In this document: in pieces, positions 1 through 64,000 of the stretch
How positions within the stretch are numbered: the first letter of the stretch is position 1
Layout: every line of letters starts with the position of its first letter
Source: a virus
Direction: 5' to 3' (one strand)
DNA length: 64,000 bases
IMG/VR virus record: IMGVR_UViG_3300045141_000107
Span: 26,206-90,205 of that record
Notes under the pieces: generated by a model
Database searches by the model: none
Told to the model about the DNA's origin: nothing
Seen by the model: only the letters and a program-made list of their open reading frames with translations
Program-made: the position numbers and the translations under genes

Positions 1-217
1 TCTTCTGCACTACCAGAGCGTCATATTCCTTCAACGCCAGCAGTAGCACAGGGTTCAGACAGTAGGTGTTATCTCCTACAGTTAGAACACCACCGTCAAT
101 ACTAACAGCATCTGTATCACCGGTGCTGTCACCAAAGACAAATCTGGCAAATTGCCTGATAAGCCATCCAGGCTTGATGTTCACCTGTTGCATATCTGCT
201 GGCGTTACTGTTTTCAT
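1..217 (-). CDS. Hypothetical protein, partial (runs off the left edge)
   Basis: Only the first 72 residues are in the window; the frame is still open at base 1. Translation starts at an ATG overlapping the stop of the upstream gene as TAATG, which indicates translational coupling. The visible part is soluble, mixed alpha/beta in character, with a GDNTYCLNP segment near its end. I do not recognise the family. It is the last visible member of the leftward replication-side operon. Confidence 0.6.
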   Translation of the reverse strand, partial: MKTVTPADMQQVNIKPGWLIRQFARFVFGDSTGDTDAVSIDGGVLTVGDNTYCLNPVLLLALKEYDALVVQK

Positions 218-732
218 TACGGCATCATTGCCCTTAGACCGAATGCACGGCGCTTGCCTCTGTAGCGCGTGTTGCTTAGTGCACCAATGGGAGGTGTGAG
301 GCCACCAATGACGTTGGGGATGTGACTGTCGTTCTGAAGCTCTACATGGTTGCCAGCAGGCATAGTCACCACGGCTTTGTTACTGACAGGCTTGCGGTAA
401 GGCTTGACGTAGCTGTTGGACTTGACTACAGACCCGTGCCGCAGGTTTACAGACATGGGTTCCGTGTGTATACCCTGGTCGAACAGGACCAGAGAGACCT
501 GTGCAGCACGTGGTGTCAGGTACACATACCGCAGCTTCTTTTCTGGGTCGGTGAAGCGGATAGTCTGCACATCCACAGACACAGACTTGGCTGTAGGAAA
601 CGCTGCCCGCACTGCATCAGCCCACATGCAGTGTGATGAACTACGTGCCTCAGCGTTCTGGATAATCTCCTCCGTAACCGTGATCGTCAGCTTAGGTGCA
701 TGTGGTCGTCTAACTGTAGTTTGCTCTGCCAC
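217..732 (-). CDS. Hypothetical protein, 171 aa
   Basis: I place the start at a GTG (732) because AAAGGGACAAATC, a good ribosome site, lies just upstream; an ATG at 789 would lie inside the terminator-like hairpin before the gene. The protein is basic toward its end (RYRGKRRAFG). Its middle resembles a folded domain with a KKLRYVYLTPRAAQVSLVLF strand-rich core. No family is recognised. It follows the DUF932 gene and is coupled to the partial gene at the window edge. Confidence 0.6.
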   Translation of the reverse strand: MAEQTTVRRPHAPKLTITVTEEIIQNAEARSSSHCMWADAVRAAFPTAKSVSVDVQTIRFTDPEKKLRYVYLTPRAAQVSLVLFDQGIHTEPMSVNLRHGSVVKSNSYVKPYRKPVSNKAVVTMPAGNHVELQNDSHIPNVIGGLTPPIGALSNTRYRGKRRAFGLRAMMP

Positions 733-753
733 GATTTGTCCCTTTCTCCACAT

Positions 754-797
754 AAACAAACGGGGCGAAGGTGTGACACACAGCACCAACGCCCCGC
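754..797 (-). terminator. Possible intrinsic terminator between the DUF932 gene and the next gene
   Basis: On the minus strand CGGGGCG (796-790) pairs with CGCCCCG (767-761), with extra pairing of GGTG and CACC inside the loop. A T-rich run (TTTGTTT, 760-754) follows directly. It lies in the gap between the DUF932 gene and the 171-aa gene, so it could attenuate transcription into the latter. Confidence 0.55.
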
Positions 798-822
798 TGT
801 TTCCGCTCTAGGCGGTCCTCTG

Positions 823-1932
823 CTACGCTTCTGCTAGCGCTGCCGCCCTACGCCGTTCCCGCTTGGGCATAACGCGGTGACAGGTTTCACAGATGCTGTG
901 ATGCTGAACAATATTGCCGCCCACCCGCATAAGGCGACGTACAAGGCTTGGATCCTCCAAGACCCTGCTGTAGTTTGACGCCACGTAGGTCACGTGGTTA
1001 GCCAACTGATACAGGTTTTCTACAGGATGGTTAACCAGCCTGTTGCGGATCATGTCGCGGACAGCAGGTGGGATGCCGAAATCTGCCAGCATTGCTGCAA
1101 GCTCTTCGTCAGTGTGGCTACCCACTGCGACGTCTTTCAACGCCTTGAAGCGGTCCACCTCTGTGCCCACCCGATCGAGGATAGTGGGTACGTTGGTGGT
1201 AATCCACTCTTTGTCGTCCGACTCTTCACGGCTCCTGCCGTAGTGCGCTACGTTCTGGGTGCTGGTCATGCCGTTGGTGCACACCAGACGCTCCCAGTAA
1301 CCAGAGAGATCCAACCCTAGACCAGTGCCACCAGGGGCACTGTACCCGTATGGGCTGACGTAGAGCTGGATGCCACTGGTAACTACGTCGTTAACCTTGG
1401 CTCCTTGTGCCCCACCTTCAAGACGCTGGTAGTCCTTGCCGCCCATGCTGTACTCGTTGTTACCAACAAGCGAGATATACTGGCGGTCAGGGGTTCCCCA
1501 GACCTTGTACCCCTTGACGTTTCTGCGACCACCCATTGCACGCTCTACGGTGCGCATGTAGTCAACGGGGTCACGCACTTCGACCTTACCATCGATGATG
1601 GCTTGGATCTCACCGTCACGTGTTAGTGCTTTGAGGGAGCCTTGCCGTTCCCTGAAGCTGTGATCGAGCAGAGCCACAACGTGCTCCTGGGCTGGTGTGC
1701 CCATGTACTTGAGCATGCTATTACTCTGCAAGCCGCTAACCCGGAAGATGGTATCCCAGGCACCCTGGCCCAGAGGCATGGTATCGTCCTTGTTGCCGAA
1801 GCGGTACTGGACTTTACCACTGGTGCCCACTTGCAACCCGTAGCTGTCGTCTGGGGCGAACTGGCGTTCCTGCAACCCGCTAAAGGGTAGGAGCGTCTGC
1901 AGTGCCGTGTCACGATCAACCATTTGCGTCAT
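823..1932 (-). CDS. DUF932-like phage/plasmid protein
   Basis: A 369-aa protein resembling the DUF932 family, which is common in phages and plasmids and has no settled biochemical role. Supporting features are the length, the RLVCTNGM motif near residue 215, and the alternating strand/helix pattern before it. The C-terminus adds a CETC pair (about residues 347-350) followed by a basic stretch KRERRR, which could bind metal or nucleic acid. It starts immediately after the small zinc protein gene with no clear ribosome site, so it is probably translated by coupling; ATG 1923 is an alternative start. Context with primase and ssDNA-binding genes suggests a role in DNA metabolism, but that is inference. 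Confidence 0.75.
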   Translation of the reverse strand: MTQMVDRDTALQTLLPFSGLQERQFAPDDSYGLQVGTSGKVQYRFGNKDDTMPLGQGAWDTIFRVSGLQSNSMLKYMGTPAQEHVVALLDHSFRERQGSLKALTRDGEIQAIIDGKVEVRDPVDYMRTVERAMGGRRNVKGYKVWGTPDRQYISLVGNNEYSMGGKDYQRLEGGAQGAKVNDVVTSGIQLYVSPYGYSAPGGTGLGLDLSGYWERLVCTNGMTSTQNVAHYGRSREESDDKEWITTNVPTILDRVGTEVDRFKALKDVAVGSHTDEELAAMLADFGIPPAVRDMIRNRLVNHPVENLYQLANHVTYVASNYSRVLEDPSLVRRLMRVGGNIVQHHSICETCHRVMPKRERRRAAALAEA

Positions 1933-1936
1933 TGTG

Positions 1937-2140
1937 TTATGCCACTACTTTCTTTTTCTTGACTTCGGGGCGCAGTTTGGTAATCTTTACCACCTTCGTC
2001 CCGCACTTGGTATGGTTGCCTTCGATCATGCCGCGATTGTTGGGTGTTGTGCGGTACCTCCCACGTAGGTTCTTCACTTTTACGCGGCACTTCATGCAAT
2101 ACCCGTCGTACAGTTCTTGTCCTTCTTCAAGGGCTGCCAT
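1937..2140 (-). CDS. Small zinc-ribbon protein, DUF5679-like
   Basis: A 67-aa protein. I start it at 2140 because GGGAGAAAAAC precedes that ATG. The pattern GYCMKCRVK...GNHTKCGTKVVKI resembles DUF5679, a short treble-clef-like zinc domain. Here the second pair is reduced to one cysteine plus a histidine (H-T-K-C-G). The tail is lysine-rich (VKKKKVVA). It is the first gene after promoter P1 (2176-2196). The function is unknown; nucleic-acid binding is plausible from charge and zinc ligands. Confidence 0.7.
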   Translation of the reverse strand: MAALEEGQELYDGYCMKCRVKVKNLRGRYRTTPNNRGMIEGNHTKCGTKVVKITKLRPEVKKKKVVA

Positions 2141-2175
2141 GTTTTTCTCCCTGGGCTGCATGGGCCGACAACCAA

Positions 2176-2196
2176 AGTATGCCACATTGGACGGTC
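2176..2196 (-). promoter_or_regulatory. Promoter P1, family shared with the right arm
   Basis: On the minus strand GACCGTCC (2196-2189) is followed by ATGTGG and the -10 hexamer CATACT (2181-2176). This nearly matches the right-arm promoters (compare GACGCTCC then CATAAT at 58155-58136). The predicted start is near 2169. Unlike most relatives, the leader has only a weak GGC/GCC hairpin. It would drive the zinc-ribbon, DUF932 and following genes. Confidence 0.6.
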
Positions 2197-2247
2197 GGCC
2201 TGCAACCCTACTTGGACTATCTAGTCTGCTCTATCTGATCGAAATAT

Positions 2248-3258
2248 CTAACGTCGGCGGCCGAGGGGTCGCTTCGTTGTTGCTGCTGCCCGCGCAGGTG
2301 TTTTTGTAGTCTTCCGTCGTGGTGCTTCTTCTTCCTCGTCTTCATCTTCTTCGTCTTCTTCGTCGGCATCATCTTCGTCTTCGTCCTCATCCTCCTCTTC
2401 TTCTACTGGTGCCGCTTTTCGTCCTCGGGCTGTGGCCGTTTTTCGGCTTCGCGCTGGAGGCTCTTCTTCATCTTCCTCTTCATCTTCTTCATCCGATTCT
2501 TCTTCGTCTTCATCCTCGTCCTCGTCTACCGGGGCACGACGACGTGACGTCTTGGCTGCGGTTTTACGACGAGGGGCCTCCTCCTCGTCTTCATCCTCAT
2601 CTTCATCCTCCACATCTTCCACATCGTCTTCGTCCTCATCATCATCAATGGACGAAGCTCGTGCTTTCAGCCCACGGCTACCGCCGTAGTAGGCTTGTGC
2701 CTGCTGATCGAGGTACTGAACAATATCGATCAGCTTGATATTGCGCTGGTCGAAGCGTTCCTTCTCCTCCGCTTCGATGTGGTATTTGGTGTCGGTGCCT
2801 TCACCTGTACGAGTAATGCTATAGTCGCGGTCCATGATGGTTCCGCGGCGCTCGTACTTGATGATCAGGTTCTCGACCATCGCTCCCGTGAGCTTCAGCA
2901 AACGAACCTGCTTGCTGTCACGGTCCCAGACGTTCACGTACCAACGCTTTCCGGCACGCACATCACCGTCCAGACGGCAGTTGTCGATGCAGGGGACATA
3001 CGCCCCGTTACCGCCTCCGCCCCCAGGAACGTAGTGCTCATAGTACTCCACCCATGGAGTCTTACCGAACGGTTCATGCAGGAAACGTACTGTACGCGCT
3101 TCTCCCTCCTTGAAGGTCAAGCGCACGCTAGGCATCTGCTTAGCGGAGTCCTGCAAACTCTTGGAGTCTGTGTGCGTCGCTGTACGCACTTTGATGGTCC
3201 TGGGCGCTTCCTCGTCACGCCCATTACGTGAGAACGCGGTCTTCTTGGCTACTGCCAT
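2248..3258 (-). CDS. Single-stranded DNA-binding protein with long acidic tail
   Basis: A 336-aa protein. ATG 3258 is preferred over 3276 because TAGGAGAAAGT directly precedes it. Residues 1-200 carry features of phage ssDNA-binding proteins of the gp32-like type: TPWVEYYEHYVP, a Cys pair in a zinc-knuckle-like PCIDNC, then KRWYVNVWDRDSKQVRLLKL and ERRGTIMDRDYSITRTGEGTDT. The last 130 residues are four acidic Asp/Glu blocks separated by short basic blocks (PRRKT, SRRR). Acidic tails in this family contact replisome partners; the alternating acidic/basic design is unusual. The gene sits beside primase and helicase genes, as expected. Confidence 0.75.
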   Translation of the reverse strand: MAVAKKTAFSRNGRDEEAPRTIKVRTATHTDSKSLQDSAKQMPSVRLTFKEGEARTVRFLHEPFGKTPWVEYYEHYVPGGGGGNGAYVPCIDNCRLDGDVRAGKRWYVNVWDRDSKQVRLLKLTGAMVENLIIKYERRGTIMDRDYSITRTGEGTDTKYHIEAEEKERFDQRNIKLIDIVQYLDQQAQAYYGGSRGLKARASSIDDDEDEDDVEDVEDEDEDEDEEEAPRRKTAAKTSRRRAPVDEDEDEDEEESDEEDEEEDEEEPPARSRKTATARGRKAAPVEEEEDEDEDEDDADEEDEEDEDEEEEAPRRKTTKTPARAAATTKRPLGRRR

Positions 3259-3262
3259 ACTT

Positions 3263-3300
3263 TCTCCTAGACCCAAATTTTGGGTGCCACCTAAACTGTA
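3263..3300 (-). promoter_or_regulatory. Possible promoter and palindrome before the ssDNA-binding protein gene
   Basis: TACAGT (3300-3295, minus strand) could be a -10. About 12 bases further on lies the 15-bp palindrome ACCCAAAATTTGGGT, then the ribosome site TAGGAGAAAG. The upstream conserved element of the other promoters is not clear here, so this is a weaker candidate. Confidence 0.35.
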
Positions 3301-3325
3301 CTTGTCCCAGCTTTGTGGAGCAACC

Positions 3326-4318
3326 CTACCCTCTGAACGGGTCGTAATCAGGCTCTACCATAGCCGACCAATGAACTCGCCTGGCAAGCATCCTACGCAT
3401 CGTCTGCTCGCTTAGCTCATTGGGATCTTTCCTGTTTGCCCGCCATTGTACCACAAACACCCGTGGCACAAGCTCGGCTAGGTCTTGGCACATCTTGAAC
3501 TGAGCAATGTGTCCAGGAGCATCGTTGTCGCAAAACACCGTCACTTCATCGAAACGGTCCACTATAAGCGCTAGTTGCTCTCGGGTAAGTCCGGTTCCAA
3601 GTGCTGCGACAAAATTCTCAATTCCGTATTCGTATGCCCGGAGTGCATCTTTAGCACCTTCGACCACAACAACATTATCATATCGGGCAGCAACATACGG
3701 CAATCCATACAGGACATGGCGGCGATCAAAGTCTTTAGAGTATAGATATCTTGGGCGTTGTGTTTGGTTGACAGCTCGTCTGATGATGCCAACCCACTTG
3801 CCCTCTGCTCTAATCGGGATAACCGCTCGTTTAGATACACCATCATATCCAAGGCAAAAGCGCTTGACAGTCTCTCGACTGAACCTCCCGAACGGAATTC
3901 CATTATACCACCACCATGATTTGCCTTTCCGGTACCTTGTGATATCTAGGTCTACAAAGCTGTGTCGTGGCGGGTTCAGGATGGCATCCAATTGTGCCAG
4001 GTTGCGCTTACGCATACTTACCACATCGAGCAAGCTGCCGTACTCGCTGATAACGTCTATGGCGTCCTTGTAGGTGGTGCCCTGCGTAAGCATAACCAGC
4101 CGTGGCAGGTTGCCTCTCTCCCCACACACCCAACAATGCCATAGTCCCGTGCGCGTGTTAATCTCCAGGTTAGGCGCTCCAGTTTCCCCATGGAATACGC
4201 ACAGGGTTACAAATTCTTGTTGTATTACCTCGCCTTCTATGCGCAGTCTTTCCAATACCTGAGGCACGTTTACCTCGAGGTCGTCAAGCTGCGGCTGTGA
4301 TCTCTCCGTATATTGCAT
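3326..4318 (-). CDS. DnaG-type DNA primase
   Basis: A 330-aa primase. An N-terminal zinc-binding domain is visible as CVFH near residue 40 and CWVCG near residue 62. A Toprim domain follows, with VVVVEGAKDAL (about 213-223, catalytic Glu) and VFCDNDAPG (about 256-264, Asp-x-Asp-like metal site). It would make RNA primers for lagging-strand synthesis with the DnaB-like helicase encoded two genes upstream. It is shorter than bacterial DnaG (near 600 aa) and lacks an obvious C-terminal helicase-binding domain, which is common in phages. It overlaps the preceding small gene. Confidence 0.88.
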   Translation of the reverse strand: MQYTERSQPQLDDLEVNVPQVLERLRIEGEVIQQEFVTLCVFHGETGAPNLEINTRTGLWHCWVCGERGNLPRLVMLTQGTTYKDAIDVISEYGSLLDVVSMRKRNLAQLDAILNPPRHSFVDLDITRYRKGKSWWWYNGIPFGRFSRETVKRFCLGYDGVSKRAVIPIRAEGKWVGIIRRAVNQTQRPRYLYSKDFDRRHVLYGLPYVAARYDNVVVVEGAKDALRAYEYGIENFVAALGTGLTREQLALIVDRFDEVTVFCDNDAPGHIAQFKMCQDLAELVPRVFVVQWRANRKDPNELSEQTMRRMLARRVHWSAMVEPDYDPFRG

Positions 4319-4499
4319 TACACTCAGGGCACCAACTGGTGGTGATAGTTACCGTTTGTATAGCTTCTCTGTTCTCTATCTGCTGTAGGTACATAAGATC
4401 TCCATGCTCTATAGCAGTCCATACAGCATTCTGGTCAACAAGATTGATGTCTTGAAGAAACACGCTATTGGGGTGGGTGCACTTACCGCTCGACGCCAT
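4284..4499 (-). CDS. Small protein with one CxxC pair
   Basis: A 71-aa protein lying between the primase and a ribbon-helix-helix-like gene and overlapping both. It has a single CPEC pair near the C-terminus plus a Cys-x-His near the N-terminus (KCTH), which may together form one zinc site. The family is not recognised. Its tight placement suggests a replication accessory role, but nothing in the sequence shows one. Confidence 0.55.
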   Translation of the reverse strand: MASSGKCTHPNSVFLQDINLVDQNAVWTAIEHGDLMYLQQIENREAIQTVTITTSWCPECNAIYGEITAAA

Positions 4500-4674
4500 T
4501 GATCATCACCTTTACGGAATCGTAGCCGTGTTTTTCCAGGTAATCAGCAAGGGCTTCGTCAAGGAGTCTGTATACGGGCATACCCTGACGTAGTGCCATT
4601 ACGCGCAAGCGGCGCACCAACACTTCGTCAACACCCCTGACTGCCCACCTGTACGGGGGAGTCTCGTCAGTCAT
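4483..4674 (-). CDS. Ribbon-helix-helix-like small DNA-binding protein
   Basis: A 63-aa protein starting in an ATGA overlap with the helicase stop. Residues 15-50 (DEVLVRRLRVMALRQGMPVY followed by RLLDEALADYLEKHG) match the strand-helix-helix pattern of Arc/CopG-type repressors, including the hydrophobic spacing of helix 1 and the final amphipathic helix. It may bind DNA as a dimer and regulate this operon. The regulatory target is unknown. Confidence 0.6.
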   Translation of the reverse strand: MTDETPPYRWAVRGVDEVLVRRLRVMALRQGMPVYRLLDEALADYLEKHGYDSVKVMINGVER

Positions 4675-5965
4675 CCGACTCCTCGTCGCTGGTTACACGT
4701 GCACGACGGCGTGCTGTGCTAATCTCACTAATGAAACCATTGTCGATGTCTAGCTCGAACTTGATGGTGTCACCAGTGCGCCCACGCCTGTTCTTCTTCA
4801 CAACCATCTTGAGGTCGCCAGCGCGGTAACGCAACGAAAGCACCTGGTCGCTGTCTGCACCCAACGCATCCGTCAGCGAGATATGGTCCAGCTCTGGCGC
4901 GTCCTGCGCATCGACACCCTTGCGGTTGGCCTGTGCGTTCAACACAAACGGGATGTCAAACTTCATGGCAATGTTGTGTTTCGCCATGCGGCTGGTCTGC
5001 ACTGCCTGGATCCAGTTCTCGCCACCACGGGTTACGTCGTTACCCACACCCAGACCAAAGTAGTCGAAGAACGCAATGTTAGGCTCGTGCTGCTCGCACT
5101 TGGCAACCATCGTTGCCATGCTAAAGCCACCTTGCGCATTGGGTGTGATGAATCCAGACTTGAGGTGTTTCTTGGCACGAATCAGGAAACGCCTGTACTT
5201 GGGTAGGTCTACCGTACCCATCATCATGCCCATGTTGCTGAAGCGGTCCTTGAACTCATTCTGCATGGTGGACGCCAGCATGTTGTTCAGCAACGTCTGC
5301 ACACGCATACCGATCTGTGCGGGGGACATCTCCAGGCTGGCGTATAGGACTTTGGCACCCTCAACCGCAGCCCGCGTGGCAAAATACAAAGACATCCACG
5401 TCTTGAACTCACCCTGGCGTGCTACGATGGTGATGAGGTCTGGCCCCTGCATGCCGCCTGTGATTTTGTCCAGGGTTGGTATCCCAAACGGGTACCCAAT
5501 GGACTCACCAGCAGCCACTTGATCGTGTGCATGTTTCACGTGGTTGTACGTGTGCTGCCAGTTGTTGAAGATATCCACATCCTCGCCCTTGGCGTATGTC
5601 TGAAGGATTAGGCGGATATCGCTTTCTAGCTCTGTAGCCAGTTGCGTTGGCTCGACACGTCCAAGCCTGCGCATTGCACGCTCGAACATCTTGCCCATGT
5701 CGTACTCTGCCTTGTTGCGCTGCACCTGTGCAACGAGCAACTGCATTTCCTCTGGGTCTGTTACGACTACCCGGAAGTTGGGAAATCGTGCCTTGAACGT
5801 CTCCTTGCCCGCGGACCTGTGCTCCTGCAACCAGATCCACTCGGCCTTGCGGCGCATAAACAGGCCATCGGTTGCGCCTAACCTAGACGCGGCACCTACG
5901 CCTTTACCCGGACCACGCGGGTGCCGCACAATCGCACTAATAAGGATGTCTTCGCTTGTCGCCAC
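4667..5965 (-). CDS. DnaB-like replicative helicase
   Basis: A 432-aa RecA-fold ATPase. Residues 1-120 form a helical N-terminal part. Near residue 178 a P-loop-like segment (VARQGEFKTW) is followed by LYASLEMSPAQIGMR (motif 1a), Walker B-like IAFFDYFGLG near 300, and LNAQANRKG...DALGADSDQVLSLRY, the order seen in DnaB-family helicases. The P-loop is atypical: the Gly before Lys is Phe. The start is GTG (5965), preceded by GGAGAGTAAAGA and promoter P2. It should unwind DNA ahead of the phage polymerase and partner with the primase encoded downstream. Confidence 0.82.
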   Translation of the reverse strand: MATSEDILISAIVRHPRGPGKGVGAASRLGATDGLFMRRKAEWIWLQEHRSAGKETFKARFPNFRVVVTDPEEMQLLVAQVQRNKAEYDMGKMFERAMRRLGRVEPTQLATELESDIRLILQTYAKGEDVDIFNNWQHTYNHVKHAHDQVAAGESIGYPFGIPTLDKITGGMQGPDLITIVARQGEFKTWMSLYFATRAAVEGAKVLYASLEMSPAQIGMRVQTLLNNMLASTMQNEFKDRFSNMGMMMGTVDLPKYRRFLIRAKKHLKSGFITPNAQGGFSMATMVAKCEQHEPNIAFFDYFGLGVGNDVTRGGENWIQAVQTSRMAKHNIAMKFDIPFVLNAQANRKGVDAQDAPELDHISLTDALGADSDQVLSLRYRAGDLKMVVKKNRRGRTGDTIKFELDIDNGFISEISTARRRARVTSDEESDD

Positions 5966-5978
5966 TCTTTACTCTCCA

Positions 5979-6022
5979 GCAGCTTTTTGCTGCACCCCAC
6001 AGTATACCATCTGCGTACCTGA
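5979..6022 (-). promoter_or_regulatory. Promoter P2 with 5-prime hairpin before the helicase gene
   Basis: The -10 TATACT (6006-6001) is followed by GTGGGG, as at several right-arm promoters. The predicted transcript starts near 5994 and immediately folds GCAGC (993-989) with GCTGC (983-979) around a five-base loop. GGAGAGTAAAGA then precedes the GTG start. The upstream GAYNNTCY-type element is not obvious here. Confidence 0.5.
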
Positions 6023-6030
6023 GATGCAAG

Positions 6031-6930
6031 CTAGTCGTAGATACCAAAAGCTCGTCTGGTGAGCCTGTTGTTGTATTCAACTGAGGCAGCAATACTCTCA
6101 GCCTTTACTTTCTCCCAGATCCAGGGGAAGACACACTCATCATCATACTCCCCCAATTCGTCTTCGGTGTATCTCTGAGCTATTACCTCGCGAAAGTAAT
6201 AGTCATTGGTGAAACTACGTAGTCCATTGGGTTTACGCTTAGCACCCAGAAAAGCAGTCTGGATGAACACCTTCAGTTTCCAAGGTTCTCCCAGCCTGTG
6301 CAACAAGATACGTGCAGCCCCGACTTCCATAGGCCAGTTTAGCTGCGGTATTTCCCCAAACCTTACCCTGAAGACATAGGAGAAGTAGCAGACGAAATCA
6401 GGCCCAGTCCACTGGTCCACGTTGTTGCAGTGTGTTCTAAATCTCTTGAAAGGAGAACTATGCGTCTTCACCGTTTTCAAGAGACTGGGTACGTTATCGA
6501 ATACCGTACCATTACGTATATGCGCATCCCGCTGCGCATTTTCCTTTTCCTTGCCTATAATATACCTAAAGGGTACTACTTCTTTTTGGAAAACCGTTTT
6601 GGAGGCATCCATAGACCCTTTTTGGTTGCCGCTAGGAACGTGGCGAACGACCTTCTTAGGGGTACTGCCAGTAGAAACAGACTGGTTGCCCCTAGATCTA
6701 GTTTGGTTGCCCCTAATTGACGCGACTTGATATTTCGTTGGTCTGTGGCCGGTACCCACTTGAAGGACTTCCAGACTGCCGTCGTCTATAAGAGCCTTCA
6801 GTATCTTCTTGGTATACTGGCGCGACCAGCCGAATATCAAACCTATCTCAGTGCTGCCAACCCTGACGATACCTTGTACGTTACAATGGTCTTCGCACCA
6901 TACCAACACGAGGCGTTGGTTCTTAGTCAC
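6031..6930 (-). CDS. Winged-helix replication initiator-like protein
   Basis: A 299-aa protein. Residues 1-70 look like a winged helix-turn-helix (GSTEIGLIFGWSRQYTKKIL then ALIDDGSLEVLQVG). A polar linker with GNQ repeats (residues 70-110) follows, then a helical C-terminal domain with FTNDYYFREVIAQRYTEDEL, reminiscent of phage replisome organisers and DnaD-like helicase loaders. The only plausible start is a GTG. An ACAG-TCTT-CTGT hairpin overlaps it, so initiation may be controlled. The position next to the helicase gene fits an initiator/loader role; I cannot assign a named family. Confidence 0.6.
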   Translation of the reverse strand: MTKNQRLVLVWCEDHCNVQGIVRVGSTEIGLIFGWSRQYTKKILKALIDDGSLEVLQVGTGHRPTKYQVASIRGNQTRSRGNQSVSTGSTPKKVVRHVPSGNQKGSMDASKTVFQKEVVPFRYIIGKEKENAQRDAHIRNGTVFDNVPSLLKTVKTHSSPFKRFRTHCNNVDQWTGPDFVCYFSYVFRVRFGEIPQLNWPMEVGAARILLHRLGEPWKLKVFIQTAFLGAKRKPNGLRSFTNDYYFREVIAQRYTEDELGEYDDECVFPWIWEKVKAESIAASVEYNNRLTRRAFGIYD

Positions 6931-6965
6931 AGAAGACTGTCCGGTTTACCCTCTTTTTTGCCATG

Positions 6966-6992
6966 CCACAAATTGTAGCAGCTACGACGTTC
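6966..6992 (-). promoter_or_regulatory. Leftward promoter of the divergent pair
   Basis: TACAAT (6977-6972) followed by TTGTGG, with GAACGTC (6992-6986) upstream, fits the phage promoter pattern. The predicted leader of about 35 bases holds GAGGGTAAAC but no terminal hairpin. It faces the rightward promoter at 7038-7066. Confidence 0.5.
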
Positions 6993-7037
6993 CTAGGGGC
7001 ATCTCCAAAAAGTAGATTTGAACTCAGAACTTATAGA

Positions 7038-7066
7038 TTGCTTGTAGACTAAAGATTTGGTATAGT
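7038..7066 (+). promoter_or_regulatory. Rightward promoter of the SF2 helicase gene
   Basis: TTGCTT (7038-7043), a 17-bp spacer containing TAGAC, and TATAGT (7061-7066) form a good sigma70-like promoter. The predicted start near 7073 leaves only about six bases before the ATG at 7079, so the transcript may be effectively leaderless. Confidence 0.6.
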
Positions 7067-7078
7067 AAAGGCACAGCA

Positions 7079-8584
7079 ATGGCAAGAGCATCTAGGCAAA
7101 AGATTACTGCCACGGTCGGAGGTAAACTGGTCTTACCAAGACAGCAAGTACCACGCGATCTATTTGAGGCACTCCTTACGCACCTTACTTGGGATAATCC
7201 TGAGTACACGGACCGTGTGTTCAGACAATTGAGTACGCGGATATACGACAAGAAAACGCGCACGTGGCGAGAGATACCAAAACACATCTACGGTATCGCA
7301 ATAAATGACGAGAACCAGACATACGAACTGGCAAGAGAGTTCGTACCAGAGTTCGAGAGACTGTGTGGGGAACGCGAGATAGAGATAGAATGGGACGATA
7401 GACGGGTTATACATGAAGCCCATCCTTTGCCCCACAGCATAGAATTATGGGCACCACAGATACCCGCTGTCGAGGACCTAATGCATGATGATTACGGACA
7501 TCAAGGTGTGCTTGAGGCACCATGCGGGTCTGGGAAAACAGTTATGTTGCTGTATCTCGTGGCAGAACTGGGACAGCCAACTATCATACTCGCTCATACA
7601 GATGATCTTCTCAAACAATGGCAAGATTACTGCCGCCGTCTTCTGGATTACGACCCAGGACTTATCCAAGGAGACACCTGCGACATAAAGCAAATCACGC
7701 TGGCTAGCGTAATGACGCTTGCACGTAGGCATCTGGACGACGAGTTCCTGAGCCAGTGGGGTATGATTATACTGGACGAGGCGCACCATTGTCCGGCAGC
7801 TTGCTTTCAAGAAGTAATGACACAGTTTCCCGCATACTACCGCTTTGGAGCTACTGCTACACCCAGACGGGAAGACAACTTGCAGGGACTCCTCTACGCC
7901 ATCTGTGGGCCAGTTATTGCTAAGGTACAACGTAGGGCACTAAAGCAAGCCGGACTTATTGTAGACCCCGTCGTGATGGTACAGGAAACTGGTTTCACCT
8001 ACCCGTACACAAACATGCATCAGTGGCACCCAATGGTGCGTTCTTTGATACATGATAGGCGACGTAATGCCCAGATCATCGAAAACATCATCCGAGACTT
8101 CGACAGCGGAGACCACGTCCAGCTTGTCCTATCTCAGCAAATCGACCACCTCGATCTCCTGGCAAAATCTTTACAAGAACGTCGACCTGACATTACCCAA
8201 GAGCTCCTTATCGCCGGAGGAACTAAGAAAGATAAGTACGGACATATCACACGTACTATCGGTCGTACGAAGAAGGAAAGGGCGGCAGCTATCAAGTCTG
8301 CTAGAAAAGGCGATCTGCGCGTACTTTTTGGAACTCAACTGGCAGACGAGGGACTCGATATCCCACGCCTCGACAGGCTTCACCTTGTCTTTCCCACAAG
8401 GGCACAAGGCAAGATTGCGCAGCAAGTTGGACGCATTCAACGTGTCCATCCCCGAAAGAGAGATGTTATCGTCCGTGATTACGTGGACGAACCGCGCGTC
8501 CTCAAAAACCAGTGGTTCGAGAGGCGAAAAGCTTACGTAGAAATGGAGTTAGAGATAGTCCGTGCGAATCAAAGGACGAGCTGA
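7079..8584 (+). CDS. SF2 helicase, DEAH type (ResIII/XPB-like)
   Basis: A 501-aa superfamily 2 ATPase. Visible motifs in order: Walker A APCGSGKT (about residue 150), motif Ia ILAHTDDLLKQW, Walker B LDEAHH (about 230), motif III GATATP, motif V LFGTQLADEGLDIP, and motif VI QQVGRIQRVHP. About 120 residues precede the motor and resemble the damage-recognition-like leader of XPB-type phage helicases. It likely remodels DNA during replication or recombination. It is the first gene of the only long rightward operon and shares 23 bases with the next gene. Confidence 0.87.
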   Translation: MARASRQKITATVGGKLVLPRQQVPRDLFEALLTHLTWDNPEYTDRVFRQLSTRIYDKKTRTWREIPKHIYGIAINDENQTYELAREFVPEFERLCGEREIEIEWDDRRVIHEAHPLPHSIELWAPQIPAVEDLMHDDYGHQGVLEAPCGSGKTVMLLYLVAELGQPTIILAHTDDLLKQWQDYCRRLLDYDPGLIQGDTCDIKQITLASVMTLARRHLDDEFLSQWGMIILDEAHHCPAACFQEVMTQFPAYYRFGATATPRREDNLQGLLYAICGPVIAKVQRRALKQAGLIVDPVVMVQETGFTYPYTNMHQWHPMVRSLIHDRRRNAQIIENIIRDFDSGDHVQLVLSQQIDHLDLLAKSLQERRPDITQELLIAGGTKKDKYGHITRTIGRTKKERAAAIKSARKGDLRVLFGTQLADEGLDIPRLDRLHLVFPTRAQGKIAQQVGRIQRVHPRKRDVIVRDYVDEPRVLKNQWFERRKAYVEMELEIVRANQRTS

Positions 8585-8993
8585 ATTACTTACCTGGCTA
8601 CGGCGTAGGGCAACGCTTGATGAGAAGCGTAAGACGCTTACCCGTAGCATAGACAACATCAACGGTTGGGTACTGGCATACTATGAGCGCCACAACCTTA
8701 CCGATGTTGTAGACCCAGAAACCAAGACCAAGTGGCAGAAGCGCCAGGGTACCACACAGATCTGGAACAATGAAGAACTGAAAAAGCTGCTCAAGCGCCG
8801 CCAGGTGCCAGAGGAGCTAGTATTCAGCATTGTCCCAACGGAAGTGCGCAATGATGAGGCTATCTTCCAGCTTATGCGTGATGGCATCCTCAGTATTGCA
8901 GACATCGAAACAGTCAGCATGTTGCAGAGCCACAAACCCTACATTATTGGATTGAACAAGAATGCCAAGAAACACAGCGATACAGAAGATTAG
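8562..8993 (+). CDS. Hypothetical protein, 143 aa
   Basis: The start is a GTG inside the end of the helicase gene, with no strong ribosome site, suggesting coupled translation. The protein is highly charged and mostly helical (LLTWLRRRATLDEKRKTLTR) with a probable coiled-coil start. No family is recognised. Its position between the helicase and two small proteins suggests an accessory DNA-metabolism role, but there is no motif to support that. Confidence 0.65.
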   Translation: MRIKGRAELLTWLRRRATLDEKRKTLTRSIDNINGWVLAYYERHNLTDVVDPETKTKWQKRQGTTQIWNNEELKKLLKRRQVPEELVFSIVPTEVRNDEAIFQLMRDGILSIADIETVSMLQSHKPYIIGLNKNAKKHSDTED

Positions 8994-9192
8994 TCCACCC
9001 CTGGACGAAGGCGATAAGGTGGGCGTAAGTTTTGGTGTTACCCTCAATATGGGTGAATACCAGAGTCTGCGCGTAGAGGCGTGGGCAGAAACAACTATAC
9101 GGGAGGGCGAGACCTCCGCCTCTGCATACAGACGTATATTCGATCTAGTAGAAAAGCAAGCCAACACCAAAGCCGCTGAGTACAAGCGCTAA
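8962..9192 (+). CDS. Small hypothetical protein, 76 aa
   Basis: Starts at ATG 8962 within the end of the preceding gene. It has a compact strand-rich middle (DKVGVSFGVTLNMGEYQSLRVEAWAE is the core region) and a helical end. This resembles short phage proteins that accompany ssDNA-annealing or helicase genes, but I cannot name a family. Confidence 0.6.
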   Translation: MPRNTAIQKISPPLDEGDKVGVSFGVTLNMGEYQSLRVEAWAETTIREGETSASAYRRIFDLVEKQANTKAAEYKR

Positions 9193-9198
9193 ATGGGC

Positions 9199-9227
9199 TT
9201 GCAAACCCAGAACCTCTGTGTTATAGT
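9199..9227 (+). promoter_or_regulatory. Promoter before the acidic/basic DNA-binding-like gene
   Basis: TTGCAA (9199-9204), a 17-bp spacer with AGAACCTC, and TATAGT (9222-9227). The leader of about 60 bases contains CCAAT/ATTGG and CCAAAT/ATTTGG inverted repeats before AAGGAGAATCGAG. Confidence 0.6.
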
Positions 9228-9296
9228 GACGTTGTGCAGCAGCCAATCAGGGAAATTGGACTCCCAAATCTTATTTGGCTACTAAGGAGAATCGAG

Positions 9297-9746
9297 ATGG
9301 CAAAGGCAAGTACCCCCGCAAAGGCGAGTCGCAGGGTTGCAGTGGAAGAGGATGAGGAAGACGAGGAGGAAGTGGTAGTAGTCTCCAGCAAGAAGAAGGC
9401 TGCTGCTCCCGCCAAGTCAACCACCAATGGCCGCGCGAACGGCGCTACCAAGACCAAGGCGACCGTCACCAAGAAGACCGTCAAGGAAGTCGACGACGAA
9501 GCTTCCTACACGCCTAACCCCAACAGCATGCGTGACTTCATCATGCGTGCCATGAAGCGTGGCGGCAGCTCTGCGCAGATCAAAAAGCGTGCCGCCAGTT
9601 ACGCTGAGAAGAAGGGCGTGGACACACTCTCAGACCCCAAGGCGTACAAGAACTTCGACGTGGCTTTCTTCGCCAAGTTTCTCAACACCAAGGGCTTCCC
9701 TGTGGAGATCGACGAGGAAGCAGACAGCTACACACTCAAGGCGTAA
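9297..9746 (+). CDS. Nucleoid-protein-like, acidic then Lys/Ala-rich, 149 aa
   Basis: Start 9297 is supported by AAGGAGAATCGAG directly upstream. The N-terminus is a short basic/Ala segment, an acidic run (EEDEEDEEE), then a Lys/Ala/Thr-rich histone-tail-like stretch (KKKAAAPAK, TKTKATVTKKTVK). Residues 70-149 form a folded domain (MRDFIMRAMKRGGSSAQIKK and DVAFFAKFLNTKGF), probably helical. The make-up suggests DNA binding or condensation, but no family is recognised. It has its own promoter, so it may be made in quantity. Confidence 0.7.
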   Translation: MAKASTPAKASRRVAVEEDEEDEEEVVVVSSKKKAAAPAKSTTNGRANGATKTKATVTKKTVKEVDDEASYTPNPNSMRDFIMRAMKRGGSSAQIKKRAASYAEKKGVDTLSDPKAYKNFDVAFFAKFLNTKGFPVEIDEEADSYTLKA

Positions 9747-9762
9747 CCCGCCCTTTGTGTGC

Positions 9763-9768
9763 TACAAT
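9763..9768 (+). promoter_or_regulatory. Possible -10 before the Pro/Glu/His peptide gene
   Basis: TACAAT sits 30 bases upstream of the small gene at 9799. The predicted start near 9775 would give a 24-base leader containing GGGAAGGAGGG. No convincing -35 is seen. Confidence 0.4.
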
Positions 9769-9798
9769 ACAAAAATCTTACAGGGAAGGAGGGTACCC

Positions 9799-9900
9799 AT
9801 GTTCGAAGATCCAAATCCGCATCCGGAACCACATCCGGAGCCGCACCCGGAACCCGAGCCAGAGCCGGCACCACAGCCAGCTCCGCCGCCGACCAGGTAA
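9799..9900 (+). CDS. 33-aa Pro/Glu/His repeat peptide
   Basis: A very short gene with an excellent ribosome site (AAGGAGGGTACCC) and its own -10-like site upstream. The product is nearly all PHPE and PEPEP repeats ending in PAPPPTR, so it should be an extended, polyproline-like chain. The His/Glu content could bind metal. A terminator follows. The function is unknown, and its size means most gene callers would miss it. Confidence 0.6.
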   Translation: MFEDPNPHPEPHPEPHPEPEPEPAPQPAPPPTR

Positions 9901-9919
9901 TCCGGAGCAGAGTGCATTA

Positions 9920-9956
9920 GAATCCCCCTGTGTTGGGCTTCCGCAGGGGGATTTCT
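9920..9956 (+). terminator. Intrinsic terminator-like hairpin
   Basis: AATCCCCCTG (9921-9930) pairs with CAGGGGGATT (9944-9953) around a 13-base loop, followed by TTCT. It ends the short peptide transcript. The next gene begins just beyond it, so read-through or a separate promoter is needed for that gene. Confidence 0.65.
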
Positions 9957-9971
9957 ATGTCTGGAGAATAC

Positions 9972-10223
9972 ATGCCAAATAGACTCACACTAGCACAACA
10001 ATGGACGTCATTCGAATTGATGACTGGTGTTGTCAAGACCAGTGGTATCCAACGCCATGAAATGCGCCGTGCGTTCTATGCAGGCGCAGCAGCACTGATG
10101 GATGCAATGATGATCGGCCTTAGTGCAGATGCCGAACCAACTGAAGCAGACATGCAGTACATGGACTCTATCGCCGACGAACTACGACAGTTTGCTGAGA
10201 ATGTATCAATAGGGCGGGCATAG
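9972..10223 (+). CDS. Hypothetical helical protein, 83 aa
   Basis: I choose ATG 9972 because CTGGAGAATAC precedes it; 9957 is an alternative. The product is helical and Met-rich (RAFYAGAAALMDAMMIGLSAD, residues about 35-55), followed by an acidic end. The pattern resembles small phage proteins seen next to tail or lysis genes, but the family is not known. It is the last rightward gene before the convergent terminator. Confidence 0.65.
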   Translation: MPNRLTLAQQWTSFELMTGVVKTSGIQRHEMRRAFYAGAAALMDAMMIGLSADAEPTEADMQYMDSIADELRQFAENVSIGRA

Positions 10224-10224
10224 A

Positions 10225-10284
10225 AAGACCCCCTACTTTCTCCTGCTAGCGGCGGGCAAGCGCCGCAGGAGTTTCAGGGGTCTT
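10225..10284. terminator. Bidirectional terminator between convergent operons
   Basis: AAGACCCC (10225-10232) pairs with GGGGTCTT (10277-10284), and inside it CTCCTGC (10240-10246) pairs with GCAGGAG (10265-10271), giving a long two-part stem. It lies exactly between the rightward operon and the end of the leftward late operon. Confidence 0.75.
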
Positions 10285-10321
10285 CCACTCACCCGCCGTG
10301 GCATACGGGTGATCCGGCGAA

Positions 10322-10618
10322 CTAGAAGCTTGCTTCTTCCTCTTCGTCGTCCTTTACGTTGGGCGCAGGAAACATCTTCTCAAGACGTGCCTGCTCGGCT
10401 GGTTCAAGCAGGTGAACGGAGAAGCTGCGCCAGTATTCGTTCTCTCTTCTTAGCATCTTCTCGTTGTGGTCCATTATCTCTTTGAGATCTAATATCTGTT
10501 TGTCCTTGGATTCTATCAGCGCTTTGGACAGATACGATATCGCTCCAGTCAACACGCCCATAATGCCGCCAATAGCTGCAAGTGTTGTGAGATTTAGAAC
10601 GAATTGTTCGTCCGCCAC
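10322..10618 (-). CDS. Small membrane protein with coiled coil, possible lysis accessory
   Basis: A 98-aa protein from a GTG start. Residues 9-33 form one strong hydrophobic segment (LTTLAAIGGIMGVLTGAISYL). A charged, probably coiled-coil region follows (SKDKQILDLKEIMDHNEKMLRRENE), ending in an acidic tail DDEEEEASF. This layout fits a small inner-membrane lysis or superinfection protein. It is the last gene of the late operon, after the holin-like genes, which favours lysis. I cannot distinguish holin from spanin-like roles. Confidence 0.6.
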   Translation of the reverse strand: MADEQFVLNLTTLAAIGGIMGVLTGAISYLSKALIESKDKQILDLKEIMDHNEKMLRRENEYWRSFSVHLLEPAEQARLEKMFPAPNVKDDEEEEASF

Positions 10619-10623
10619 AGTTT

Positions 10624-11727
10624 CTACGGCCGATTGGGGAATGGGGGTGTTGGTAGGGGTGGGCGAGGTGTTATCGTTGGTCTGGGCGTAAAGGTTGGCC
10701 GAGGCGTAAAAGTAGGACGCGGAGTGAACAGCCGATCTATTAACGAAGGTGTATTTGTTGGCCTCGGGGTCGGGGGTGGCACACTTGTTGGTGGCACAGA
10801 GGTAGGAGGTAAAGGGACAGATGTACTGGTCGGCACCTCCGGTACTCGTGTTGGTTGTGCCGGTACCGACGTCGCAGTAGGTATTACAACTGGTGGCGCA
10901 CTGGTAGGGGTTGGCTGGCTTGGGATTGGTGTAGACGGTGCTACAGGAGCATCTGTGGGGCGCCCAACAACGGGTGTGTTTGTAGCAGCTCCAGGAACTG
11001 ACGGTGACGTCGGCTGAACAGGTACAGGAGTGTTAGTTGCCTGCCCTGGAGCGACAGGTACAGATGTATTCGTCGGCGGGCTACCTGGGGACTGTATAGG
11101 GCCAGATGCGATAACCGTCTGCGGCGTGGGAGCACTATCGTCTTCTGGCTCTGGTGTAAATACAGGGGTAACCACGTCAACAACCCTATCCGGTTCCCTG
11201 GCTGACTCCGCGGCAATGGGTTCTCCATTTTGGTCTGGTACTTCCTGTTCTGGCTCCGGAGTAGCTGTTGGTATGATAACTATGGTAGCCTGAGGCTTTA
11301 CTGCGGGCTTGGGTGCCACAGGAATAGCTATCGTCGCCACCAGGAACGGTGTAGACGTAGGACCTGCTTGTTCTATTGGTGTTGGATTGGTTTCTACTGA
11401 CACCACGTTGTTGTCCTCGTCTACATCTACCGCCAGCACAACTGGAGTTGCTTCCTGTGTCGGCACACCCTCAGCCTGCACACCTTGTGCAGAAACTACA
11501 ACATCCCCCTGAGCATTGTGGCTAAGTGTCACTTGCAGCGCTACTGGAGCTATCGGGGTCTCCGTTGGCCCGATTGTCGCCGTAGGAATAGGCGTGGGTG
11601 AAGGCGGTATTGCATTGACTACATGGACAGCCGATATATTCACTATCAGCAGCATGAGTCCAACGCCAGCCCAACCAGCAACAAACATCCATGCCCAAGG
11701 ACCAAGATAGCCCCAGAACGACCTCAT
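10624..11727 (-). CDS. Membrane-anchored Pro/Thr-rich stalk protein
   Basis: A 367-aa protein. I start it at ATG 11727, in an ATGA overlap with the upstream holin-like gene. Residues 1-37 hold one transmembrane segment (WAWMFVAGWAGVGLMLLIV). The rest is extended low-complexity sequence with TPxPT, ATNTPV and repeated TPRPTFTPRP units ending in PPFPNRP. Such linkers are a hallmark of secreted or surface proteins of Chloroflexota, which is the main clue to the host. It lies within the lysis cassette. It could tether to or span the cell wall at lysis (spanin-like) or modify the surface; both are inference. Confidence 0.65.
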   Translation of the reverse strand: MRSFWGYLGPWAWMFVAGWAGVGLMLLIVNISAVHVVNAIPPSPTPIPTATIGPTETPIAPVALQVTLSHNAQGDVVVSAQGVQAEGVPTQEATPVVLAVDVDEDNNVVSVETNPTPIEQAGPTSTPFLVATIAIPVAPKPAVKPQATIVIIPTATPEPEQEVPDQNGEPIAAESAREPDRVVDVVTPVFTPEPEDDSAPTPQTVIASGPIQSPGSPPTNTSVPVAPGQATNTPVPVQPTSPSVPGAATNTPVVGRPTDAPVAPSTPIPSQPTPTSAPPVVIPTATSVPAQPTRVPEVPTSTSVPLPPTSVPPTSVPPPTPRPTNTPSLIDRLFTPRPTFTPRPTFTPRPTITPRPPLPTPPFPNRP

Positions 11728-11894
11728 CTCAATAGAATTGCTACGTTGGTGGCTCCAAGCAATATCGCCGTCTGAGCATCCATCTTGTTGGTCAGCCACA
11801 GAACCAAACAAGCAACGATGACCAGGATCGCAATCAGCGCACCAATCCACCCACCGTATACCACGGGATAAGTACGCGTCGTCTGTACTGCCAT
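11724..11894 (-). CDS. Holin-like small membrane protein, 56 aa
   Basis: Starts at ATG 11894 in a TAATG overlap with the preceding gene and ends in an ATGA overlap with the stalk gene. Two hydrophobic stretches are visible: GGWIGALIAILVIVACLVLW (residues 14-33) and TAILLGATNVAILL (42-55), separated by a short charged loop NKMDAQ. This is the layout of class II-type holins. Being two genes after the amidase strongly suggests a lysis role. Confidence 0.7.
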   Translation of the reverse strand: MAVQTTRTYPVVYGGWIGALIAILVIVACLVLWLTNKMDAQTAILLGATNVAILLR

Positions 11895-12109
11895 TATGTG
11901 CCTCCCTCGTTGGGTGCAGCCGGAACTAGATACGCTACGCCGAAACTGATGACCGTGATCAGTGCACCCGCTACAACCACAGGCATCGTAATACCGAACA
12001 TACTGAGTACCCAGATGATGATGGTAGTCACAGCCGCACCAACACCACCCGCTGTTACTTTCCGTACTGGTGCAGCAGATGGAGCATCAACTGATTTGGC
12101 TTCACTCAT
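11894..12109 (-). CDS. Holin-like small membrane protein, 71 aa
   Basis: The start ATG 12109 overlaps the amidase stop (ATGA). After a polar N-terminus of about 24 residues come two hydrophobic segments (VGAAVTTIIIWVLSMFGI and VVVAGALITVISFGVAYLV) separated by TMP. The protein ends in a short polar tail. This resembles phage holins paired with amidase endolysins. With the next gene it forms a two-holin (or holin/antiholin) arrangement. Confidence 0.72.
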   Translation of the reverse strand: MSEAKSVDAPSAAPVRKVTAGGVGAAVTTIIIWVLSMFGITMPVVVAGALITVISFGVAYLVPAAPNEGGT

Positions 12110-12846
12110 ACACAAGCCTCCAGACCCAGATCGTTAGCCAGTGCTTGGAACCGCCCAGAGTTCCACCATCTGTTCCCACAGCACTGCGTCCGTGAGCTAG
12201 GGCTGATGATGCGGTGACCCATCAAGTACCTGATGTCTGGGAACATCTTCAGGGCAACCTGGCACACTTCCAGCGTACCCTGGTACTGAGCATCGGTTAC
12301 TGTCGTGCTGCCAGAGCCATTGTCTTCTGTCTCAACGGTTACCGTCTGGTAGTTAGGGTTCTGGCTGTTGCCCACAATGCCCACCCACTTGTTACCAGAC
12401 TCTAGGATACCGTTTGCCCAGGAACCATCTCGCAAGTTTACGTATTGATGCTTCTGCCCTCCTAAGCCAATACCAAAGTGAGAAGAGACTTGTGCAGCAG
12501 AATTCTGAAACCAATTGTCACATGAAGACAGGGTGCCAGCCATCGTATGAATCACAATAGCTACTACCCGCATGCCAGCCCTACCGTTGTAATGATTGGG
12601 GCTGGCGATGTACTGGATATTCGCTTCTGGCGGTATGGGTGGTGGTATGTCGCGCGTGTACAGTGGACTTCTGGAATTGAGCCTTCCCGTCCAAGTTGGA
12701 TTCAGCGCCAGTAGCCAACCTTCAACGGAATCTGCCCCGGACTCCGACGCCAACCACCTACCATCTTCCATCGCAGCCAAGGCGCGTGTGATAGCAGACT
12801 GTTGCTGGCTCAGAGTAGCCATTCGCCATTCCAGGTTGTCGTCCAT
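12106..12846 (-). CDS. Endolysin, N-acetylmuramoyl-L-alanine amidase
   Basis: A 246-aa protein with an Amidase_2/PGRP-type domain. AIVIHTMAG near residue 95 gives the first zinc His, SHFGIG is the typical core strand, and LMGHRIISPSSRTQCCG near 215-230 holds the second His and the usual Cys. It should cut the amide bond between muramic acid and the stem peptide. I start it at ATG 12846, which overlaps the upstream stop as TGATG, rather than at 12933. Residues 1-50 repeat the small protein encoded just upstream (QQQ...AxxxRW...GADxVxGWxxALxP), so the N-terminus is a duplicated helical module, perhaps for targeting. Confidence 0.82.
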   Translation of the reverse strand: MDDNLEWRMATLSQQQSAITRALAAMEDGRWLASESGADSVEGWLLALNPTWTGRLNSRSPLYTRDIPPPIPPEANIQYIASPNHYNGRAGMRVVAIVIHTMAGTLSSCDNWFQNSAAQVSSHFGIGLGGQKHQYVNLRDGSWANGILESGNKWVGIVGNSQNPNYQTVTVETEDNGSGSTTVTDAQYQGTLEVCQVALKMFPDIRYLMGHRIISPSSRTQCCGNRWWNSGRFQALANDLGLEACV

Positions 12847-13025
12847 CAGTACAGTGGCTTCTTGGGGCTTGTTTGGATATTGGGATCTAGCGCCTTGACC
12901 CAACCATCCACGGTATCGGCCCCACCAGCCCAACGAGCTTCAAGTGCAGCCCTGATTGCGTTGGTCTGATAAGCCTGCTGCTGCTCAAGCTGGTGTATCT
13001 TAGCCGCCATTTCCTCAGGGTTCAT
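12846..13025 (-). CDS. 59-aa protein, paralogue of the amidase N-terminus
   Basis: A short gene coupled on both sides (ATGA with the upstream gene, TGATG with the amidase gene). Its residues 13-48 (LEQQQAYQTNAIRAALEARW then GGADTVDGWVKALDPN) align with residues 9-50 of the amidase, so one arose from the other. It is probably a helical hairpin plus a short Trp motif. It may be a free subunit that associates with the endolysin. The function is unknown. Confidence 0.65.
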   Translation of the reverse strand: MNPEEMAAKIHQLEQQQAYQTNAIRAALEARWAGGADTVDGWVKALDPNIQTSPKKPLY

Positions 13026-13284
13026 GGTTTACTCCGTTCATGCTTTGTTCTTCCTTGGGTGTGATGAGTAGTTCGTTCTGTTCTTCCTTGAATTCAACAC
13101 TGTAACTCTCTGGCAATTTCTCACCAGCCTGATCTGCTATCAAGAGAATCACATCACGCACGTTCTGCTCGGCAAGCTTGGCTGCATTTATGGCAGCTTG
13201 CACTACCGAATTTGCCTCATCAGAGTGTCCTATCAAGTAGGACAACCTCCTTGCAGTATGGTTGTTGAGTTGCAGTGTTATCAT
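13015..13284 (-). CDS. Small hypothetical protein, 89 aa
   Basis: Begins at ATG 13284 eight bases after the previous gene. The N-terminal half is helical (RRLSYLIGHSDEANSVVQAA, AINAAKLAEQNVRDVILLIAD) and the C-terminal half strand-like and acidic (SYSVEFKEEQNELLITPKEE). It lies between a tail-surface repeat gene and the lysis genes. No family is recognised. Confidence 0.6.
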   Translation of the reverse strand: MITLQLNNHTARRLSYLIGHSDEANSVVQAAINAAKLAEQNVRDVILLIADQAGEKLPESYSVEFKEEQNELLITPKEEQSMNGVNHEP

Positions 13285-13291
13285 GGCGCTC

Positions 13292-14365
13292 CTAGTGTGG
13301 ATATGTAGTGGTCGGGCAGTAGACTAGCCACAGATTGCCGTTCATGCCTGCTCCAAAGTTGCAGTTCATCTGCACAGCAACAACCGTCCCTGCATTGACA
13401 AGAACTGCACCACCAGCTCCATCATAACCAGTATGCCAGCCGTAGTTTGTGGCTCCAGGAGCAGGGTTGTTGAAGTTCTGTTGCGTCCCAATACTACCAC
13501 CAAACCTGAACCTGATGAAGCCACCGTATGGAGCAGGAGCACCACCACCGAAGTAGCAGTGTATCATTCCTGCCCAATAACCTGTTCTGTTTACGGTAAT
13601 AGCTGCGATGTCTACCCACTGCCCACCAGTACCTGAGCTACCTACACTAAGACCAGTACTCAGGACAGATAACGCAGGAGGCAAGACTCTGTTGTAGGCA
13701 GCTTCCCAGCTCTCACCGTTGCTCCATACACGACTTGGACCCCAGGCACTATTGGCTCTAGCTTGCCAAGTGTCTCTCTGGTTGACCATGTCGTTGTAGT
13801 AGCCGACGTAGGCGTTGTAGTTCTGCTCCCAGGTAGAACCATTGTTCCACTGTCGGCTTGGTCCCCAGTAGTAGTCTGCCTGTCCCTTCCAATAGGCAGC
13901 AGTCTGGCTCCAGAAGACAGCATTTGCTGGTTGCCCAGGATAGCTGTAAGCATAACCCTGAGGATCTCTGGCATTTCGCCACTCATTACCCCATTGAGCA
14001 TTCCACTGCTCAGCGGTGGTGGAGTAGAACTGTCCGTTGTTCCAGCCTGGCGGATGCTGCGCCCCTAGTCCAGAGCTACCCTGGCCTCCACCAGTATCAC
14101 GAGCATTGTTGTACTCTGTGACGTACATTGGAATCCACTGTCCGGCAGTGGTACTCCAAAGCTGTCCATTTACCCACCCTGTAGGATGTGATCCAGTAGA
14201 GGTGTCCCTAGCGTTGGCGTACTCTGTGTTATATCCGGTCTGCCACTGTGTAGACGTAGTAGACCAGCGCTGTCCGGGTGTATACCCAGAAGGAGGATGG
14301 ACTCCTGTGCTATTGTCGTTAGCCTGCCCAACCCAATAGCCTACTTGAGAAGCAGCGTATGTCAT
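13292..14365 (-). CDS. Aromatic-repeat tail surface protein
   Basis: A 357-aa protein. Start 14365 follows GGAGGGCAGC. Residues 10-215 are built of seven or so repeats of 30-37 residues, each with HPxGWxNGQxWSTTAxQW, then a W/Y-rich spacer and the closing NARDT or equivalent. The C-terminal 130 residues form a separate strand-rich, Gly-rich domain, typical of a fibre tip (GYWAGMIHCYFGGGAPAPYG). The repeats look like carbohydrate-binding or shaft units. I infer a host-surface receptor-binding role from its place after the fibre genes. Confidence 0.6.
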   Translation of the reverse strand: MTYAASQVGYWVGQANDNSTGVHPPSGYTPGQRWSTTSTQWQTGYNTEYANARDTSTGSHPTGWVNGQLWSTTAGQWIPMYVTEYNNARDTGGGQGSSGLGAQHPPGWNNGQFYSTTAEQWNAQWGNEWRNARDPQGYAYSYPGQPANAVFWSQTAAYWKGQADYYWGPSRQWNNGSTWEQNYNAYVGYYNDMVNQRDTWQARANSAWGPSRVWSNGESWEAAYNRVLPPALSVLSTGLSVGSSGTGGQWVDIAAITVNRTGYWAGMIHCYFGGGAPAPYGGFIRFRFGGSIGTQQNFNNPAPGATNYGWHTGYDGAGGAVLVNAGTVVAVQMNCNFGAGMNGNLWLVYCPTTTYPH

Positions 14366-15216
14366 GCTGCCCTCCACTGGATGCCATTGCTCTTGAAGCT
14401 GTATGCATCGCCAGCGACTACTATACCGTTCTGGACAGCGCCAGTAACCAGATTAGTAGACCCTCCAAACACCGTGCTGCCACCAGTAGCAGTTACCGTG
14501 ATTGTACCAGCCTCAGCAGCAACTGTGATGGGTCTTTCTGTTAGTGTTGGGTCTGGAAGCACTAAGCTCTGTGCAGATGCCAGATAGCCGAAGAAGAACA
14601 GCTTGCCTGCCAACATCGCAGCGGTAACGGGTGTGACATTGGACCTGAGAGTTGTGTTCTTGTACATGCTCTCAGGATCACTACCCGTGCTAGGGTGTAA
14701 GTAGGCAAGGCAGGTACCGCCAGCGGGGTTCTCCAGAGCAATCCCAAACGCTGCGGAGGTACCAAGTGCAGTACCAGTAGCTATAACACTGTTATCCTGC
14801 GTTACGAGGTACTGGAGGCGGCTGATACCAGTAGCCTTCGTCCGCACAAAACCTTCCATCGCAACGCGTCCGACAGCACCAGCGGCGATGTCTTCTACAA
14901 CAACGCCAACCATCTCACCTCTGGCGCCTGCGACTGGCATGATGAAACCTCGGTCCACAGCAGGATCGAGCATCACCACGTCGCCACTTTGTCTGGCAGC
15001 ACCAGTATTGTTCACGAAGTCCTGGCTTAGCCCACCTGTGAGGGTGATAGTGGAGAAACTCCATCTGCCAGTGATTACTTCGTTGAAATCAAAGAAAGTG
15101 CTCCTATCACTCAGGCTCGAGTTGAATCTGGTGGTATCCCTAACACCAGCGTTTGGTGTAGGGTCATCATCAGTTACCTCTGGAAGTAGAAATCCGTGTC
15201 GAACGGTTGTTTGCAT
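14362..15216 (-). CDS. Tail-associated structural protein, 284 aa
   Basis: ATG 15216 is preceded by AAGGTGAGCA. The protein is beta-rich with Gly/Thr/Ala strands (ITVAAEAGTITVTATGGSTVFGG) and contains a capsid-decoration-like segment (GDVVMLDPAVDRGFIMPVAG then EMVGVVVEDIAAGAVGRVAM), a pattern common in phage surface proteins. It lies directly after the baseplate wedge genes and before the aromatic-repeat protein, so I infer a fibre or spike role. No enzyme motif is seen. Confidence 0.55.
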   Translation of the reverse strand: MQTTVRHGFLLPEVTDDDPTPNAGVRDTTRFNSSLSDRSTFFDFNEVITGRWSFSTITLTGGLSQDFVNNTGAARQSGDVVMLDPAVDRGFIMPVAGARGEMVGVVVEDIAAGAVGRVAMEGFVRTKATGISRLQYLVTQDNSVIATGTALGTSAAFGIALENPAGGTCLAYLHPSTGSDPESMYKNTTLRSNVTPVTAAMLAGKLFFFGYLASAQSLVLPDPTLTERPITVAAEAGTITVTATGGSTVFGGSTNLVTGAVQNGIVVAGDAYSFKSNGIQWRAA

Positions 15217-15225
15217 TTGCTCACC

Positions 15226-15879
15226 TTACTCAAATCGGAGATCTGCCCAGGTTACGTTGCCAAGATCTGCCCACGTTCTGTCCGTCATGTTGCTGGTGTC
15301 ACCATGCCAAGTCACTTCACTATACTCAATGAAGTAACCCAGGTGTGATGGCTTTATGCGCTTGATCATGAGGTTTATATTCGACTGTACGTTGGGCGGA
15401 AATCCCTTGGGTTTGATGATGCGAATACTGAAACTATAACGCCTAAGATCGGTTGGCGGCAAGTCGAAGTATTCTACTACTGCAATCTCATCTGCATACT
15501 GTGCGATCTGCGAGTGTATATATGCAGGCGTAGGTGTTGCGGTACCCTGCATTCTAGTGATAATATTCGCCCTGCGCTCTGGTAGCGTTGATGAAGCATC
15601 AATGGGTGAGCTGAACATCTGTTCCCAGTACGCCATCGCTGCTTCGTTGGCAGTGCGCACAAACCACGCGGAATGCATCGGTTCCAGGTTCGTAGTCAGT
15701 TGCTGCCCGATGGCTCCATATATCTCTGCATCGGTCATGAAACGCACGAACCTGCCTATCGGGTCGAATTCAAACCCGAGAGCCATCAGGAACTGCTGCA
15801 TGAAGTCGTCTTCTTCCCAGTAAGTGGGCAAGTTCTCCATCAAGAGCTCGCCCCAACCGTAGAAATCTTTGTCTCTCAT
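15226..15879 (-). CDS. Baseplate/tail protein, DUF2313 (YmfQ-like)
   Basis: A 217-aa protein matching the size and order of the YmfQ/DUF2313 family, which follows baseplate J in PBSX- and Mu-like tails. It has LMENLPTYWEEDDFMQQFL at the N-terminus, an internal PERRANIITRM segment characteristic of the family, and a strand-rich end. The C-terminal region has the short repeat TWADLGN/VTWADLRF. It starts in an ATGA overlap with the baseplate J gene. It probably links the wedge to the fibres. Confidence 0.78.
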   Translation of the reverse strand: MRDKDFYGWGELLMENLPTYWEEDDFMQQFLMALGFEFDPIGRFVRFMTDAEIYGAIGQQLTTNLEPMHSAWFVRTANEAAMAYWEQMFSSPIDASSTLPERRANIITRMQGTATPTPAYIHSQIAQYADEIAVVEYFDLPPTDLRRYSFSIRIIKPKGFPPNVQSNINLMIKRIKPSHLGYFIEYSEVTWHGDTSNMTDRTWADLGNVTWADLRFE

Positions 15880-17522
15880 ACAGCCGTTACCGTCCCTGCA
15901 ACTGGTTTCTCAGTACCCGTAACGGTTACGTTGTTGGTACTGAAGGAAGATGCTCCAGCACGCCTGATACCGTAACCCGTAGAGTACATATCAAACGTCT
16001 CGATGCCATCTGTCCCTGCAATAGCTGCCTGCTGCACGCGGTAGAACATGACGTGCCCATCTTCGCCGCCAACAGGCTGAGCATTGAGGAAGGTAGTAAT
16101 AGCATCCCTCGCCTGCTCTTGCACTGCCACCAGGCTGAAGTTCTCTTGCACAGTCAGAGTAAACCTGGCTTCGATCAGTGCAGCCACAGCAGCTTCTACA
16201 GTGACGTGTGCCCCGATTGGTCTACGGGTCTGGATGTAATCGTACACTTTGCCTACTGTAGCAGCGTCTGGAATAGAGTTATCGGAGTTGACGATAACTA
16301 CCTTGACAGTGCCGTATCCTGCCCATTCCTCAATGACGCTAACCGTACCCAGGCTAGTTCCCGGAGTTTCGCGTGCCCAGATCTGGTAGTCTGTATCGTT
16401 ACCACCAGCGGACCTCTGCCGAACCGTCAACAGGAACCTGCTCAGGAACAGTCTGTCCGACTCCCTGTCTACACCATCAACAGCAGGCACAGGGTTTGTC
16501 ACCCTGCTAACGAACGAGACAGGTACTGCCAGTCTGTTGATAGCACCCGCCAGAACGTTGCCGTTTCTGCCTGCTATTGCCGCTTGAACCCTGACACCAG
16601 TGAAGATCTTGTAGGTCGATGTCAGATCAGGAATACCACCTGGATCCCAATCCATGACATTGATAGTGGTAGCAGTGTTGTTGATCACTTTGCGCCACTG
16701 GTTGAGACCCTTGCCCAGAGTGATCAGGACATAGTAATCCTTCCACTGGTCCACAGCCCACGCCGCAGTGTTGTCTGTCAGACTAGTTGTAGTAGAGCTA
16801 GTCACCAGCCCTGCAACCGGATTCTTGAACGTTATAGGGGCCGTCTCCAAACTATTGAAGACCAGTGGTCTGTCTGTAGTGTTCGGTGTTGCTGTAGTGC
16901 TGAAGGAAATAGTGCTAGGGATCACGGTACCTACGGCAGCCGTGACTTCCATCACCGTCTGTGCGAAACTGGCTGTATTCCTCAGTACACCATGTTCTTC
17001 AGCACGCAGGTCTAGCAGCGCACCACCCATGAACTGCGCAAAACCCTGTGGAAACAGATCGTCCAGACGCTTGTAGATCTTCTCAAACTCTGGTGCCTGT
17101 GCAGCAGTCATATCCCAGGGTACTTGTCCCTGGCGCTTGTCGTATGGTAACCCATTGGGTGCTATTCCAATGCGGTCCATAATGCGCTGCTGGATGACGT
17201 CTGTTGTATTGTTGGTCTGAAACGGTAAGGCAGGAAGGTTGACGCTAATCCTGAAAGCATTGTCCAACTGTGCTATGTCTTCGCCGCCATTATCAACCAC
17301 CATGGAATAGAATCCAATGGGAATGGTATTGGCGGGTACAACCGAGCGAATCATACTGCTAGTTACCAGTTGGAAATTCGCCAACGGGTATTCTACTGGC
17401 GGATCCTCTGGGCTTAGCAGTCTAGCTACCGAAGTAGTTAGAAATCCAGTCCCAGTGATCTCTACCGTTGTATCAACACCAACCTGGGTCAACGTTGGAG
17501 ATACTGAGATAATTGTTGTCAC
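15876..17522 (-). CDS. Baseplate J-like wedge protein with N-terminal TIG/IPT domain
   Basis: A 548-aa protein. Residues 1-95 form a TIG/IPT-type immunoglobulin-like domain (ISVSPTLTQVGVDTTVEITG...FYSMVVDNGGE). Residues 100-540 are baseplate J-like (gpJ/XkdT), including QRIMDRIGI, ERDSDR-type DGVDRESDRLFLSRFL near 355, and GYGTVKVVIVNSDNS. This family forms the wedge that holds the baseplate in its closed state. The GTG start follows AAGGACGATTCG. The added Ig-like domain may decorate the baseplate rim and touch the host surface. Confidence 0.85.
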   Translation of the reverse strand: MTTIISVSPTLTQVGVDTTVEITGTGFLTTSVARLLSPEDPPVEYPLANFQLVTSSMIRSVVPANTIPIGFYSMVVDNGGEDIAQLDNAFRISVNLPALPFQTNNTTDVIQQRIMDRIGIAPNGLPYDKRQGQVPWDMTAAQAPEFEKIYKRLDDLFPQGFAQFMGGALLDLRAEEHGVLRNTASFAQTVMEVTAAVGTVIPSTISFSTTATPNTTDRPLVFNSLETAPITFKNPVAGLVTSSTTTSLTDNTAAWAVDQWKDYYVLITLGKGLNQWRKVINNTATTINVMDWDPGGIPDLTSTYKIFTGVRVQAAIAGRNGNVLAGAINRLAVPVSFVSRVTNPVPAVDGVDRESDRLFLSRFLLTVRQRSAGGNDTDYQIWARETPGTSLGTVSVIEEWAGYGTVKVVIVNSDNSIPDAATVGKVYDYIQTRRPIGAHVTVEAAVAALIEARFTLTVQENFSLVAVQEQARDAITTFLNAQPVGGEDGHVMFYRVQQAAIAGTDGIETFDMYSTGYGIRRAGASSFSTNNVTVTGTEKPVAGTVTAV

Positions 17523-17986
17523 CGAATCGTCCTTGCGAAACTAAACTCTTTCTCGTGCCCCGAAATGGTTACCACGCGGAACGACAGATAGAGCTGGTCC
17601 CCCTGTACCTGTGTAACGAAGTTGTCAATGAAGCGTATCAGGTCGATATTGCCAAGACACTCACGTACATAACGCTCGGCAACAGACTGTATAGCTAGCT
17701 CACTCAAACCGCGCCCAATGATGACCCAAAAGTCCGAGCCGAACCCTTTATCGTAAGCATTATACATCAGCCGCTCTGTGATCATCGACTTGACGATAAG
17801 CTGCTCAAGGGTCATAGCGGGGTTGGCAAACACAAACTGGTTGGACTCATTGAACACAATCAGAGAGCCATCTGCTGTGTCAAAGTTCAACAATGGTGCT
17901 GTGCCCCAAGTTGGTTCGGTAGAAGGGTCCTGGACGTCGGCAATGAACGCTGGATCCTCAAACCTGGGTACGGTTTGTATAGGCAT
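17519..17986 (-). CDS. Baseplate wedge protein, gp25/DUF2634-like (XkdS)
   Basis: A 155-aa protein positioned as XkdS/gpW in the canonical order (before baseplate J). The region AMTLEQLIVKSMITERLMYN then GFGSDFWVIIGRGLSE is characteristic of this family: helix, turn, strand. It starts in a TAATG overlap. The protein seeds assembly of the sheath ring on the baseplate. Confidence 0.78.
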   Translation of the reverse strand: MPIQTVPRFEDPAFIADVQDPSTEPTWGTAPLLNFDTADGSLIVFNESNQFVFANPAMTLEQLIVKSMITERLMYNAYDKGFGSDFWVIIGRGLSELAIQSVAERYVRECLGNIDLIRFIDNFVTQVQGDQLYLSFRVVTISGHEKEFSFARTIR

Positions 17987-18327
17987 TAGTGAGCCTTTAC
18001 TACCTCATCGGTTGAGACTTTCCCATTCTTGCTCGTGTCTGAAGCATTCAGTACGGCATCGATGAAGTCTAGTAGATTTCGGTCCACCAAGCCCCACTGC
18101 ATTGCTTCAACCTTTGCCTTGAGATGGGCATAGTCTGCATCCTCCAACTCGAGAACATCAGTACTCGCATCTAACTTATCGAAGATGCGGATACCTTTGC
18201 GCATCTCTTCGATGTTGACTCCCTTGTCTTTCTCCAATGGCTGGCGGATAACAGTACGGATCACTTCATCGTATGAAAGTGGCTGACCATCAGGCACTTC
18301 GATTGTGCGAAGAGGGATGTATTTCAT
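17986..18327 (-). CDS. Small protein with EF-hand-like end, 113 aa
   Basis: Lies between a fibre partner gene and the gp25-like gene, starting in an ATGA overlap. Most of it is helical (GIRIFDKLDASTDVLELEDA, DYAHLKAKVEAMQWGL). The C-terminal DTSKNGKVSTDE fits the 12-residue EF-hand loop (ligands at 1, 3, 5, 9 and 12, Gly at 6, Val at 8). A Ca2+-dependent baseplate role is possible. Comparable small proteins in Gram-positive phages have no known function. Confidence 0.6.
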   Translation of the reverse strand: MKYIPLRTIEVPDGQPLSYDEVIRTVIRQPLEKDKGVNIEEMRKGIRIFDKLDASTDVLELEDADYAHLKAKVEAMQWGLVDRNLLDFIDAVLNASDTSKNGKVSTDEVVKAH

Positions 18328-18629
18328 GCCAAACCCACTATGCGCATAACAAACGTGAGATCGATGGCATCCAGTGCCGAATCCAAACTGCTAACTGCGG
18401 CCTTCAACGCATCCTCCTGATCACCAGTGAAATTGTACGGCGAAACCTTCAAATCGGTAGCAGCACAGAACCGTGCATCTTGATCTATTGCGACTTTCGC
18501 CGCAAGGAAATCACTGAGGTGTTTGCCAATAACCGCGTTGACCTCGTCTGGGCTACGTGGGTTTCCACCTACTGTTGTTGGTGATTGCCCAGGAGGAGTG
18601 GGAAACGTTGGGTAAGTTGGGAAAGTCAT
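18324..18629 (-). CDS. Fibre partner protein A, 101 aa
   Basis: A helical protein of which a second copy, 91 aa, lies at 22570-22845. The two share NPR then DEVN, a FLAAK segment, an AATDLK motif followed by a Phe-Thr-x-x-Gln-Glu loop, and DLTF..RIVG at the end. Each copy follows a long fibre gene in an ATGA overlap. It may be a fibre assembly chaperone or a connector. The family is not recognised. Confidence 0.65.
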   Translation of the reverse strand: MTFPTYPTFPTPPGQSPTTVGGNPRSPDEVNAVIGKHLSDFLAAKVAIDQDARFCAATDLKVSPYNFTGDQEDALKAAVSSLDSALDAIDLTFVMRIVGLA

Positions 18630-21436
18630 ACGTTTAGTTTCTCCTCTAGTTCTTCAACACGTGCATTGAGTGTTCGTACAGCGTCCCACAAGATAGGTAC
18701 CAGTGCACCATAATTGATACCCACCGGCTCATTTGTGTCCGGATCCAGACCAACGACTTCAGGAACAACCTCGACCATTTCCTCAGCAATAAAGCCAACC
18801 GATGGTCGGGCAAATATTTGTTTCTGACGTCTGTCGTTGATAGTATAACGCACAGGTCGCACGCGCTCATCAGCAATCAACGACATTCCATCACGGAGCG
18901 TCTTGATGTTTGACTTGTTCTTTAGTGTTGATGGATTGTGGAAACCAGCCAGATCTACATAACCCATGCTCGTACCATCCCAAGCACGATGCCATTGACA
19001 CCAGGCGTCATAGACGTAAATCTTCATCTGGTTGGTGCTGGTCGGACGGAAGATGCGGACGTTGTCGTCAATGAACCTTAGGCCGCTCGTTGTGTTGCGG
19101 ATGATGCCGACGTCGCAACTCATTTCGTTCGGAGACCACATGCGCGGCTGGACGTTGACCCAGGTGCCGTCCCAGTACAGACCAACGGCTGAGTTATTTG
19201 CCATCCAGTAGTAGCTACCAGAGGTACCAATACCAGACGTGCCGTAGGCACGCATCCATGTCCCGTCGTAATTCCAGTACACCCCGCCGTTGTTGCTGAA
19301 CCCGTAGCTTCCGCTGTTCAGCATGATACCGTGTGAGGCGTGAATCCACGTGCCGTCCCAGCCGCCCAGGTAGATTGCCCCGTTACCGTTGAAGTAGAAA
19401 CCACCCCACGACATCACGTTCATATTCACAGCCTGGAAGTAGCTGCCACCATCCCAGTTGATATAGTAGCTACCGTTGTTCTTGAAATAGATTGGTCCCG
19501 TGCCCACGTCCATGCCGTTGAGGACCGCGTAGGGAGCGCTGATCTGCCCCGAACTGAGCGTGCCCGCGATACTCACCGTGCTGCCGAAGGTGGCCGCGCC
19601 GTCCTCTTGGAACGGACCAGCGATGTATACGTACCCGTCGTCACGGGTGTAGAAGATGTTCCGTGTCGCTGCCGCATTGACGTGCTGATAACCAATAGTG
19701 GCGCTCGTCTCCCCGAAGCCGACCATGCGAACGCCGTAGCCAGACATCGGTGCGGTGCGGATACCGATGCTGCCACCCAGGTCGATGGTCATCTTGGTGG
19801 TCTGCGCCAATGCGCCAGTACCCGCCGCCGACGTCTGGAAGAGGATGCCGCCAGTGCTGGCGATGACGACTGTCGAACCTGCCGTGGTGTCCCAGCGCTG
19901 CCAGGTGGTACCGTCCCAGTAAGCGTTGCCGCCGACGTGCGTGCCCTGCTTCGAGGACAGGAACAGGTAGCCGTCGCTGCTCTCGATGCTCAGGTGCGCC
20001 GCGTTGTTGACGGGGTTGCGGATGACCTCGTTTGCGCTGCCCAGGAACATGCTCGCGCCCGCCGTGCCTGACTGGCTGACACCCCACAGCCACCGGATTC
20101 CAGTGACGGGGTTCGCATGGGCGGGCGCGATGGCCACCGCAGCGCCACCTGCGCTCAGGTTGAGGTAAGCGGTCGGGTTCGCCACGGTGTAGGCCTGGAA
20201 GTTCGTGCCGTCGAAGTAGGCGTTCATCGAGGCCCAGACGCCCGCGCCGTACGAGCCGACCGCCGTGGGGATGAAGTTGATCGAACCAGCCGACGGGCTG
20301 AGGAGGTTTCGCGACAGATACAGGTCTCGGATGCGCTGCGAGCTCGTACCGATATCCTTGGTATTGTCGGTAGACGGCAGGAAGTTGCTACCGCTCATCG
20401 AAAAGTACGGCGTACTGGCCGACCCGAAGATCATCGAGCCAAAGTTACTGCCCACGAGATACGCACCTGAGGTCGCGGACACACCAAGCGACACCTGCTG
20501 AGTACCTGAGTTAGTCACTACTGACGTACCCACATACACTGTACGAGGCCTGTTTGCTCCAGATGCGCCGATATCTACAGTATTATCAGGTTGAAACCGC
20601 AGACCACCCGTCATAGTTTTAGTACCATCTTGACGGACGTACATGGTATCTGCCATTCCGTCTGTCAGATAAGTACCACCAGGAGCACCAGAAATAATGG
20701 CATAACGCGCATCACCCTCCGCCATTGTCAGATACTGAGGGTGTGGGTCAATGTTGGCTACATGGGTTGCATCACCAGTAGTTGCCGCACCCAACACATC
20801 ATATCGCGCATCTGCCAAAATCTGTGTTAGAAGTGGACTCTCTGCACCACTGGTATCCTTCAAATACAGCTTATGGTCGCTCTTACCATACAGCCGCAAG
20901 AAACCAGTGTTGGGAGTCACTGGTGATGCGATCTCTGCAAACTGCCCAAAGGTACCAATGTTGACGTTCTGGTCTATTGTCAGTTGTGCACCAGAAAGAC
21001 GTAACCTGCCAGGCATCTCTTTGTATAGAGTTTCCCCATCACCTTCAGGCGTCCATCTATATGTGTTGGCAACTATGCCATCAGCAGTGATCTTTCCAGA
21101 TGCTGCAATGTTCTGGACAGAAAGACCAGCATTGATTGACAATGCACCACTGAGTATTCCACCAGTAAGCCGCAAGTACCGTGCATCACTCTGGGCCTGA
21201 GACATACCGCTAATGACTATCTCGTTACCAGCAGAATCCAACTGGTAAAACTTTCCATCCGATTTTGGATATAGTCTCAGGCTACCCGCTGGTGGATTAG
21301 TTGGTGTAGCGATCTGCTGCTGCTCAAAGTAGGTAGGCGCAAGGAGTGCACCAGGCAACGTCAGAGGCGTAGCAAGCTCTGTACCATCCCAAGGGAAATC
21401 CTTAAGCATACCATTGGCGACTTGTTGCTTCGTCAT
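18626..21436 (-). CDS. Tail fibre 1 with C-terminal S74 self-cleaving chaperone
   Basis: A 936-aa fibre. The N-terminus (DARYLRLTGGILSGALSI) and many DNTxDIGASGANRPRTVY units form a beta-rich trimeric shaft. Around residues 630-780 a Gly/Tyr/Trp-rich region repeats YYWMANN- and NYDGTW-like units. The last 115 residues form a Peptidase_S74 intramolecular chaperone: STLKNKSNIKTL (nucleophile Ser), RPVRYTIN, VGFIAEEMVEVVPEVVG, and a coiled-coil end LNARVEELEEKL. It trimerises the fibre, then cleaves itself off. The middle of the gene is richer in G+C than its 5-prime end, suggesting mosaic origin. Confidence 0.85.
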   Translation of the reverse strand: MTKQQVANGMLKDFPWDGTELATPLTLPGALLAPTYFEQQQIATPTNPPAGSLRLYPKSDGKFYQLDSAGNEIVISGMSQAQSDARYLRLTGGILSGALSINAGLSVQNIAASGKITADGIVANTYRWTPEGDGETLYKEMPGRLRLSGAQLTIDQNVNIGTFGQFAEIASPVTPNTGFLRLYGKSDHKLYLKDTSGAESPLLTQILADARYDVLGAATTGDATHVANIDPHPQYLTMAEGDARYAIISGAPGGTYLTDGMADTMYVRQDGTKTMTGGLRFQPDNTVDIGASGANRPRTVYVGTSVVTNSGTQQVSLGVSATSGAYLVGSNFGSMIFGSASTPYFSMSGSNFLPSTDNTKDIGTSSQRIRDLYLSRNLLSPSAGSINFIPTAVGSYGAGVWASMNAYFDGTNFQAYTVANPTAYLNLSAGGAAVAIAPAHANPVTGIRWLWGVSQSGTAGASMFLGSANEVIRNPVNNAAHLSIESSDGYLFLSSKQGTHVGGNAYWDGTTWQRWDTTAGSTVVIASTGGILFQTSAAGTGALAQTTKMTIDLGGSIGIRTAPMSGYGVRMVGFGETSATIGYQHVNAAATRNIFYTRDDGYVYIAGPFQEDGAATFGSTVSIAGTLSSGQISAPYAVLNGMDVGTGPIYFKNNGSYYINWDGGSYFQAVNMNVMSWGGFYFNGNGAIYLGGWDGTWIHASHGIMLNSGSYGFSNNGGVYWNYDGTWMRAYGTSGIGTSGSYYWMANNSAVGLYWDGTWVNVQPRMWSPNEMSCDVGIIRNTTSGLRFIDDNVRIFRPTSTNQMKIYVYDAWCQWHRAWDGTSMGYVDLAGFHNPSTLKNKSNIKTLRDGMSLIADERVRPVRYTINDRRQKQIFARPSVGFIAEEMVEVVPEVVGLDPDTNEPVGINYGALVPILWDAVRTLNARVEELEEKLNV

Positions 21437-22545
21437 GGCATATTCACTGGATTGAATTGGACAGTTGAGTCTCTATATGCTACGTAGTCCACGTTTTCCT
21501 CGCCTTCCTCCACCACTAGTTCAAATTCCGCTTGGTCCCATAATACCATAGGATAGTTGCCTGCCCTAGTAAAAGTAGATCCGTTCCAGAGAACTAGTGC
21601 TGTGTTGGTTGGTATAACAGACGCCGTAGCCCTTCCATTTGCATTACCAACTATAGCTCTCGTTCTTAGGATCGTTACACCACTAGTTACAGCTACACCA
21701 TCGGATAAGCCAAGCAGCGGTCTCTTTCTAAGTAATGCCGTAACAGAAACTACAGCAATTCCATCAGAAGAAGCCACAAGACTACGGTAGCGCCGTATGA
21801 CAGCACTAGCACTAGCGCTACCAACTGCTCTAGACGGTATCAGCGTTATCTCACGGCTTATTACACCCGTTGTTACCGCTACACCAGCGCTAGCAGCAAC
21901 AAGAGGTCTCTTACGCCCTATAAGACCACTAACGCTAGCAACACCAGAAGCAATGCCTATTAGTGATGCTTTGGTATTAGAAATTATTCCTGATGCTGTC
22001 GAACTACCAGAGGAAGATGCTTCAAGTGATCGTTCTGCAGTTATAATCCCTGATACTGTCGACCCACCAGAAGAAACTACTAAAAGTGATCTTCCGGCAG
22101 ATATATCCCCCGATGCTGTCGCTTCACCAGAGGAAGAAACTACAAGTAATCGCTTAGCAGAAATCTCCCCAAGTGTTGTCGCACTACCAGACGAAGATAC
22201 TGCAAACAGTCGGTTAGCGGAAATTGTGCCAACTGCTGTGGATTTACCAGAGGACGATACTACAAGTGACCGTCTTGCAGATATCGTCCCAACATCTGTG
22301 GCTACACCTACAGATAAGACAGTTAGTGCACGTTTCCCTGTAAGCTGCCCTACATCAGTAGCAGTACCAGCAGATGTTCCTGTAAGAGCTCGCCTACTTG
22401 TGACTGTAGCTGTTGTCGCACCAATACCATTAGCAACACCAGTTAGATCACGCGGACCACCGAGAACAGGAAACGGAGATCCTGGGGTAATTACCCCAGG
22501 CGTGCTGAACGGTGTACCGAGTATCCCTGTAGATGGTAAGGGCAC
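21433..22545 (-). CDS. Tail surface protein with 20-residue tandem repeats
   Basis: A 370-aa protein. Between residues 30 and 300 it is about 13 copies of a 20-residue repeat of the form SSGxATxxGxISAxRSLxVS, encoded by diverged 60-bp DNA repeats. The C-terminal 60 residues form a different domain with a Trp-rich TALVLWNGSTFTRAGNYPMV and an acidic EEGEEN. The period and Ser/Gly/Val make-up suggest a beta-helix or stacked Ig-like shaft. It lies between the two fibre modules. The GTG start lacks a strong ribosome site, so confidence in the exact start is low. Confidence 0.65.
   Translation of the reverse strand: MPLPSTGILGTPFSTPGVITPGSPFPVLGGPRDLTGVANGIGATTATVTSRRALTGTSAGTATDVGQLTGKRALTVLSVGVATDVGTISARRSLVVSSSGKSTAVGTISANRLFAVSSSGSATTLGEISAKRLLVVSSSGEATASGDISAGRSLLVVSSGGSTVSGIITAERSLEASSSGSSTASGIISNTKASLIGIASGVASVSGLIGRKRPLVAASAGVAVTTGVISREITLIPSRAVGSASASAVIRRYRSLVASSDGIAVVSVTALLRKRPLLGLSDGVAVTSGVTILRTRAIVGNANGRATASVIPTNTALVLWNGSTFTRAGNYPMVLWDQAEFELVVEEGEENVDYVAYRDSTVQFNPVNMP
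21790..22400 (-). repeat. In-frame 60-bp tandem repeats coding for the 20-aa units
   Basis: Recurring words such as GTCG(C/T)..TACCAGA(G/C)GA(A/T)G, about 60 bp apart on the plus strand, mark roughly ten diverged repeats. The divergence is mostly silent or conservative. They are coding repeats, not a CRISPR or binding-site array. Confidence 0.7.
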
Positions 22546-22569
22546 GCCACTATCTCAAGTTGACAGTTT

Positions 22570-22845
22570 CTAGAACATTCCCACAATGCGAGAAATGAAT
22601 GTCAAGTCAACTGTCTGGAGTGAAGTGTTGAGCTGCGCAATCGCCGTTTTGATCTCTGTCTCCTGATCTGCTGTAAACCCGTATGGTGCAGCCTTCAGGT
22701 CCGTCGCAGCCATAAAGTTCTGGTCTTGCTCGATAGTTGCTTTCGCAGCCAGGAACCCCTTGAGGTGTGTACCAACCAGACCATTTACCTCATCAGCATT
22801 CCGAGGATTGGTACCTATCGTGGTGGGAGCCGGAGGTATCGTCAT
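22570..22845 (-). CDS. Fibre partner protein B, 91 aa
   Basis: Paralogue of the protein at 18324-18629, sharing the NPR-x-x-DEVN start, FLAAKxTIEQD, AATDLK and DLTFISRIVG. It follows fibre 2 in an ATGA overlap as partner A follows fibre 1. Pairwise identity looks near half by eye. This pairing suggests that each fibre needs its own cognate partner for folding or attachment. Confidence 0.65.
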   Translation of the reverse strand: MTIPPAPTTIGTNPRNADEVNGLVGTHLKGFLAAKATIEQDQNFMAATDLKAAPYGFTADQETEIKTAIAQLNTSLQTVDLTFISRIVGMF

Positions 22846-25800
22846 GCTTTCTTCTCCAATTCTTTTACTTGTGTTTCCAATTCCAAGATGCGAGTATCTG
22901 CTGTCGTGACATATTCCTTGAACGCCTGGAGTAGAATCGCCGTAACTTGTTGATAGTCCATGCTACGCGGTAACCCATCTGCGTCATGATCGACTACATC
23001 TGGTGCGATGCGCTCCCACGGCTCAGCAATCAACCCGTACTTTGGCACATCTTTCTCCACTTGCTGTGGTGGATTGTAGAGGAAATGCGTTCCCTCCACT
23101 TCTGGATCCATCACCATAGCTAGCGCATCGGTAATCTTGGTAATGTTCTTCTTGTAACGTCGGGATGAGTTGGTGGTGATCCCATTGCACAAAATGCCTG
23201 TGAATCCGAAGACGTTGAAATTAGGGTAACTCTGTTGAACACCAACAGTGAAATTGGGGTGCATGTACAGATGTGACGCACCGCCACCTAGAACAAGATC
23301 ACCATTACCAGAGTTCGCGATAACTGCCTGTTGTCCACCTACAGCAGTGGCTGTAAGAACCGCACCACTGATAGAAATGGGACCACAAGTAATTTGAGTG
23401 GCAGTCCCTCCAGCATTCTGAACAACCAGTCCATTTGCTGAACGAAGATAGAAGTATCCGGACGATGTTACCAGATAAGAGTTGGCATCAGGCAAATAGA
23501 TGTAATTGCCAGTAACCGTAAGCGAGCCATCTATGAGTAGATTGTTTATATAGAAACGGTACTGACTGCCATCATAACCGACGTAATGGTTACTGTCGCC
23601 CAGAAATACGTAGCCTGTGACAGGGTTGCCACCGCGGCTTACATTGAGATCACCTGCAATCGGCCAACCACCCCCAAATGATGGACCAGTAGAGAAGCTA
23701 GCCGCATGGACGCTGGCACCGAAGTTTCCATTACCAACAGAGTCCACGGTCAGCATATTTGTCCACCCAGAAATTGGATTAGCTCCGGACGGAACAGCAT
23801 AGATGGCAAATGTAGTGTTGGTTACACCGCCAAAGTTGATGTGCATCGCTCCGTTTGCGGTGGTGAACCGTTGCCAGTTGGTGCCATCATAGTAGGCGTT
23901 ACTTCCGATCAGTACCGAGTTCTTTCCTTGAAGTTGAGCATATCCGTCTGCGCTCTCGATACTAATCGAAGCCGAGGAGTTGACAGAGTTGCGAATGGTT
24001 TGGTTAAGACTGCCGATGTATACCTGCTGCCCAAAGAAACTATTACCCAGATTGTAAAGGCTATAGTTGGCACTGCTCGCACCAGAAGTGGCCTGAAGGT
24101 AGATTCCGTATGCGTTCGTCTTTCCAGTGCCACCCTGGTTCACAACGTTGATACCGCGCACATTGGTTATCGTTGTGCCAGTACCAGGGATAGGCCCGTC
24201 GACGTAGAACCCAGTCACAAGAGGAGCGGTATAGCTGCCGTTGGCCGTGCCGACTTGCACTGCTACGCCGATGATCTGTGCCGTTCCCGTGGCATCACCG
24301 TTGACCCTGAAGTACATGCCATTCTGGGTCGCTGAACCAGTCAGGTTTCCGCCAACATTGAGCATGGTGGCCGAGTTGGGACCCACACCCATGCCGTTGT
24401 CGAGGGACATGGTGCCGTTGAAGATCGAGACGACACCACTGATGGCAACGTAGCGGGTGTTGTCCACCCACGGGTCGTTATTGATCCCCACCCGCCCAGT
24501 CAAGCGCGTAGTACCTTCGTTGCGCAGACCGATATTGGTGGTCGTAGCACCGGATTGCGCCGCTATATAGACACCATAAGCGTTAGTCACGCCCGACTTG
24601 CCTTGGTTAGCAGCGTAGTACCCGAACATACTGGTGACCGTTACACCCGAACCAAGTGTCGGGGAATCGGCGTAGAAACTAGCTCCTGATGCTACGGTGC
24701 GCGTGCTGGCAGCAAATGTCGGAAGCGTATAGAAGACGAAGTTATTGCCAGTTCCAGTGGTACTGAACGTCAGTGGGGCATACAGCGCGAACTGATTCGC
24801 TCCTGACATGGTGGGCTGGAAGATCAGACCGGAGTATGTGACCGGAGCCACACCAATACCTAGCGTGCCGCTGATCTGGCTAGTGCCACCGATGATCTCG
24901 TTGCGACCCAGGTAGAAATCACGAGGCCTGTTCGCGCCGGACGCCCCGATGTCATAGACGTTGTCGGTCAGCGTCATGAAGTGGCCCGCAGTAGAGATCT
25001 GCCACTGCGAAGCAAACGCTGTTCCAAAGGACAGGGACCCAGATGCCGACTGGAACAGCGGGGTGTAGATCCCAGTCGCTGTCTGGAAGAAGCCAGCAGC
25101 GTAGATGTTTCTAGGGCGCAGGGTTGTAGAGGTTGCGCCTATATCATATGTATTGTCCGGAGAGAACGTCAGGTTCTGGGCCAATGGTAGGGTAATCCCA
25201 CCGCCGGAGATCGTGGTCCAGGTCAGAGCGTAATCAGAATTACTCGACTTCGAGAGGACCTGGCCTGTGGTGCCGCCGGTAGGGATAGAGCCCGGACCAA
25301 TGAAACTTGTCGCAGCGTAGATCGTCCGGGGCCGGTTCGCTCCGCTGGCACCAATATCGTAAGTGTTATCAGCGCCCGCGAGCAGGGCAGTGTTGGAGAT
25401 CTGCCAGCGCGTCACGTTATTGGTACGAAAGTTCAGGACATTATTCGTCGTTGGGCCGACGGTCAAAGCAACGCCCTGAGAGTCAATGGAAGGCGTAACC
25501 ACACTAGACGCTGCGTAGATACTGCGCGGGCGGTTAGCCGCCACTGCTCCAATATCATACGTGTTGTCTGGGCTAAACGTCAGGTTTTGACTTAGTGGAA
25601 ACGTTGTACCCGCAGCATTCTTCAGACTATTCTGTGTGATAACTGCTGAGATACTAGCACCAGTAGACCAAGCACGTGCAGTCTGATCACCATTGTATGG
25701 CTCTACCGCACGTGTAACGGTCAAAGTATCTGTGCCTTGCCCACCCGTGACATATACCAGTTCGTAAGGGCCATTGGAGGGATCTTGACAAATTACGGCA

Positions 25801-25925
25801 CGGTATTCACCACCTGTAGGCCACTTGGTCGCATCAGAAGTGACAATGCGCAACGTTGTAGCGCCAGATGTGAGATCAGCAGCAAGGCTACTACGAAGAC
25901 CATTGCCAGGTAGAATCTCTGCCAT
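22842..25925 (-). CDS. Tail fibre 2 with C-terminal S74 self-cleaving chaperone
   Basis: A 1027-aa fibre. The first 130 residues resemble a fibre-to-baseplate attachment domain with a DUF-like strand core (YELVYVTGGQGTDTLTVTRA). Four units of the form DNTYDIGASGANRPRTIYAA follow, at about residues 112, 182, 268 and 330. Two further copies of a longer beta unit (VTNAYGVYIAAQSGATTTNI and TNAYGIYLQATSGASSANYS) lie in the middle. The end is an S74 chaperone: SSRRYKKNI, YGLIAEPWERIAPDVV, and a coiled coil LELETQVKELEKK. It starts in a TGATG overlap. It is related to fibre 1 in the shaft units and the chaperone. Confidence 0.85.
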   Translation of the reverse strand: MAEILPGNGLRSSLAADLTSGATTLRIVTSDATKWPTGGEYRAVICQDPSNGPYELVYVTGGQGTDTLTVTRAVEPYNGDQTARAWSTGASISAVITQNSLKNAAGTTFPLSQNLTFSPDNTYDIGAVAANRPRSIYAASSVVTPSIDSQGVALTVGPTTNNVLNFRTNNVTRWQISNTALLAGADNTYDIGASGANRPRTIYAATSFIGPGSIPTGGTTGQVLSKSSNSDYALTWTTISGGGITLPLAQNLTFSPDNTYDIGATSTTLRPRNIYAAGFFQTATGIYTPLFQSASGSLSFGTAFASQWQISTAGHFMTLTDNVYDIGASGANRPRDFYLGRNEIIGGTSQISGTLGIGVAPVTYSGLIFQPTMSGANQFALYAPLTFSTTGTGNNFVFYTLPTFAASTRTVASGASFYADSPTLGSGVTVTSMFGYYAANQGKSGVTNAYGVYIAAQSGATTTNIGLRNEGTTRLTGRVGINNDPWVDNTRYVAISGVVSIFNGTMSLDNGMGVGPNSATMLNVGGNLTGSATQNGMYFRVNGDATGTAQIIGVAVQVGTANGSYTAPLVTGFYVDGPIPGTGTTITNVRGINVVNQGGTGKTNAYGIYLQATSGASSANYSLYNLGNSFFGQQVYIGSLNQTIRNSVNSSASISIESADGYAQLQGKNSVLIGSNAYYDGTNWQRFTTANGAMHINFGGVTNTTFAIYAVPSGANPISGWTNMLTVDSVGNGNFGASVHAASFSTGPSFGGGWPIAGDLNVSRGGNPVTGYVFLGDSNHYVGYDGSQYRFYINNLLIDGSLTVTGNYIYLPDANSYLVTSSGYFYLRSANGLVVQNAGGTATQITCGPISISGAVLTATAVGGQQAVIANSGNGDLVLGGGASHLYMHPNFTVGVQQSYPNFNVFGFTGILCNGITTNSSRRYKKNITKITDALAMVMDPEVEGTHFLYNPPQQVEKDVPKYGLIAEPWERIAPDVVDHDADGLPRSMDYQQVTAILLQAFKEYVTTADTRILELETQVKELEKKA

Positions 25926-26332
25926 CAGTCTTCAGTTATTGTCAAAGCCCCAGGAGCAAACCGAGGGATGTCACCGACACTCATTGCCGTGCTAGGGCAA
26001 TCACCCCAATACAGTTGGTTACCACCGCTGGCGGCGTCGCAGATAGCCCAGCCGACGACCGTGTAGGGTGCGGCTGTAACAGCAGCGAATGCTACTTCCG
26101 CAGCATTTGTCACGGTATTGGATCCTGGTGTATGTGTCCATCCAGCAGCAGCAACCGCTTGTCGAACATAAGAAGAACCAACTACCTCAGTACCAGCCGT
26201 AGTATCACTAGGCACTGCCGTGTAGAGGGCGACGTATACCGTTGACAATGCAGTCAAGGCAGGTGTCGCACCACCTTTGAACAGATGGTCGATTAACCTG
26301 GATTCAAATGCATCTGTTTTTGAACCAGCCAT
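25925..26332 (-). CDS. Tail fibre-associated protein, 135 aa
   Basis: ATG 26332 follows AAGGAGAACTA. The protein is a compact beta-rich fold (YVALYTAVPSDTTAGTEV, SYVRQAVAAAGWTH, AVTAAPYTVVGWAI) ending in MSVGDIPRFAPGALTITED. This C-terminal signature is shared by small proteins encoded beside fibre genes in many actinobacterial and Gram-positive phages. A structural role at the baseplate/fibre joint is likely; the precise family name is unknown to me. Confidence 0.65.
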   Translation of the reverse strand: MAGSKTDAFESRLIDHLFKGGATPALTALSTVYVALYTAVPSDTTAGTEVVGSSYVRQAVAAAGWTHTPGSNTVTNAAEVAFAAVTAAPYTVVGWAICDAASGGNQLYWGDCPSTAMSVGDIPRFAPGALTITED

Positions 26333-26341
26333 TAGTTCTCC

Positions 26342-27613
26342 TTACGATGGTGGTGGTGGACCGCCCGGATCTAGTTTTGCCATGATGACCTTGAGATAAT
26401 CACGCAGTTCTGCATCTACCGCTGGACCTTGTGCTGTTGCTGCCTGTGGTGGCGGTACTCCACCTGGATCTAGTATCGACATCAAGTTCTGTACGTAAAT
26501 ACGCAATTGTGTGTCGGCACCAACCATCGTAGCGGCACCATATGAGATTATAACACGTTCGGTACCATTGAATGGCTCACTGAAAGTTACTGTGTTGCCA
26601 CCGTCCGTCAGCATATAGTTGCCATCGACAATTGACTGAACCACGCCGCCTCTGGCCACAAACAGCAAGACGATAGCTGGCATACTAAGATGAACAACAG
26701 TATCACCAGCAAGTGGAACAAATTCCTCGTGAGCACCAGTCGATGTTGCCCCTGGCGTACCCATTACGCCTTGTGGTCCTGGATCCCCCTTAGGTCCAGG
26801 ATTCCCCTGTGGTCCAGTGGGTCCAGTAGCACCAGGCTGTCCCTGTGGCCCGGTCTTCCCATCGAACCCTTGTGGACCCATCAAGCCCTGTGGACCTCTA
26901 GGTCCTTCTGGGCCTTCGTTACCCCTGGGGCCTAGATCGCCTTTGGGTCCAGTAGCGCCAGCAGGACCAGCTAGGCCAGTTGGTCCAGGATTACCTTGCG
27001 GGCCAGCAGGTCCCGCAGGTCCAGGCACGGTGCTGTCTTTTCCGGGAGGGCCAGAAGTACCGGGAGGGCCTGCGGGACCAGCGGGTCCGGGAGGTCCGAC
27101 TATAACGTCGTCGGCTATTTCCGAATTGTTAACATAAACATTATCACCGTTGACGTTAGTAGTACCGCCACTAACATTAGTGATACCACCAACCAGATTA
27201 ATCGTGACTTTTCCAGTTACAGGATCCTCTATAACTTCCAGACCAGCAAACTCACCACCAGCTCTGTCGTTGTTCAGGCCAAACCGAGCACGATATATCT
27301 GGTCTGCACTGGTACGGGTCTTGAACAGGATAACCCAACGCCTCTTGGACAGAGGGGCCATAACAACCGTGTCGCCAGTTGTTATGAACAGATCCTCTGG
27401 TATAAGCAAGTCACCCTTGGAATGGTCAAAGATCATCGGGCCACCCATGGAAGACTCACCATCCATGGATATCGTGATCTCTGGCAAAGCAGTGAGGACA
27501 ACACCAGTTCTGAGGACAAGCCCTGTGCCCGTAAGGGCATTCATCTTGTCCTCTTGATCTGCAATGTTACGCAGAAGGTTTAGAAACTTCTGCGGCCCAT
27601 CTATCGTGGTCAT
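26342..27613 (-). CDS. Baseplate protein with collagen-like triple-helix region
   Basis: A 423-aa protein. Residues 1-150 form a globular domain ([40 protein letters not shown]) consistent with an XkdR/DUF2577-like baseplate protein, which fits its position between hub and fibres. Residues about 170-290 are almost unbroken Gly-X-Y triplets ([24 protein letters not shown]), predicting a collagen-like trimer. The C-terminus ends in two copies of a YxxxLMxxLDPGGxPPP unit. It probably forms a rigid trimeric spike or short fibre. The start overlaps the hub stop as TAATG. Confidence 0.78.
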
Positions 27614-29841
27614 TAGTTGGGAATCCTATTGAGCACGGTCTGTTTCCACGCAGGCCACTGCGGACCAGGACACTCTGTTGAATAAGCATCCTTGTGGCCT
27701 TCTACAGTAAGCTTCCTACCAATCTTCTTCTGGCAGTAGCCGATAGCATTAGCCATACCTGTCATCTGCTCGTCATTAGGTGCTACGTCACCAGCATAAC
27801 AGATACCGACATAGGTCTGGTTCCTACCGCTAGCCGCACTGTGCCAACACGCTACATTGAGGTCCCATGCCATAGACGTCTTACCATCTTGCTCGACAAA
27901 GAACGTGTATGCCAGACCTGGGAACGGAGTGTTGTTACCAGTTTGTCCCCTGGCTGCTTCAGAAGTCTGATACTGAGCCACTTGGTAGGCTGTCTGGCTA
28001 GCAGGACCAGCAGTGTAGTGGAGCGTCACACCAGTAATGGCACTAATATCTCGCTGGGAGTAATTGGCTTCGTGGTTCGTGGGTAGCTGGCCTATGACGT
28101 TGACCGGCTGCCAATCTGGGGAAGTCTTCTGTGCACCAGAACCTACGATAGCACGCACATACTCCACTTTGGCATTGTACTCACCCTGTGGTGTACCACC
28201 ACCTGCTCCATTCCAGTTGGGATAGACGTGCCACTGGCGGAATCCTGCTTCACCACCACCAGCACCCTTCCAGATACCATAAGCTGCTCTGGCATTTGTA
28301 GCTGGAGCTGCCAGGACGTCTGGCCCACCATACGTCGGCCAATGTACCTCGTTGATCTGCCACAACCCTGTATCATGCCCATTGACGGGATAGGTCATGT
28401 CGCAGTTGCCGCATTCGTACAAGCTAATGGCGACCATCTTGATTGCATCGTCATTAGTCTGTACAGGCGAGAAACCAGCCGCCACAGCCAGTTGGTATCT
28501 GTCAAGGACGCTAACCGAGCCAGACATCTTGGTCCACTCACGGCCAGACGGTACAGCAGTCTGCCCGCCACTACCAGCCACGGCTGGACCAAGCAGATCG
28601 CTACCAGCAGAGCTAGCCTTCGTCTGTGCTCTAGCTGCGTAGGCTTCAGGCAGTGCATCTTCAATGTTCACCGTAAGAGACATTGAAGCTTCTTGGTCTG
28701 ATACTGTGTGGGTACCCGACTTTACGTAGTATTTACCAACCAGACCAGTAATCTCATCACGGATATGTACAGGGTCGCCAGCCCGCACCGTGTTGATATT
28801 GAAGGTGGTGATAGTACCTGTGTTCTCAAACTTCACCAACTTCTTATACAGCTTCATGCCCTGCTGTTCTGCATTAGCTCTGTCGTTACCCAGATCGAGT
28901 GCTACCTCGCCAGGTGCTTGCAGATCTACAGACTCTGAGAACATACCGTACTTGTTGACTTCTTTATCGTTTCCAGCCTCAATAACATCCTGGGCAGGCC
29001 ACTGGAAGATCAGACTTGGTCCACCACCACTACCACCCTCCAGCAGATCATTAGCAGTGCTGCCTCCAGAACTACCCTTGTAGACCCTGATGACGTTTGA
29101 GTAGTTCTCCATGCTAAAGTTGTTCTGTGAGGAGAAGATATTTCCAGGGTTGTTGTTCCAAGAGTCTGGCCCAGGCTCGAACATACCACGATTGAAGTTC
29201 CAGATGCCACTTGGTGGAGTACGCGCCACAAGCTCTACCTTGCCAGCATTCTCCTGCAACAGGAACCGTGCATCAGCATTGATGTCTCTGGTATAGGACA
29301 ACGCAGAGACCCACATGTCCCAGATGGTACGGTTCATGAACGGCTCACGCTCTAGCTGCACACCAGTGTCCATGATAGTGCCCAACGGTATACCGTAGTA
29401 TGCAGCCGTGCGCGTGATGAACTGGCTAGCCGTCTCGCTCTCAAGCATAATAGAGTCTTTATTACGCATGATGTACCACATGACGTTGTAGCCAGTAGCT
29501 TGGAGAGTGCCACCCTCTTCACTACTCAAAGTGGTCTTGGAGATAAATGCCCTCTTGAGCAGGTCCCAAGTCATCTCAAGGTTACTACCTACCGGACGTA
29601 CACCGTACCCATAGATCTTAATCCTGTCACCAGGCTTGACAAGATTAGCAATGTTCTGCGTGTGGGCAAAAGTGACGGTATAATGCTCAGCAGGTTGGTC
29701 AAGATCGTAATCCCACTGAATGGAGGTTACGATCTCAGTAAAGTCCTGGCTAGTGCCAAGGTCAGCACTAACCACCACGACCTTGTATTCACTTATCTTG
29801 AGGTCGTTGATGTTTGGGGTTTGCGTACTAAGTAGTGGCAT
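27613..29841 (-). CDS. Baseplate hub (XkdQ-like) fused to two peptidoglycan-cleaving domains
   Basis: A 742-aa protein. Residues 1-400 match the XkdQ/gpD-type hub ([32 protein letters not shown], then [20 protein letters not shown]). Residues about 450-560 look like a lysozyme/transglycosylase fold ([20 protein letters not shown] then SLYECGN... and [14 protein letters not shown]). Residues 600-742 form an Amidase_2/PGRP domain with VTLHYTAGP and [15 protein letters not shown]. The hub sits at the tip of the tail tube, so both domains probably open the host wall on injection. Confidence 0.87.
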
Positions 29842-31430
29842 TAGAATTTGGGCGGCATGCCCTTCCTTGGTGTCTCAGAAGGTGTATTCTTCGGCATACC
29901 AATTGTGTTGTCGGTACCAGCAGAGCCAGTAGTTGTCGGACCAAGTTGTGCACCAGCCCCAACAGGACCAGTAGACAATCCAGCCCCTACAGCTCCAGTT
30001 CCAGCAGCAGCGGCTCCAGCTACTGCTGTCGCAGCACCTTCCACAGCAGTAACGGCTTGATCGATAACAGTCGGCTTGGCTGCGGATACTGGCTGTTCGC
30101 TGTAGTACCTCACACCGCTACCAACCTTGAGGGGACTAGTGTAGGGATCATAATGGTTGTCCAAAACCCACTGGTTTAGAGCCAATAGGGTAGACATGTC
30201 ATTTGGTCCCTTACTGTTCACCCTACCCATTACCTGAGAAAGTGTTTCGCCAGGATGCCTATATTCGTCAGGCAAATTGGGGTCGTTGGGATCTATGTAG
30301 CCGATGTTTGGATCAACATGCTGGAGGTTTAGAGGCTCTTCCACAACCAGCGTAGTCTCAATGTGGATAAGAGAATCTCTACCGCCAGTGTGGTCAGTTG
30401 GTGGGGTAGTGGGAGTATCCGGTACCACTGGTACTTCAGCAGGGTTAGGATCAGTGTTGTCTGGAATCTCAACAGCAACACCAGAATCCGTGGTAGCACC
30501 AGGCTTGCGCGGATCCTTAGGCCACCTGTCCTTCTCAGAGTCTGGGTTAGGCGACGTGGTGACAATCGGCGCACGGTACCTTTTCATGGAGATCGTGTAG
30601 TAAATGTCGAAGATCTCACCAGCTTTGTGTCTGTAGTTGAAGTTGGTGATTACTACCTGATCATTCCATATGCCGCCACCTACCACCAGCATACAGTTCA
30701 TCTTGAATCGCATTGTCCAGATTAGTCTGGACGTTAGCGACCTGGGATCCTCAAGCTCAGTTGGTGTGATGAACATGTAGTCTGAATCGTAGTGGCTCGG
30801 GAAGAAGCTGTCCCAGCTGATAGTCTCCATTGACTGCCCGCCAGGCATGATGATCTCACCCAGACCAACTACTCTCGGTGTCCAGTATTCATGGGTGAAA
30901 TCAGCGCCAAACTCCTCTGGCATTACGGGAAACTTGATGTCTCCACCGTATGCCCCTAAGAGTGTGATATCAATGAAATTACGCTGCGCACCCTCCCCCA
31001 TTGTGGGGGAACCATCGATCTCAACGCACGGAGTCCAGTCGTGCTTGGGATTGATCTCAATAAGATTAGGTGCACTTCTTGCTGGGACAAAGATGTTGGT
31101 GCCGCTAGCTGTCCCACCACCAGGCACTCCATTGTTCAGCCAGGGTGCATAGCCTGGAGGTGGCGGATCTTTGGTACTAAGGCCCCAGACATCTGTATCA
31201 ACTCCAAGACCTGAAGTACGCATTGTACCATCAGGCCATTTGGGGCCAAACTTTGGACCTACTGTCTCAAAGGTGTCGAACTCTACGTCGCCCTGCCAGT
31301 AAGTCTTCTTCCGCATCTCCAGGCCAACAGACCCTGGATATGTAGGATCTGTGGCATTGGGGTCAAAGTAGACTTGCTCGCCTACCTGTACGGCATCAAA
31401 GCCTTCACCTGTTTCAGGGTTCATTGTCAT
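29841..31430 (-). CDS. Baseplate protein, XkdP-like, with Pro-rich end
   Basis: A 529-aa protein. The order next to the hub and motifs such as FPVMPEEFGADFTHEYWTPR and METISWDSFFPSHYDSDYMF match the XkdP-type tail protein of PBSX-like phages. Residues 310-350 form an acidic, Pro/Thr-rich linker (DPNPAEVPVVPDTPTTPPTD). A C-terminal domain around 400-460 (YRHPGETLSQVMGRVNSKGP) resembles a LysM motif, expected to bind peptidoglycan. The end is an Ala/Gly-rich low-complexity tail. It starts in an ATGA overlap with the tape measure. Confidence 0.75.
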   Translation of the reverse strand: MTMNPETGEGFDAVQVGEQVYFDPNATDPTYPGSVGLEMRKKTYWQGDVEFDTFETVGPKFGPKWPDGTMRTSGLGVDTDVWGLSTKDPPPPGYAPWLNNGVPGGGTASGTNIFVPARSAPNLIEINPKHDWTPCVEIDGSPTMGEGAQRNFIDITLLGAYGGDIKFPVMPEEFGADFTHEYWTPRVVGLGEIIMPGGQSMETISWDSFFPSHYDSDYMFITPTELEDPRSLTSRLIWTMRFKMNCMLVVGGGIWNDQVVITNFNYRHKAGEIFDIYYTISMKRYRAPIVTTSPNPDSEKDRWPKDPRKPGATTDSGVAVEIPDNTDPNPAEVPVVPDTPTTPPTDHTGGRDSLIHIETTLVVEEPLNLQHVDPNIGYIDPNDPNLPDEYRHPGETLSQVMGRVNSKGPNDMSTLLALNQWVLDNHYDPYTSPLKVGSGVRYYSEQPVSAAKPTVIDQAVTAVEGAATAVAGAAAAGTGAVGAGLSTGPVGAGAQLGPTTTGSAGTDNTIGMPKNTPSETPRKGMPPKF

Positions 31431-34400
31431 GGGGTAACCGATCCTGTTTGACCGACAACGGAACCACCAGTAGACAGTTTGGTCAACATATCTGCCATCT
31501 GGCCCAACAACGACCTGATATCAGTATTCCCGTCCATACGCTCTACGTTCATTAGGTTTTGAATGGTGATTGTTGTGCCGCCACCAGCCGCAGCTCCTGG
31601 ACCTGTGCCTGTTCCTGCCTGCCCCTGCATGGCTGCAATGTCTGCTTCTGTAACAGGTGATCCTCCAGGACCACTTCCTGTGCCGCCACCAGGAGCGCCA
31701 GTGCCGTAGACGGCTCCCATAACAGGACCCAATGCAGACATCTCTTGTGGGGTCATCCACTCCTTGCCACCCCACTTCGAGACAACCGTACCAGAGACAC
31801 CTACATTGAATCTGTTAGTAGACGGATCCCAACCACCAATCTGGAAGAAGTGACCTGGGAACTTGCCACGAGGTCCGATATTGACGACACCTGGGATACC
31901 AGCCTGAGCATTGTTCGCCAGTTTACCCCAGTCTACATCTTTACCCTGGTAGACTTCGTTCCCGACACCCAACTTTGTCAGGGCAGTACCGATAGTCTGT
32001 ACTCCCTTGGTACCACCTACACCAGCCGCAGCAGGATCACCACCTTGGATCTGGGTTACCAGAGCATATGCTTCCTTCAGTGTTGGGTTACGTCCGTATG
32101 CTCTGGCGAAGAACGCTGCCGCAGCAGGACCACAAGCAGCTTGAGCCTGCTGCGGTGTCAACTGCTGTGTGTCTAGTTGGTTTACAAAACTAGATCCTAA
32201 ACCTGTTCCGCCTGTAGCTGCCGCAGGTGACTGTGCACTCCCTGCTGCTCTTACAGGAGGGCCACCTGAAACAGTAGCACTAACGCTGCCATGAGAAAGT
32301 ATGTCTCGGATCTGCGTAAGTAGTGAAGTAGCCAGGCTATCGTCTACGCCTTGTGCAAACATCTGAGAAATGGCAGTACGTTCTGGAGCACCAGCGTCTG
32401 CAACCGTCATTGGTTCGCCAGCTTTACCTGTGCCAGGATGGGTTAGATCGAATGCAGACGTACCAATCCATCTACCAGCCGCATTACCGCCCATACCCAT
32501 AGCAGCAGCTAAGATAAAGCTCCCTAGACCACCAGTAGTGGCAGCACCGATACCAGCACCAAGGATACCTCCACCAATACTACCTACTGTTCCACCTACT
32601 GCTCCCCATTTCTCTCTTTCTGATTCGTCAGACATCAACTCAGGAATCGTCATAGCTGCCTGCAAACCAGCACCGACGAGACCAGACTTGCCGCCAACCA
32701 CCTTCATCAAACCACCTAGACCACTAGGAGAAGGTATTGGGGGTCTAACACTGGCAGCACCAGACCGCATACTTGCCCAGACCTGGAAAGCTTCCATAAC
32801 ATCCTTAGGGCTGCGCAAACCACCAAAAGGAGATGGAATACCAGACTTACCAAAGATATTCTTACTACCAAATCTCTTGAACAATGCCGCTGCTGCGACA
32901 CTAGTAACAGCAGTACCCACAGCAGGCAACGCTAGAGATCCCAAGTCTACACCAAGACCACTATCGTTATTGAACCCACCACCTGAGGTACTTTGAGTCA
33001 CTGCTGTAGTCAGAGCTGGGACTCCCAATGCAAGAGCACGACTAGCATTGTCTGGAATTTTACCCTTGGTGACATAACGGATAGCGATTGCTTCAACGAC
33101 ATCCCTGGTAATGACGCTAGTCAGCATTGCTTTCAACATATCTGGAAACGTTTGCTGGATACCAGATATGAAAGCCGCTGAAAATGCTGCGCCAGCCTCT
33201 ACCAGTACGTTGTCTTTGCCACCACGGAAGAAACTTGTGACAGCATCACCAACGAAGACACCAATATCTCTACCAACAGATTGGATTTCTGCTCTACCTG
33301 GCCCCCTGTAGTAAGCAGTAAAGGAATCCATCAGGCTGTTGGCAATAATGCGTATCTTGCCGAAGAAACTGGCGTTCTGGAAGATATTGTCGCTCAACAG
33401 GTTGTTGAACATCTCCACAATTGGATTGACACCAGCAACCAGAGGCTTCTCAATAGATTTGAACAAGGAAGTTTGCATGGCTGTCCAAGCTTGTTCCAGC
33501 TTGCCCTGTACAGCCTTGAAACTCTTGTCCATCTCTGCTACGCCCTGACCAGTAGCCCCCTGGAGTCCACCGTAGTACGCAGTCGAGGCTCTTTGCAGCA
33601 GTTCTGGAGTGATTAGCTGGAAGCCTCGGACAGCCCTCAGGTCACCAAAATACTGCTGTAGTAATTGCTGCTGACCAGTGCCACGTAGAGCCTCTTCTGG
33701 CTGTGCATTACCTAGTTTTCGCTGATTTGCTACGTACTGGTCAACCATCTTGCCATGCAGATCAAAGACGTTACGTAGCTGAGTCAGTGCCCCCATCGGG
33801 CCGTTCTTCATGATGGCAGTAGGGTCGAGGCTCAACTCCTCACCTAGACCCTGTGTCTTCCTAATACGCTCCCAGGAAGATACCAACCTCTGTTGTTCAG
33901 CCGACATTGAGCCTACGTCTTTGAAGATGTTGGCAAATGATGTAGCCGCTTGTTCAGCAGGCATAACCTGAGTCATTGCAGCAAAGGCTGCGAAGGACTC
34001 GTTCATCACCTTCATCTTGCCGTCTGCTGTATCGTACTGCTGGATCAGTGGACCCATAGCAGCAGTAACACGAGGCAAGACCTGCTCTAGTTGGTTGAAG
34101 CGGATTGTACCTACGTCTGTAATTGCAAACAGTGAGTCGGACACTTCTGCCACATGCTCGATCTCTAGACCATATGTAGCCATAGTCTGGATCAGAGTGG
34201 TCGTAGCCTCAGAAGCATCTGTGCCAGTAGCGTAAGCTAGCCGCGCAGAGCCTTCTACCAATTTGACGGCAACACTAGCATCGTACGCAGCTTGGCCCAT
34301 GTCGTTCAGGGCCTGTGTATTGACTTTGATAGCAGATACGCTAGATGCCGCAGTCGTAAACAGCTCACGCATAGACTGCGTCGAGACATTGTATTGGATA

Positions 34401-34888
34401 GACAACTTCTGGACTGCTACGTTGGTAGCTTCGAATTGCTGCTCGTTCTGTCTCAGAAGTGTGTTCGCGACACGCATCTGGTCCTGCCACTCGGCACCTA
34501 CCTTGACAAACTCCGACAATGATTCAATTGCTCTCTGTGGTAACTGCACAAGAGGCAGCAATACAGAGAACAAGACCATGGACTTTGTTAGGGACAGAAT
34601 GTTATCTGTCAGGCCACGAGTGGACTTACTATGCGTATCCAGCGCTTCCCTACCCTTGACAACGCTGTTAACCATAGAGTTGAACGCTGTACCAGTATTG
34701 CGCAGCGCAGAAGCCATACCCGTCATGGCTCTGGACGACGTAGTAGTCGCACTAGCCATGCGGTTGATGTTGTTTATGGCATTGATGGTGGCACGTTCTA
34801 CCGCCAGGTACCCCTGAGCCAAGCGGTCAAGGTTTCGCTGTCCATTGATAACAACGTCAATAGCAGCTACAACCCTACGAACTGCCAC
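31427..34888 (-). CDS. Tape measure protein with C39-like peptidase domain
   Basis: A 1153-aa tail length ruler. Residues 1-550 are mainly helical with coiled-coil and TMP-type repeats (ALRNTGTAFNSMVNSVVKG). A central Gly/Ala-rich hydrophobic stretch lies at about 680-800 (AAVTSVAAAALFKRF, GGTVGSIGGGILGAGIGAAT), typical of tape measures. Near residue 905-1040 a papain-fold, C39-like domain is visible: QAACGPAAAAFFARAYG (catalytic Cys) and KFPGHFFQIGGWDP (catalytic His). It may cut peptide cross-links as DNA enters. The GTG start (34888) follows AAAGGATTGACTG and overlaps the chaperone T frame. Confidence 0.83.
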   Translation of the reverse strand: MAVRRVVAAIDVVINGQRNLDRLAQGYLAVERATINAINNINRMASATTTSSRAMTGMASALRNTGTAFNSMVNSVVKGREALDTHSKSTRGLTDNILSLTKSMVLFSVLLPLVQLPQRAIESLSEFVKVGAEWQDQMRVANTLLRQNEQQFEATNVAVQKLSIQYNVSTQSMRELFTTAASSVSAIKVNTQALNDMGQAAYDASVAVKLVEGSARLAYATGTDASEATTTLIQTMATYGLEIEHVAEVSDSLFAITDVGTIRFNQLEQVLPRVTAAMGPLIQQYDTADGKMKVMNESFAAFAAMTQVMPAEQAATSFANIFKDVGSMSAEQQRLVSSWERIRKTQGLGEELSLDPTAIMKNGPMGALTQLRNVFDLHGKMVDQYVANQRKLGNAQPEEALRGTGQQQLLQQYFGDLRAVRGFQLITPELLQRASTAYYGGLQGATGQGVAEMDKSFKAVQGKLEQAWTAMQTSLFKSIEKPLVAGVNPIVEMFNNLLSDNIFQNASFFGKIRIIANSLMDSFTAYYRGPGRAEIQSVGRDIGVFVGDAVTSFFRGGKDNVLVEAGAAFSAAFISGIQQTFPDMLKAMLTSVITRDVVEAIAIRYVTKGKIPDNASRALALGVPALTTAVTQSTSGGGFNNDSGLGVDLGSLALPAVGTAVTSVAAAALFKRFGSKNIFGKSGIPSPFGGLRSPKDVMEAFQVWASMRSGAASVRPPIPSPSGLGGLMKVVGGKSGLVGAGLQAAMTIPELMSDESEREKWGAVGGTVGSIGGGILGAGIGAATTGGLGSFILAAAMGMGGNAAGRWIGTSAFDLTHPGTGKAGEPMTVADAGAPERTAISQMFAQGVDDSLATSLLTQIRDILSHGSVSATVSGGPPVRAAGSAQSPAAATGGTGLGSSFVNQLDTQQLTPQQAQAACGPAAAAFFARAYGRNPTLKEAYALVTQIQGGDPAAAGVGGTKGVQTIGTALTKLGVGNEVYQGKDVDWGKLANNAQAGIPGVVNIGPRGKFPGHFFQIGGWDPSTNRFNVGVSGTVVSKWGGKEWMTPQEMSALGPVMGAVYGTGAPGGGTGSGPGGSPVTEADIAAMQGQAGTGTGPGAAAGGGTTITIQNLMNVERMDGNTDIRSLLGQMADMLTKLSTGGSVVGQTGSVTP

Positions 34889-35126
34889 CAGTCAATCCTT
34901 TCGCTGCACGAATCCTAGACAACATCGTTTTTATGTTCTTCGGAGAACCTGCTTCACCGCCACCCTTGAACTTAGCGCCAGTGATCATGGCAGCATAGAT
35001 GAGCGCACGCTCACCACGCGGCAGGTCGTAGATCTCATGTGGGAATCTACCCGTTTCAATGAAGATCCTAGACAGCAGGTTGGTCTCCGGGTGCGTCTCA
35101 ATCAGCGCTTTTGGCGACCTCCACAA
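34875..35126 (-). CDS. Tail assembly chaperone T extension (read by frameshift)
   Basis: An 83-residue frame (RSPKALIETHPETNLLSRIF...GGSS) with no proper start; its first possible codon is TTG at 35126. It lies +1 (or -2) to the preceding gene and overlaps its end, the arrangement of the G/GT tail chaperone pair in most long-tailed phages. It should be made as a C-terminal extension of the 179-aa protein. The GERALIYAAM segment is the conserved core of this family in Gram-positive phages. Confidence 0.72.
   Translation of the reverse strand: MWRSPKALIETHPETNLLSRIFIETGRFPHEIYDLPRGERALIYAAMITGAKFKGGGEAGSPKNIKTMLSRIRAAKGLTGGSS
35098..35126 (-). other. Predicted programmed frameshift site (tail chaperone)
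   Basis: In the overlap between the two chaperone frames the minus strand reads GAGGTCGCCAAAAGCGCTGATTGA. GCC AAA A is the only slippery run before the G-frame stop. Reading through it with a +1 (or -2) shift joins the frames as ...VA(K)ALIET.... A preceding in-frame TGA in the T frame limits the shift to this stretch. Confidence 0.6.
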
Positions 35127-35637
35127 GGTCTTCGTGGAAACCGCTCAGTTCCAACACTGCGTTAGACACATGCAACAGAAGCCCAGGCTGGTTCTTGTAG
35201 ATCTCCAGAATCAGGCGGTCTTCCTGCGTTGTACGCATGTTGTATTTCCGCATGATCTTGGAGTCTCTGTGATTTGGTGACTTTACACCGTATGCCACCA
35301 CCAATGCCTGGAACTTTTGACCGTCCATTTGCTTCTGGAGGGTTCCAGAACCAGTGTTTTTTACAACACGGCTAGCCCGTTCGATAAGCTGGCTGTGTTC
35401 CGGGCCGGTCAGGTTCGTGATTTGCCATGGAGACTTGAAGCCGTACTGACTCATGTCCAGTTCGTCAGTAAACTTCTTGTCCGAATCATAAGCAAGTAAC
35501 TCCTCCAGAGGATCTACCGCTTCGCCCTGGTATTGCTTCTCGGCTTCCTCTGGAGTAAGCTCAATCTGCTCGTTCGGCCTTGGGGCCACCCTACGCATAG
35601 GGGTACGGACGTCTTGTGCTTGTACTGTATCGGTCAT
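35098..35637 (-). CDS. Tail assembly chaperone G
   Basis: A 179-aa protein directly upstream of the tape measure, after the tube gene. The N-terminal 60 residues are polar (LTPEEAEKQYQGEAVDPLEE). The C-terminal half is helical (DRLILEIYKNQPGLLLHVSNAVLEL). Position, size and the overlapping frame with a slippery sequence identify it as the gpG-type chaperone that coats the tape measure during tail assembly. Confidence 0.72.
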   Translation of the reverse strand: MTDTVQAQDVRTPMRRVAPRPNEQIELTPEEAEKQYQGEAVDPLEELLAYDSDKKFTDELDMSQYGFKSPWQITNLTGPEHSQLIERASRVVKNTGSGTLQKQMDGQKFQALVVAYGVKSPNHRDSKIMRKYNMRTTQEDRLILEIYKNQPGLLLHVSNAVLELSGFHEDLVEVAKSAD

Positions 35638-35656
35638 GCCCGCTATTACTCCTTGG

Positions 35657-36130
35657 TTAGTTGCAGTCCTTACCTTCGGATTCCCACTCTTGCAGGTCTC
35701 CGTCGATGCAGGACAGCATGTTGTGGTTGATGAACGTGAACGGAATAGCTTCTTCTACCAGCTCATCAACCTGGAACCCGATCGGGATTTCCCAGAACTT
35801 CACGCCGAGCAGCTCAACTACCTCAGCACCAAACGCCTCTGGGTCATCCAGTTCGTAGCGAATGAGTGCTGGGATCTGGCGGCTACGGCTGTGACGCTGG
35901 TATGCACCAATCGTCCTCAGGAAGTAGCTGGTGACTTTGAAGCCTGTGATGGTACCGTCACCAGCGGTACCTGTCGCCTTGTAACCAGTCTGACGTGCAC
36001 CAGCAAGGCGCACCTCACGACGGTTGATTGTGATACGACCCTCTACGCGCTGTACCTGGGTTTGCCACACACCATCTAGGAACAGTTCACCGTAGGAGCC
36101 GTTGATTGTACGATCTGGATTAAGAGCCAT
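35657..36130 (-). CDS. Tail tube protein (XkdM-like)
   Basis: A 157-aa protein following the sheath gene, as in all contractile tails of the PBSX type. NPDRTINGSYGELFLDGVW then VQRVEGRITINRREVRLAG matches the XkdM/DUF2001 tube core. GYKATGTAGDGTITGFKVTS is the conserved second strand region. I start at ATG 36130; an upstream TTG at 36142 is possible. It polymerises into the inner tube through which DNA passes. Confidence 0.85.
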   Translation of the reverse strand: MALNPDRTINGSYGELFLDGVWQTQVQRVEGRITINRREVRLAGARQTGYKATGTAGDGTITGFKVTSYFLRTIGAYQRHSRSRQIPALIRYELDDPEAFGAEVVELLGVKFWEIPIGFQVDELVEEAIPFTFINHNMLSCIDGDLQEWESEGKDCN

Positions 36131-36131
36131 G

Positions 36132-37619
36132 CTAGGACCCAACCTTCACAGTGACAAGGATAACGTCGATTGTGTCAACCACCGTCATCGAAATGTCAAG
36201 GTATAGGCGCTCCCCTTCTGACACACGGGTTTGCGAGAGCGCAACCGTGTAGTTGTTGCGGATGGCACGTTGCCCTGCCATCACACGCAGAAAGTCGCGC
36301 ACCACACCAACTATGGCATTCTGACCATCCGTGTCGTTGGGGACTTTCCCGATGTAGTTGGTTCTAGCAGCCAGCTCGATAGCCGCTGCAATGGCGTCAC
36401 ACGTGTTGACGATCGAAACCTTCTTGAAGCCCTGAGGCAATGGGTTACCATCAGCCGCGTAACCAGGCACGACCATACAAGTCACACCCTTTACGATGTG
36501 GTAGTTCAACCCTGCCTTACCAATGACCGTGACGCCGTTGTTGATAAGAAGGTCGATCGTGGTACCTTTGGACTTGGTCTCGAGTGAAATTACCTCCTGT
36601 ACAGGATAGTACGTCATTCCCTGGCCCAACGGCAGCGACGACCGGATGCCTGCTACCTGTGCCGCAAACGCAGCACCTCGCACGGTGATAGCATTGCCCT
36701 GGGAGTCGGTCTGCATAACGCCAGGATAGACGTACTGGACGCCTTCGTTGTTGATACCCGAAGCAGTGGCCTCAGCAGTGGTCGAGGACTCACCAAGGTC
36801 GCTTCCAAGTACCATAGCCGACCGATATCCTTCAAGTCGGATGTCCTTGAACCAGGTGAGCAACGTCGCTTCGATGCCAGACAAATTGGCGTTCTTGATA
36901 TCTACCGTGAAGACATCCCAATCGTCTGCTTCGAGACCAATGGTGGACAACAGGTCAACGTAGTCCTGCATAACTGGTGCAGAACCATTGCTGCCGCTTG
37001 TCAGATTCAGTGACACTGTAGCCGGGATGCTGTTACCTTCTGCGATCAGTGTGGCAACGACCCAGTAGTTGGCCGAATCCTGGTTTACAATCGCCACCAA
37101 GTCCTTCATGTGTCCTACAGCGCCACGACTCGTACTGCTAGTCCATACCGCTTGCAGCGTCGTGCCGACCGTTAGTAGGATGTCTGTCTTGGTGACATCG
37201 CCAGGGTTAGGGCGAGTCTGGATCGTGAAGGTATTGCCGAGAACACCTTCGTTCTTTGCCTCGAACTTGATGGCCTGCACGGGAGTACCCGCTGTATCCA
37301 CCAGATTGGCATTGGCCTTCGTGGACCCCTGCCCCATGATGCGATACATACGGAGCTCTCTTGCCCCACCGATGAAAGCCTGGCGTCCGGCATAGTAAGC
37401 ATTGTTTGTGCCAGATTCGTCGGCTGTGAAGTAATTGATCAGCTCGGCAAAGCTGTCAATCACCTGTACCTGATTTGCTGGCCCCCACTGCGCCCTGACG
37501 ATCATAGCAACTCTTCCCCGGACACCTACGGTAATCGCCGCAAGTGCATCCGAGATGAAGTTGATGTATAGACCAGGACGAGTTGGAGGTGCTGCTGGTG
37601 TCCACGGACCGCCTGGCAT
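36132..37619 (-). CDS. Tail sheath protein (XkdK-like)
   Basis: A 495-aa contractile sheath subunit. The N-terminus has a Pro-rich start, then GLYINFISDALAAITVGVRG and VAMIVRAQWGP, the usual sheath opening, followed by an inserted beta domain (ITVGTTLQAVWTSSTSRG). The conserved C-terminal domain ends with RTNYIGKVPNDTDGQNAIVG and LYLDISMTVVDTIDVILVTV. It proves the phage is a myovirus. It starts in a TAATG overlap with the small preceding gene. Confidence 0.9.
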   Translation of the reverse strand: MPGGPWTPAAPPTRPGLYINFISDALAAITVGVRGRVAMIVRAQWGPANQVQVIDSFAELINYFTADESGTNNAYYAGRQAFIGGARELRMYRIMGQGSTKANANLVDTAGTPVQAIKFEAKNEGVLGNTFTIQTRPNPGDVTKTDILLTVGTTLQAVWTSSTSRGAVGHMKDLVAIVNQDSANYWVVATLIAEGNSIPATVSLNLTSGSNGSAPVMQDYVDLLSTIGLEADDWDVFTVDIKNANLSGIEATLLTWFKDIRLEGYRSAMVLGSDLGESSTTAEATASGINNEGVQYVYPGVMQTDSQGNAITVRGAAFAAQVAGIRSSLPLGQGMTYYPVQEVISLETKSKGTTIDLLINNGVTVIGKAGLNYHIVKGVTCMVVPGYAADGNPLPQGFKKVSIVNTCDAIAAAIELAARTNYIGKVPNDTDGQNAIVGVVRDFLRVMAGQRAIRNNYTVALSQTRVSEGERLYLDISMTVVDTIDVILVTVKVGS

Positions 37620-37930
37620 TATTGTGTGGTCTCCGGGGTGAATGTAGTATCGGGTACCATCATCATTTCATTGATGGCGCTCTGTACCGCAGTGGGAAGA
37701 TACGTCTGGGACTGATCCAACTTGCCAGAAGTAAACACCGCTGCAACAACCCAGGAAGGTTGCTGATACAGTGCCTGGGCATAGAGGACGTGATCTGCGT
37801 AGCCCAGAGGTTGCGTCACCTCCGTGGTTTGTTGTTGAGTCTGCGCCGCCTGTTGTTCTGTAGGGGTTGGTGGTGTACCAGCCCCTGTGTCTTGTGGATT
37901 CTCAGGGGTTACGGGCGGTTGTTCTGTCAT
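37619..37930 (-). CDS. Small Pro/Gln-rich protein before the sheath gene, 103 aa
   Basis: Starts in an ATGA overlap and ends in a TAATG overlap with the sheath gene. Residues 1-40 are Pro/Thr/Gln-rich and disordered (ENPQDTGAGTPPTPTEQQAA). The rest has a short helical domain (GYADHVLYAQALYQQPSWVV). It occupies the slot of small neck-to-sheath proteins in related phages. The family is not recognised. Confidence 0.6.
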   Translation of the reverse strand: MTEQPPVTPENPQDTGAGTPPTPTEQQAAQTQQQTTEVTQPLGYADHVLYAQALYQQPSWVVAAVFTSGKLDQSQTYLPTAVQSAINEMMMVPDTTFTPETTQ

Positions 37931-38808
37931 GCGTCCACCACAATTGTGAATCTGCCGTCATTGTTTACAGTGGTCTCTGCCTCGATATGCTCGATTGCAG
38001 GCAGTTGTACCCGATCATGCTCCTGTTCTACAGTGGTTTGCAGGTTGATATTACCTGTAAAGACACCGTTGGTTATGTCGTCTTCCCTGCTACTGGCAGC
38101 AAATCCTGTGACACGGAGATACTGCCACATGACCCTAACTGTATCATCTGGCTCCTGGGGTGCAGCTCCAGTGCCAAGTAGATTGCTTATCACAGTCTGG
38201 GGGTAGAGATAGCCACTTCTGGGCGGCAATTCCACGGAAACTTCCCTATGTCCATTGACATATACCCTGAAATTAGTGAACAGAGGGGAACTGTAGGGCA
38301 CACGTGGTATGCGTATGCCTATTGCGTTGTCTGGAGCCACCAATGTGATGTCTTGTTCAGCACTTGCGGCGCTTTCATTGCCACATATGTCTATAGCGCT
38401 TACACGGACACCATATGTACCAGGAACCAGATTGCCACCAACGGTTGGAGCGATGTTTACGGGCGGGTACTGCCAGCTAAATCGCCATGCAGGGATCAAA
38501 TTGACGAGTCGGAAGCGCTTACCTCCTTGTTTCATGGAACGTTCGAACAGATTTAGCTTATCCATGACGTCTGCGCGGTTTGAGCCGTAATAATCGATCG
38601 TCCAATCGATAATTTGGCGAAACCTGCGAGAAGTAAGCTGCTCATCACGATGCGAAAGGTAGGTAACGCGCCAGCTAGGCCGAACAAGTATGTTAGGACG
38701 CTCTTCAAGCACTCTCTGCTTGCTGCCTACTGGATAAATAGACCAGATGGCATGCTTTACAGAGTGAAATTGCTCTTCGATGTCTATTGTTACCGTTGAC
38801 CTAGCCAC
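37927..38808 (-). CDS. Neck/tail-terminator region protein, 293 aa
   Basis: The GTG start (38808) overlaps the previous stop. The first 120 residues look like a compact alpha/beta fold with SWRVTYLSHRDEQLTSRRFR and DWTIDYYGSNRADVMDKLNL, as in tail terminator or neck proteins. A central strand-rich domain (PGTYGVRVSAIDICGNESAA) has an FN3/Ig-like look. Its place between the gp10-like protein and the sheath supports a tail-completion role, but the assignment is by position. Confidence 0.55.
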   Translation of the reverse strand: MARSTVTIDIEEQFHSVKHAIWSIYPVGSKQRVLEERPNILVRPSWRVTYLSHRDEQLTSRRFRQIIDWTIDYYGSNRADVMDKLNLFERSMKQGGKRFRLVNLIPAWRFSWQYPPVNIAPTVGGNLVPGTYGVRVSAIDICGNESAASAEQDITLVAPDNAIGIRIPRVPYSSPLFTNFRVYVNGHREVSVELPPRSGYLYPQTVISNLLGTGAAPQEPDDTVRVMWQYLRVTGFAASSREDDITNGVFTGNINLQTTVEQEHDRVQLPAIEHIEAETTVNNDGRFTIVVDA

Positions 38809-39559
38809 GCCTGTTCGGGTTCCTTACCCTGCGTCTGCCAGTTTGTCCCTCAAAGGCATCATTTATGCTGCCAGTAACGATACCTTCCACCTGGGCTTCC
38901 GTCTTGGCGATGCCTTCCTCGATGTAGTGCACGCCTTCCCACTCGGCTTTGACGGGTTTAGCTCGCGGGTTGCCGTATGGGATGATCCACATGCTGCCCC
39001 CATCATTGGCCAGACCAGCATACGGCAGGAAAGTACCGACTTCAGCAGTCCAAACGGCACCTTTGACGCGTTTGATCTCGGTAATGGCACCCATGAGGAT
39101 CTCAGTTTCCTCACCAGTGTCACGACCTTCTACAGGGTTACCGCCCGCAACGTCGTTTTCTCGTGCCCATTTCTCGTGTTTGTACTGAATAGGCACCTTG
39201 TCAACGTCGTCTACCTGACCGCGCATGGATTCCGGCGTGTATCTGCCCCATGCAGCCAGAAGTCTGCCCTTTGAGAATTCAAATGGTTCGCCAGTGCTGC
39301 CACGTGGTCGCCAACCTGGAGCACGCATGTGTCTCCGCAGAGCATCTTTGGTGTTTTCTGTCAGTGCATCCGCAAGTTCAACAGCAGCATCAGCGCCAAC
39401 AACCAGCAAGCGACTACTAAGAGCCGCCATATCCTCAATCGCACCTTGGAAGTCATTGACTTTGTCCTTAGCAAGCGTTGTACCAGTCCTGCTTGGACGC
39501 CCTCTCTGGGTAAACGTCTGTCCTGAGCTAGTGTACAAAGACAAAGAGTTGGCAGGCAT
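38801..39559 (-). CDS. HK97 gp10-like tail completion protein
   Basis: A 252-aa protein. The region ALSSRLLVVGADAAVELADA, LTENTKDALRRHM, then GRYTPESMRG and TFLPYAGLANDGGSMWIIPY fits the gp10/minor tail protein family of long-tailed phages: an N-terminal helix that packs against the tube, then a domain with a conserved Y-x-x-x-NDGG core. It lies at the correct point, between head closure and tail genes. The start overlaps the previous stop. Confidence 0.68.
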   Translation of the reverse strand: MPANSLSLYTSSGQTFTQRGRPSRTGTTLAKDKVNDFQGAIEDMAALSSRLLVVGADAAVELADALTENTKDALRRHMRAPGWRPRGSTGEPFEFSKGRLLAAWGRYTPESMRGQVDDVDKVPIQYKHEKWARENDVAGGNPVEGRDTGEETEILMGAITEIKRVKGAVWTAEVGTFLPYAGLANDGGSMWIIPYGNPRAKPVKAEWEGVHYIEEGIAKTEAQVEGIVTGSINDAFEGQTGRRRVRNPNRRG

Positions 39560-39918
39560 CAGCGGAATCTTCCTCCTTGTACGTTTACCTCAAAGTGGTG
39601 CATGGTGAACATGTCGTCCGCTTCGTCTATACTGAGGATATCATAGCGTATACCATCTTGCATTATCCAGTTGTTCTCGTCAAAGTTGTCCGGGTAGGAC
39701 AACCTGGGATCCTGGATGAAGATGATGGCGCGCCTGATCCCTTGCTCGCCACCCGTGACCGTAGACTCAATACTACGGCGATACAGAATGCTATCAACCC
39801 TACATGGCACAGCAGGATAAAGCAAAGCTTCGCCATCTCTTGAGTCTTCCACTTCTGGGTCAAAATGCACCATGCCCCAGATGTCACACGTTCTGTCTAA
39901 CAATGCAAGAATTGGCAT
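39559..39918 (-). CDS. Head closure (stopper) protein
   Basis: A 119-aa beta-rich protein (LLDRTCDIWGMVHFDPEVED, YPAVPCRVDSILYRRS, GIRYDILSIDEADDMFTMHH), with the length and strand layout of phage head-tail stoppers (gp16 of SPP1-like family). It follows the connector gene in a TGATG overlap. It would close the portal channel until the tail joins. Confidence 0.65.
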   Translation of the reverse strand: MPILALLDRTCDIWGMVHFDPEVEDSRDGEALLYPAVPCRVDSILYRRSIESTVTGGEQGIRRAIIFIQDPRLSYPDNFDENNWIMQDGIRYDILSIDEADDMFTMHHFEVNVQGGRFR

Positions 39919-40766
39919 CAGGCTGGATCCTTTGTACCAAATCCGTGCCAGCGGCCTAGCAGAATGCCACGGCGCAGCTCAAGGTCTGTGAAATCATGCC
40001 AGGGGCGCACTTCAACACCCACATACTGCGGAGTAAGCAGATACCAGGGTCTTGGGGCCAACTCTGGGAAGACCTGTGTAGTCTTCATGTGGATCATCGA
40101 GCTTGTGCCGCACGTGTAGTAGCCTAGGATCGCTAGAGCTTCTGGGCCAAACGCATACGGGTCATTGTAGTCTGTACTGTTACTGGCGGCGCTGGAGGTA
40201 TTCAGGGTATAGCTGTAGGAGCCAATCTTCTCGCTCTGGACGCCACTTACCCTGCGCGCACGTATGCTGGCATCGCTTGTAATGTACAACTGCTCTACGA
40301 CCATCAGACCGGCTATCCTACTCATCACGTTCCAGTTAGCCTTGTCTGTGGTGCAGAAACCGCCGTACTGCTGAGACCAACCATACATCAGAGCTTCTGC
40401 ACGCCAGATGTAGTTCCACAGCTTGGCATCGCTCATAGACGCCAGCACTGGAAAGTCTGTGTTTGCCCTGATGTAGTCTGGTGTCAGGATACCCAACGGT
40501 CCTTCCGCTGGTATGCCTTGAAACGGTAATGATTTCTCACTCACATTTGATGGTGTAGCCTGGAAGTACTCGGCGCGGTACCAACTAGTTTGCTCACCAT
40601 CTACGTCATCGTACTCGTAGTTGACCGTACTCATTACCAATTGGATAGTCCCAATTGGCGGGTCGGAGAATGGGCCATCCTGGGCAGTGTCGCGGTAGAT
40701 CCTAATCGTGTCGAAATCCAGGATAATCTCGTTGATGTTGGATACGCGAATGCCCAGGACAATCAC
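39918..40766 (-). CDS. Head-tail connector region protein, 282 aa
   Basis: I start it at GTG 40766 (AGGGAG six bases upstream); a longer frame back to 41009 is an antisense-like basic shadow of the upstream gene. The N-terminal 80 residues are beta-rich with an FN3-like look (VIVLGIRVSNINEIILDFDT, TSWYRAEYFQATPSN). The C-terminal part (ILTPDYIRANTDFPVLASMS, WNYIWRAEALMYGWSQQYGG) is helical, like the connector adaptor fold. By position it is the adaptor between portal and stopper. Confidence 0.6.
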   Translation of the reverse strand: MIVLGIRVSNINEIILDFDTIRIYRDTAQDGPFSDPPIGTIQLVMSTVNYEYDDVDGEQTSWYRAEYFQATPSNVSEKSLPFQGIPAEGPLGILTPDYIRANTDFPVLASMSDAKLWNYIWRAEALMYGWSQQYGGFCTTDKANWNVMSRIAGLMVVEQLYITSDASIRARRVSGVQSEKIGSYSYTLNTSSAASNSTDYNDPYAFGPEALAILGYYTCGTSSMIHMKTTQVFPELAPRPWYLLTPQYVGVEVRPWHDFTDLELRRGILLGRWHGFGTKDPA

Positions 40767-40783
40767 ATCATTCTCCCTATCGC

Positions 40784-40903
40784 CTAAGCGACTTTCTTGG
40801 CTCCCTTGGTGCCAGTCATGGGACCCATCTTGACCTTGGGTACTCCAGACTGCCTGGAGCCGCCCTGTCGCGAGGGCTTGCTGCCCGTTACTTTGAACAT
40901 CAT
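40784..40903 (-). CDS. 39-aa basic peptide
   Basis: A short coupled gene (ATGA with the upstream gene) ending 18 bases before the connector start. It is rich in Lys, Gly and Ser (SKPSRQGGSRQSG, KMGPMTGTKGAKK) and very basic. It could bind DNA or the capsid interior. The family is unknown. It is placed between the capsid and connector genes. Confidence 0.55.
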   Translation of the reverse strand: MMFKVTGSKPSRQGGSRQSGVPKVKMGPMTGTKGAKKVA

Positions 40904-41421
40904 GGGGTTGGTGTCTCCTCTTCTTCGGGTGGTGGTTCCGTACCAGCCGCCTCGGCCTGTGACTCAGCCGCGGCCTGCGCCTGTTCCTTCTCCTTCTTCT
41001 CAATGGCACCGATCATCTGGTCACGGTCAGTGTCAGCTGGGAAGTTGAGGCCGACTTTTTTTGCGCGTACACGCAGTTCTTCGCGGCTCTGCGTGTTGAT
41101 GTCAGGCTGCGTAGTAGCCTGAGTCACTACAGGCGGCTCGCCAGGGGCTTGCATACCAGCCAGTGTCCTGATCTGGCCGGATGCAGCCTTGATAGCAGCG
41201 AGTTCATCCTCCTCGGGTGTGTACTCCTTGTACATCACGAAACCATACTTGGTAGTCTGGTCTTCTTCCGAGAGAGGAGGGTGCATCTTGGTAAAGCCCA
41301 TCGAGCTACCTTCGATGACTTCACCGTCCTGGCATACCGTCATTCCAACGGTATACCCGCCAGACACCTGATAGTAATCGGCGAACTGGACTTCTTCTTC
41401 AGCTGGTGGTGTCTGTGTCAT
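40900..41421 (-). CDS. Capsid-region protein with acidic tail, 173 aa
   Basis: Follows the major capsid gene. Residues 1-75 form a compact domain (FADYYQVSGGYTVGMTV, YGFVMYKEYTPEEDE). A SAP-like or HeH-like helix-turn-helix sits near 110-145 (TQSREELRVRAKKVGLNFPA then DTDRDQMIGAIEKKEK), often found in phage head proteins. The end is an acidic, Pro-rich tail (EPPPEEEETPTP). It may bind DNA or help maturation. Confidence 0.6.
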   Translation of the reverse strand: MTQTPPAEEEVQFADYYQVSGGYTVGMTVCQDGEVIEGSSMGFTKMHPPLSEEDQTTKYGFVMYKEYTPEEDELAAIKAASGQIRTLAGMQAPGEPPVVTQATTQPDINTQSREELRVRAKKVGLNFPADTDRDQMIGAIEKKEKEQAQAAAESQAEAAGTEPPPEEEETPTP

Positions 41422-41422
41422 G

Positions 41423-42424
41423 TTAGCCTACCGTCGCAACGCCGACGTTGTCGGGCTTGGGAAGAATTGGAACGAACGGGTACTCCTCGAGCACGACGCG
41501 TGTGCTTGGGTCCTTCTCCTTCCATGACTTGGTGTACTTTCCGGTGTTGTTGGCTGGCGCTTCGTCGTCCGCGGTTGGCCCTTCCATGATGCCATAGGCA
41601 GAGCGCTCCTCAGCCAGGAAAAGGATCTTGTTGTTGGGAACGTACAGCTTGGTAGTGGGTGTACCTGGGGTTGTCCAGTCGTCCGTGTAGGTGTTGTCGT
41701 ACACCACCCAATCGACACCAGCCAGCCCTGAGATAATGCCAGTCTTGAGGAAGGCATCGCGCATCTCATTGCTCAGCAGGGTCTGGATCTTCTGGTTCGC
41801 AAACACAACGCTGTACAGAGTCGTGCTATTGAGGAACACGCGCCGCACTGCCACGTTGCTATCGACCTGGATCTGCAACTTCCACGCCGTGACGTTCGCC
41901 AGGATGTTGGAGTTTGCCAGATCCGTCCACAGTGGCGCAGGCGTGAAGAAGTGGCTTGAAGGAATCTGGTAGTTAATGTTGACACGCGGTGCATCTGGGC
42001 GGTTGACGACCAGGGTACCCGTGAGCAGCATCTGCCACGTCGACCACTCGACGAAGCGTTCGATACCATCATCCAGGTCAGACACCTCTTCAGCAACCTT
42101 TGCCTCTGCGGCGCTCCTGGCAATGTCACCAGGGGTGCGCAGCCAGTGGATGGCAGTCGGGGTGAAGACCTTCTTGTCTCGCATGTAGATGAACGAACCA
42201 GCCACTTGCCCGACACCACGCTGCGGACGAATGTGGGCTTCCTGGTTGGGCACGTTCGGCTTGGACATGAGCTGGTTGCCCTGCACGATGTCGTAAGCCC
42301 ACGTTGGGAACGGGTAACCCGTACGGGCACCCATAAGCGAGAGTCCCAACAGATTCTGGGGGAACGGCTTGCGGCGCACAAAGCCGTTGAGTACCGTTGG
42401 CTGAAGCAGGCTAATCTCTGGCAT
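41423..42424 (-). CDS. Major capsid protein (gpE-like, HK97 fold)
   Basis: A 333-aa protein directly after the decoration gene. It matches capsid E-type proteins by the N-terminal RKPFPQNLLGLSLMGARTGY, a spine-helix-like central part (ARSAAEAKVAEEVSDLDDGI), and the final strand VVLEEYPFVPILPKPDNVGV, which forms the P-domain edge. It is probably not cut strongly, since no delta-domain-like coiled N-terminus is visible. It forms the icosahedral shell. Confidence 0.85.
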   Translation of the reverse strand: MPEISLLQPTVLNGFVRRKPFPQNLLGLSLMGARTGYPFPTWAYDIVQGNQLMSKPNVPNQEAHIRPQRGVGQVAGSFIYMRDKKVFTPTAIHWLRTPGDIARSAAEAKVAEEVSDLDDGIERFVEWSTWQMLLTGTLVVNRPDAPRVNINYQIPSSHFFTPAPLWTDLANSNILANVTAWKLQIQVDSNVAVRRVFLNSTTLYSVVFANQKIQTLLSNEMRDAFLKTGIISGLAGVDWVVYDNTYTDDWTTPGTPTTKLYVPNNKILFLAEERSAYGIMEGPTADDEAPANNTGKYTKSWKEKDPSTRVVLEEYPFVPILPKPDNVGVATVG

Positions 42425-42432
42425 GTCGTTAC

Positions 42433-42837
42433 CTACCCTAGGATGATAACGGCGTCAAGATTGGCATGAATCTTGCAGCCAACGAACACGGTTGCGAGCT
42501 GACCGTCTGTGTACCACCTGTTCAGCTCCGACTTCTTGAAGATGCCCGACAGATACACGTCGCACACCTGCTGGTCTGTAGCGTTGGGGTACACGTAGTT
42601 TGCAGCTACGAGCTCCGCTGCTTCCGTAGCAGGCACCACAGGACGAAACTGCCCAGACGTGGCATCCTTGATCAGACCCATGCCAGGGTTGATCTGGGCT
42701 GTGCCAGGCGCGATGCTGGCAGCCCCGGAGATCTTGCACTGGAGTGCAGTCGAGCGCAAGATCTCAATCGGGTCGGTAACCGGAATGGTGGAAATTGACC
42801 CGTATGCACGGGTGTTCCCAGTGGGTACTGCTGGCAT
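42433..42837 (-). CDS. Head decoration protein (gpD-like)
   Basis: A 134-aa protein between protease/scaffold and capsid genes, the usual place for a gpD-type cement protein. The strand-rich pattern (PGMGLIKDATSGQFRPVVPA, VCDVYLSGIFKKSELNRW, FVGCKIHANLDAVIILG) fits a trimeric beta-tulip fold. It likely stabilises the expanded shell. Confidence 0.68.
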   Translation of the reverse strand: MPAVPTGNTRAYGSISTIPVTDPIEILRSTALQCKISGAASIAPGTAQINPGMGLIKDATSGQFRPVVPATEAAELVAANYVYPNATDQQVCDVYLSGIFKKSELNRWYTDGQLATVFVGCKIHANLDAVIILG

Positions 42838-42840
42838 CGT

Positions 42841-44502
42841 CTACTTCCTCTTGGCCGCGAGGCGACCTTCAAGCTCAGGAACCAGTTGCATGTAGCGATC
42901 TGCTTCCTCGGTAGCCTTGCTGGGATCGGAGAACTTCTCAGCGCTCGCGTGCCCAGGCTCCTGAGAAATGCCATCGCCGCCGATCTCACCAAGCTGCACG
43001 TAAGGCTCGAGATCCTTGGTCATCTCCTCGAACAGCTCGTGGTTGGTGTTGTACAGCTTGAGGTACTGATCGCGCTTGGCAGGAGGCACCTTGCCGCTGT
43101 CTACGAGTTTGTCAACCGCCGTACTGGCCTTGGTGTCGTCCAGTTCCTTGCGGATGGACTTGATGGCGTCAGCGTTCTCGTTGTTCTGCGTCTTCAAGGC
43201 GTTGTACCCTGCCAGGACCACTTCGGCAATGTCGGCATCGGCATCGAATTTGAAGCCAGCAGCAGCGAACTTGGTACGTGTGCTCTCGAGCGAAGCTGCG
43301 CTGCCGAAAGCACCCTCGATCGCATCGGTAGCTGCCTGGTCATCACTCAATGCCAGCCCGAAGTTCTTGTTGAGATGTGCGATGAGATCCGCGTACTTCA
43401 TGTCCTCATCTTCCTCGTCGTCCTCTTCCTCATCTTCGTCCTCTTCAACGTCTTCATCGGACGCCTCAGGGGAATACCCTGTGAAGAAGGAACGATCATC
43501 GTCCTCTTCTTCGTCCTTATGTGTGCCGTCGTCAAATTCCCAAAGCACATCGCCAAACAACCCTATCTGGATACGGTTGTCGGCTTTGCCTTCACCAAAC
43601 TTGACAGCAGGCATCTGCTTGAAAAACGGACGGTTTGTCAGGCCGCCACCAAACAGAACGTTTTTGACCGTCTTGCCATCTGGTCCAGTAAACGCACCAA
43701 TCTCGGCACTGAAGTAACGGTATATGTCCCGCTCCAGCAGTGACCTGCCAAGGTCCGTCCACTCAACATCAGCAAACAGCCCAACGTGGTTCTGTCCGCC
43801 TATTTCGCTAGCTCCGTGGTGTACGTTCCTGAACCAACCTAGCGCCTTGCCTCTGTCATGGCCTTCGTCGACCATGATGTCCGTTCCAAGTATCTTTGCG
43901 TCGAAGTGGCGCTTGACGGAACGTAGCACTGGCGCTGTAAAGTCGAGATCCCCGTACCACGGATGCTTGAATTTGCCCTCGGGCAAAACAGGTACGCGAC
44001 TACTGTACCGACCGTTCTCCTCCTTTAGGACTAGAGTAGGTAATGCGAAGAACTCTGTCAGATGTGCGTCAGCGGTATGCTCACCCACACCAGCAGAACG
44101 GGCGTGTGCTAGAAGATGTGATCGAGCTCTTGCCTTTGCGGCTGACGACACTCCTGTCACCTGATTCACCCTAGCCAGTGCATTGCGTAGATGGTTTAGG
44201 TCTAGCTTGCCGCTGGCGTTGTGATGAGGCAGTTTACGGACCTTTGTACCGTTCACTGTCTCAACAATTGCGTATGCGGAATCCGGCAGGCTGGCGCGAC
44301 TCTTGATGACTGCAAGGTCATCGTTCTTTTTGCCTATTGCTTCTGGGTGCGCTTGTTTCACTGCGCCAATGCATGCACGAATCGCGTCTACATCACTACC
44401 TCCACGTTTGAGGGTACTGTTTGCTGCGGCGACACATACGCTTTTCGCAGCCGCAGACCAGTTCTTAGCTGGTCTAGGTGGGTTCTTGACGGTCCAAGGC
44501 AT
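42841..44502 (-). CDS. Prohead protease fused to scaffold-like domain
   Basis: A 553-aa protein. Residues 1-55 resemble a ChaB-type small domain (PPRPAKNWSAAAKSVCVAA). Residues 150-320 match the Mu I-type prohead protease (VDEGHDRGKALGWFRNVHHG, VEWTDLGRSLLERDIYRYFS). Residues 335-370 are a long Asp/Glu run. The rest is a helical, coiled-coil scaffold-like part (ADAIKSIRKELDDTKAS, YLKLYNTNHELFEEMTKDLE), as in self-cleaving Mu I/Z proteins. An internal start giving the scaffold alone is likely (MKYADLIAHL at the acid-run end). It cuts itself out during maturation. Confidence 0.78.
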   Translation of the reverse strand: MPWTVKNPPRPAKNWSAAAKSVCVAAANSTLKRGGSDVDAIRACIGAVKQAHPEAIGKKNDDLAVIKSRASLPDSAYAIVETVNGTKVRKLPHHNASGKLDLNHLRNALARVNQVTGVSSAAKARARSHLLAHARSAGVGEHTADAHLTEFFALPTLVLKEENGRYSSRVPVLPEGKFKHPWYGDLDFTAPVLRSVKRHFDAKILGTDIMVDEGHDRGKALGWFRNVHHGASEIGGQNHVGLFADVEWTDLGRSLLERDIYRYFSAEIGAFTGPDGKTVKNVLFGGGLTNRPFFKQMPAVKFGEGKADNRIQIGLFGDVLWEFDDGTHKDEEEDDDRSFFTGYSPEASDEDVEEDEDEEEDDEEDEDMKYADLIAHLNKNFGLALSDDQAATDAIEGAFGSAASLESTRTKFAAAGFKFDADADIAEVVLAGYNALKTQNNENADAIKSIRKELDDTKASTAVDKLVDSGKVPPAKRDQYLKLYNTNHELFEEMTKDLEPYVQLGEIGGDGISQEPGHASAEKFSDPSKATEEADRYMQLVPELEGRLAAKRK

Positions 44503-44504
44503 AA

Positions 44505-45947
44505 CTACGTCCTAGTCTGTGCTGGTCGCGTTGGTTGTCGCCTCGTTGCAGCAGGAGCCGCTGCTGGTTGCGCGGGGGCTACGGGAGCCACTGGTGCTGG
44601 AGTCGGTTTAGCTGCTACTTTCGCTGCGGTTGCAGCCTGCTTCTGAGCGACCTTTACCTGGGATACGCCTGATTGCGCTTGCTGTCGTTCGTTGATGTTC
44701 GCAATCATATCAGCTTCTTTCTTGTCGTAGTCGATCTCGTCTTCAAACCCAAGCATTTCTGCCATTTTTCGCTCTAGTGCCAACCAGAACTCAGGGCTTG
44801 TGTTTACCTGACGAGCAGCGCTGATATGTTGGAAGATTTCCTTTGTCAATACCTTTAGGTCAGTGCTTGGTGGTAGCAACTTGATCTGAGGGTATTTCTG
44901 GCTATTGAAATTCCAGTCGATCAACTCTGGAATAACATAACTGTTGACCACCTGAGCAATGTCGTCACGCAGTGCAGTGAGTGACAACAGCAGCATTTCG
45001 AGCTGCGTTTGCCCCAGGGAGTAAGAACCGCCAGAAACGGTCGTCCCCATGTTGATGATCTGGCCCAACACAGCTTTTGCCATTTCGATGTCATGATGGT
45101 CAATCAAAGGCATACTGTCTGCCACTTGTCGGGTCTCATGAATCTCCATGCTGTAGCCTTCGGGTACGATAATGCTGGTGTTCACGCCCACGTTGTCGAG
45201 TGCGTTCTGGAATGCCTTGCGCTCGCTGTCCTGTACACCCGGAGGCATGCTACCTTCACGGATAGGAATAGCATTCAGGGCGTAGGCCAGGTGAGAGATG
45301 TAGTACAGCTTGTGCTTCATCTCATAGTGGCCGTAAGCCGGAAGCATCATGGAGCGCCCGTACAGGGGGTTGTGCTCTTTGCCCTGCACAAACAGGACGC
45401 ACTTCTCTTTGGGGATGATTACGTTGCCGTCCGGCAAAATCTGCGTGACACCGTTGAAGCCACCCTTGCTATCCATTCGGATAATAATTGAGTGGCGAGG
45501 GCGAGGAGCAAGCTTACGTAGGACCGTATGCCCATTGCGCACCTCATGCACTTTCTCCAGAACCTCTGCCCCTGTGAGTACAAACTTGGCAATGTTCTGG
45601 ATTACTCCTGACCAGGGAGTAGTCATGCCACCAAGCTCAGGCGGGTTTACCAACTGAGCCTGTATGAAGTTTGCTTCCTGGGTGCCACCATCTACTGCCT
45701 TGACGCGCAGTTCACCAGCACGAATAGGCATAGTGAGAATGCGGTAAAGAGACATAGCTTGACCATCGGTCTGTACCATCCTGTCCAAGTCGGCAAGAGT
45801 TACTGCACTCTCGTCGAATAACTCTTCGACATCAAACAGGGAGAACGGCGAGATAATAGACTTACCTAGCTCTGTCAGGCTAGGCTTGTCCCTGGTCTCC
45901 TCCGGCTGTAGGTCCTTGACTATGTTCCTTGGTCGTCCTGGTGGCAT
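44505..45947 (-). CDS. Portal protein (Mu gp29 / DUF935-like)
   Basis: A 480-aa portal. The order after the large terminase and motifs such as YRILTMPIRAGELRVKAV, FVLTGAEVLEKVHEVRNGHT and INMGTTVSGGSYSLGQTQLE fit the DUF935/SPP1-like portal group. The C-terminal 40 residues are Ala/Pro-rich (AAKVAAKPTPAPVAPVAP). It forms the 12-mer through which DNA is pumped. Confidence 0.85.
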   Translation of the reverse strand: MPPGRPRNIVKDLQPEETRDKPSLTELGKSIISPFSLFDVEELFDESAVTLADLDRMVQTDGQAMSLYRILTMPIRAGELRVKAVDGGTQEANFIQAQLVNPPELGGMTTPWSGVIQNIAKFVLTGAEVLEKVHEVRNGHTVLRKLAPRPRHSIIIRMDSKGGFNGVTQILPDGNVIIPKEKCVLFVQGKEHNPLYGRSMMLPAYGHYEMKHKLYYISHLAYALNAIPIREGSMPPGVQDSERKAFQNALDNVGVNTSIIVPEGYSMEIHETRQVADSMPLIDHHDIEMAKAVLGQIINMGTTVSGGSYSLGQTQLEMLLLSLTALRDDIAQVVNSYVIPELIDWNFNSQKYPQIKLLPPSTDLKVLTKEIFQHISAARQVNTSPEFWLALERKMAEMLGFEDEIDYDKKEADMIANINERQQAQSGVSQVKVAQKQAATAAKVAAKPTPAPVAPVAPAQPAAAPAATRRQPTRPAQTRT

Positions 45948-45961
45948 TAGGTCATATCGTA

Positions 45962-47743
45962 CTAAAATCCCTTCAGGCTAGCAAAAGTAGATCGCAAGTC
46001 CATACCTGCTGGAACTAGGTCCTGCAACCGTAGTCCTCCACCACCTGGCCCCTCGAGAGCACCACCCACATGCAAGTCTTCTATTCTACCGCGCCCGTAT
46101 ATGTTAGCGGCTGCTTTCGCATAATTATCCGCGTGGCGATAGTGGTCATCACCCACTTTCAGCCATACAGCTACGGTGTTACCCTTGGCGTCTTCTTGCA
46201 GGTCGCGCTTCATGTTGGTCATCTGCTTGATGAACTCTTCCTGTTCCTCGTTCAGGTTCTTCAGGGGGTCACCAACCAGAAACGCCATACCATCGATCCA
46301 GTCCTGAGCACTATCGTCCAGAGTTTCAGTTCTGTCCAAGTGCATAGTGCTGGTCTCGGTTTCCTGTTCCTTCTTGCGCTTTTCCTGCTCACGCCGTTTG
46401 TTCTCGGTTATATACTTCTTCTCCTCACGCTGGTCCTTGTAGTATGCCATATACATACGCCCACGGAAGCGTTGTACTAGATCTCTCGCGTTGTGCTTGT
46501 TGGGGAGGGCGTCAATAATTCCAGACCGCACACGGTACAGACTAATGATGCTATCAATTTTGTAGAAGTCGTTGGTAACACCGAAAGCAACCACGGCCAT
46601 TCTGCCGGTGGGAAGGACTCTTCGTACAACCCAGTGGAGTAAATCACCTTGATCGACTCCAATAACGTTGAAACCTGTATCTGGGATGGATGCCTGCATT
46701 GTCCTGAGGATAGTATCACGGGTGATAAGGCCCTCGCCGGTAAGGTACGGCAGACCAAGGTCAAAGTTGTGGAAACGCTTGCGAGCGAAGTTGGTATTCT
46801 TACGCTCTACCTTGCGCCACTCTGCCCAAACGCTCGTAGCTGTAACGTATGTGAAGGTCAGTGGATTGATCCAGTACCCACGCATGCCGTCAGCAGGGGC
46901 TACCAAACGACCCTGGTCATCGTATACAGCATCCGTCGCCTTCTGTGGGTGTTTGGCTACCCATGCACCGTTACGACGGTTCAGCTTTACGCCGCATCTT
47001 CGGCACCCGAAGTATGGAGTCCCACCCTTCCGTTTGAGGAGGTTGTGCTCGAAGGTAACGTCCTGCCACTTGCCGCAGCTTGTGCATCTAACAAGCCAGT
47101 GTCTTTGATCAGTATCTTTATAGAGCGCATTGATGCCAAAGTCGGGGATGCTCGGCGTACTGAAGCGCCAGAACCACTTGAGCTTGCTAGCACCCACCCT
47201 TTTCTCGAAAGTGTCCATGACGTCTTGAGCAGAAAAATCATATTCGTCGTTGACGATGATGTCTGCAGGGACAGAAATAGCCTGGCTGTGTTTCTGAGCA
47301 CCGCGGAAGTATAGCGTACTCGCGCCCATACGTTTGAGCGTGGCATTGTCAACATTGCCCATCCTGGCACTGAGGTAGTTAGAAGCCTTGATAACTGGCG
47401 CAAATCTAGCTTGTGAGAATTCAAAAACGTCCTTTGCCGTCGGCATGGTGTAGATTGCCGTAATATTGTGGGTGTCGCAATAATACAGCAGCTTGCATAT
47501 CTGGCATGTCGTCATACCGATCTGTGAGCCCTTCTGGGCCACAATAAGCGGGTGCCAGTCCCTATATACATCCACCATAGGCAGGTGGTCCTTGAACTCC
47601 AGGGGCTCCAATTTTTCGGTGCGCAAATTTGCCCTTGCAGACATCCAAGTAATAGGGTCTATATCACCCAATATTTCGCTAGCTACAGTAGGGTTGTCCT
47701 TTATCAGTTCTGCAAAGCCAGCGGTTACGTCACTTATCGACAT
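45962..47743 (-). CDS. Terminase large subunit (GpA-like)
   Basis: A 593-aa packaging motor. N-terminal ATPase: VAQKGSQIGMTT near residue 69 (P-loop of the GpA family) and IIVNDEYDF near 163 (Walker B, Asp-Glu). A zinc-ribbon insert with CTSC and CRRC near 218-250 is typical of GpA-type terminases. The nuclease domain starts at NVIGVDQGDLLHW near 362. A charged KK/EE-rich linker (EKRKKEQETETS) near 440 is unusual. It makes a cut and drives DNA into the head. Confidence 0.88.
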   Translation of the reverse strand: MSISDVTAGFAELIKDNPTVASEILGDIDPITWMSARANLRTEKLEPLEFKDHLPMVDVYRDWHPLIVAQKGSQIGMTTCQICKLLYYCDTHNITAIYTMPTAKDVFEFSQARFAPVIKASNYLSARMGNVDNATLKRMGASTLYFRGAQKHSQAISVPADIIVNDEYDFSAQDVMDTFEKRVGASKLKWFWRFSTPSIPDFGINALYKDTDQRHWLVRCTSCGKWQDVTFEHNLLKRKGGTPYFGCRRCGVKLNRRNGAWVAKHPQKATDAVYDDQGRLVAPADGMRGYWINPLTFTYVTATSVWAEWRKVERKNTNFARKRFHNFDLGLPYLTGEGLITRDTILRTMQASIPDTGFNVIGVDQGDLLHWVVRRVLPTGRMAVVAFGVTNDFYKIDSIISLYRVRSGIIDALPNKHNARDLVQRFRGRMYMAYYKDQREEKKYITENKRREQEKRKKEQETETSTMHLDRTETLDDSAQDWIDGMAFLVGDPLKNLNEEQEEFIKQMTNMKRDLQEDAKGNTVAVWLKVGDDHYRHADNYAKAAANIYGRGRIEDLHVGGALEGPGGGGLRLQDLVPAGMDLRSTFASLKGF

Positions 47744-47888
47744 ACTTCTTCAATTCTTCGTACAACTGAGCCAATTGCCTGCGGATTTCCTCCTTACGCG
47801 CAGGCGTTGTCTCTGGGTCCTTGAACTCCGCGGACATCTGGTCTATCTGTGCATTCACAGAAAGAATCAGGTTGGTCATGGAGTCCAT
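47730..47888 (-). CDS. 52-aa coiled-coil protein before TerL
   Basis: A gene starting in a TGATG overlap and overlapping the TerL start by 14 bases. The product is a single amphipathic helical protein (MTNLILSVNAQIDQMSAEF, ARKEEIRRQLAQLYEELKKY). Coupling with TerL suggests a packaging cofactor. The family is not recognised. Confidence 0.6.
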   Translation of the reverse strand: MDSMTNLILSVNAQIDQMSAEFKDPETTPARKEEIRRQLAQLYEELKKYVDK

Positions 47889-48085
47889 CAGTTCATACTC
47901 TTTGTCTCTATGTATGGTTTCATGATCATGTCAGCAATCTGATCTAGCGGGTGACAGCTCAGCACCGCACCCGTCAGTTCGCCCCGCCGTATCTGTACTA
48001 TTAGCGCAAGGCATCTGGGGCAAACATAGTCCTGGGGAGGGTTGGGGGAATCTGGCGGTTGGTCTTGGGACTGGCGTCGGCTCAT
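47888..48085 (-). CDS. Small zinc-binding protein, 65 aa
   Basis: The start overlaps the preceding stop as ATGA. After a polar N-terminus it has YVCPRCLALIVQIRRGELTG and a later Cys-His pair (LSCHPLDQ), together one plausible zinc site. It ends in a helical tail. It lies in the small-gene cluster between TerS and TerL. The function is unknown. Confidence 0.6.
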   Translation of the reverse strand: MSRRQSQDQPPDSPNPPQDYVCPRCLALIVQIRRGELTGAVLSCHPLDQIADMIMKPYIETKSMN

Positions 48086-48270
48086 GGAACGTTATTGGTC
48101 CCGGACCGCACCGTATCGCCACTATGTATATCACTATGCTTATTACGATGAGCGATATGAGATGGCGTTTCACTGAGGTTGAGTTTGCTCCTACACCATC
48201 TGCATCGTGGGTACCTTGCCTGCTTCAGTTTCCCACACGCACACTCGTCAAGTTGCATGCGTTTATCCAT
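48082..48270 (-). CDS. Small zinc-binding protein, 62 aa
   Basis: Starts at ATG 48270, within the end of a membrane-peptide gene. The pattern ECACGKLKQARYPRCRWCRSK has four cysteines in a CxC...CxxC knuckle, basic throughout; the rest is Ser/His-rich and disordered. It may bind nucleic acid. The upstream frame to 48333 lacks a ribosome site, so I prefer the shorter form. Confidence 0.6.
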   Translation of the reverse strand: MDKRMQLDECACGKLKQARYPRCRWCRSKLNLSETPSHIAHRNKHSDIHSGDTVRSGTNNVP

Positions 48271-48397
48271 CCCACGACTCATGCTCGTGCTCGATGTACT
48301 CCCTGTGCTGGTTCGCATCCCACCAGATTGCATAGACCATCAGGAGTACCACGCCAGCAAAGGCACCAGCACCAATCAAAATACTATTCTTCTTCAT
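48263..48397 (-). CDS. 44-aa single-pass membrane protein
   Basis: The start lies inside the end of TerS (ATGAAGAAGAAT). Residues 6-26 are hydrophobic (ILIGAGAFAGVVLLMVYAIW), followed by an acidic and His-rich tail (QHREYIEHEHESWDG). The layout suggests a membrane peptide, perhaps linked to exclusion or host takeover. No family is recognised. Confidence 0.55.
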   Translation of the reverse strand: MKKNSILIGAGAFAGVVLLMVYAIWWDANQHREYIEHEHESWDG

Positions 48398-49028
48398 CAG
48401 CAAACGCCTCCTGTCGTGCAACCCTGATAGCGCGGCTCGCCTGGCCGCTTACGTTGGACAATTGCCCGATCAGGATCCGCTGTTGTTCTGGTGGTAGCTG
48501 GTCAAAGCTTACCTTCAGCTCGTTCTTCCTCTGGTCGTAGTAGGTAATAGCGCCACCCTGAGGTGTTGTTATAGACTGCCCGTTGCTCTTCTTCAGGATG
48601 CGCTCGCGCTCCTCGCGCGTGAACTTCATGAGGTTGATTGCCTCACCCACGTTCTTGGGAAACATACCATAGCGCTTGGGGTAACGCAAGACCTCACGCA
48701 TGATATGCTGGATCTGAGTCAGTACCTTGGCGGTCTCAATGTCGTCCATTGCCAACTGCTGCAAGACGGGGTCTTCGCTGGTGCGCAGCATCCGCTGTAG
48801 CTCGTTGTGGTAGACGGCAGCTTTCGCTTCCCAGTCAAACTTGTCCCGCCATCTGGTAATGGTACCCACGGAAACTTCAGTACGTAGTTTCTCTTTGCAG
48901 ATCTTCGCAGTCTGGCTCGCGTTCTGCTCGTTGTGCAGCCAGATCCTAAACACCTTCTCGCGGAAAGCAGGCAAGTAGTGCGTCTGCTGTGCCCGCATTC
49001 TGCTTTCTCTCATTACTTTACGGCCCAT
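48384..49028 (-). CDS. Terminase small subunit-like protein
   Basis: A 214-aa protein heading the packaging/head block. The N-terminal 60 residues hold a helix-turn-helix (NASQTAKICKEKLRTEVSVG then TITRWRDKFDW) used by small terminases to bind the packaging site. The rest is helical (VLQQLAMDDIETAKVLTQIQ) with a charged end (EAFADEEE). Position five genes from TerL, with four small genes between, fits. The start is near a -10-like sequence, so the leader may be only about two bases. Confidence 0.72.
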   Translation of the reverse strand: MGRKVMRESRMRAQQTHYLPAFREKVFRIWLHNEQNASQTAKICKEKLRTEVSVGTITRWRDKFDWEAKAAVYHNELQRMLRTSEDPVLQQLAMDDIETAKVLTQIQHIMREVLRYPKRYGMFPKNVGEAINLMKFTREERERILKKSNGQSITTPQGGAITYYDQRKNELKVSFDQLPPEQQRILIGQLSNVSGQASRAIRVARQEAFADEEE

Positions 49029-49036
49029 ATGCCCTT

Positions 49037-49046
49037 ATGATATACT
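49037..49046. promoter_or_regulatory. Overlapping divergent -10 elements
   Basis: The sequence ATGATATACT reads as TATACT (49041-49046) rightward and TATCAT (49042-49037) leftward. They would start the plus-strand small genes near 49053 and the small terminase near 49030, so the two operons could compete for RNA polymerase. Confidence 0.45.
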
Positions 49047-49082
49047 TCAGCGCGTAATTCATGCAACATAGGTACGCAAGGG

Positions 49083-49352
49083 GTGGCAGTCTACAAACTG
49101 AAGCAAGGTACCATCGAAACCAACTATCACTACGAAGTCGTGGGCGCGTCTCGCGCGTATATACACCTGTTAGGTAGGGACATTACAGATGTCATCCACA
49201 GACCCGAAGGACGCGGAATCCGGAAACAGTCGCTACAAAGAGCTCCGCAGTCTGCCAAATCACAACAAGAAGCCAGATTGTCCTCTTTGCAAGCACAACA
49301 AAGAGGCTTTCGGCAGTACGGTAAAAACGTGCTACGAAAGCGATTCACCTAA
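49083..49352 (+). CDS. Small basic protein, 89 aa (C-terminus uncertain)
   Basis: The GTG start follows GCAAGG closely. The first 45 residues look coding (VYKLKQGTIETNYHYEVVGA, YIHLLGRDITDVI). The latter half is Arg/Gln-rich and overlaps a different, better-looking frame (49189). Either both are real, or the first gene is truncated or frameshifted here. No family is recognised. Confidence 0.4.
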   Translation: MAVYKLKQGTIETNYHYEVVGASRAYIHLLGRDITDVIHRPEGRGIRKQSLQRAPQSAKSQQEARLSSLQAQQRGFRQYGKNVLRKRFT

Positions 49353-49404
49353 CGCAGGAGAAGATACCAAGACCTTTATTGAGGGATCAAAGCAAACTTA
49401 CTAG
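49189..49404 (+). CDS. Small zinc-binding protein, 71 aa
   Basis: Starts at ATG 49189 with GTAGGGA upstream. It holds CPLCKHNKEAFGSTVKTCYE, which can supply three Cys plus a His for zinc binding. The rest is polar. It overlaps the 89-aa frame by 164 bases, so one of the two may be wrong. The next small gene starts two bases after its stop. Confidence 0.55.
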   Translation: MSSTDPKDAESGNSRYKELRSLPNHNKKPDCPLCKHNKEAFGSTVKTCYESDSPNAGEDTKTFIEGSKQTY

Positions 49405-49405
49405 C

Positions 49406-49492
49406 GTGCGCATCGTCATCTTTCTGATGATTTTGCTATTCCTTATGCTCCTGTACGTCCTGATAATAGAGTTCTTCAAGGGGATTTCATGA
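49406..49492 (+). CDS. 28-aa hydrophobic membrane peptide
   Basis: A GTG-started peptide in which residues 3-21 are all hydrophobic (IVIFLMILLFLMLLYVLII), followed by EFFKGIS. It ends in an ATGA overlap with the next gene, which supports its being translated. Such phage micro-proteins often act on membrane potential or exclusion, but no homologue can be named. Confidence 0.5.
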   Translation: MRIVIFLMILLFLMLLYVLIIEFFKGIS

Positions 49493-49749
49493 CCAGAGTA
49501 GATCGTGAATACGGTTTCATCGAGGATGCTGAAGGTGATCCTACAGTCTATACCGTCACAGTAGAGGGCAGTCACACAGCAGACCAGGACCAGCTAGATC
49601 GCATACTTCAGTTCGTCCTCGTAGAACTTGGTGTCGATACATCCTGGCAGATCGCCCCTCCAGATCCTACTCCTGAGGAATTGCCTCCTCCGCAAGTTCC
49701 TCCTCTCCCAGATGTACCACCGGAGAACCAACCCACTGGTCAAATCTAG
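49489..49749 (+). CDS. Hypothetical protein, 86 aa, Pro-rich end
   Basis: Starts in an ATGA overlap. The first 60 residues have a compact alpha/beta pattern (DREYGFIEDAEGDPTVYTVT, QDQLDRILQFVLVELGVDTS). The last 25 are Pro/Leu-rich (PTPEELPPPQVPPLPDVPPE). No family is recognised. Confidence 0.6.
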   Translation: MTRVDREYGFIEDAEGDPTVYTVTVEGSHTADQDQLDRILQFVLVELGVDTSWQIAPPDPTPEELPPPQVPPLPDVPPENQPTGQI

Positions 49750-49906
49750 GAGAATCAAGATTCTCCGTAAGCCAGCTAAGGAAAAATGCTGGTACACCAA
49801 CAAAATAATCTTCGCATCTTATAGGGATGCAGAGAAGTCATCACATGGCATGCGAGTCTATATCTGTCGCTGGTGTATGAAGTATCACCTTACCAGGAAT
49901 ATGTAG
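49712..49906 (+). CDS. Small zinc-ribbon protein, 64 aa
   Basis: The C-terminal part, KCWYTNKIIFASYRDAEKSS then RVYICRWCMKYHLTR, is a common small phage zinc domain: Cys-x-x-Thr/Ser-Gly-Lys-like start, CxxC, and a final His-Leu-Thr-x. The start is uncertain; ATG 49712 lies in the end of the preceding gene and has no good ribosome site. A later non-ATG start is possible. Confidence 0.55.
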   Translation: MYHRRTNPLVKSRRIKILRKPAKEKCWYTNKIIFASYRDAEKSSHGMRVYICRWCMKYHLTRNM

Positions 49907-50247
49907 GGTCTCCCTATATGTATAGTGTATACGCTCGTAGCGCATCGCGCGTACCTTAGTAGGGTTGCAGTAGGGGTGTAGGGGGCACCCGGAAACTTTG
50001 TGTTTGTCTCAGCGGGTACCCTAAGCGGACATTAGAAGCGTCGTTGTCTGCGTCGTTTGAAACGGATCTTGTTCGAGATCGTAAGTACCTTCCCGTGTGC
50101 CGTTGGTAGGGTGGCATGGCGCGGGCCGGTACCTTGCGCTTGCTAGCTGCCTCTGCGCCAGCGCTGGCAGGCGCGGCAGGCAGGCGCTTTGCCGTTGTCC
50201 GCGGGTAGAACGCTTGTTCTGGCGCTGCCCTGGTGCGCAAGTAGGCA
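49907..50247. other. Gene-free stretch, start of the GCGC-rich island
   Basis: About 340 bases with no convincing gene. The first 150 resemble ordinary phage sequence; from about 50110 the DNA turns into GC-rich words (GCGCTTGC, GCAGGC, GCCAGCGC). Open frames exist on the minus strand but have Arg/Pro-rich, non-coding-like content. Confidence 0.5.
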
Positions 50248-50277
50248 ACAAAAAAGCGCTGCCGTGTTGGCAGCGCT
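50248..50277 (-). terminator. Strong intrinsic terminator of the island genes
   Basis: On the minus strand AGCGCTGCC (50277-50269) pairs perfectly with GGCAGCGCT (50263-50255) around a five-base loop. TTTTTTGT follows (the T run is at 50255-50248). It ends leftward transcription from the island. Confidence 0.82.
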
Positions 50278-50299
50278 TGCGCTTGCGGACTGACGTAGG

Positions 50300-50593
50300 T
50301 CAGTCTGGCGAGTCGGAGTAATAGCGCCAACGGCGCAGGCGTTGTACGGCAGCGATAACCTCTGCCTGCCATTCTGTGAGCGCTGGCGCTAGCGAGTAAC
50401 GCGGTGCGGTGTAGTAGCTGGCACCGTTGGAATGGCAATCGACAACGGTGTAGCGCGGTGCCGTTGGCACTGCCTCACTGGCAGTGACAATGGTGTAGAT
50501 CCGCGCCTGCGCAGGCAGTGAGGCAGCGCAGGCTAGCCTAGGGTAGCGGTGCCATACGGCAGGCGCGGCAGTGAGGTTAGTTGTGGCATGCAT
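50300..50593 (-). CDS. Hypothetical protein, 97 aa, in the island
   Basis: An open frame just upstream of the terminator. It has a reasonable amino-acid mix with aromatic residues (YTVVDCHSNGASYYTAPRYS) and a helical end (EWQAEVIAAVQRLRRWRYY). There is no clear ribosome site. It follows the Ala-rich gene after a 50-base gap. It shares the odd base composition of the island. It is plausible but unproven. Confidence 0.42.
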   Translation of the reverse strand: MHATTNLTAAPAVWHRYPRLACAASLPAQARIYTIVTASEAVPTAPRYTVVDCHSNGASYYTAPRYSLAPALTEWQAEVIAAVQRLRRWRYYSDSPD

Positions 50594-50644
50594 GGCGGTA
50601 AGCCTAGCGGTGCGGCAGGCAGTGAGCCTGCCGCAGGCAGCTAG

Positions 50645-51820
50645 TTAGCTGGCGCTCCAATCCGTAGCGCCACACGCGCTACATTCCGTGTTGGTGGTGA
50701 AATTTCGAGCGGTGCAATGCTGGCAGCGCGCCGTTGAGGCAATGCCACCGTTAGGCAGCGCTTGTGCCGCTGGCGGAGTCGGAACACGCGGTGTAGCTGG
50801 CGCGGCAGGCGTGGCAACCTCTGCCGCTTGCGCAGGCGCAGGCGTTGAGGTTGAGCCGTTCCATGCTGCCAGCGCTGCCGCATCCGACGAAACGAAACGG
50901 ACGCCAGCGGTGCCGCGTGCTGCTAGTCGGAATCGACCGTCGGAGTAAAGCGCTACGCCTGCGCCTGAAAGGAATTTGAGCGCCAGCGTATCAGCGCCTT
51001 TAGGCGCGCCAGCCGCATGCGGTCCGAATCCAAACAACCATGCATCCGTGGCAGCGCTTTCGCCTCCGTCTTTGAGTCCGATTGAAAGCAAGTAACGGCG
51101 CATGACAGGCACAAGCGCCAGATAGTCGGATTTGTTGGCTACGCCTGCGCCAGCGAATGAAACGATGGAAACGTAGCGCGTGCCTGCCACGGCAGAGACT
51201 CCGCGCAAATCGCCAGACCATTCCTTGCGGAATTCGGAGTAGGCAGCGGCAGCGCGAGCGTAGACAGTCGGATCACTGTCTGCCTGCGCCAGCGCTTGCG
51301 CATTGCGCTCCGCCGTGCGCGGACCAATTGGTTTGCGGCCGACATACGGCGCAGGCGCGGCAACCTCTGCCGCTGGCGCTTGCGGTGGCGCAGGCGCGTA
51401 TTTCGTTTCGATGGCTGCGAGCATGGCTGCGAGCAATTCCGCAGGCAGGCTAGCTGCGGCAGCGGTGGCAGCGGCAATCTCTGCCGTTTTCTGCGCTTGC
51501 AACGCAACCTCTGCCTCTGCCATCGCCAGCGCTCCGCGCGCCGTTTCGAGCGCTGCCTCAAGCGCAGCACGCGCGGGATTGTCTGCCGTTAGGACTGTCA
51601 ACGCGGTTTCGATGTTGGCAACCGTTACTGCCTCTGGCAGCATGGCAGCGGTGGCAACCTCAACGGTGCCGTTTGCGGTGGGTTCGATGTTGGTAGGAAT
51701 GTCCGTACCCTCAACTGTTGGAACGCTGGCAGGCGTGTTGTCTGCCGCTGGCGTGTTGTCGATTGTCGCTGCCTCTGCCTGCGCAGCTAGCTTTTCAATT
51801 AGGCGCTTTGTCGCTGCCAT
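50645..51820 (-). CDS. Ala-rich protein with C-terminal RanBP2-type zinc finger
   Basis: A 391-aa protein. I start at ATG 51820 because GGGAGACACGAC precedes it. Residues 1-140 are Ala-rich and helical (NPARAALEAALETARGALAM, AMAEAEVALQAQKTAEIAAA). Residues 190-320 form a folded domain (YVSIVSFAGAGVANKSDYLA, LVPVMRRYLLSIGLKDGGES, LALKFLSGAGVALYSDGRFR). After a Pro/Ala linker, the last 25 residues contain CQHCTARNFTTNTECSAC, which exactly follows CxxC-x3-N-x6-CxxC of RanBP2-type fingers. These bind single-stranded RNA or ubiquitin elsewhere. The function here is unknown. The base composition differs from its neighbours. Confidence 0.7.
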   Translation of the reverse strand: MAATKRLIEKLAAQAEAATIDNTPAADNTPASVPTVEGTDIPTNIEPTANGTVEVATAAMLPEAVTVANIETALTVLTADNPARAALEAALETARGALAMAEAEVALQAQKTAEIAAATAAAASLPAELLAAMLAAIETKYAPAPPQAPAAEVAAPAPYVGRKPIGPRTAERNAQALAQADSDPTVYARAAAAYSEFRKEWSGDLRGVSAVAGTRYVSIVSFAGAGVANKSDYLALVPVMRRYLLSIGLKDGGESAATDAWLFGFGPHAAGAPKGADTLALKFLSGAGVALYSDGRFRLAARGTAGVRFVSSDAAALAAWNGSTSTPAPAQAAEVATPAAPATPRVPTPPAAQALPNGGIASTARCQHCTARNFTTNTECSACGATDWSAS

Positions 51821-52186
51821 GTCGTGTCTCCCGCGCTGCCGTGTTGATTTGGTTGGTTCGGAGCGCTGCGGCAATTATGTATCTACGCATAGAATCGCGC
51901 CGTTACACTCAACCGCTTGTACTTGCATACATCGTTCTGGCGCTTGCGCTTGCCAGGGCCAACGCTGGCAAGTTTTGTAACGGCGGCAGTTTGGCGCGTG
52001 GTACAAAAAGTCGGTACAAATCTCAACCGCGCTCAACCGCTTTTTGCTGCCGCTCAACCGCTTTTCGGCGGGTTACGGTAAAGCGGTTTTTCGTTGGATT
52101 TTTCGTAGGCAGTCTGCCGCAGGCATTACTTGCGCTTGCACGTTTGCATTTGATAACGGCGCGCCATTTGATAACACGGCGTCACC

Positions 52187-52208
52187 CGTACGCGTACGTA
52201 CGCGTACG
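52187..52208. repeat. Perfect 22-bp palindrome
   Basis: A self-complementary sequence made of alternating CGTACG and GCGTAC words, 11 bp per arm with no central spacer. It lies at the left edge of the GTTAGC palindrome array. Confidence 0.8.
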
Positions 52209-52219
52209 CATTTACTTGC

Positions 52220-52486
52220 GTTAGCACGTGCTAATGTGCAAGCGTTAGCCGATGCTAACGGCCTTAGCCCCAGCTAAGCGCAAGCGTTAGTTAGCACATA
52301 CTAACAGCCGCGGACAGCGCAAACTGGCAACGTTAGCATATGCGAACGCCAGGGCAGCGCAAGTGCAAACTAACCTCCTTAGTATGTGCTAACTTGCAAG
52401 CGCAGCATGTGCAAACTGCAAGCGTTAGTTCGTACATGCTAACGTCCTAAGCACGTGCGTGCTTCGGGACGCAGTGCGTGCTAAGG
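52220..52486. repeat. Array of eight imperfect palindromes, consensus GTTAGCAYRTGCTAAC
   Basis: Units lie at 52221-52234 (perfect TTAGCACGTGCTAA), 52243-52260, 52263-52278, 52290-52305, 52331-52348, 52378-52393, 52428-52443 and a larger hairpin at 52446-52486. Each has GTTAG or CTTAG on one side and CTAAC or CTAAG on the other. Several are preceded by GCAAGC. The spacing is irregular (about 20-50 bp). They look like dimeric-protein binding sites or cruciform elements. Confidence 0.75.
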
Positions 52487-52502
52487 CACGCCGCGGCGTC
52501 AA

Positions 52503-52729
52503 TAGAAACTACTGTCTCTCCCCAGATTCGTGCCGAATTTTGGGAATTCACCGTCTCTCGTGGGGTCGGGCCCAGATCGTGATCTGCTGATCGGGATCGT
52601 GTACTGAAGGAAGTGACCGACCTACAGATCGGGATCAGGATCCTTTAGAAACTACCGTCTTTCCCCAGATCATACCAGATTTTACATGAATACACGGCAA
52701 TAAAACGGGAATCTACCGTCTTTCTGGGG
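52503..52729. repeat. Four repeats of the TACCGTCTYTCCCC type
   Basis: Two long copies (52503-52527 and 52646-52670) share TAGAAACTAC(T/C)GTCT(C/T)TCC. Two shorter copies lie at 52544-52565 and 52709-52729. Between them are GATC-rich words. All four copies are in one orientation, like iterons. Confidence 0.65.
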
Positions 52730-52950
52730 GATAACTCAAGATTACAGACGTCAATCATGCCTAGATGGAGAGATCTTCACATGAACAACTACACATGCAC
52801 GAATTTTACTACGAAATTGATACAGAACAAACATTATTCATTACATACTACCTGCTGTTGCACTGAGGGACTAGGTATACCGAGCTCTTTTTAGCGATTA
52901 CTTATAGATCAGATAGTCGCGTCGCACAACAGTGTTTGCAAATATCTAGA

Positions 52951-53122
52951 CCGGGGATATCCAGACGGGGTATCTAGCATGGGGGTATCCCAAACCATAC
53001 TACCTGTGTTTCAGGGCTTGATCAGGGAAAGAATGCAACTAAGGCGCAAGGTACCGGAATATATCATGGTCGTACAAAGAGGCACCAAATATCCAGCAGT
53101 GGGGATATCTAGACGGGGGTAT
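52951..53122. repeat. GGGGATATCYAGACGGGG direct repeats
   Basis: Copies at 52953-52970 and 53101-53118 differ at one or two positions, with part-copies between (GGGGTATCTAGC, GGGGGTATCCC) and another trace at 53571-53597 (ATCTAGACGGAGGGGGTAT). The second copy contains the 3-prime end of the HNH gene, so the repeat also codes its last residues. Confidence 0.55.
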
Positions 53123-53498
53123 GTGGACAATAGCCTCTCATACCATACGACCAGTTACAATTCATACACAATGTACGGAATGTAGTGGGGTAGTTCTCGC
53201 GTATGATGCGTAGGTATGCCTGAAAACTGTTCTCTGGGTATGGCTTGCCGCCGATATGATCTATGTTTAGGAATTCCTCGTGCTGCTCCCCACAACACAC
53301 GCATTCCCACCCATAGTGGTTGAACACTTTGATCCGGATCTCTTTCCTTAGCTTAGCAAGGCGCAAGTTGTTCTGTTCCCTGCGGCAATAGATACAGACT
53401 GTCCCACCCTGAAATGTACCACCCGCGATCGTACCAGTGTTGCCGCACCGACACACACGTCTCTTGTTCCTACGGCTTATGACTATACGTTTCAGCAC
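53109..53498 (-). CDS. HNH endonuclease 1
   Basis: A 129-aa protein. An N-terminal zinc pair (CRCGNTG and CIYCRRE) is followed by the HNH fold: WECVCCGEQHEEFLNIDHIGG (the His of the metal site) and FRTLCMNCNWSYG near the end. It is probably a free-standing homing endonuclease. The GTG start lies two bases after the predicted +1 of a TATAAT promoter (53511-53506), so its mRNA would be leaderless. There is no ribosome site. Confidence 0.82.
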   Translation of the reverse strand: MLKRIVISRRNKRRVCRCGNTGTIAGGTFQGGTVCIYCRREQNNLRLAKLRKEIRIKVFNHYGWECVCCGEQHEEFLNIDHIGGKPYPENSFQAYLRIIRENYPTTFRTLCMNCNWSYGMRGYCPHTPV

Positions 53499-53526
53499 TA
53501 CCCATATTATACCATACGTAGATCAC
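53499..53526 (-). promoter_or_regulatory. Promoter of a leaderless HNH gene
   Basis: TATAAT (53511-53506) with TGATCTACGTATGG just upstream, related to the GATAATCT element of the other promoters. The predicted +1 is 53499 and the start codon is 53498. Confidence 0.6.
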
Positions 53527-53625
53527 GATCTATATTTCAGCACAATAAAGGCCACCTTTCTAGGGGTGGCCCATCTAGACGGAGGGGGTATTGGGGCGAT
53601 TACTTGGCTGCAATACGGGAAGCAA

Positions 53626-53898
53626 TCATGGGTGCTGAGGTCGTGTCAGATTTTCAGCTTTCACAATACGATTGGCTTCCACAAGCCCGCAACTGTTCGT
53701 GCGGCAGGTAACCCAGACACGTGCCACGTAAGAGTTCTGGAGCTGAATAAGTGCCACGCCGTTCTGCATTACCACCCAATGGAGGCCATCCTGCATGAGA
53801 ATGTATCCCTTGTATGCAATCGTACCTGCACTTTCGTTGTAGAACCCGTTCTGTACCGCCAGCTTGTACACCTGGAGGCGTGTGCTTTCGTTGCGCAT
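53626..53898 (-). CDS. Small beta-rich protein, 90 aa
   Basis: I choose ATG 53898, preceded by CTAAGGAAGCA, over 53943, which lies inside the TATAATG promoter. The product is mainly strands (GTIAYKGYILMQDGLHWVVM, VARVWVTCRTNSCGLV). The family is unknown. It forms a short unit next to HNH 1. Confidence 0.6.
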   Translation of the reverse strand: MRNESTRLQVYKLAVQNGFYNESAGTIAYKGYILMQDGLHWVVMQNGVALIQLQNSYVARVWVTCRTNSCGLVEANRIVKAENLTRPQHP

Positions 53899-53939
53899 TG
53901 CTTCCTTAGCTGAAATAATCACTGTGGTGCCCTCGCCGA

Positions 53940-53964
53940 ACATTATACCACCTGCCTATTTCTC
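53940..53964 (-). promoter_or_regulatory. TATAAT promoter before the 90-aa gene
   Basis: TATAAT (53948-53943, minus strand) overlaps the G of an out-of-use upstream ATG. The predicted start near 53936 gives a leader of about 38 bases ending in CTAAGGAAGCA. Confidence 0.5.
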
Positions 53965-54093
53965 AATAATGTAGAGCACACAAATGATCATGAGAGCACA
54001 CCACACCGGAAATGGTAGGGAAGCAATCAAGTTCACCCACCAATCGAAAGCGTATGTGTAGTGATGCAATTGTTCTAGCAGTGCCTGTTCCAT
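53956..54093 (-). CDS. 45-aa single-pass membrane protein
   Basis: A short gene whose start lies a few bases inside the preceding gene. The N-terminus is amphipathic (ALLEQLHHYTYAFDWWVNL). Residues 21-43 form one strongly hydrophobic segment (LIASLPFPVWCALMIICVLY). It ends IIEK. It is the last gene of a coupled five-gene run starting at 55082. The function is unknown. Confidence 0.6.
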   Translation of the reverse strand: MEQALLEQLHHYTYAFDWWVNLIASLPFPVWCALMIICVLYIIEK

Positions 54094-54096
54094 GGT

Positions 54097-54267
54097 CTAT
54101 CGGTCCACGTATTTCTGTCCTGGCTGCACCCAGGCTGCATTCCCAACCATGATGGCTGGACCACGGCTGTCCAAGTACACCACCAGATAGTTGTACTTCG
54201 TACCCTTGATTAGCTGTGTGAGGGCGCTCTTACGCGCCGCCACACTCTTGTAAATGCGCCACTCCAT
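54097..54267 (-). CDS. 56-aa basic hypothetical protein
   Basis: The start overlaps the upstream stop as TAATG. It has a basic N-terminus (WRIYKSVAARKSALTQLIKG) and a strand-rich end (YNYLVVYLDSRGPAIMVG). It resembles small phage proteins of a DUF-type alpha-beta fold; I cannot name one. Confidence 0.58.
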   Translation of the reverse strand: MEWRIYKSVAARKSALTQLIKGTKYNYLVVYLDSRGPAIMVGNAAWVQPGQKYVDR

Positions 54268-54446
54268 TACGCTTCAGCCTCCACTTCCTGGTGCTGTGCT
54301 TCAATCCAGCTTTCAATGCCTTCCTGGCAGGTGAAACGGCGTGCGTGCTGATGCACGTAGCCGTTCTTATCCATTAGCCGCCAGAAGTCGTCACCACAGT
54401 GCACGTATCTCACTCCATGCATTGTGTATTGCTGAAAGTGTGCCAT
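54267..54446 (-). CDS. 59-aa hypothetical protein
   Basis: ATG 54446 lies two bases after the stop of the 30-aa membrane gene. The product is polar and His/Trp-rich (YTMHGVRYVHCGDDFWRLMD, HQHARRFTCQEGIESWIEAQ), compact, with two Cys. No family is recognised. It is coupled to both neighbours. Confidence 0.6.
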   Translation of the reverse strand: MAHFQQYTMHGVRYVHCGDDFWRLMDKNGYVHQHARRFTCQEGIESWIEAQHQEVEAEA

Positions 54447-54447
54447 C

Positions 54448-54540
54448 TTAGCCAATGAACCCCGAACCAACTGCCCAGACGCCAGCCACAACCACCAGAC
54501 TGTAAACCGTTCCAGCCATGAACGCTACCAGATAGCCCAT
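54448..54540 (-). CDS. 30-aa membrane peptide
   Basis: A tiny gene with one of the best ribosome sites in the window (TAAGGAGTGAGAACA before ATG). Residues 4-24 are hydrophobic (LVAFMAGTVYSLVVVAGVWA). It ends in TAAG directly before the next start. Its size and strong translation signal suggest a real membrane-active peptide. Confidence 0.62.
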   Translation of the reverse strand: MGYLVAFMAGTVYSLVVVAGVWAVGSGFIG

Positions 54541-54552
54541 TGTTCTCACTCC

Positions 54553-54720
54553 TTAGCGGGCAGGCTTCAGCAGCCTGTGGACCCGCAGGTACTCAGCCGC
54601 AACCTTGCGGCTAATCTTGTAGGGGCGGTACGGGAGTACGCCCCTATCCATGTACGGCTGGCGTCCGTTTACCAGCAGATAGGCATCAGTGCCCCAGAGC
54701 TTGTACGTGGCCTGATGCAT
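54553..54720 (-). CDS. 55-aa basic protein
   Basis: The start overlaps the upstream stop as TAATG. The protein is rich in Tyr and Arg (TDAYLLVNGRQPYMDRGVLP, YKISRKVAAEYLRVHRLL). Its C-terminal helix could bind nucleic acid. No family is recognised. Confidence 0.6.
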   Translation of the reverse strand: MHQATYKLWGTDAYLLVNGRQPYMDRGVLPYRPYKISRKVAAEYLRVHRLLKPAR

Positions 54721-55082
54721 TACCACTTCTCCCGTATTGGGGTCCAGGGGCCTTTCGGCATCTGTGTACCCTTGTAATCGCGTGTGGGACGTGGCATTGG
54801 TCGCTGGCCCTTGCCGCTTGGACGGTTGGCACGGTCGGCCGCAACCTGTTCTGGTGTTGGGTTGTACGGTTTGCTCAGTTCGGCCTGCCGTTTCTTGCTC
54901 ATGGCCCGTAGCATGGCAAGGTGCGCGTCGTGTTCCTCGGCCTCAACGTAGCCCATGCTTTCCATCCGGTCCACCCAAGCCATGAACTTGGCCGCGTCAG
55001 TGGTAATGAACTCGGCCATTGGTGCAGAAAACGGGCTGTCACCCTTTGCCATACGGAACATGACGCCGTGGTACTGTGGCAT
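54720..55082 (-). CDS. Hypothetical protein, 120 aa
   Basis: Start 55082 follows AGGTGGTGTCTA; the longer frame to 55193 lies in the promoter leader. Residues 1-70 are helical (ITTDAAKFMAWVDRMESMGY, VEAEEHDAHLAMLRAMSKKR). The rest is Arg/Pro-rich and disordered (ADRANRPSGKGQRPMPRP). It is the first gene of the operon driven by P3. Confidence 0.62.
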   Translation of the reverse strand: MPQYHGVMFRMAKGDSPFSAPMAEFITTDAAKFMAWVDRMESMGYVEAEEHDAHLAMLRAMSKKRQAELSKPYNPTPEQVAADRANRPSGKGQRPMPRPTRDYKGTQMPKGPWTPIREKW

Positions 55083-55099
55083 TAGACACCACCTTTCAT

Positions 55100-55186
55100 A
55101 TGCGCAAGCCTGGTTGCCCCTTGGGGCTGGACGCTGCCATTGCCTACGCCGCTGCGCATGGCTAAAGTATGCCCCATAGAGTATCT
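55100..55186 (-). promoter_or_regulatory. Promoter P3 with 5-prime stem
   Basis: AGATACTC (55186-55179), then CATACT (55171-55166). The predicted transcript starts at 55159 with ATGCGCA, which pairs perfectly with TGCGCAT (55106-55100) just before the ribosome site AAAGGTGG. The intervening leader holds CCCCAAGGGGC and closely resembles the leader of P4. Confidence 0.65.
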
Positions 55187-55228
55187 GGGCCACAAGCTAA
55201 TGCTGAACGTGGCGTGAGTGTGTAGAGA

Positions 55229-55247
55229 GGGGGGCCTTTCGACCCCC
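55229..55247 (-). terminator. Hairpin after the 49-aa gene
   Basis: GGGGGTC-GAAA-GGCCCCC on the minus strand forms a stable stem with a GNRA-like loop directly after the small gene. There is no T run, so termination strength is uncertain. Confidence 0.45.
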
Positions 55248-55257
55248 AGACCTTGCA

Positions 55258-55407
55258 CTACTTCGCTTCCAGCGCCTGCTCGATTGCATTTAGCGCATTG
55301 AAAGCAAACAGGGTCCCAACCAGTTTCTGGTTCTTTAGGAACCATGCCCGTGCCTGATAAAGCTCAGGCTTTGTCCAACTCTTTAGCTGCCGTACCTGAG
55401 CATCCAT
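55258..55407 (-). CDS. 49-aa helical protein (start among three tandem candidates)
   Basis: The product is a helical peptide (RQLKSWTKPELYQARAWFLK, LVGTLFAFNALNAIEQALEA). The 5-prime end repeats ATGGAGTG.GTT three times, giving candidate starts at 55431, 55419 and 55407, each of the last two preceded by GGAGTG. I choose 55407. It is driven by P4. Confidence 0.58.
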   Translation of the reverse strand: MDAQVRQLKSWTKPELYQARAWFLKNQKLVGTLFAFNALNAIEQALEAK

Positions 55408-55434
55408 AACCCACTCCATAACACACTCCATGGC

Positions 55435-55514
55435 GCGCACGCGGTTTAGCCCCTTGGGGCCGTGGAAAGCACCTACGCCGCTGCGCACGCCACATTATGC
55501 CATATAGAGGCTCT
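55435..55514 (-). promoter_or_regulatory. Promoter P4 with 5-prime stem
   Basis: AGAGCCTC (55514-55507) then CATAAT (55499-55494) and GTGGCG. The transcript should start near 55487; TGCGCAGCGG there pairs with CCGCGTGCGC (55444-55435) with one bulge. The leader shares GCAGCGGCGTAGG and CCCCAAGGGGC with P3, so the two promoter-leader units are duplicates. Confidence 0.65.
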
Positions 55515-55554
55515 GTGGTGCAGTCCCTGCTGAACGTGTGGTGAACGTGGCGTC

Positions 55555-55806
55555 CTATTCGGTCTCCCTTTCCAGGATGAGGAGTGCAATATCCGCTCCC
55601 GTTTGTACGCTCGTGCGTCCGCACACCATCAGTACCTCTGTGAGACCGAGTGCCTGCAGGAACGCCTTGGCAATCCCAAGGTCCTGGGTGCGGAACGTGG
55701 TTTCGTTCTCGGCAGTGATCTCGACGACGACTGGTTCCGGTTCGGGCTGTTTCATGTCTACCAAAGTCGTGCCAGATTTACGGCATGACGGGTGTGAAAA
55801 CATCAT
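55555..55806 (-). CDS. Hypothetical protein, 83 aa
   Basis: Starts at ATG 55806 inside the stop of the 25-aa membrane peptide gene (CTATGATG), with GGGAGAG upstream. After a short polar start (SHPSCRKSGTTLVDMKQP) it has an alpha/beta fold with VVVEITAENETTFRTQDLGI and AKAFLQALGLTEVLMVCG. No family is recognised. Confidence 0.6.
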   Translation of the reverse strand: MMFSHPSCRKSGTTLVDMKQPEPEPVVVEITAENETTFRTQDLGIAKAFLQALGLTEVLMVCGRTSVQTGADIALLILERETE

Positions 55807-55880
55807 AGTCTCTCCCATACCATGATAATAACTGTCCCGGCCAATGCGGCCAGGACTAAGACTGTACCAATCCATTCCAT
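55803..55880 (-). CDS. 25-aa membrane peptide
   Basis: A minimal gene starting in an overlap with the end of the preceding gene and ending at TGA inside ATGATG of the next. Residues 4-22 are hydrophobic (IGTVLVLAALAGTVIIMVW). Coupling on both sides supports translation. It is one of the smallest genes I can support here. Confidence 0.5.
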   Translation of the reverse strand: MEWIGTVLVLAALAGTVIIMVWERL

Positions 55881-56146
55881 TACCTTAGCAGGCTTGCCAT
55901 GTCCAGCCGTTGGCATTCACTCACGGGCAGACGTGCTTCAAGCATCTCCTTGTACACTAGCTTTTCTGCTAGTGTGTGATTGGCATGTGCGTAGTGGTGG
56001 TCTGGGAGACAGATAACCATCTCACCAACACTGATGCGGTACTCTCGCCTGTCACGCAACACCATGCAGATGCGACAATCATAGCCTGGTTCGAAGGTTG
56101 AAGGGAGGGGCAACTGCCCCTCGAACTCCAATGGTACGCGGTACAT
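55880..56146 (-). CDS. Hypothetical protein with CxxC, 88 aa
   Basis: Starts at ATG 56146 two bases after the previous stop. It has CRIC near residue 25 (GYDCRICMVLRDRREYRISV), strands around VGEMVICLPDHHYAHANH and a helical end with one more Cys (LPVSECQRLDMASLL). The CRIC pair with later His residues may bind zinc. No family is recognised. Confidence 0.6.
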   Translation of the reverse strand: MYRVPLEFEGQLPLPSTFEPGYDCRICMVLRDRREYRISVGEMVICLPDHHYAHANHTLAEKLVYKEMLEARLPVSECQRLDMASLLR

Positions 56147-56147
56147 T

Positions 56148-56351
56148 TCAGTCCTCGCTGTATGCGTCATGCTCCATGGTGAAGCCGTTGTCCCGCATAC
56201 GATAAGGGCAACCCACGCAGGAGTCTTCGTCATCCACCGTGTTGCACGGAGGGCAACCATTGTCCCAGTCGCTGTTGATTGGGAGACCAGCCGCACTGGC
56301 CTCCAAGTACAGCGCCGCTAGACGCTGGTTCAGTTCTTGCAACTTTGTCAC
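56148..56351 (-). CDS. Small zinc-binding protein, 67 aa
   Basis: I start it at GTG 56351, six bases after AAGGAGTGAG; the stop of the upstream gene lies within that ribosome site. A helical start (KLQELNQRLAALYLEASAAG) is followed by GCPPC...DSCVGCPYR, four Cys arranged as CxxC and CxxC, a zinc knuckle. The function is unknown. An ATG at 56369 is an alternative start. Confidence 0.62.
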   Translation of the reverse strand: MTKLQELNQRLAALYLEASAAGLPINSDWDNGCPPCNTVDDEDSCVGCPYRMRDNGFTMEHDAYSED

Positions 56352-56355
56352 TATC

Positions 56356-56682
56356 TCACTCCTTGCCATCGCAGATGGCACAATACCCTGGCCCGTCACA
56401 GGCGGGCTGCATAAGCATGCTGAACGCCTGGATGAAGTACAGCTTGTCCAGGAACAGCAGGTAGGCAACCCACAGTTCCAGCAACGCGGCCAGCTCAAGG
56501 TCTGGCCCAACATCACTGTACTCAGCAACAATCTCACGCCCATTGCGGCGTGAGAGCTTAGCCATTCGGCGCTTCTCCCAACGATAGGGAGTTGTGGCTG
56601 GCCTCCAGCCACGCCCACCATCGAAGTGGGTCAATTCTTTGTGGCGCAGATTGGGGCTAAACTCTACAACCAAACGGGACAT
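56356..56682 (-). CDS. Hypothetical protein, 108 aa, with C-terminal Cys cluster
   Basis: ATG 56682 follows AAGAGGGTAAGAGTT and is the first gene after P5. The N-terminus is basic (PATTPYRWEKRRMAKLSRRN). A helical, hydrophobic middle (LELAALLELWVAYLLFLDKL) could associate with membranes. The end has three Cys (PACDGPGYCAICDGKE), perhaps a zinc site. The last codons form the next gene's ribosome site. Confidence 0.62.
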   Translation of the reverse strand: MSRLVVEFSPNLRHKELTHFDGGRGWRPATTPYRWEKRRMAKLSRRNGREIVAEYSDVGPDLELAALLELWVAYLLFLDKLYFIQAFSMLMQPACDGPGYCAICDGKE

Positions 56683-56705
56683 AACTCTTACCCTCTTGCT
56701 TCATA

Positions 56706-56751
56706 TAGGCAATGCCTGGTTGCCTAGCCGTAGTATAGGGCATGGACGCTC
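56706..56751 (-). promoter_or_regulatory. Promoter P5 with 5-prime hairpin
   Basis: GAGCGTCC (56751-56744) then TATACT (56737-56732). The predicted +1 at 56725 begins the stem TAGGCAA (56726-56720) / TTGCCTA (56712-56706), followed by GAGGG before the ATG at 56682. Confidence 0.7.
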
Positions 56752-56760
56752 TGGTTAGGT

Positions 56761-57228
56761 TCAGTTGACCCAACCATCTCCCGCTAAGATACGGCTGATC
56801 TGCGAATGTGCTACTTCGAATCTCCGTGCTAGATGCCTTTGACTACATCCAAGGACACAATACAGAAAGATTATTGCCTGAACCTGTCTGTATGTTAGTC
56901 TAGCTGAACCATGCCTTTCTCCTACAGCCTGTCGCCCCTTAGCCACCATGTCATCCATGTTCACCTGTTGTGTACCTAGGAACAGATGGCTTATCTCACC
57001 ACACACTCTGTTATCACATGTGTGTAGAACTTGTAATCCTTCAGGCGCTGATCCATTATGGTGTGTCCACACTAGAATATGAACCCGCCATAATCGTTGG
57101 TGGTATCTAACTAGACCGTACCCATTATCCGACAGTGGCCGTCCGCTCCAGTTTCTGCATCCAGTGACAGGGTCTAGTATTAGCCTAGTCTCTATATCAG
57201 TCCATGTTGCGCGACGGCCTTTAGTCAT
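56761..57228 (-). CDS. HNH endonuclease 2 with helix-turn-helix end
   Basis: A 155-aa protein. The N-terminus DIETRLILDPVTGCRNWSGR then YHQRLWRVHILVWTHHNG matches the HNH_3-type fold (NUMOD-like start, then the metal-binding His pair). LQVLHTCDNRVCGEISHLFL is the HNH catalytic core. The C-terminus has a helix-turn-helix (CSQRHLARRFEVAHSQISRI) for target binding. This is the layout of phage homing endonucleases. It overlaps the upstream stop (TAATG). Confidence 0.85.
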   Translation of the reverse strand: MTKGRRATWTDIETRLILDPVTGCRNWSGRPLSDNGYGLVRYHQRLWRVHILVWTHHNGSAPEGLQVLHTCDNRVCGEISHLFLGTQQVNMDDMVAKGRQAVGERHGSARLTYRQVQAIIFLYCVLGCSQRHLARRFEVAHSQISRILAGDGWVN

Positions 57229-57674
57229 TAGCTGCTATGCCCGAATATTGTCTTTTCGGCGCAGTTGCCGCATCTAAATTCACCCTGCCAGTAGACCCAC
57301 CCATTCGGGTAGTTCCCACCGTACCATGCGTAGCAGTCGTCTTCATTGCCACCATTGTCCCAGGGGAGAAGCAAATGGTTCACTCCGTCGCATCCCTCCC
57401 TGGTACCTGGAATCTCACCAGTAACCGCGTTGCACCACAGAACCGGAAACCAGTTCTTGGCACTTTCCACAGAATGCTCTGAGACAGTGTGGTCTTCCAA
57501 CTGACACATATCACAGATAGCATGTTGGCACCAGATTTTGTCAGGTGCCGTCCAGTGGTAGATAGCAGCTTCCTCACCCATGATTACTTCTGCACCACAG
57601 GGGGCATCAGCCACCCAATAGTGCATCTTCATCACAGGAGAGTACCTGCGTGCTTTGACAAACGCTGGCAGCAT
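57228..57674 (-). CDS. Zinc-rich hypothetical protein, 148 aa
   Basis: The start overlaps the upstream stop as TGATG. It has several Cys/His groups: CQHAICDMCQLEDH near residue 50, REGCDG, and FRCGNCAEKTI at the end. These suggest two zinc sites. Trp and Tyr are abundant (YAWYGGNYPNGWVYWQGEFR). The family is unknown. Confidence 0.62.
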   Translation of the reverse strand: MLPAFVKARRYSPVMKMHYWVADAPCGAEVIMGEEAAIYHWTAPDKIWCQHAICDMCQLEDHTVSEHSVESAKNWFPVLWCNAVTGEIPGTREGCDGVNHLLLPWDNGGNEDDCYAWYGGNYPNGWVYWQGEFRCGNCAEKTIFGHSS

Positions 57675-57925
57675 CAGTTCAAGCCGTCCTGCATGTAGAG
57701 GCCGATAGCCACTGGCACACAGTGCTCACCGTGGTCAGCGCAATCAACACGAACTGCCCACGCTGGTGTAATCAGGCAGTTCTTGTCACACACTTCACAC
57801 ACGTAGTGGTGGTCTTCATCCACAAACTCAGGCGGGCTGGCGAAGTGGCCTCCGCAACAATCGGAGGCCCATGTGATGCCCACAATTGGGAAGGCATCCT
57901 TCAGTTCTTGGCTGACAGTTTGCAT
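57674..57925 (-). CDS. Zinc-binding hypothetical protein, 83 aa
   Basis: Start 57925 overlaps the upstream stop as TAATG. It contains SDCCGGHFASPPEFVDEDHH then YVCEVCDKNCLI, a likely treble-clef zinc site. Paralogy with the following gene is possible in the shared layout of CC/CxxC groups, but similarity is too weak to claim. Confidence 0.6.
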   Translation of the reverse strand: MQTVSQELKDAFPIVGITWASDCCGGHFASPPEFVDEDHHYVCEVCDKNCLITPAWAVRVDCADHGEHCVPVAIGLYMQDGLN

Positions 57926-58086
57926 TACGGGGTGTCTTTTGCCTCTTGCTCTGCTTCCAGCAGCGCATCCGTCACACGCGGGGGCTTGCCTGAAGCCTTC
58001 CAAATCTCCCGACAACGTGCCCATGCGGCCAGCTTCTCGGGGCTAACCTCTGTGTTCACAGGCTGCTCGACAGGTTTCTGTGCCAT
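57925..58086 (-). CDS. 53-aa acidic helical protein
   Basis: ATG 58086 follows TATGGAGATAATC. It is mostly helical (SPEKLAAWARCREIWKASGK, TDALLEAEQEAKDTP). It is the first gene of the operon driven by P6. No family is recognised. Confidence 0.6.
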   Translation of the reverse strand: MAQKPVEQPVNTEVSPEKLAAWARCREIWKASGKPPRVTDALLEAEQEAKDTP

Positions 58087-58113
58087 GATTATCTCCATAG
58101 CTTTTCAAGTACC

Positions 58114-58155
58114 GTGGGCCTGTTGGCCCACCCACATTATGCCACATGGAGCGTC
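58114..58155 (-). promoter_or_regulatory. Promoter P6 with 5-prime hairpin
   Basis: GACGCTCC (58155-58148) then CATAAT (58141-58136) and GTGGGT. The predicted +1 at 58129 lies in the stem GTGGGCC (58131-58125) / GGCCCAC (58120-58114), loop AACA. TATGGAG follows before the ATG. Confidence 0.75.
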
Positions 58156-58253
58156 TGTGGCACATCTCCAGCCGTTCTTGACTGCACTTACCCCTAGCTG
58201 CCCATTCCCATGGAAAGAGATGGTCTGCGACTCGTGCTAGAACTAATCATGGG

Positions 58254-58667
58254 TTAGATTATCGTGCCAGATTTCCTCAAGTATCTCGCCAAGCCAAGCA
58301 ATGTCTCACGACGGTCCCGAACATTTCCCAACGCCAGATTACAAGACGGGCAGAGCAGACCACGTACACATTTTCCACACGTGTTATTCCCTGGACAACA
58401 ACGGCGGTCATGGTCCACACATATCTTAGGCATTGGTCGCTCGCACCCACCACATAGAAAGTTTTGCTTCACAAGCAAGTCAACGAACTTACGTGGTGGG
58501 ATATTGAACTTTCTCTCAAGGCGACTTTTCAGGGCAAACGCACGACCACGGACAGTACGCATTCTAGCCTGCATTCCAATTCTCTTGCAGGTGACACAGT
58601 AATCTCCAGGGAAACCATCCTTCCTTGGGCTACGTTGATGTGTAGTATCGGAGCAACGCTTGGGCAT
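58254..58667 (-). CDS. HNH endonuclease 3 (recombination endonuclease VII-like)
   Basis: A 137-aa protein. CVTCKRIG near residue 25 is the first zinc pair, CGGCERPMPKICVDHDRRCC then GKCVRGLLCPSCNLALGN form the endonuclease VII-type core (Asp-His metal site and CxxC zinc). This family, related to T4 gp49, resolves DNA junctions or acts as a homing nuclease. The ATG (58667) is at +2 of a TATAAT promoter, so the mRNA should be leaderless. Confidence 0.85.
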   Translation of the reverse strand: MPKRCSDTTHQRSPRKDGFPGDYCVTCKRIGMQARMRTVRGRAFALKSRLERKFNIPPRKFVDLLVKQNFLCGGCERPMPKICVDHDRRCCPGNNTCGKCVRGLLCPSCNLALGNVRDRRETLLGLARYLRKSGTII

Positions 58668-58690
58668 TGCCCCAATTATACCCTATGACG
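58668..58690 (-). promoter_or_regulatory. Promoter of the leaderless endonuclease VII-like gene
   Basis: TATAAT (58680-58675) preceded by GGCGTCATAGGG. The predicted +1 is 58668, one base before the ATG. There is no room for a ribosome site. Confidence 0.65.
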
Positions 58691-58937
58691 CCGCTTGCTT
58701 CTCCATGGCACAGTATTCACACACGTGCGGTGCGTACTCGATGTAGTCCACCATCCACTGCCAGACGTGCCAGAGCCACGGCCTGAAACCACCTAGCTCC
58801 TCGAACACGTACGTCTCACGCTTGTTGCGCCACGTCATTCTCAGCAGGCAGCGCACATGGAACCTGCGGGCCAAGATAGCCCGCACCACCATACTTAGAA
58901 TGACACCGTTGGGTTTCGACCAGTTGGCGTAGGTCAC
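58683..58937 (-). CDS. Hypothetical protein, 84 aa
   Basis: A GTG start overlapping the previous stop (TAGTG). Trp-rich (GGFRPWLWHVWQWMVDYIEY) with a Cys pair at the end (HVCEYCAMEK). The middle is basic (RCLLRMTWRNKRETYVF). It may be a zinc-containing accessory protein. The upstream element of the HNH 3 promoter lies in its last codons. Confidence 0.6.
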   Translation of the reverse strand: MTYANWSKPNGVILSMVVRAILARRFHVRCLLRMTWRNKRETYVFEELGGFRPWLWHVWQWMVDYIEYAPHVCEYCAMEKQAAS

Positions 58938-59287
58938 TACTTGACCTTGCGCACTGAGAATTGGCCCTCAGGGTTTGCTTCCATGGAGATGGCCCGCTGC
59001 TTACGCATCTGGCTCTCGGTGCCGCGCTGGAGTACCTGGCCTGTCTCCTTGTTGACCAGCTCATGGGTGCCCTCAGGCACACCCACCACAAAGACCTCCT
59101 CGGGCACCGTATCCACTTCACCAGTGGCAGTCTCGTCCCAACCCTGTGGGACGGTTTCTTCCTCCACGTGGTTGTGAGTGTTGTGCATGTACTGCTGCAT
59201 GCTCATGCGGCGGCCAGCACGGATGTCGATGCGCTTCTGCAAGCGCTTGCGAGCCTGCTTGACGCGGCCCATAGTTCTACGGTTCAT
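58937..59287 (-). CDS. Hypothetical protein, 116 aa
   Basis: ATG 59287 follows CAGGAGTGGT. The N-terminus is highly basic (MGRVKQARKRLQKRIDIRAG). The C-terminal half is acidic, then strand-rich (PEEVFVVGVPEGTHELVNKE). A nucleic-acid-binding role is possible. It is the first gene after P7. Confidence 0.62.
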   Translation of the reverse strand: MNRRTMGRVKQARKRLQKRIDIRAGRRMSMQQYMHNTHNHVEEETVPQGWDETATGEVDTVPEEVFVVGVPEGTHELVNKETGQVLQRGTESQMRKQRAISMEANPEGQFSVRKVK

Positions 59288-59298
59288 ACCACTCCTGT

Positions 59299-59363
59299 GT
59301 GCACATTCTAGTCATATAGGCTTGCCTGGTGTGCACTGGCCTAATTATGGGGCCTAGATTATC
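59299..59363 (-). promoter_or_regulatory. Promoter P7 with 5-prime stem
   Basis: GATAATCT (59363-59356) contains the TAA stop of the upstream gene. CATAAT (59349-59344) follows. The predicted +1 at 59337 begins AGTGCAC, whose GTGCAC (59336-59331) pairs with GTGCAC (59304-59299), enclosing a smaller AGGCAAGCCT hairpin. CAGGAGTGG precedes the ATG. Confidence 0.65.
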
Positions 59364-59562
59364 TTTTGCGCAACGCCACGGACCGCATGGCCTGAGGTAA
59401 GTTCTCCACAAACCATTCTTTGACTTCCTCTGCGGTCAACCCCTGCCGATACAGTCTGCCGACCAGGCGTACCAGATCATCGCGTGACTTGGCAGCCATT
59501 TCGGCCTGTGAGAGTGGGTTCACCACTCTGTTAGTCTTACGCACTGGCACGACTTTGCTCAC
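59359..59562 (-). CDS. Helical protein, 67 aa
   Basis: A GTG start overlapping the previous stop (GTGA). It has two helices (QAEMAAKSRDDLVRLVGRLY and EEVKEWFVENLPQAMRSVAL) and a basic end. The family is unknown. Its stop codon is part of promoter P7. Confidence 0.6.
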   Translation of the reverse strand: MSKVVPVRKTNRVVNPLSQAEMAAKSRDDLVRLVGRLYRQGLTAEEVKEWFVENLPQAMRSVALRKR

Positions 59563-59894
59563 GCCTGGACACCAACTGGATAAGCAGCCAGCTCACGCTT
59601 GGCCTGTGCATCCCACTTAGCAGGGGCATCAGCCTCACACCTGAATGCATAGTCAAGCGCGAGAGGGTAAGCCCGATTGTAGTGGCAGACTACCTCGTAG
59701 TAGCCATAGTCACCATCTCGGTTGAACTTTGCAGCCAGCCGTGCTCCCTCGGGTTCGTTCCCAAGGGTACGGCGTATGAGTTGCATGAACGCATGGCACT
59801 CTGCTCTCATGCGCTCGTAGTTCGAGCCAGAAACGTTGGCCTGCTCACACTTCTCGTCGCAGGGCGCAGGCCCAATTTCAATGTAGTCCAACAT
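59559..59894 (-). CDS. Hypothetical protein, 111 aa
   Basis: ATG 59894 overlaps the upstream stop (TGATG), with GGAGTGATT upstream. The protein is mainly helical with several Cys (PAPCDEKCEQANVSGSNYER, RMRAECHAFMQLIRRTLG) and a mixed end (GYYEVVCHYNRAYPLALDYA). No family is recognised. Confidence 0.62.
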   Translation of the reverse strand: MLDYIEIGPAPCDEKCEQANVSGSNYERMRAECHAFMQLIRRTLGNEPEGARLAAKFNRDGDYGYYEVVCHYNRAYPLALDYAFRCEADAPAKWDAQAKRELAAYPVGVQA

Positions 59895-60259
59895 CAAATC
59901 ACTCCAGGGTTTAGACACTGCCAGCCTTTTGTGCAGAGCCACACTGTCTCGTTGCTCAGCACCACGATGTCCCCCATTGAGAAGCTGCGCTCCATTGGCA
60001 CAGCTTTCTCGCTGAAGTAGTTATTACCCTGTGCATCCCACGCGCGTTCGCACAAGGTAATCTGGCTCTGGTCATTCTCAACGGAGATGTAGTACATCTT
60101 GTACACACCCTGCGTCAAGTACCAGAGGGCACGTGCTGGGAACTTGGGATCGAAGTACACTTCCGTAACTGGATGCTGTCCCCAACGCTCTGTGCATGCC
60201 TCCCAATCCAGCACACCAATTTGCACTACAACCGTGTCCACACTTGTGTCAGTAGCCAT
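59894..60259 (-). CDS. Hypothetical beta-rich protein, 121 aa
   Basis: ATG 60259 follows AAGGAGTGTGGCGAG. The sequence alternates strands (TVVVQIGVLDWEACTERW, YLTQGVYKMYYISVENDQ, MGDIVVLSNETVWLCTKGW). Size and strands resemble small phage beta-barrel proteins, but there is no confident family. It is the first gene after P8. Confidence 0.62.
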   Translation of the reverse strand: MATDTSVDTVVVQIGVLDWEACTERWGQHPVTEVYFDPKFPARALWYLTQGVYKMYYISVENDQSQITLCERAWDAQGNNYFSEKAVPMERSFSMGDIVVLSNETVWLCTKGWQCLNPGVI

Positions 60260-60276
60260 CTCGCCACACTCCTTGC

Positions 60277-60320
60277 GGTACCTATGGGCACCCACCCACA
60301 TAATACCACACAGACCGTCT
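60277..60320 (-). promoter_or_regulatory. Promoter P8 with 5-prime hairpin
   Basis: AGACGGTCT (60320-60312) contains the TAG stop context of the upstream gene. TATTAT (60305-60300) and GTGGGT follow. The predicted +1 at 60293 begins GGGTGCC, pairing with GGTACC (60282-60277) through one G-T pair. AAGGAGTG follows. Confidence 0.65.
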
Positions 60321-60531
60321 ACCAGGGTTCACTGACTTTGACAGCGATATGCCTTGGACCACTGCCGTCAGTGGACCTGATCCTGATAGTAAAGTTGAGC
60401 CTGTCGATGCGTGTGATATCCATGCGGTCCATATCCACACCAACACCCTGAAGTGAATCAACCATGTACATCCTTGTCATGGCGACCAGCGCGTCTGTGA
60501 CTTTGTACTTGGTATCCTGGGGTAGGGGCAT
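60319..60531 (-). CDS. Hypothetical protein, 70 aa
   Basis: Starts at ATG 60531 overlapping the upstream stop. Helical start (DALVAMTRMYMVDSLQGVG) then strands (LNFTIRIRSTDGSGPRHIAV). The family is unknown. The TAG stop forms the first bases of P8. Confidence 0.6.
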   Translation of the reverse strand: MPLPQDTKYKVTDALVAMTRMYMVDSLQGVGVDMDRMDITRIDRLNFTIRIRSTDGSGPRHIAVKVSEPW

Positions 60532-60749
60532 TATGATGCTAGCACCTCCTGCTTCGCGATGATGTTGTTGTCGGCATCTGTCTCACAAATCTCCCAGATG
60601 CTACCCATGTCGTCGGTGACAATGCCTACCGTGTTTTCTTCGGTAGAAGCAGAATCATAATAGAACGGGTCCATGCTGGCCTGCACATGGACTACGTGTT
60701 TCTCAGCGCTAAACTTACTCAGCGCCTTCACAAAGTCTTTTGTCAACAT
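60531..60749 (-). CDS. Hypothetical protein, 72 aa
   Basis: The start overlaps the UvrD-like helicase stop (TAATG). A compact alpha/beta protein (FVKALSKFSAEKHVVHVQAS, GIVTDDMGSIWEICETDADN). No family is recognised. Coupling to the helicase gene suggests co-function. Confidence 0.6.
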   Translation of the reverse strand: MLTKDFVKALSKFSAEKHVVHVQASMDPFYYDSASTEENTVGIVTDDMGSIWEICETDADNNIIAKQEVLAS

Positions 60750-62257
60750 TAGTGGATGTGTAGCTCCTGTATCGCACGAGTAATGGCAACGTACTTGAGA
60801 TTGTACTCTTGCTGGATTTCCTCATCCGTGGTTGCCATTGGATGCGGCATAAGTCCAGGCTCGATAATGTGCACGATGTGGCTCTCAAGGCCCTTGGCTC
60901 GGTGCACGCTAGACAGTAGCACAAACTTGGTCTTGTCCGTGCTGCCATCGATATCGGCAAAGATTAGCTGGATACGGTCCAACACCTGCTGAACAGTTTC
61001 CATTCCCTGGCATAGTGCGTCGATGCAATCACACTTGTCTGCCAGTACCTGAAGCTTGGCTTCGTTGCTGATAGCCCTTGTAGGGTCTGCACCCAGGCGC
61101 AGTGTCTCTTTGTCACGCCACTCGTTCAGCTTGGTAGTCAGTTCGACCACCGTGTCATGCGGCGCGGCAAGACGCTTGATTAGCTTGGCTAAGTCAGCAC
61201 CTACTTCTCTGCCCTGGATTTTGACTGGCACATTGCCAGCAATCAGCCCGTAGGCTGCACTGACCAGCGGTGCATTCGTGCGACACAGCACCATGTGGCT
61301 GCGCCGGAACTCCAGCGTGCTGTTGTGCTTGACGATGCCGTACTCCATAGGAGGTTCTTCCTTGGAGCCACTGGTTTTCCATACCAAGTATGGTTCCCAT
61401 AGTTCCGGCACGCACTCGAACGTAGGCACAATCTCTTGTGCTAGTTCCACCACAGATGGTGGGCATCTGCGCGTCACTGTTAGAGGCAGTACCTTTACCT
61501 CTCTGTCAGTACCTTCCAGCATGATGCGCATGTTGTCCATGCTATGCGCATCGGCACCCCTGAACCTGTAGATAGCCTGGCGCTTGTCGCCTACCAGGAC
61601 AATACGAGAGCCAGACATCATAACCAGCTCTTGCTGCACACGGTTCAAGTCCTGGCTCTCATCCACAAACAGCACATCGAACTTCTCAACTGCCAGCCCC
61701 AGGACTACGGGCAGGTACAGCATGTCGTCGAAGTCGATGGTGGTCAGGTCTTTCTTGCTTTTCTCAAGGCAGCCCCGCGTTAGACCGCAGATTACCTTGG
61801 TGCTGTCTTCCAGTTCTATGCCGTACTCGGCAGCCAGCCCAACCAGATTCTCAGTAGTTGGTTCCGTCAGCGTGTTCTTGCACAACGACACCAACCTGAG
61901 CGTTGCACTTCTCACATGCGGAGAAGCCAGCGGCGGTATCATTTTGGCAACCTTGTCTCGGTCCAACATGTCACGCAATGGTTTCTTTGCGTGGTCCGAG
62001 ACAGCCTTGCCACCGAGACTATGCAACGTCGCAGCCTTGACGCCCCTTGGCACCCTGTTCTGCAACTCCATTGCAATGGTCCGGTTGAAACAGACGAAGG
62101 CCACTTTCTTGCCACGTGGTAGCACCTTCAGTGCTTCCAAGATGGTAGTGGTCTTGCCCGTACCAGCAAGCGCTTCGATAATCAGGTGGCAGTTCTCTTC
62201 CTTGCACACCTTCATAATCTGTGCTTGCTGCGGACTAAGTGTTAGTGCCACGTTCAC
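60749..62257 (-). CDS. UvrD/Rep-like SF1 DNA helicase
   Basis: A 502-aa superfamily 1A helicase. In order: Q-motif-like LSPQQAQIM, Walker A ALAGTGKTTT (about 29-38), motif Ia AFVCFNRTIAMEL, Walker B VLFVDESQDLN (about 195-205), motif III LVGDKRQAIYRFRGAD, motif IV LTVTRRCP, motif V SVHRAKGLES near 435, and motif VI YVAITRAIQELHI at the end. It probably unwinds DNA with 3-prime to 5-prime polarity in replication or repair. It is shorter than UvrD, lacking the large accessory 2B domain. ATG 62257 lies after P9. Confidence 0.88.
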   Translation of the reverse strand: MNVALTLSPQQAQIMKVCKEENCHLIIEALAGTGKTTTILEALKVLPRGKKVAFVCFNRTIAMELQNRVPRGVKAATLHSLGGKAVSDHAKKPLRDMLDRDKVAKMIPPLASPHVRSATLRLVSLCKNTLTEPTTENLVGLAAEYGIELEDSTKVICGLTRGCLEKSKKDLTTIDFDDMLYLPVVLGLAVEKFDVLFVDESQDLNRVQQELVMMSGSRIVLVGDKRQAIYRFRGADAHSMDNMRIMLEGTDREVKVLPLTVTRRCPPSVVELAQEIVPTFECVPELWEPYLVWKTSGSKEEPPMEYGIVKHNSTLEFRRSHMVLCRTNAPLVSAAYGLIAGNVPVKIQGREVGADLAKLIKRLAAPHDTVVELTTKLNEWRDKETLRLGADPTRAISNEAKLQVLADKCDCIDALCQGMETVQQVLDRIQLIFADIDGSTDKTKFVLLSSVHRAKGLESHIVHIIEPGLMPHPMATTDEEIQQEYNLKYVAITRAIQELHIH

Positions 62258-62277
62258 CCCTGTGCTTTCTATAGCGT

Positions 62278-62319
62278 AGCCCTGGTTGGGCTAGCCACAG
62301 TATGCGGCACAGACTATCT
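62278..62319 (-). promoter_or_regulatory. Promoter P9 with 5-prime hairpin
   Basis: AGATAGTCT (62319-62311) includes the TAG stop of the upstream gene. CATACT (62304-62299) and GTGGCT follow. The predicted +1 at 62292 is the first base of the hairpin AGCCC-AACCA-GGGCT (62292-62278). It drives the UvrD-like helicase. Confidence 0.75.
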
Positions 62320-62652
62320 TTTGTGCAATGCCGCCAGACGGGTACCTTTGACAACAAGGTATCTGAAGCCTGTGTTGTCTCTGGCGATGCGCATGGCCTC
62401 GCCGTTCAAAGCATCAAAGATAATCTCAAGCTGGATGTTCATCTCTTCCCAGACTTGGTCCCAGCTTTGCTGGCTGGTTTGTTCGTCAAACCATTTCTCT
62501 GGCAGATAAGCCTTGAAGTAGGCTATCCCCATATCACGCGAGCTATCTACGGTACCGGGACCTGTCGCCAACTCTGCTGCAACCACGTCACGCATGAAGC
62601 CTATGGCTAGCATGCGTGCCTGGTCAGCGTCTACCCTACGTTTCTTTGTCAC
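62314..62652 (-). CDS. Hypothetical protein, 112 aa
   Basis: A GTG start one base after the previous stop (TGAGGTGACA). Mainly helical (ARMLAIGFMRDVVAAELATG, QQSWDQVWEEMNIQLEIIFD) with a basic end. Its stop is shared with the upstream element of P9. No family is recognised. Confidence 0.6.
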   Translation of the reverse strand: MTKKRRVDADQARMLAIGFMRDVVAAELATGPGTVDSSRDMGIAYFKAYLPEKWFDEQTSQQSWDQVWEEMNIQLEIIFDALNGEAMRIARDNTGFRYLVVKGTRLAALHKR

Positions 62653-62653
62653 C

Positions 62654-62824
62654 TCAGTCGTCGAGTTCCTCCAGCAGTACGGCTTTGGTCGCCTCCAGCA
62701 GTTTCTCCCAAGTTTGGGTTGGGATAGACACCAGTTTCTTGCTGGTATCGGTCTGGTATGGCTCGGCCTGTCGTTCTGCCAGCCTACGCGCCGCTAGCAA
62801 GTTGATAAGCGTCTGGTCTTTCAA
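62654..62824 (-). CDS. 56-aa helical protein (start uncertain)
   Basis: I choose TTG 62824 because AGGGAGTG lies eight bases upstream; GTG 62833 is the alternative. It is a two-helix protein (LINLLAARRLAERQAEPYQT, WEKLLEATKAVLLEELDD). The family is unknown. Confidence 0.55.
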   Translation of the reverse strand: MKDQTLINLLAARRLAERQAEPYQTDTSKKLVSIPTQTWEKLLEATKAVLLEELDD

Positions 62825-62829
62825 TGTTT

Positions 62830-63093
62830 TCACTCCCTGTATCCTGCCTGTTTCGGTACCTTGAGTCTGTCGGTGTGGAACCCAACATAACTCTTCACGT
62901 GGGGTTCGATGTGAAAGTGCCACGCGGGGTGCTCTTTCGCCAAACCCTCAATCATCTCGTCCACAAACTTGCTCTCTGCCTCGTAGTACATGCCGTAGAC
63001 TTCGACGCCCTCAAGTGGCACCTGACTATGCGGCAGTTCGTTCAGGCCAGCACCAGATGTAGCCTCTGGTCGGTACACTAGTACAACAATCAT
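62830..63093 (-). CDS. Hypothetical protein, 87 aa
   Basis: ATG 63093 follows GAGAGGGCTA and P10. It begins with a hydrophobic strand (IVVLVYRPEATSG) and has an alternating alpha/beta pattern (VEVYGMYYEAESKFVDEMIE, AWHFHIEPHVKSYVGFHTDR). It resembles small ferredoxin-fold proteins, though no family can be named. Its final codons include the AGGGAGTGA ribosome site of the next gene. Confidence 0.62.
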   Translation of the reverse strand: MIVVLVYRPEATSGAGLNELPHSQVPLEGVEVYGMYYEAESKFVDEMIEGLAKEHPAWHFHIEPHVKSYVGFHTDRLKVPKQAGYRE

Positions 63094-63112
63094 TAGCCCT
63101 CTCTTTCATATG

Positions 63113-63158
63113 GCGGTACCTAAGGCACCGCTGCCCACAGTATAGGGGCTAGATTATC
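63113..63158 (-). promoter_or_regulatory. Promoter P10 with 5-prime hairpin
   Basis: GATAATCT (63158-63151) includes the TAA stop of the upstream gene. TATACT (63144-63139) and GTGGGC follow. The predicted +1 at 63132 is followed at once by the hairpin GCGGTGCC-TTA-GGTACCGC (63131-63113), then GAGAGGG before the ATG. Confidence 0.75.
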
Positions 63159-63480
63159 GGGTAGGCAATCCTAGAGCGAGTCTGGCAGTGTACAGCCGTA
63201 GCTGTTTCTTACCTTGAGGACTGAGCCTGTGCCGTAACCATGCTTTCAAGCACTCTTTGCAGCGGCCAGTTCCATAGAAACCCGACACGTCTGTAGCAGA
63301 CCCTAGCTCGTAGCCCTTGAATCTGCCATTCACCATAATCATCTTCTGCGTAATGGTTTTCTTACCACACAACGTATAGTCATTGCGCTTCAAGATGTGC
63401 CGATTATGGCGGTAGTCTTCGGATAAGACAATACAGGCACCCTTGTATCCTAGTGCCATGAGCATTTGAGTTGGTATCAC
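63154..63480 (-). CDS. Zinc-binding hypothetical protein, 108 aa
   Basis: A GTG start (63480) close to a GATACT hexamer, with no ribosome site; ATG 63465 is an alternative. The Cys pattern YTLCGKKTITQKMIMVNG then YGTGRCKECLKAWLRHRL suggests one zinc site near a basic C-terminus, a layout common in phage DNA-binding proteins. The family is unknown. Confidence 0.58.
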   Translation of the reverse strand: MIPTQMLMALGYKGACIVLSEDYRHNRHILKRNDYTLCGKKTITQKMIMVNGRFKGYELGSATDVSGFYGTGRCKECLKAWLRHRLSPQGKKQLRLYTARLALGLPTR

Positions 63481-63510
63481 AGTATCTTATCTTTGAGTTG
63501 GAGTACCTTG

Positions 63511-63536
63511 CCCCTGGCGGGGCAACCCCACCAGGG
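63511..63536. terminator. GC-rich hairpin without T run
   Basis: CCCTGGCGGGG (63512-63522) pairs with CCCCACCAGGG (63526-63536) with one mismatch. It lies between two minus-strand genes. No T run follows on either strand, so it may be a processing or pause site rather than a terminator. Confidence 0.4.
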
Positions 63537-63567
63537 ACAAGAGCGGCACCACACCATGTTTGAAATC

Positions 63568-63669
63568 TCAGTGTTCCGCGCCCACAAGATTCTTATAGGG
63601 AAGCCCTAGCACTGACATGCCAATAGGCTTATATGCCCCTACGTCTTCGGGTGTCAGCCCGAAGTCCAC
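63568..63669 (-). CDS. Possible 33-aa protein
   Basis: A GTG-started frame with GGAGTG nine bases upstream. The product is compact with a plausible mix (DFGLTPEDVGAYKPIGMSV then LGLPYKNLVGAEH). It fills an otherwise empty 300-base gap. There is no other support. Confidence 0.35.
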   Translation of the reverse strand: MDFGLTPEDVGAYKPIGMSVLGLPYKNLVGAEH

Positions 63670-63775
63670 ATATAATTGTTCACTCCATGCCAGACCAGGG
63701 GGAGGGAGTGAAGCTCAACCCCTGGATTGGGCAGACAACGGTGCACAGCTTAGGCATCTAAAAGATGGCCTGCTC

Positions 63776-63994
63776 CTAAGCTGGTAATTCAATGTTCCAT
63801 GGTGGGATGGGCACCCAATGGGCACGGCCCTTCTTGTCCACCACTCTACGCCCTATCCACTTGAGAGCGCCTTGTGACCACTGAAATATACCGTAGTTGT
63901 GTCCGGGGTGTTGGTCCCACCACAGCCACGCTCTTGTGTAGTCCATAGTGTGGACTACTGGTATCACTCCCTCGCCCAGGGCTTTCGGTTTCAC
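63776..63994 (-). CDS. Trp-rich hypothetical protein, 72 aa, possibly partial
   Basis: An open frame from a GTG at 63994, six bases from the window edge, with AGGAGTGA overlapping it; the true start may lie outside. It is Trp/His-rich (MDYTRAWLWWDQHPGHNYGI, WSQGALKWIGRRVVDKKG) and probably a small beta-rich fold. No family is recognised. Confidence 0.5.
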   Translation of the reverse strand: MKPKALGEGVIPVVHTMDYTRAWLWWDQHPGHNYGIFQWSQGALKWIGRRVVDKKGRAHWVPIPPWNIELPA

Positions 63995-64000
63995 TCCTAC

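Follow-up and report, generated by a model that had tools for sequence, protein, structure and literature searches.

What completes lysis by phages of monoderm bacteria once the wall has been cut is an open question, and it is raised by a phage locus in which the gene for a membrane-anchored, Pro/Thr-rich protein lies among lysis genes. The locus poses two problems, namely what such a protein might do and whether its repeats reveal the host. The window (i.e., the whole stretch of 64,000 nucleotides analyzed here) comprises bases 26206-90205 of the 90,205-base IMG/VR record IMGVR_UViG_3300045141_000107. It derives from a soil bacteriophage with a contractile tail, for which terminase, portal, head protease, major head protein, tail sheath, tape measure and baseplate genes were recognized; no tRNA genes were found in the record.

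Lysis cassette of the window phage

A preliminary description of this DNA had placed the Pro/Thr-rich gene inside a lysis cassette, and this was borne out by the identification of a PF01510 amidase and a PHROG 9284 holin. The minus-strand order is amidase-N-terminus-like protein, amidase, holin, 56-aa protein, Pro/Thr-rich gene and 98-aa partner (Table 1), with start and stop codons that overlap or abut throughout. The reading frame described previously for the Pro/Thr-rich protein was confirmed, with its ATG at 11727 overlapping the stop codon of the upstream gene as ATGA and its own stop codon ending at 10624. An ORF on the opposite strand (10604-11017) has the look of an antisense artefact.

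Table 1 Features of the lysis locus and of related loci. Positions refer to the window unless preceded by a locus name.
Feature	Position	Strand	Evidence
Partner, 98 aa, one N-terminal TM, GxxxGxxxG, charged cytoplasmic coil	10322..10618	-	Alignment A4
Pro/Thr-rich single-TM protein, type A "stalk", 367 aa	10624..11727	-	ORF, orthologues, dN/dS
Conserved basic C-terminal motif PTNTPSLIDRLF(TPRPTF)n, residues 323-367, net charge +6	10627..10761	-	Near-invariant in type A orthologues
Conserved strand-rich acidic segment, residues 62-151	11275..11544	-	Alignment A2; dN/dS 0.07-0.16
Transmembrane helix, about residues 12-34, predicted N-in/C-out	11626..11694	-	Hydropathy, flanking charge, AlphaFold2
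Small membrane protein, 56 aa, holin-like; stop overlaps Pro/Thr gene start	11724..11894	-	ORF; no family match
Two-TM holin	11894..12109	-	phrog_9284 holin, E=2.4e-13
N-acetylmuramoyl-L-alanine amidase (endolysin), start codon uncertain	12106..12852	-	PF01510 E=3.2e-14; phrog_1794 amidase
Stand-alone copy of amidase N-terminal domain, 59 aa	12846..13025	-	Similarity via amidase search in other records; ORF
Probable tail-associated wall-cutting domains	27661-28041 and 29841-31430	-	PF01510; phrog_380
Amidase-replacing protein, tentatively papain-like	L022:3644-4072, L045:3166-3594, L062:3584-4012, L024:5093-5656		Conserved Cys/His/Asn

A 142-187-aa protein takes the place of the amidase in several relatives; its conserved Cys, His and Asn residues form a papain- or C39-like pattern. 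Pfam gave no significant family for this protein (E=0.01 at best), AlphaFold2 and Foldseek analysis of the relatives' version returned low confidence and no usable match, and the papain-like assignment is thus a weak one. The small domain that precedes the amidase (LxQQQxx...ARWxGxxSVDxWxxALDPxI) also stands alone at L022:3423-3623 and L045:2945-3145; in relatives it precedes the unrelated papain-like lysin as well, and it is also found fused to the amidase N-terminus. It is perhaps an exchangeable endolysin-targeting subunit.

Several neighboring features were recorded as well. Upstream of the lysis genes (13292-14377, minus strand) lies a Trp-rich repeat protein built of WxxGQxWSTTAxQWxxMYxxEYxNARD units, whose unit number and C-terminal domain vary between relatives and which perhaps serves in receptor binding or tail decoration. 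Inside a 742-aa protein of the tail region there is a further PF01510 amidase domain, and the gene that follows contains a phrog_380 endolysin domain; both are probably tail-associated wall-cutters besides the endolysin. On the opposite strand, at 9800-9901 (plus), a mini-ORF encodes 33 residues rich in HPEP and EPEP (MFEDPNPHPEPHPEPHPEPEPEP...), and similar repeats occur downstream of the gene pair in relatives (in L022 as an antisense GSGSG frame).

A Pro/Thr-rich tail behind a single membrane helix

Hydropathy, AlphaFold2 and motif counts agreed with the earlier claim of one transmembrane segment followed by a Pro/Thr tail with TPRPTFTPRP and ATNTPV repeats. The protein had no Pfam or PHROG match. 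AlphaFold2 modeling (four sequences) placed an N-terminal helix at residues 3-39 (pLDDT 62-77) with moderate confidence for the transmembrane helix and little else (mean pLDDT 42), which is expected of a disordered tail. Flanking charge around the helix provided a weak topology signal.

The tail comprises 325 residues (24% Pro, 15% Thr) and ends in TPRPT repeats, with Pro and Thr together making up 35% of the whole protein and 60% of its last 52 residues. TPRP occurs five times in the tail against 0.09 expected, a count that none of 5000 tail shuffles reached, and ATNTPV is present twice. No DNA tandem array was detected in the gene by TRF, and successive TPRPTF units differ in their synonymous codons. 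Both observations led us to reject a recent DNA-level repeat expansion and point to an old repeat selected at the protein level rather than to DNA slippage. All nine long forms of the protein, which belong to two non-alignable types (A and B, see below), have a strongly acidic first tail half (net -13 to -19), and their distal 55 residues carry a net charge of +5 to +7 in type A and +1 to +5 in type B.

Orthologues of type A were found in IMG/VR (L022, L023, L044, L045/L046, L024, L050 and L049) at identities of 99, 86, 79, 76, 43 and 37%. They share a GPW-containing transmembrane segment, an acidic strand-rich segment, a variable middle and a near-invariant basic end, PTNTPSLI(D/E)RL(F/T)TPRPTFTPRPT. 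Strands in the acidic segment (VALQVTLSH...TPVVLAV...TPFLVATIAIP...VKPQATIVII) were predicted by AlphaFold2 at low confidence. Comparison of the window with the nearer relatives L045, L022 and L023 gave Nei-Gojobori dN/dS values of 0.16-0.33 for the whole gene and 0.04-0.10 for the terminal 52 residues. Orthologues down to 37% identity combined with these whole-gene ratios indicate a real coding gene under selection. Searches with tblastn yielded no plasmid match to the protein and, among 50,697 named-phage records, no match to it or to its other types.

A conserved partner and the movement of the pair

The gene that follows encodes a 98-aa partner with homologues in related phages. In a search that covered whole records and all retrieved loci, each of the 15 IMG/VR records with a true partner homologue has it immediately downstream of a membrane-anchored Pro/Thr-rich ORF, a count that includes L079, where only the 3' end of the Pro/Thr ORF is on the contig, and two near-identical pairs of records that are not independent (L045/L046 and G005/G006). 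Partner homologues are 22-94% identical (alignment A4), with GxxxGxxxG invariant in the transmembrane helix. All 12 homologues examined for charge have no Lys or Arg before the helix and two to five after it, which predicts an N-out/C-in topology. Two further matches (L074 and L075) were rejected, being 264-aa soluble proteins with only a short RDYWRDLA motif in common, and tblastn against the 50,697 phage records at E<=1 gave no named-phage match. No partner was seen in the related records G003, G004 and G014, which are fragments and possibly incomplete, suggesting that the pair may not be essential.

The Pro/Thr ORFs ahead of the partner are of at least three kinds that cannot be aligned with each other. 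Type A extends to L070, whose version has diverged (about 31% identity, BLAST E=1e-4); type B (G005, G006, G007 and G008) begins with MNLYA and has an internal DGQ.L..QS.QTQ.DF motif; and a short form of 83-85 aa occurs in L005, L006 and L008, the long forms measuring 343-451 aa. That unrelated Pro/Thr tails keep turning up with one and the same partner suggests that a physical property is being selected. The pair is displaced from the endolysin in two lineages: it lies about 50 kb away in G005, next to the terminase in both G006 and G008, and about 12 kb away on the opposite strand in G020. Since both genes are displaced together, the pair appears to travel as a unit. Just downstream of the relocated pair in G008 (L081:3098-3454), a two-TM protein was noted that is reminiscent of small low-affinity iron permease-like proteins.

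Positions outside the lysis cassette in these four genomes also leave room for a non-lysis role, in which the stalk would decorate the infected cell, blocking superinfection or altering the surface, and would lie near lysis genes simply through shared late expression. The switching of a Pro/Thr-rich, probably extracellular tail between unrelated types fits such a surface function. We nevertheless consider it distinctly unlikely, as the pair usually sits within an endolysin-holin operon whose start and stop codons overlap, and the partner has the topology of a lysis protein.

What the repeats say about the host

Pro/Thr repeats may well be characteristic of surface proteins in Chloroflexota, as the preliminary description stated in taking them for its best host clue. 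Our literature search linking this phylum to Pro/Thr repeats returned nothing relevant. A scan of 84,980 prokaryote genomes (one per species, any phylum), sensitive to close relatives only, detected no relatives of the terminase, and searching the same genomes with strict patterns from the Pro/Thr C-terminus gave 12 matches of which none was confirmed, a weak negative. Related phage proteins were more informative as to envelope type. Named relatives of the amidase were Streptomyces, Bifidobacterium and Paenibacillus phages, the only named relative of the capsid protein was Microbacterium phage Magritte, and those of the sheath were Bacillus, Clostridioides, Listeria and one Arthrobacter phage. 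Actinophages made up most of the portal matches, alongside some Pseudomonas and Vibrio phages, and the terminase matches were similarly mixed, phages of Gram-negative hosts included. Given that the amidase, capsid and sheath relatives occur in phages of Gram-positive hosts, a monoderm host appears likely from these sequence comparisons. Chloroflexota are usually regarded as monoderm (PMC13319060). A host from this phylum is therefore compatible with the data without being singled out, as Actinomycetota and Bacillota would fit too, and the Chloroflexota reading found no independent support among the tests run.

A related explanation is that the repeats were acquired from a surface protein of a Chloroflexota host and so mark that host. 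The composition, the TPRPT motifs and the probably monoderm host agree with it, as does a transmembrane protein with TPRPTWTPWPT repeats in the taxonomically unplaced L025, which has an Excalibur-like domain (weak match, E=0.0016, below the Pfam cut-off). Set against this, the tail scan of genomes gave no confirmed match, the tail is for the most part specific to phages and conserved across them, and the recurrence of unrelated types agrees with a physical property being selected rather than with mimicry, so that we regard acquisition from the host as very unlikely. The 48-kb IMG/VR record concerned encodes two different transmembrane proteins with TPRPTWTPWPT-type repeats (L025:5713-6507 and L059:13503-14177), one of them ending in the weakly matched Excalibur-like domain and with a tyrosine recombinase-like ORF nearby; both are unrelated to the window gene. 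The host bacterium cannot be told from the Pro/Thr feature, and the existence of the pair is a caution against reading a host from Pro/Thr repeats by themselves.

A putative two-part lysis accessory

As a tentative reading, which we rate slightly below an even chance, the Pro/Thr-rich protein and its partner may form a two-part membrane-stalk lysis accessory that resembles the corynephage protein LysZ in role. Its bases are the cassette with ATGA overlaps, selection that is strongest at the basic tip, the pairing in all 15 records and movement as a unit, together with the precedents of LysF1b and LysZ discussed below. The N-terminal helix of the Pro/Thr-rich protein would anchor in the cytoplasmic membrane and, if the charge-based topology is correct, leave the long tail outside as an extended flexible stalk, acidic near the membrane and basic at the tip. 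In a full polyproline-II conformation such a stalk could span as much as about 100 nm, long enough to cross a wall. The partner would insert the opposite way, with its N-terminus outside and its charged coil inside, and probably pairs with the stalk through its GxxxGxxxG helix. At lysis, the two-TM holin and the LysF1b-like partner could open the membrane for the endolysin, while the basic tip might hold the stalk in anionic wall or surface polymers. By coupling membrane to envelope in this manner, the stalk may help to disrupt the envelope, like the role proposed for LysZ. Whether the combination amounts to a new membrane-stalk lysis module of uncultured soil phages, in which a swappable external stalk and a conserved LysF1b-like partner form a mobile unit doing a spanin-like job in thick or layered monoderm envelopes, is a further claim that we hold to be possible though somewhat unlikely.

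The same architecture could alternatively serve as a lysis timer, with the Pro/Thr-rich protein acting as a class III holin-like or antiholin-like regulator (following the logic of T4 T and RI) that would use its external tail to sense the wall or a second infection, keeping the LysF1b-like partner inactive until triggering. Like the type III holin T of T4, the protein has a single N-terminal transmembrane domain, predicted N-in/C-out, with its bulk outside (PMC13056207), and both the strict pairing with a holin-like one-TM protein and the invariant GxxxGxxxG of the partner helix suit a regulator. The external domain of T is globular, whereas the Pro/Thr tail is predicted to be disordered, and no homology between the two was detected. 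Strong conservation at the far tip moreover points to a distal binding partner, and a timer is in our estimate unlikely.

Comparison with known lysis systems

In the preliminary description the Pro/Thr-rich protein was likened to a spanin. In the known systems, a lipobox defines the o-spanin, a lipobox together with a C-terminal transmembrane domain the u-spanin, and an N-in/C-out coil the i-spanin (PMC6139136). The Pro/Thr-rich protein was rejected as an o-spanin, having neither the N-terminal lipobox [LVI][ASTVI][GAS]C, nor any cysteine in its 367 residues, nor an outer-membrane anchor, and as a unimolecular spanin because its transmembrane segment is N-terminal and no lipobox is present. 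An i-spanin assignment was likewise rejected for the partner, whose charge pattern predicts N-out/C-in in all 12 homologues instead of an N-in/C-out periplasmic coil. The defining features of spanins are thus missing, but a wall-spanning role in lysis is still plausible. The arrangement does recall Rz/Rz1 (PMC6139136) as a pair of small membrane-anchored lysis genes of which one is Pro-rich, and this likeness, together with the position in the lysis cassette, is what speaks for a true spanin of a diderm host. The stalk pair differs from Rz/Rz1 in having no lipoprotein and no outer-membrane anchor, and the topology of its coil protein is opposite. With a spanin PHROG matched only at E=0.059 in one of nine partners, we judge a diderm spanin extremely unlikely.

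Closer parallels to the proposed lysis accessory come from phages of monoderm bacteria. LysF1b is a one-TM protein with N-out/C-in topology that deletion has shown to be needed for normal lysis by the mycobacteriophages Girr and NormanBulbieJr (PMC13056207). The partner shares with it a single N-terminal transmembrane segment, the (charge-predicted) N-out/C-in orientation and a charged helical cytoplasmic tail, and the cassettes of both contain an endolysin and a two-TM holin (PMC13056207). Differences are that the partner has no sequence similarity to LysF1b detectable by tblastn in phage records and is paired with a Pro/Thr stalk.

LysZ of the Corynebacterium glutamicum phages CL31 and Cog is described as a spanin-like single-TM protein with N-in/C-out topology and a proposed action on lipid-anchored glycans (PMC13056207). 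In anatomy and cassette position the Pro/Thr-rich protein fits this pattern, with its single N-terminal transmembrane segment, presumed external domain and place among lysis genes, although its flanking charge is a weak indicator of N-in/C-out topology. A LysZ-like protein would further be expected to give small plaques on deletion, an effect relieved in a host deficient in lipoglycan. LysZ measures 177 aa and the long forms of the Pro/Thr-rich protein 343-451 aa; the latter is also distinguished from LysZ by its Pro/Thr richness and by the second transmembrane gene that always follows. LysZ would on this analogy be the nearest functional precedent for the Pro/Thr-rich protein and, within the literature considered, is the spanin-like factor proposed so far for monoderm lysis. 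A conserved mobile pair with a swappable extracellular stalk makes the question of monoderm lysis testable, and the partner provides a sequence handle for finding further such systems.

Follow-up and report, generated by a model that had tools for sequence, protein, structure and literature searches.

The phage and its relatives

The window analysed here is a 64,000-nt stretch of viral DNA corresponding to bases 26206–90205 of a 90,205-bp record (G000). It contains structural genes (terminase, portal, tail, and baseplate proteins) and replication genes (DnaB-type helicase, primase, and RecA-like protein), and transcription of its right arm runs leftwards. The phage also encodes a 1067-residue protein, apparently DNA polymerase III alpha, as well as a protein of the thymidylate synthase family and a 5-hmdU DNA kinase (PF18723, E 9e-71). 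The latter two are located left of the window, at 8448–9584 of the record and in neighbouring genes, and together suggest hydroxymethyluracil-based modified DNA. Positions 50000–52500 of the window form a 62% GC island rich in GCGCTTGC/GGCAG-type repeats, with an Ala-rich ORF at 50645–51874; an AT-richer, repeat-filled stretch then extends to about 53 kb. The scanned proteins included matches to HNH_3 endonuclease and to recombination endonuclease VII. The short ORFs at 56761–57228 and 58254–58667, within the arm rich in promoters, look like carriers of these families and are probably mobile genes situated between promoters.

The phage belongs to an environmental, little-known group. A DNA search of GenBank phages yielded no near match to the record, the best matches of the terminase reached only about 24–27%, and a search for the host in genome contigs using the terminase and RecA returned nothing useful. 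Relatives were taken from viral contigs: G004 (90,615 bp), G005 (53.8 kb), G006 (27.8 kb), and the shorter pieces L062/L066, L064, L065, and L069. G004 and G005 are collinear with G000, with 57–95% identity in most shared proteins. The statistics exclude record G003, a near-duplicate, and contig L063. Positions are those of the window unless prefixed with T; T-coordinates follow the reading direction, with window position equal to 64001 − T.

A promoter class upstream of non-structural genes

All eight right-arm promoters described in an earlier note on this DNA (P3–P10) were present on the minus strand. The exact pattern GAYNNTCY-N6-YATAMT was detected seven times on the minus strand of the 90,205-bp record, with no occurrence on the plus strand and none for a reversed-pattern control. 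The distance between GAYNNTCY and the −10 element was 6 or 7 bp rather than the approximately 8 bp proposed earlier, and allowing both spacings widened the promoter set. A position weight matrix (PWM) was trained iteratively and applied with a cut-off score of >17, using the reverse strand and Markov shuffles as controls. The numbers of sites on the forward strand, on the reverse strand and in shuffles were 18, 0, and 0.0 for G000; 17, 0, and 0.2 for G004; 6, 0, and 0 for G005; and 7, 0, and 0 for G006; as the matrix was trained on these same records, weight is placed on the strand asymmetry and the shuffles, not on absolute scores. The predicted class is thus larger than first described, with about 20 look-alike promoters driving non-structural genes. 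Members beyond P1–P10 include two in the window and about eight to its left, and the structural block of G000 (T16258–53679) contains no class site. Class promoters directly border the genes upstream of them or overlap their ends. The sole opposite-strand cluster (7079–10223, plus strand), composed of a helicase and small genes, had no class promoter that we could find. Searching other viral contigs with the strict promoter pattern gave no match elsewhere.

The consensus was derived from 29 aligned seeds picked by the GANNNTCY-type element and the −10 only. It reads GGATTGC (−39 to −33), GANNNTCY in the spacer, N(T)GNGG, YATAMT, KTGG, and a purine at the predicted +1 (24 of 29 seeds), with some conservation at about 25 positions. 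The alignment exposed a G-rich stretch 5' of the −10 and placed KTGG at −6 to −3; A at −11 and T at −7 were found in 29/29 seeds, a figure on which seed choice partly bears. It also exposed a −35 block, GGATTGC or GGATGGC at −39 to −33. The claim that a TTGACA-like −35 is missing was therefore wrong for the class, since this block emerged from seeds not chosen for it; P5 and P8 lack it. TTG or TGG is located at −36 to −34, separated from the −10 by an 18-bp spacer, and the later bases of TTGACA are unconserved.

The distance from the −35 block to the −10 is fixed, the best offset being 0 in 13/19 and 23/30 promoters of the two spacing classes (36/49 in total), whereas GANNNTCY, at about −26 to −19, shifts by 1 bp between 6 and 7 bp from the −10. 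The −35 and −10 are therefore recognised together, presumably by a sigma factor; GANNNTCY would have another reader or provide an extra contact. No phage sigma factor was found in a search whose controls gave their matches, and no RNA polymerase was present among the 78 proteins scanned with Pfam, so that the phage specificity proposed earlier for the class is only putative.

Individual promoters and their leaders

All promoters and leaders of the window described here lie on the minus strand. The rightmost, P10 (63135–63171; −10 at 63139–63144), consists of GGATTGC, GATAATCT, TATACT, and GTGG, and its 5'-terminal hairpin (63113–63131; GCGGTGCC-TTA-GGTACCGC) starts at +2. P9, the promoter of a helicase gene (62295–62331; −10 at 62299–62304), has GCATTGC, GATAGTCT, CATACT, and GTGG, followed by the hairpin TAGCCC-AACCA-GGGCTA (62277–62293). 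P8 (60296–60332; −10 at 60300–60305) has GACGGTCT, TATTAT, and GTGG without a −35 block; its hairpin, GGTGCC-CATA-GGTACC (60277–60292), includes a G-T pair. The elements of P7 (59340–59376; −10 at 59344–59349) are GCGTTGC, GATAATCT, and CATAAT, and its leader structure (59299–59336) pairs GTGCAC with GTGCAC starting at +2, with TAGGC...GCCTA as an alternative. P6 (58132–58168; −10 at 58136–58141) combines a weak −35 block with GACGCTCC, CATAAT, and GTGG and precedes the hairpin GTGGGCC-AACA-GGCCCAC (58114–58131).

P5 (56728–56764; −10 at 56732–56737; GAGCGTCC, TATACT, no −35 block) scored 13.2 and was retained by orthology. Its hairpin is TAGGCAA-CCAGGCA-TTGCCTA (56706–56726); the orthologues in G004, G005, and G006 have different arms that still form hairpins. 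Long 5'-terminal stems follow the two leftmost right-arm promoters: P4 (55490–55526; −10 at 55494–55499; GGACTGC, GAGCCTCT, CATAAT, GTGG) is followed by the arms GCGTGCGC...GCGTGCGCGC (55433–55490), and P3 (55162–55198; −10 at 55166–55171; AGCTTGT, GATACTCT, CATACT) by ATGCGCA...TGCGCAT (55100–55159).

The two extra promoters in the window differ in leader type. One (6968–7004; −10 at 6972–6977) is leaderless, with an ATG 7 nt past the −10. The other (5997–6033; −10 at 6001–6006) lies 5' of the DnaB-type helicase gene, with a weak GANNNTCY and the hairpin GCAGC-AAAAA-GCTGC (5979–5993). P2 (3291–3327) is a promoter variant in which TTGC and a −10 of TACAGT (TACACT in G004) are kept in G004 and G005; its upstream element, earlier judged unclear, is not GAYNNTCY, which is absent. 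The P2 hairpin (3268–3289; CCCAAAATTTGGG core) is kept in G005 and weak in G004.

P1 (2172–2208), with a GANNNTCY spacing of 7, has the highest promoter score of all (38.4), yet no real hairpin (−3.8 kcal/mol); the earlier description had given it a weak one. Its leader is almost identical across G000, G004, and G005. An inverted repeat spans the promoter in all three phages (2150–2215; G004 T43055; G005 T53537), with GGTTGCAGGCCGAC upstream and GTCGGCCCATGCAGCC in the leader, and is nearly identical among them, unlike the other leaders. This repeat may be an operator. The gene 3' of P1 encodes a small Cys-rich protein.

Hairpins at the predicted transcription start

We estimated where hairpins begin from the mean best-hairpin energy per start base at 55 promoters, leaderless ones included, relative to dinucleotide shuffles. 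As the sites are partly orthologous and thus non-independent, the hairpin statistics are descriptive. Hairpin starts peaked at the predicted +1 (z −5.3), +2 (−8.0), and +3 (−4.1), with nothing comparable from +4 to +28; a lesser peak (z −5.2), at −4, lies over the conserved GTGG. As far as sequence can show, this bears out the earlier proposal that the 5' arm begins within about two bases of +1, including the check that its author had named, namely better alignment to +1 than in shuffled sequence. Near-perfect Watson–Crick stems were located at the start of 24/55 leaders, compared to 9.5 in shuffles (sd 2.5, maximum 18, 200 shuffles). The upstream regions of structural genes were less structured than class leaders (mean −5.5 vs −9.8).

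The arms vary while their complementarity is kept. When the 5' and 3' halves of 31 leaders were re-paired among each other, mean stability fell from −8.13 to −5.27 (sd 0.50), and none of 200 rounds reached the native value, which indicates that complementarity is maintained between differing arms. In the leader of the MxRLxxEFS gene (family A, P5), for example, the arms in four phages are TAGGCAA/TTGCCTA, TAGCGGCC/GGCCGCTA, GGGGTA/TGCCCC, and GCGCAC/GTGCGT; families E, H, and I likewise combine differing arms with hairpins throughout. Chimeras between orthologous leaders lost 3–5 kcal/mol in families A, E, H, and I and in P2. The other six of the 11 families (B, C, D, F, G, and J) stayed within about 1.5 kcal/mol of native because their arms are shared or alternatives exist. 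An asymmetry between G-T pairs and A-C mismatches had too few cases to be judged, and the folding advantage of the sense strand over the antisense strand was weak (p = 0.08).

A 5'-terminal hairpin is present in most leaders that reach or exceed about 30 nt, P1 being the clear exception; the hairpins of P2 in G004 and of the helicase leader in G006 are weak. An Rfam search gave only one sub-threshold match, on the other strand. The hairpins were rejected as intrinsic terminators: they have no T run, and a terminator scan with 13 matches (6.3 expected) placed none at class hairpins.

Leader sequence and leaderless starts

The earlier conclusion that structure rather than sequence is conserved holds for the stem arms and fails for the rest of the leader. 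In unbiased word counts over 34 leaders, GGAGTG was found in 16 (0.79 expected), TATGAA in 10 (0.31 expected), and ACCAGG, a loop sequence, in nine (0.88 expected). CYAGG was present in 14/35 leaders, compared to 2.5 at random positions (sd 1.5, maximum 9, 2000 draws). A typical leader is composed of the predicted +1, a variable stem, a loop that often contains CYAGG, an A-rich TATGAAA linker, GGAGTG, and the start codon. In many leaders, TATATG comes after the hairpin. Most ribosome sites are free of pairing, and 8 to 32 nt separate the hairpin from the start codon; a few of the start positions used deviate by a few bases at most, without effect on this range. Upstream ORFs beginning at the linker ATGAAA were rejected as a general feature, their frames and stops being inconsistent among leaders.

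Where a class promoter has no hairpin, the transcript is mostly leaderless or its leader is shorter than about 20 nt. An ATG lies 5–7 nt past the −10 at 16/60 class promoters (4.5 expected); some of these ATGs fall within hairpin leaders and are not gene starts, and several are real starts. Leaderless gene starts are found at G000 T86909 and G004 T65457, at T88396 and G004 T66544, and at T75142 and L064 9219. In the T77008, T80594, and T85026 families, orthologues keep short leaders, from a few nt to about 16 nt, and leader type is kept by gene among orthologues. In three phages (window 6930–6970; G004 T38581; G005 T49023), a leaderless mini-ORF of about 13–14 codons starts near the predicted +1, and its end overlaps or just passes the start codon of an HTH-like gene (GTG in G005). 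This suggests that the two are translationally coupled.

Discussion

The earlier interpretation is supported in part. The PWM scan, the hairpin positions, and the re-pairing of leader halves give good support to a recurring promoter class that is restricted to non-structural genes and whose hairpin is tied to the predicted +1. At the level of sequence, the class, the hairpin position relative to a predicted +1, and the complementarity kept between variable arms are demonstrated; protection of the mRNA 5' end would be the simplest function.

We propose a mechanism to which we give an even chance: sigma-70-like promoters used by the host polymerase, coupled to a 5'-terminal stem-loop that protects the mRNA end in the manner of ompA. 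A sigma-70-like family with a GGATTGC −35, an 18-bp spacer, and a YATAMT −10 would drive the non-structural genes, and the GANNNTCY in the spacer would probably be read by a regulator or through an unusual polymerase contact. Initiation is predicted 6–8 nt past the −10. Where this gives a leaderless or short-leader mRNA, the ribosome would occupy the end directly and act as a cap. In longer-leader mRNAs, the first bases would fold into a stem-loop on leaving the polymerase and remove the single-stranded 5' end needed by RppH-like enzymes, RNase E, or RNase J. Such a stem-loop, presumably acting as RNA rather than DNA, would most likely shield against pyrophosphate removal and 5'-end-dependent RNases, and the A-rich linker and GGAGTG downstream would stay free for ribosome loading. 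Such protection is in accord with ribosome sites left free, a hairpin-to-start distance that varies, and the scarcity of hairpins on leaderless or short-leader transcripts. The relevant decay enzyme, RNase E or RNase J, would depend on the host. In Escherichia coli, mRNA is stabilised by a 5' hairpin, which impedes RppH; in Bacillus subtilis, hairpins, ribosome sites or bound ribosomes, or proteins near the 5' end have a stabilising effect (PMC3997798). Counting against simple protection, the shared loop, linker, and ribosome-site sequences exceed its needs.

These shared sequences (CYAGG in 14/35 leaders, and ACCAGG, TATGAA, and GGAGTG above expectation) would suit a post-transcriptional switch, in which an RNA-binding protein of phage or host origin recognises the ACCAGG/CYAGG loop, and perhaps TATGAAA-GGAGTG, for joint control of translation or decay. 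A shared loop on variable stems is typical of protein-bound hairpins. However, the loop motif is missing from over half of the hairpins, the hairpin-to-start distance varies (8–32 nt), the ribosome sites lie outside the stems, and no such protein was identified, so we regard the switch as unlikely. Alternatively, the first hairpin and the spacer element might load or make an antitermination-competent polymerase, as put RNAs or Q proteins do, with overlapping transcripts running through the arm. The position of GANNNTCY between the −35 and −10 resembles that of the Q-binding element (PMC6606751), the hairpin is the first RNA made, and the promoters abut or overlap upstream gene ends. Against this, no Q family match was present among the families shown, and leaderless members of the class have no hairpin. 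Moreover, put RNAs are sequence-conserved, whereas the stems here vary, and we hold this reading to be quite improbable. Barely less doubtful is a phage-wide regulon in which the spacer DNA element and the hairpin at the mRNA start act jointly as a two-part signal: a phage factor binding the nascent hairpin or the ACCAGG loop would program both the polymerase and the fate of the mRNA, with the leaderless promoters as a second arm.

The inverted repeats might instead act at the DNA level, as operators or extruding palindromes bound by a regulator that represses at +1. This would be in keeping with the non-significant sense-strand advantage (p = 0.08) and the palindrome-like repeat around P1. 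It is nevertheless very improbable, as the arms differ among sites and orthologues, so that one sequence-specific dimer could not read them, and the repeat positions are tied to the predicted +1. Chance seems scarcely credible: the leaders are GC-rich, with GTGG at −6 to −3 in the class, and might yield hairpins anyway, but dinucleotide shuffles, re-paired halves, and structural-gene leaders all fall short. On the promoter side, and independently of the hairpin, these could be the host's own vegetative promoters, working with no phage factor and with GANNNTCY as a host preference. The sigma-70-like −35 and −10 at fixed spacing and the fruitless search for a phage sigma factor point this way; about 25 partly conserved positions, above what is usual for vegetative promoters, the restriction to non-structural genes, and a middle element that floats relative to the −35 and −10 point the other way. 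We consider this possible, though on the doubtful side.

The favoured reading, 5'-end protection, has precedents in the 5'-terminal stabilising stem-loops of E. coli ompA and papA and of the B. subtilis aprE leader (reviewed in PMC3997798). The likeness lies in a stem-loop at the very 5' end (here at the predicted +1 to +3) and a ribosome site outside it; those cases are single genes, whereas here about 10 promoters per phage share one layout and have leaderless siblings, and stabilisation would be by analogy. T7 late (class III) transcripts carry a 5' stem-loop, so that there, too, phage promoters place a hairpin at the mRNA start. T7, however, relies on a single-subunit polymerase of its own, and its starts are nearly identical, in contrast to the sigma-type −35/−10 and variable arms seen here. 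A phage-induced promoter consensus occurs in early genes of phiC31-type Streptomyces phages. T4 middle promoters (MotA box/AsiA; PMC2988021) are also numerous and pair a host-like −10 with an extra upstream element; in T4, the MotA box takes the place of the −35 and is centred on −30, whereas the element here centres near −23 with the −35 block kept, and membership was rejected. Lambdoid phages share the extra element between −35 and −10, with one late promoter per phage, a different sequence, and a Q protein (PMC6606751), which was not found here among the families shown. Q-dependent late promoters also call for a −10-like pause sequence in the initial transcribed region; the TATATG 3' of many hairpins would be no more than a candidate for one. 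Cluster K mycobacteriophages have inverted-arm repeats (SAS/ESAS) 5' of many non-structural genes, the ESAS arms sharing a 17-bp consensus and the SAS being GGGATAGGAGCCC (PMC3203893). The present leaders were not assigned to this group, as their arms differ and GGGATAGGAGCCC is absent from the enriched leader words. Part of the class resembles the leaderless genes of Deinococcus-Thermus, with a −10 a few bases 5' of the ATG (PMC12340547), but here such starts occur alongside hairpin leaders within one promoter class, which includes −35 and spacer elements as well.

Stabilising hairpins at the 5' terminus are already known gene by gene; of interest here would be their use across most long-leader messages of a phage, with pairing kept while the arms change. 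If protection is indeed their role, these phages would have a genome-wide solution to the problem of guarding mRNA ends, their remaining starts being mostly leaderless or with very short leaders. The promoter-leader units would be compact, portable parts, and the compensated stem variants in orthologues would offer a natural set for testing 5' structure against mRNA lifetime.
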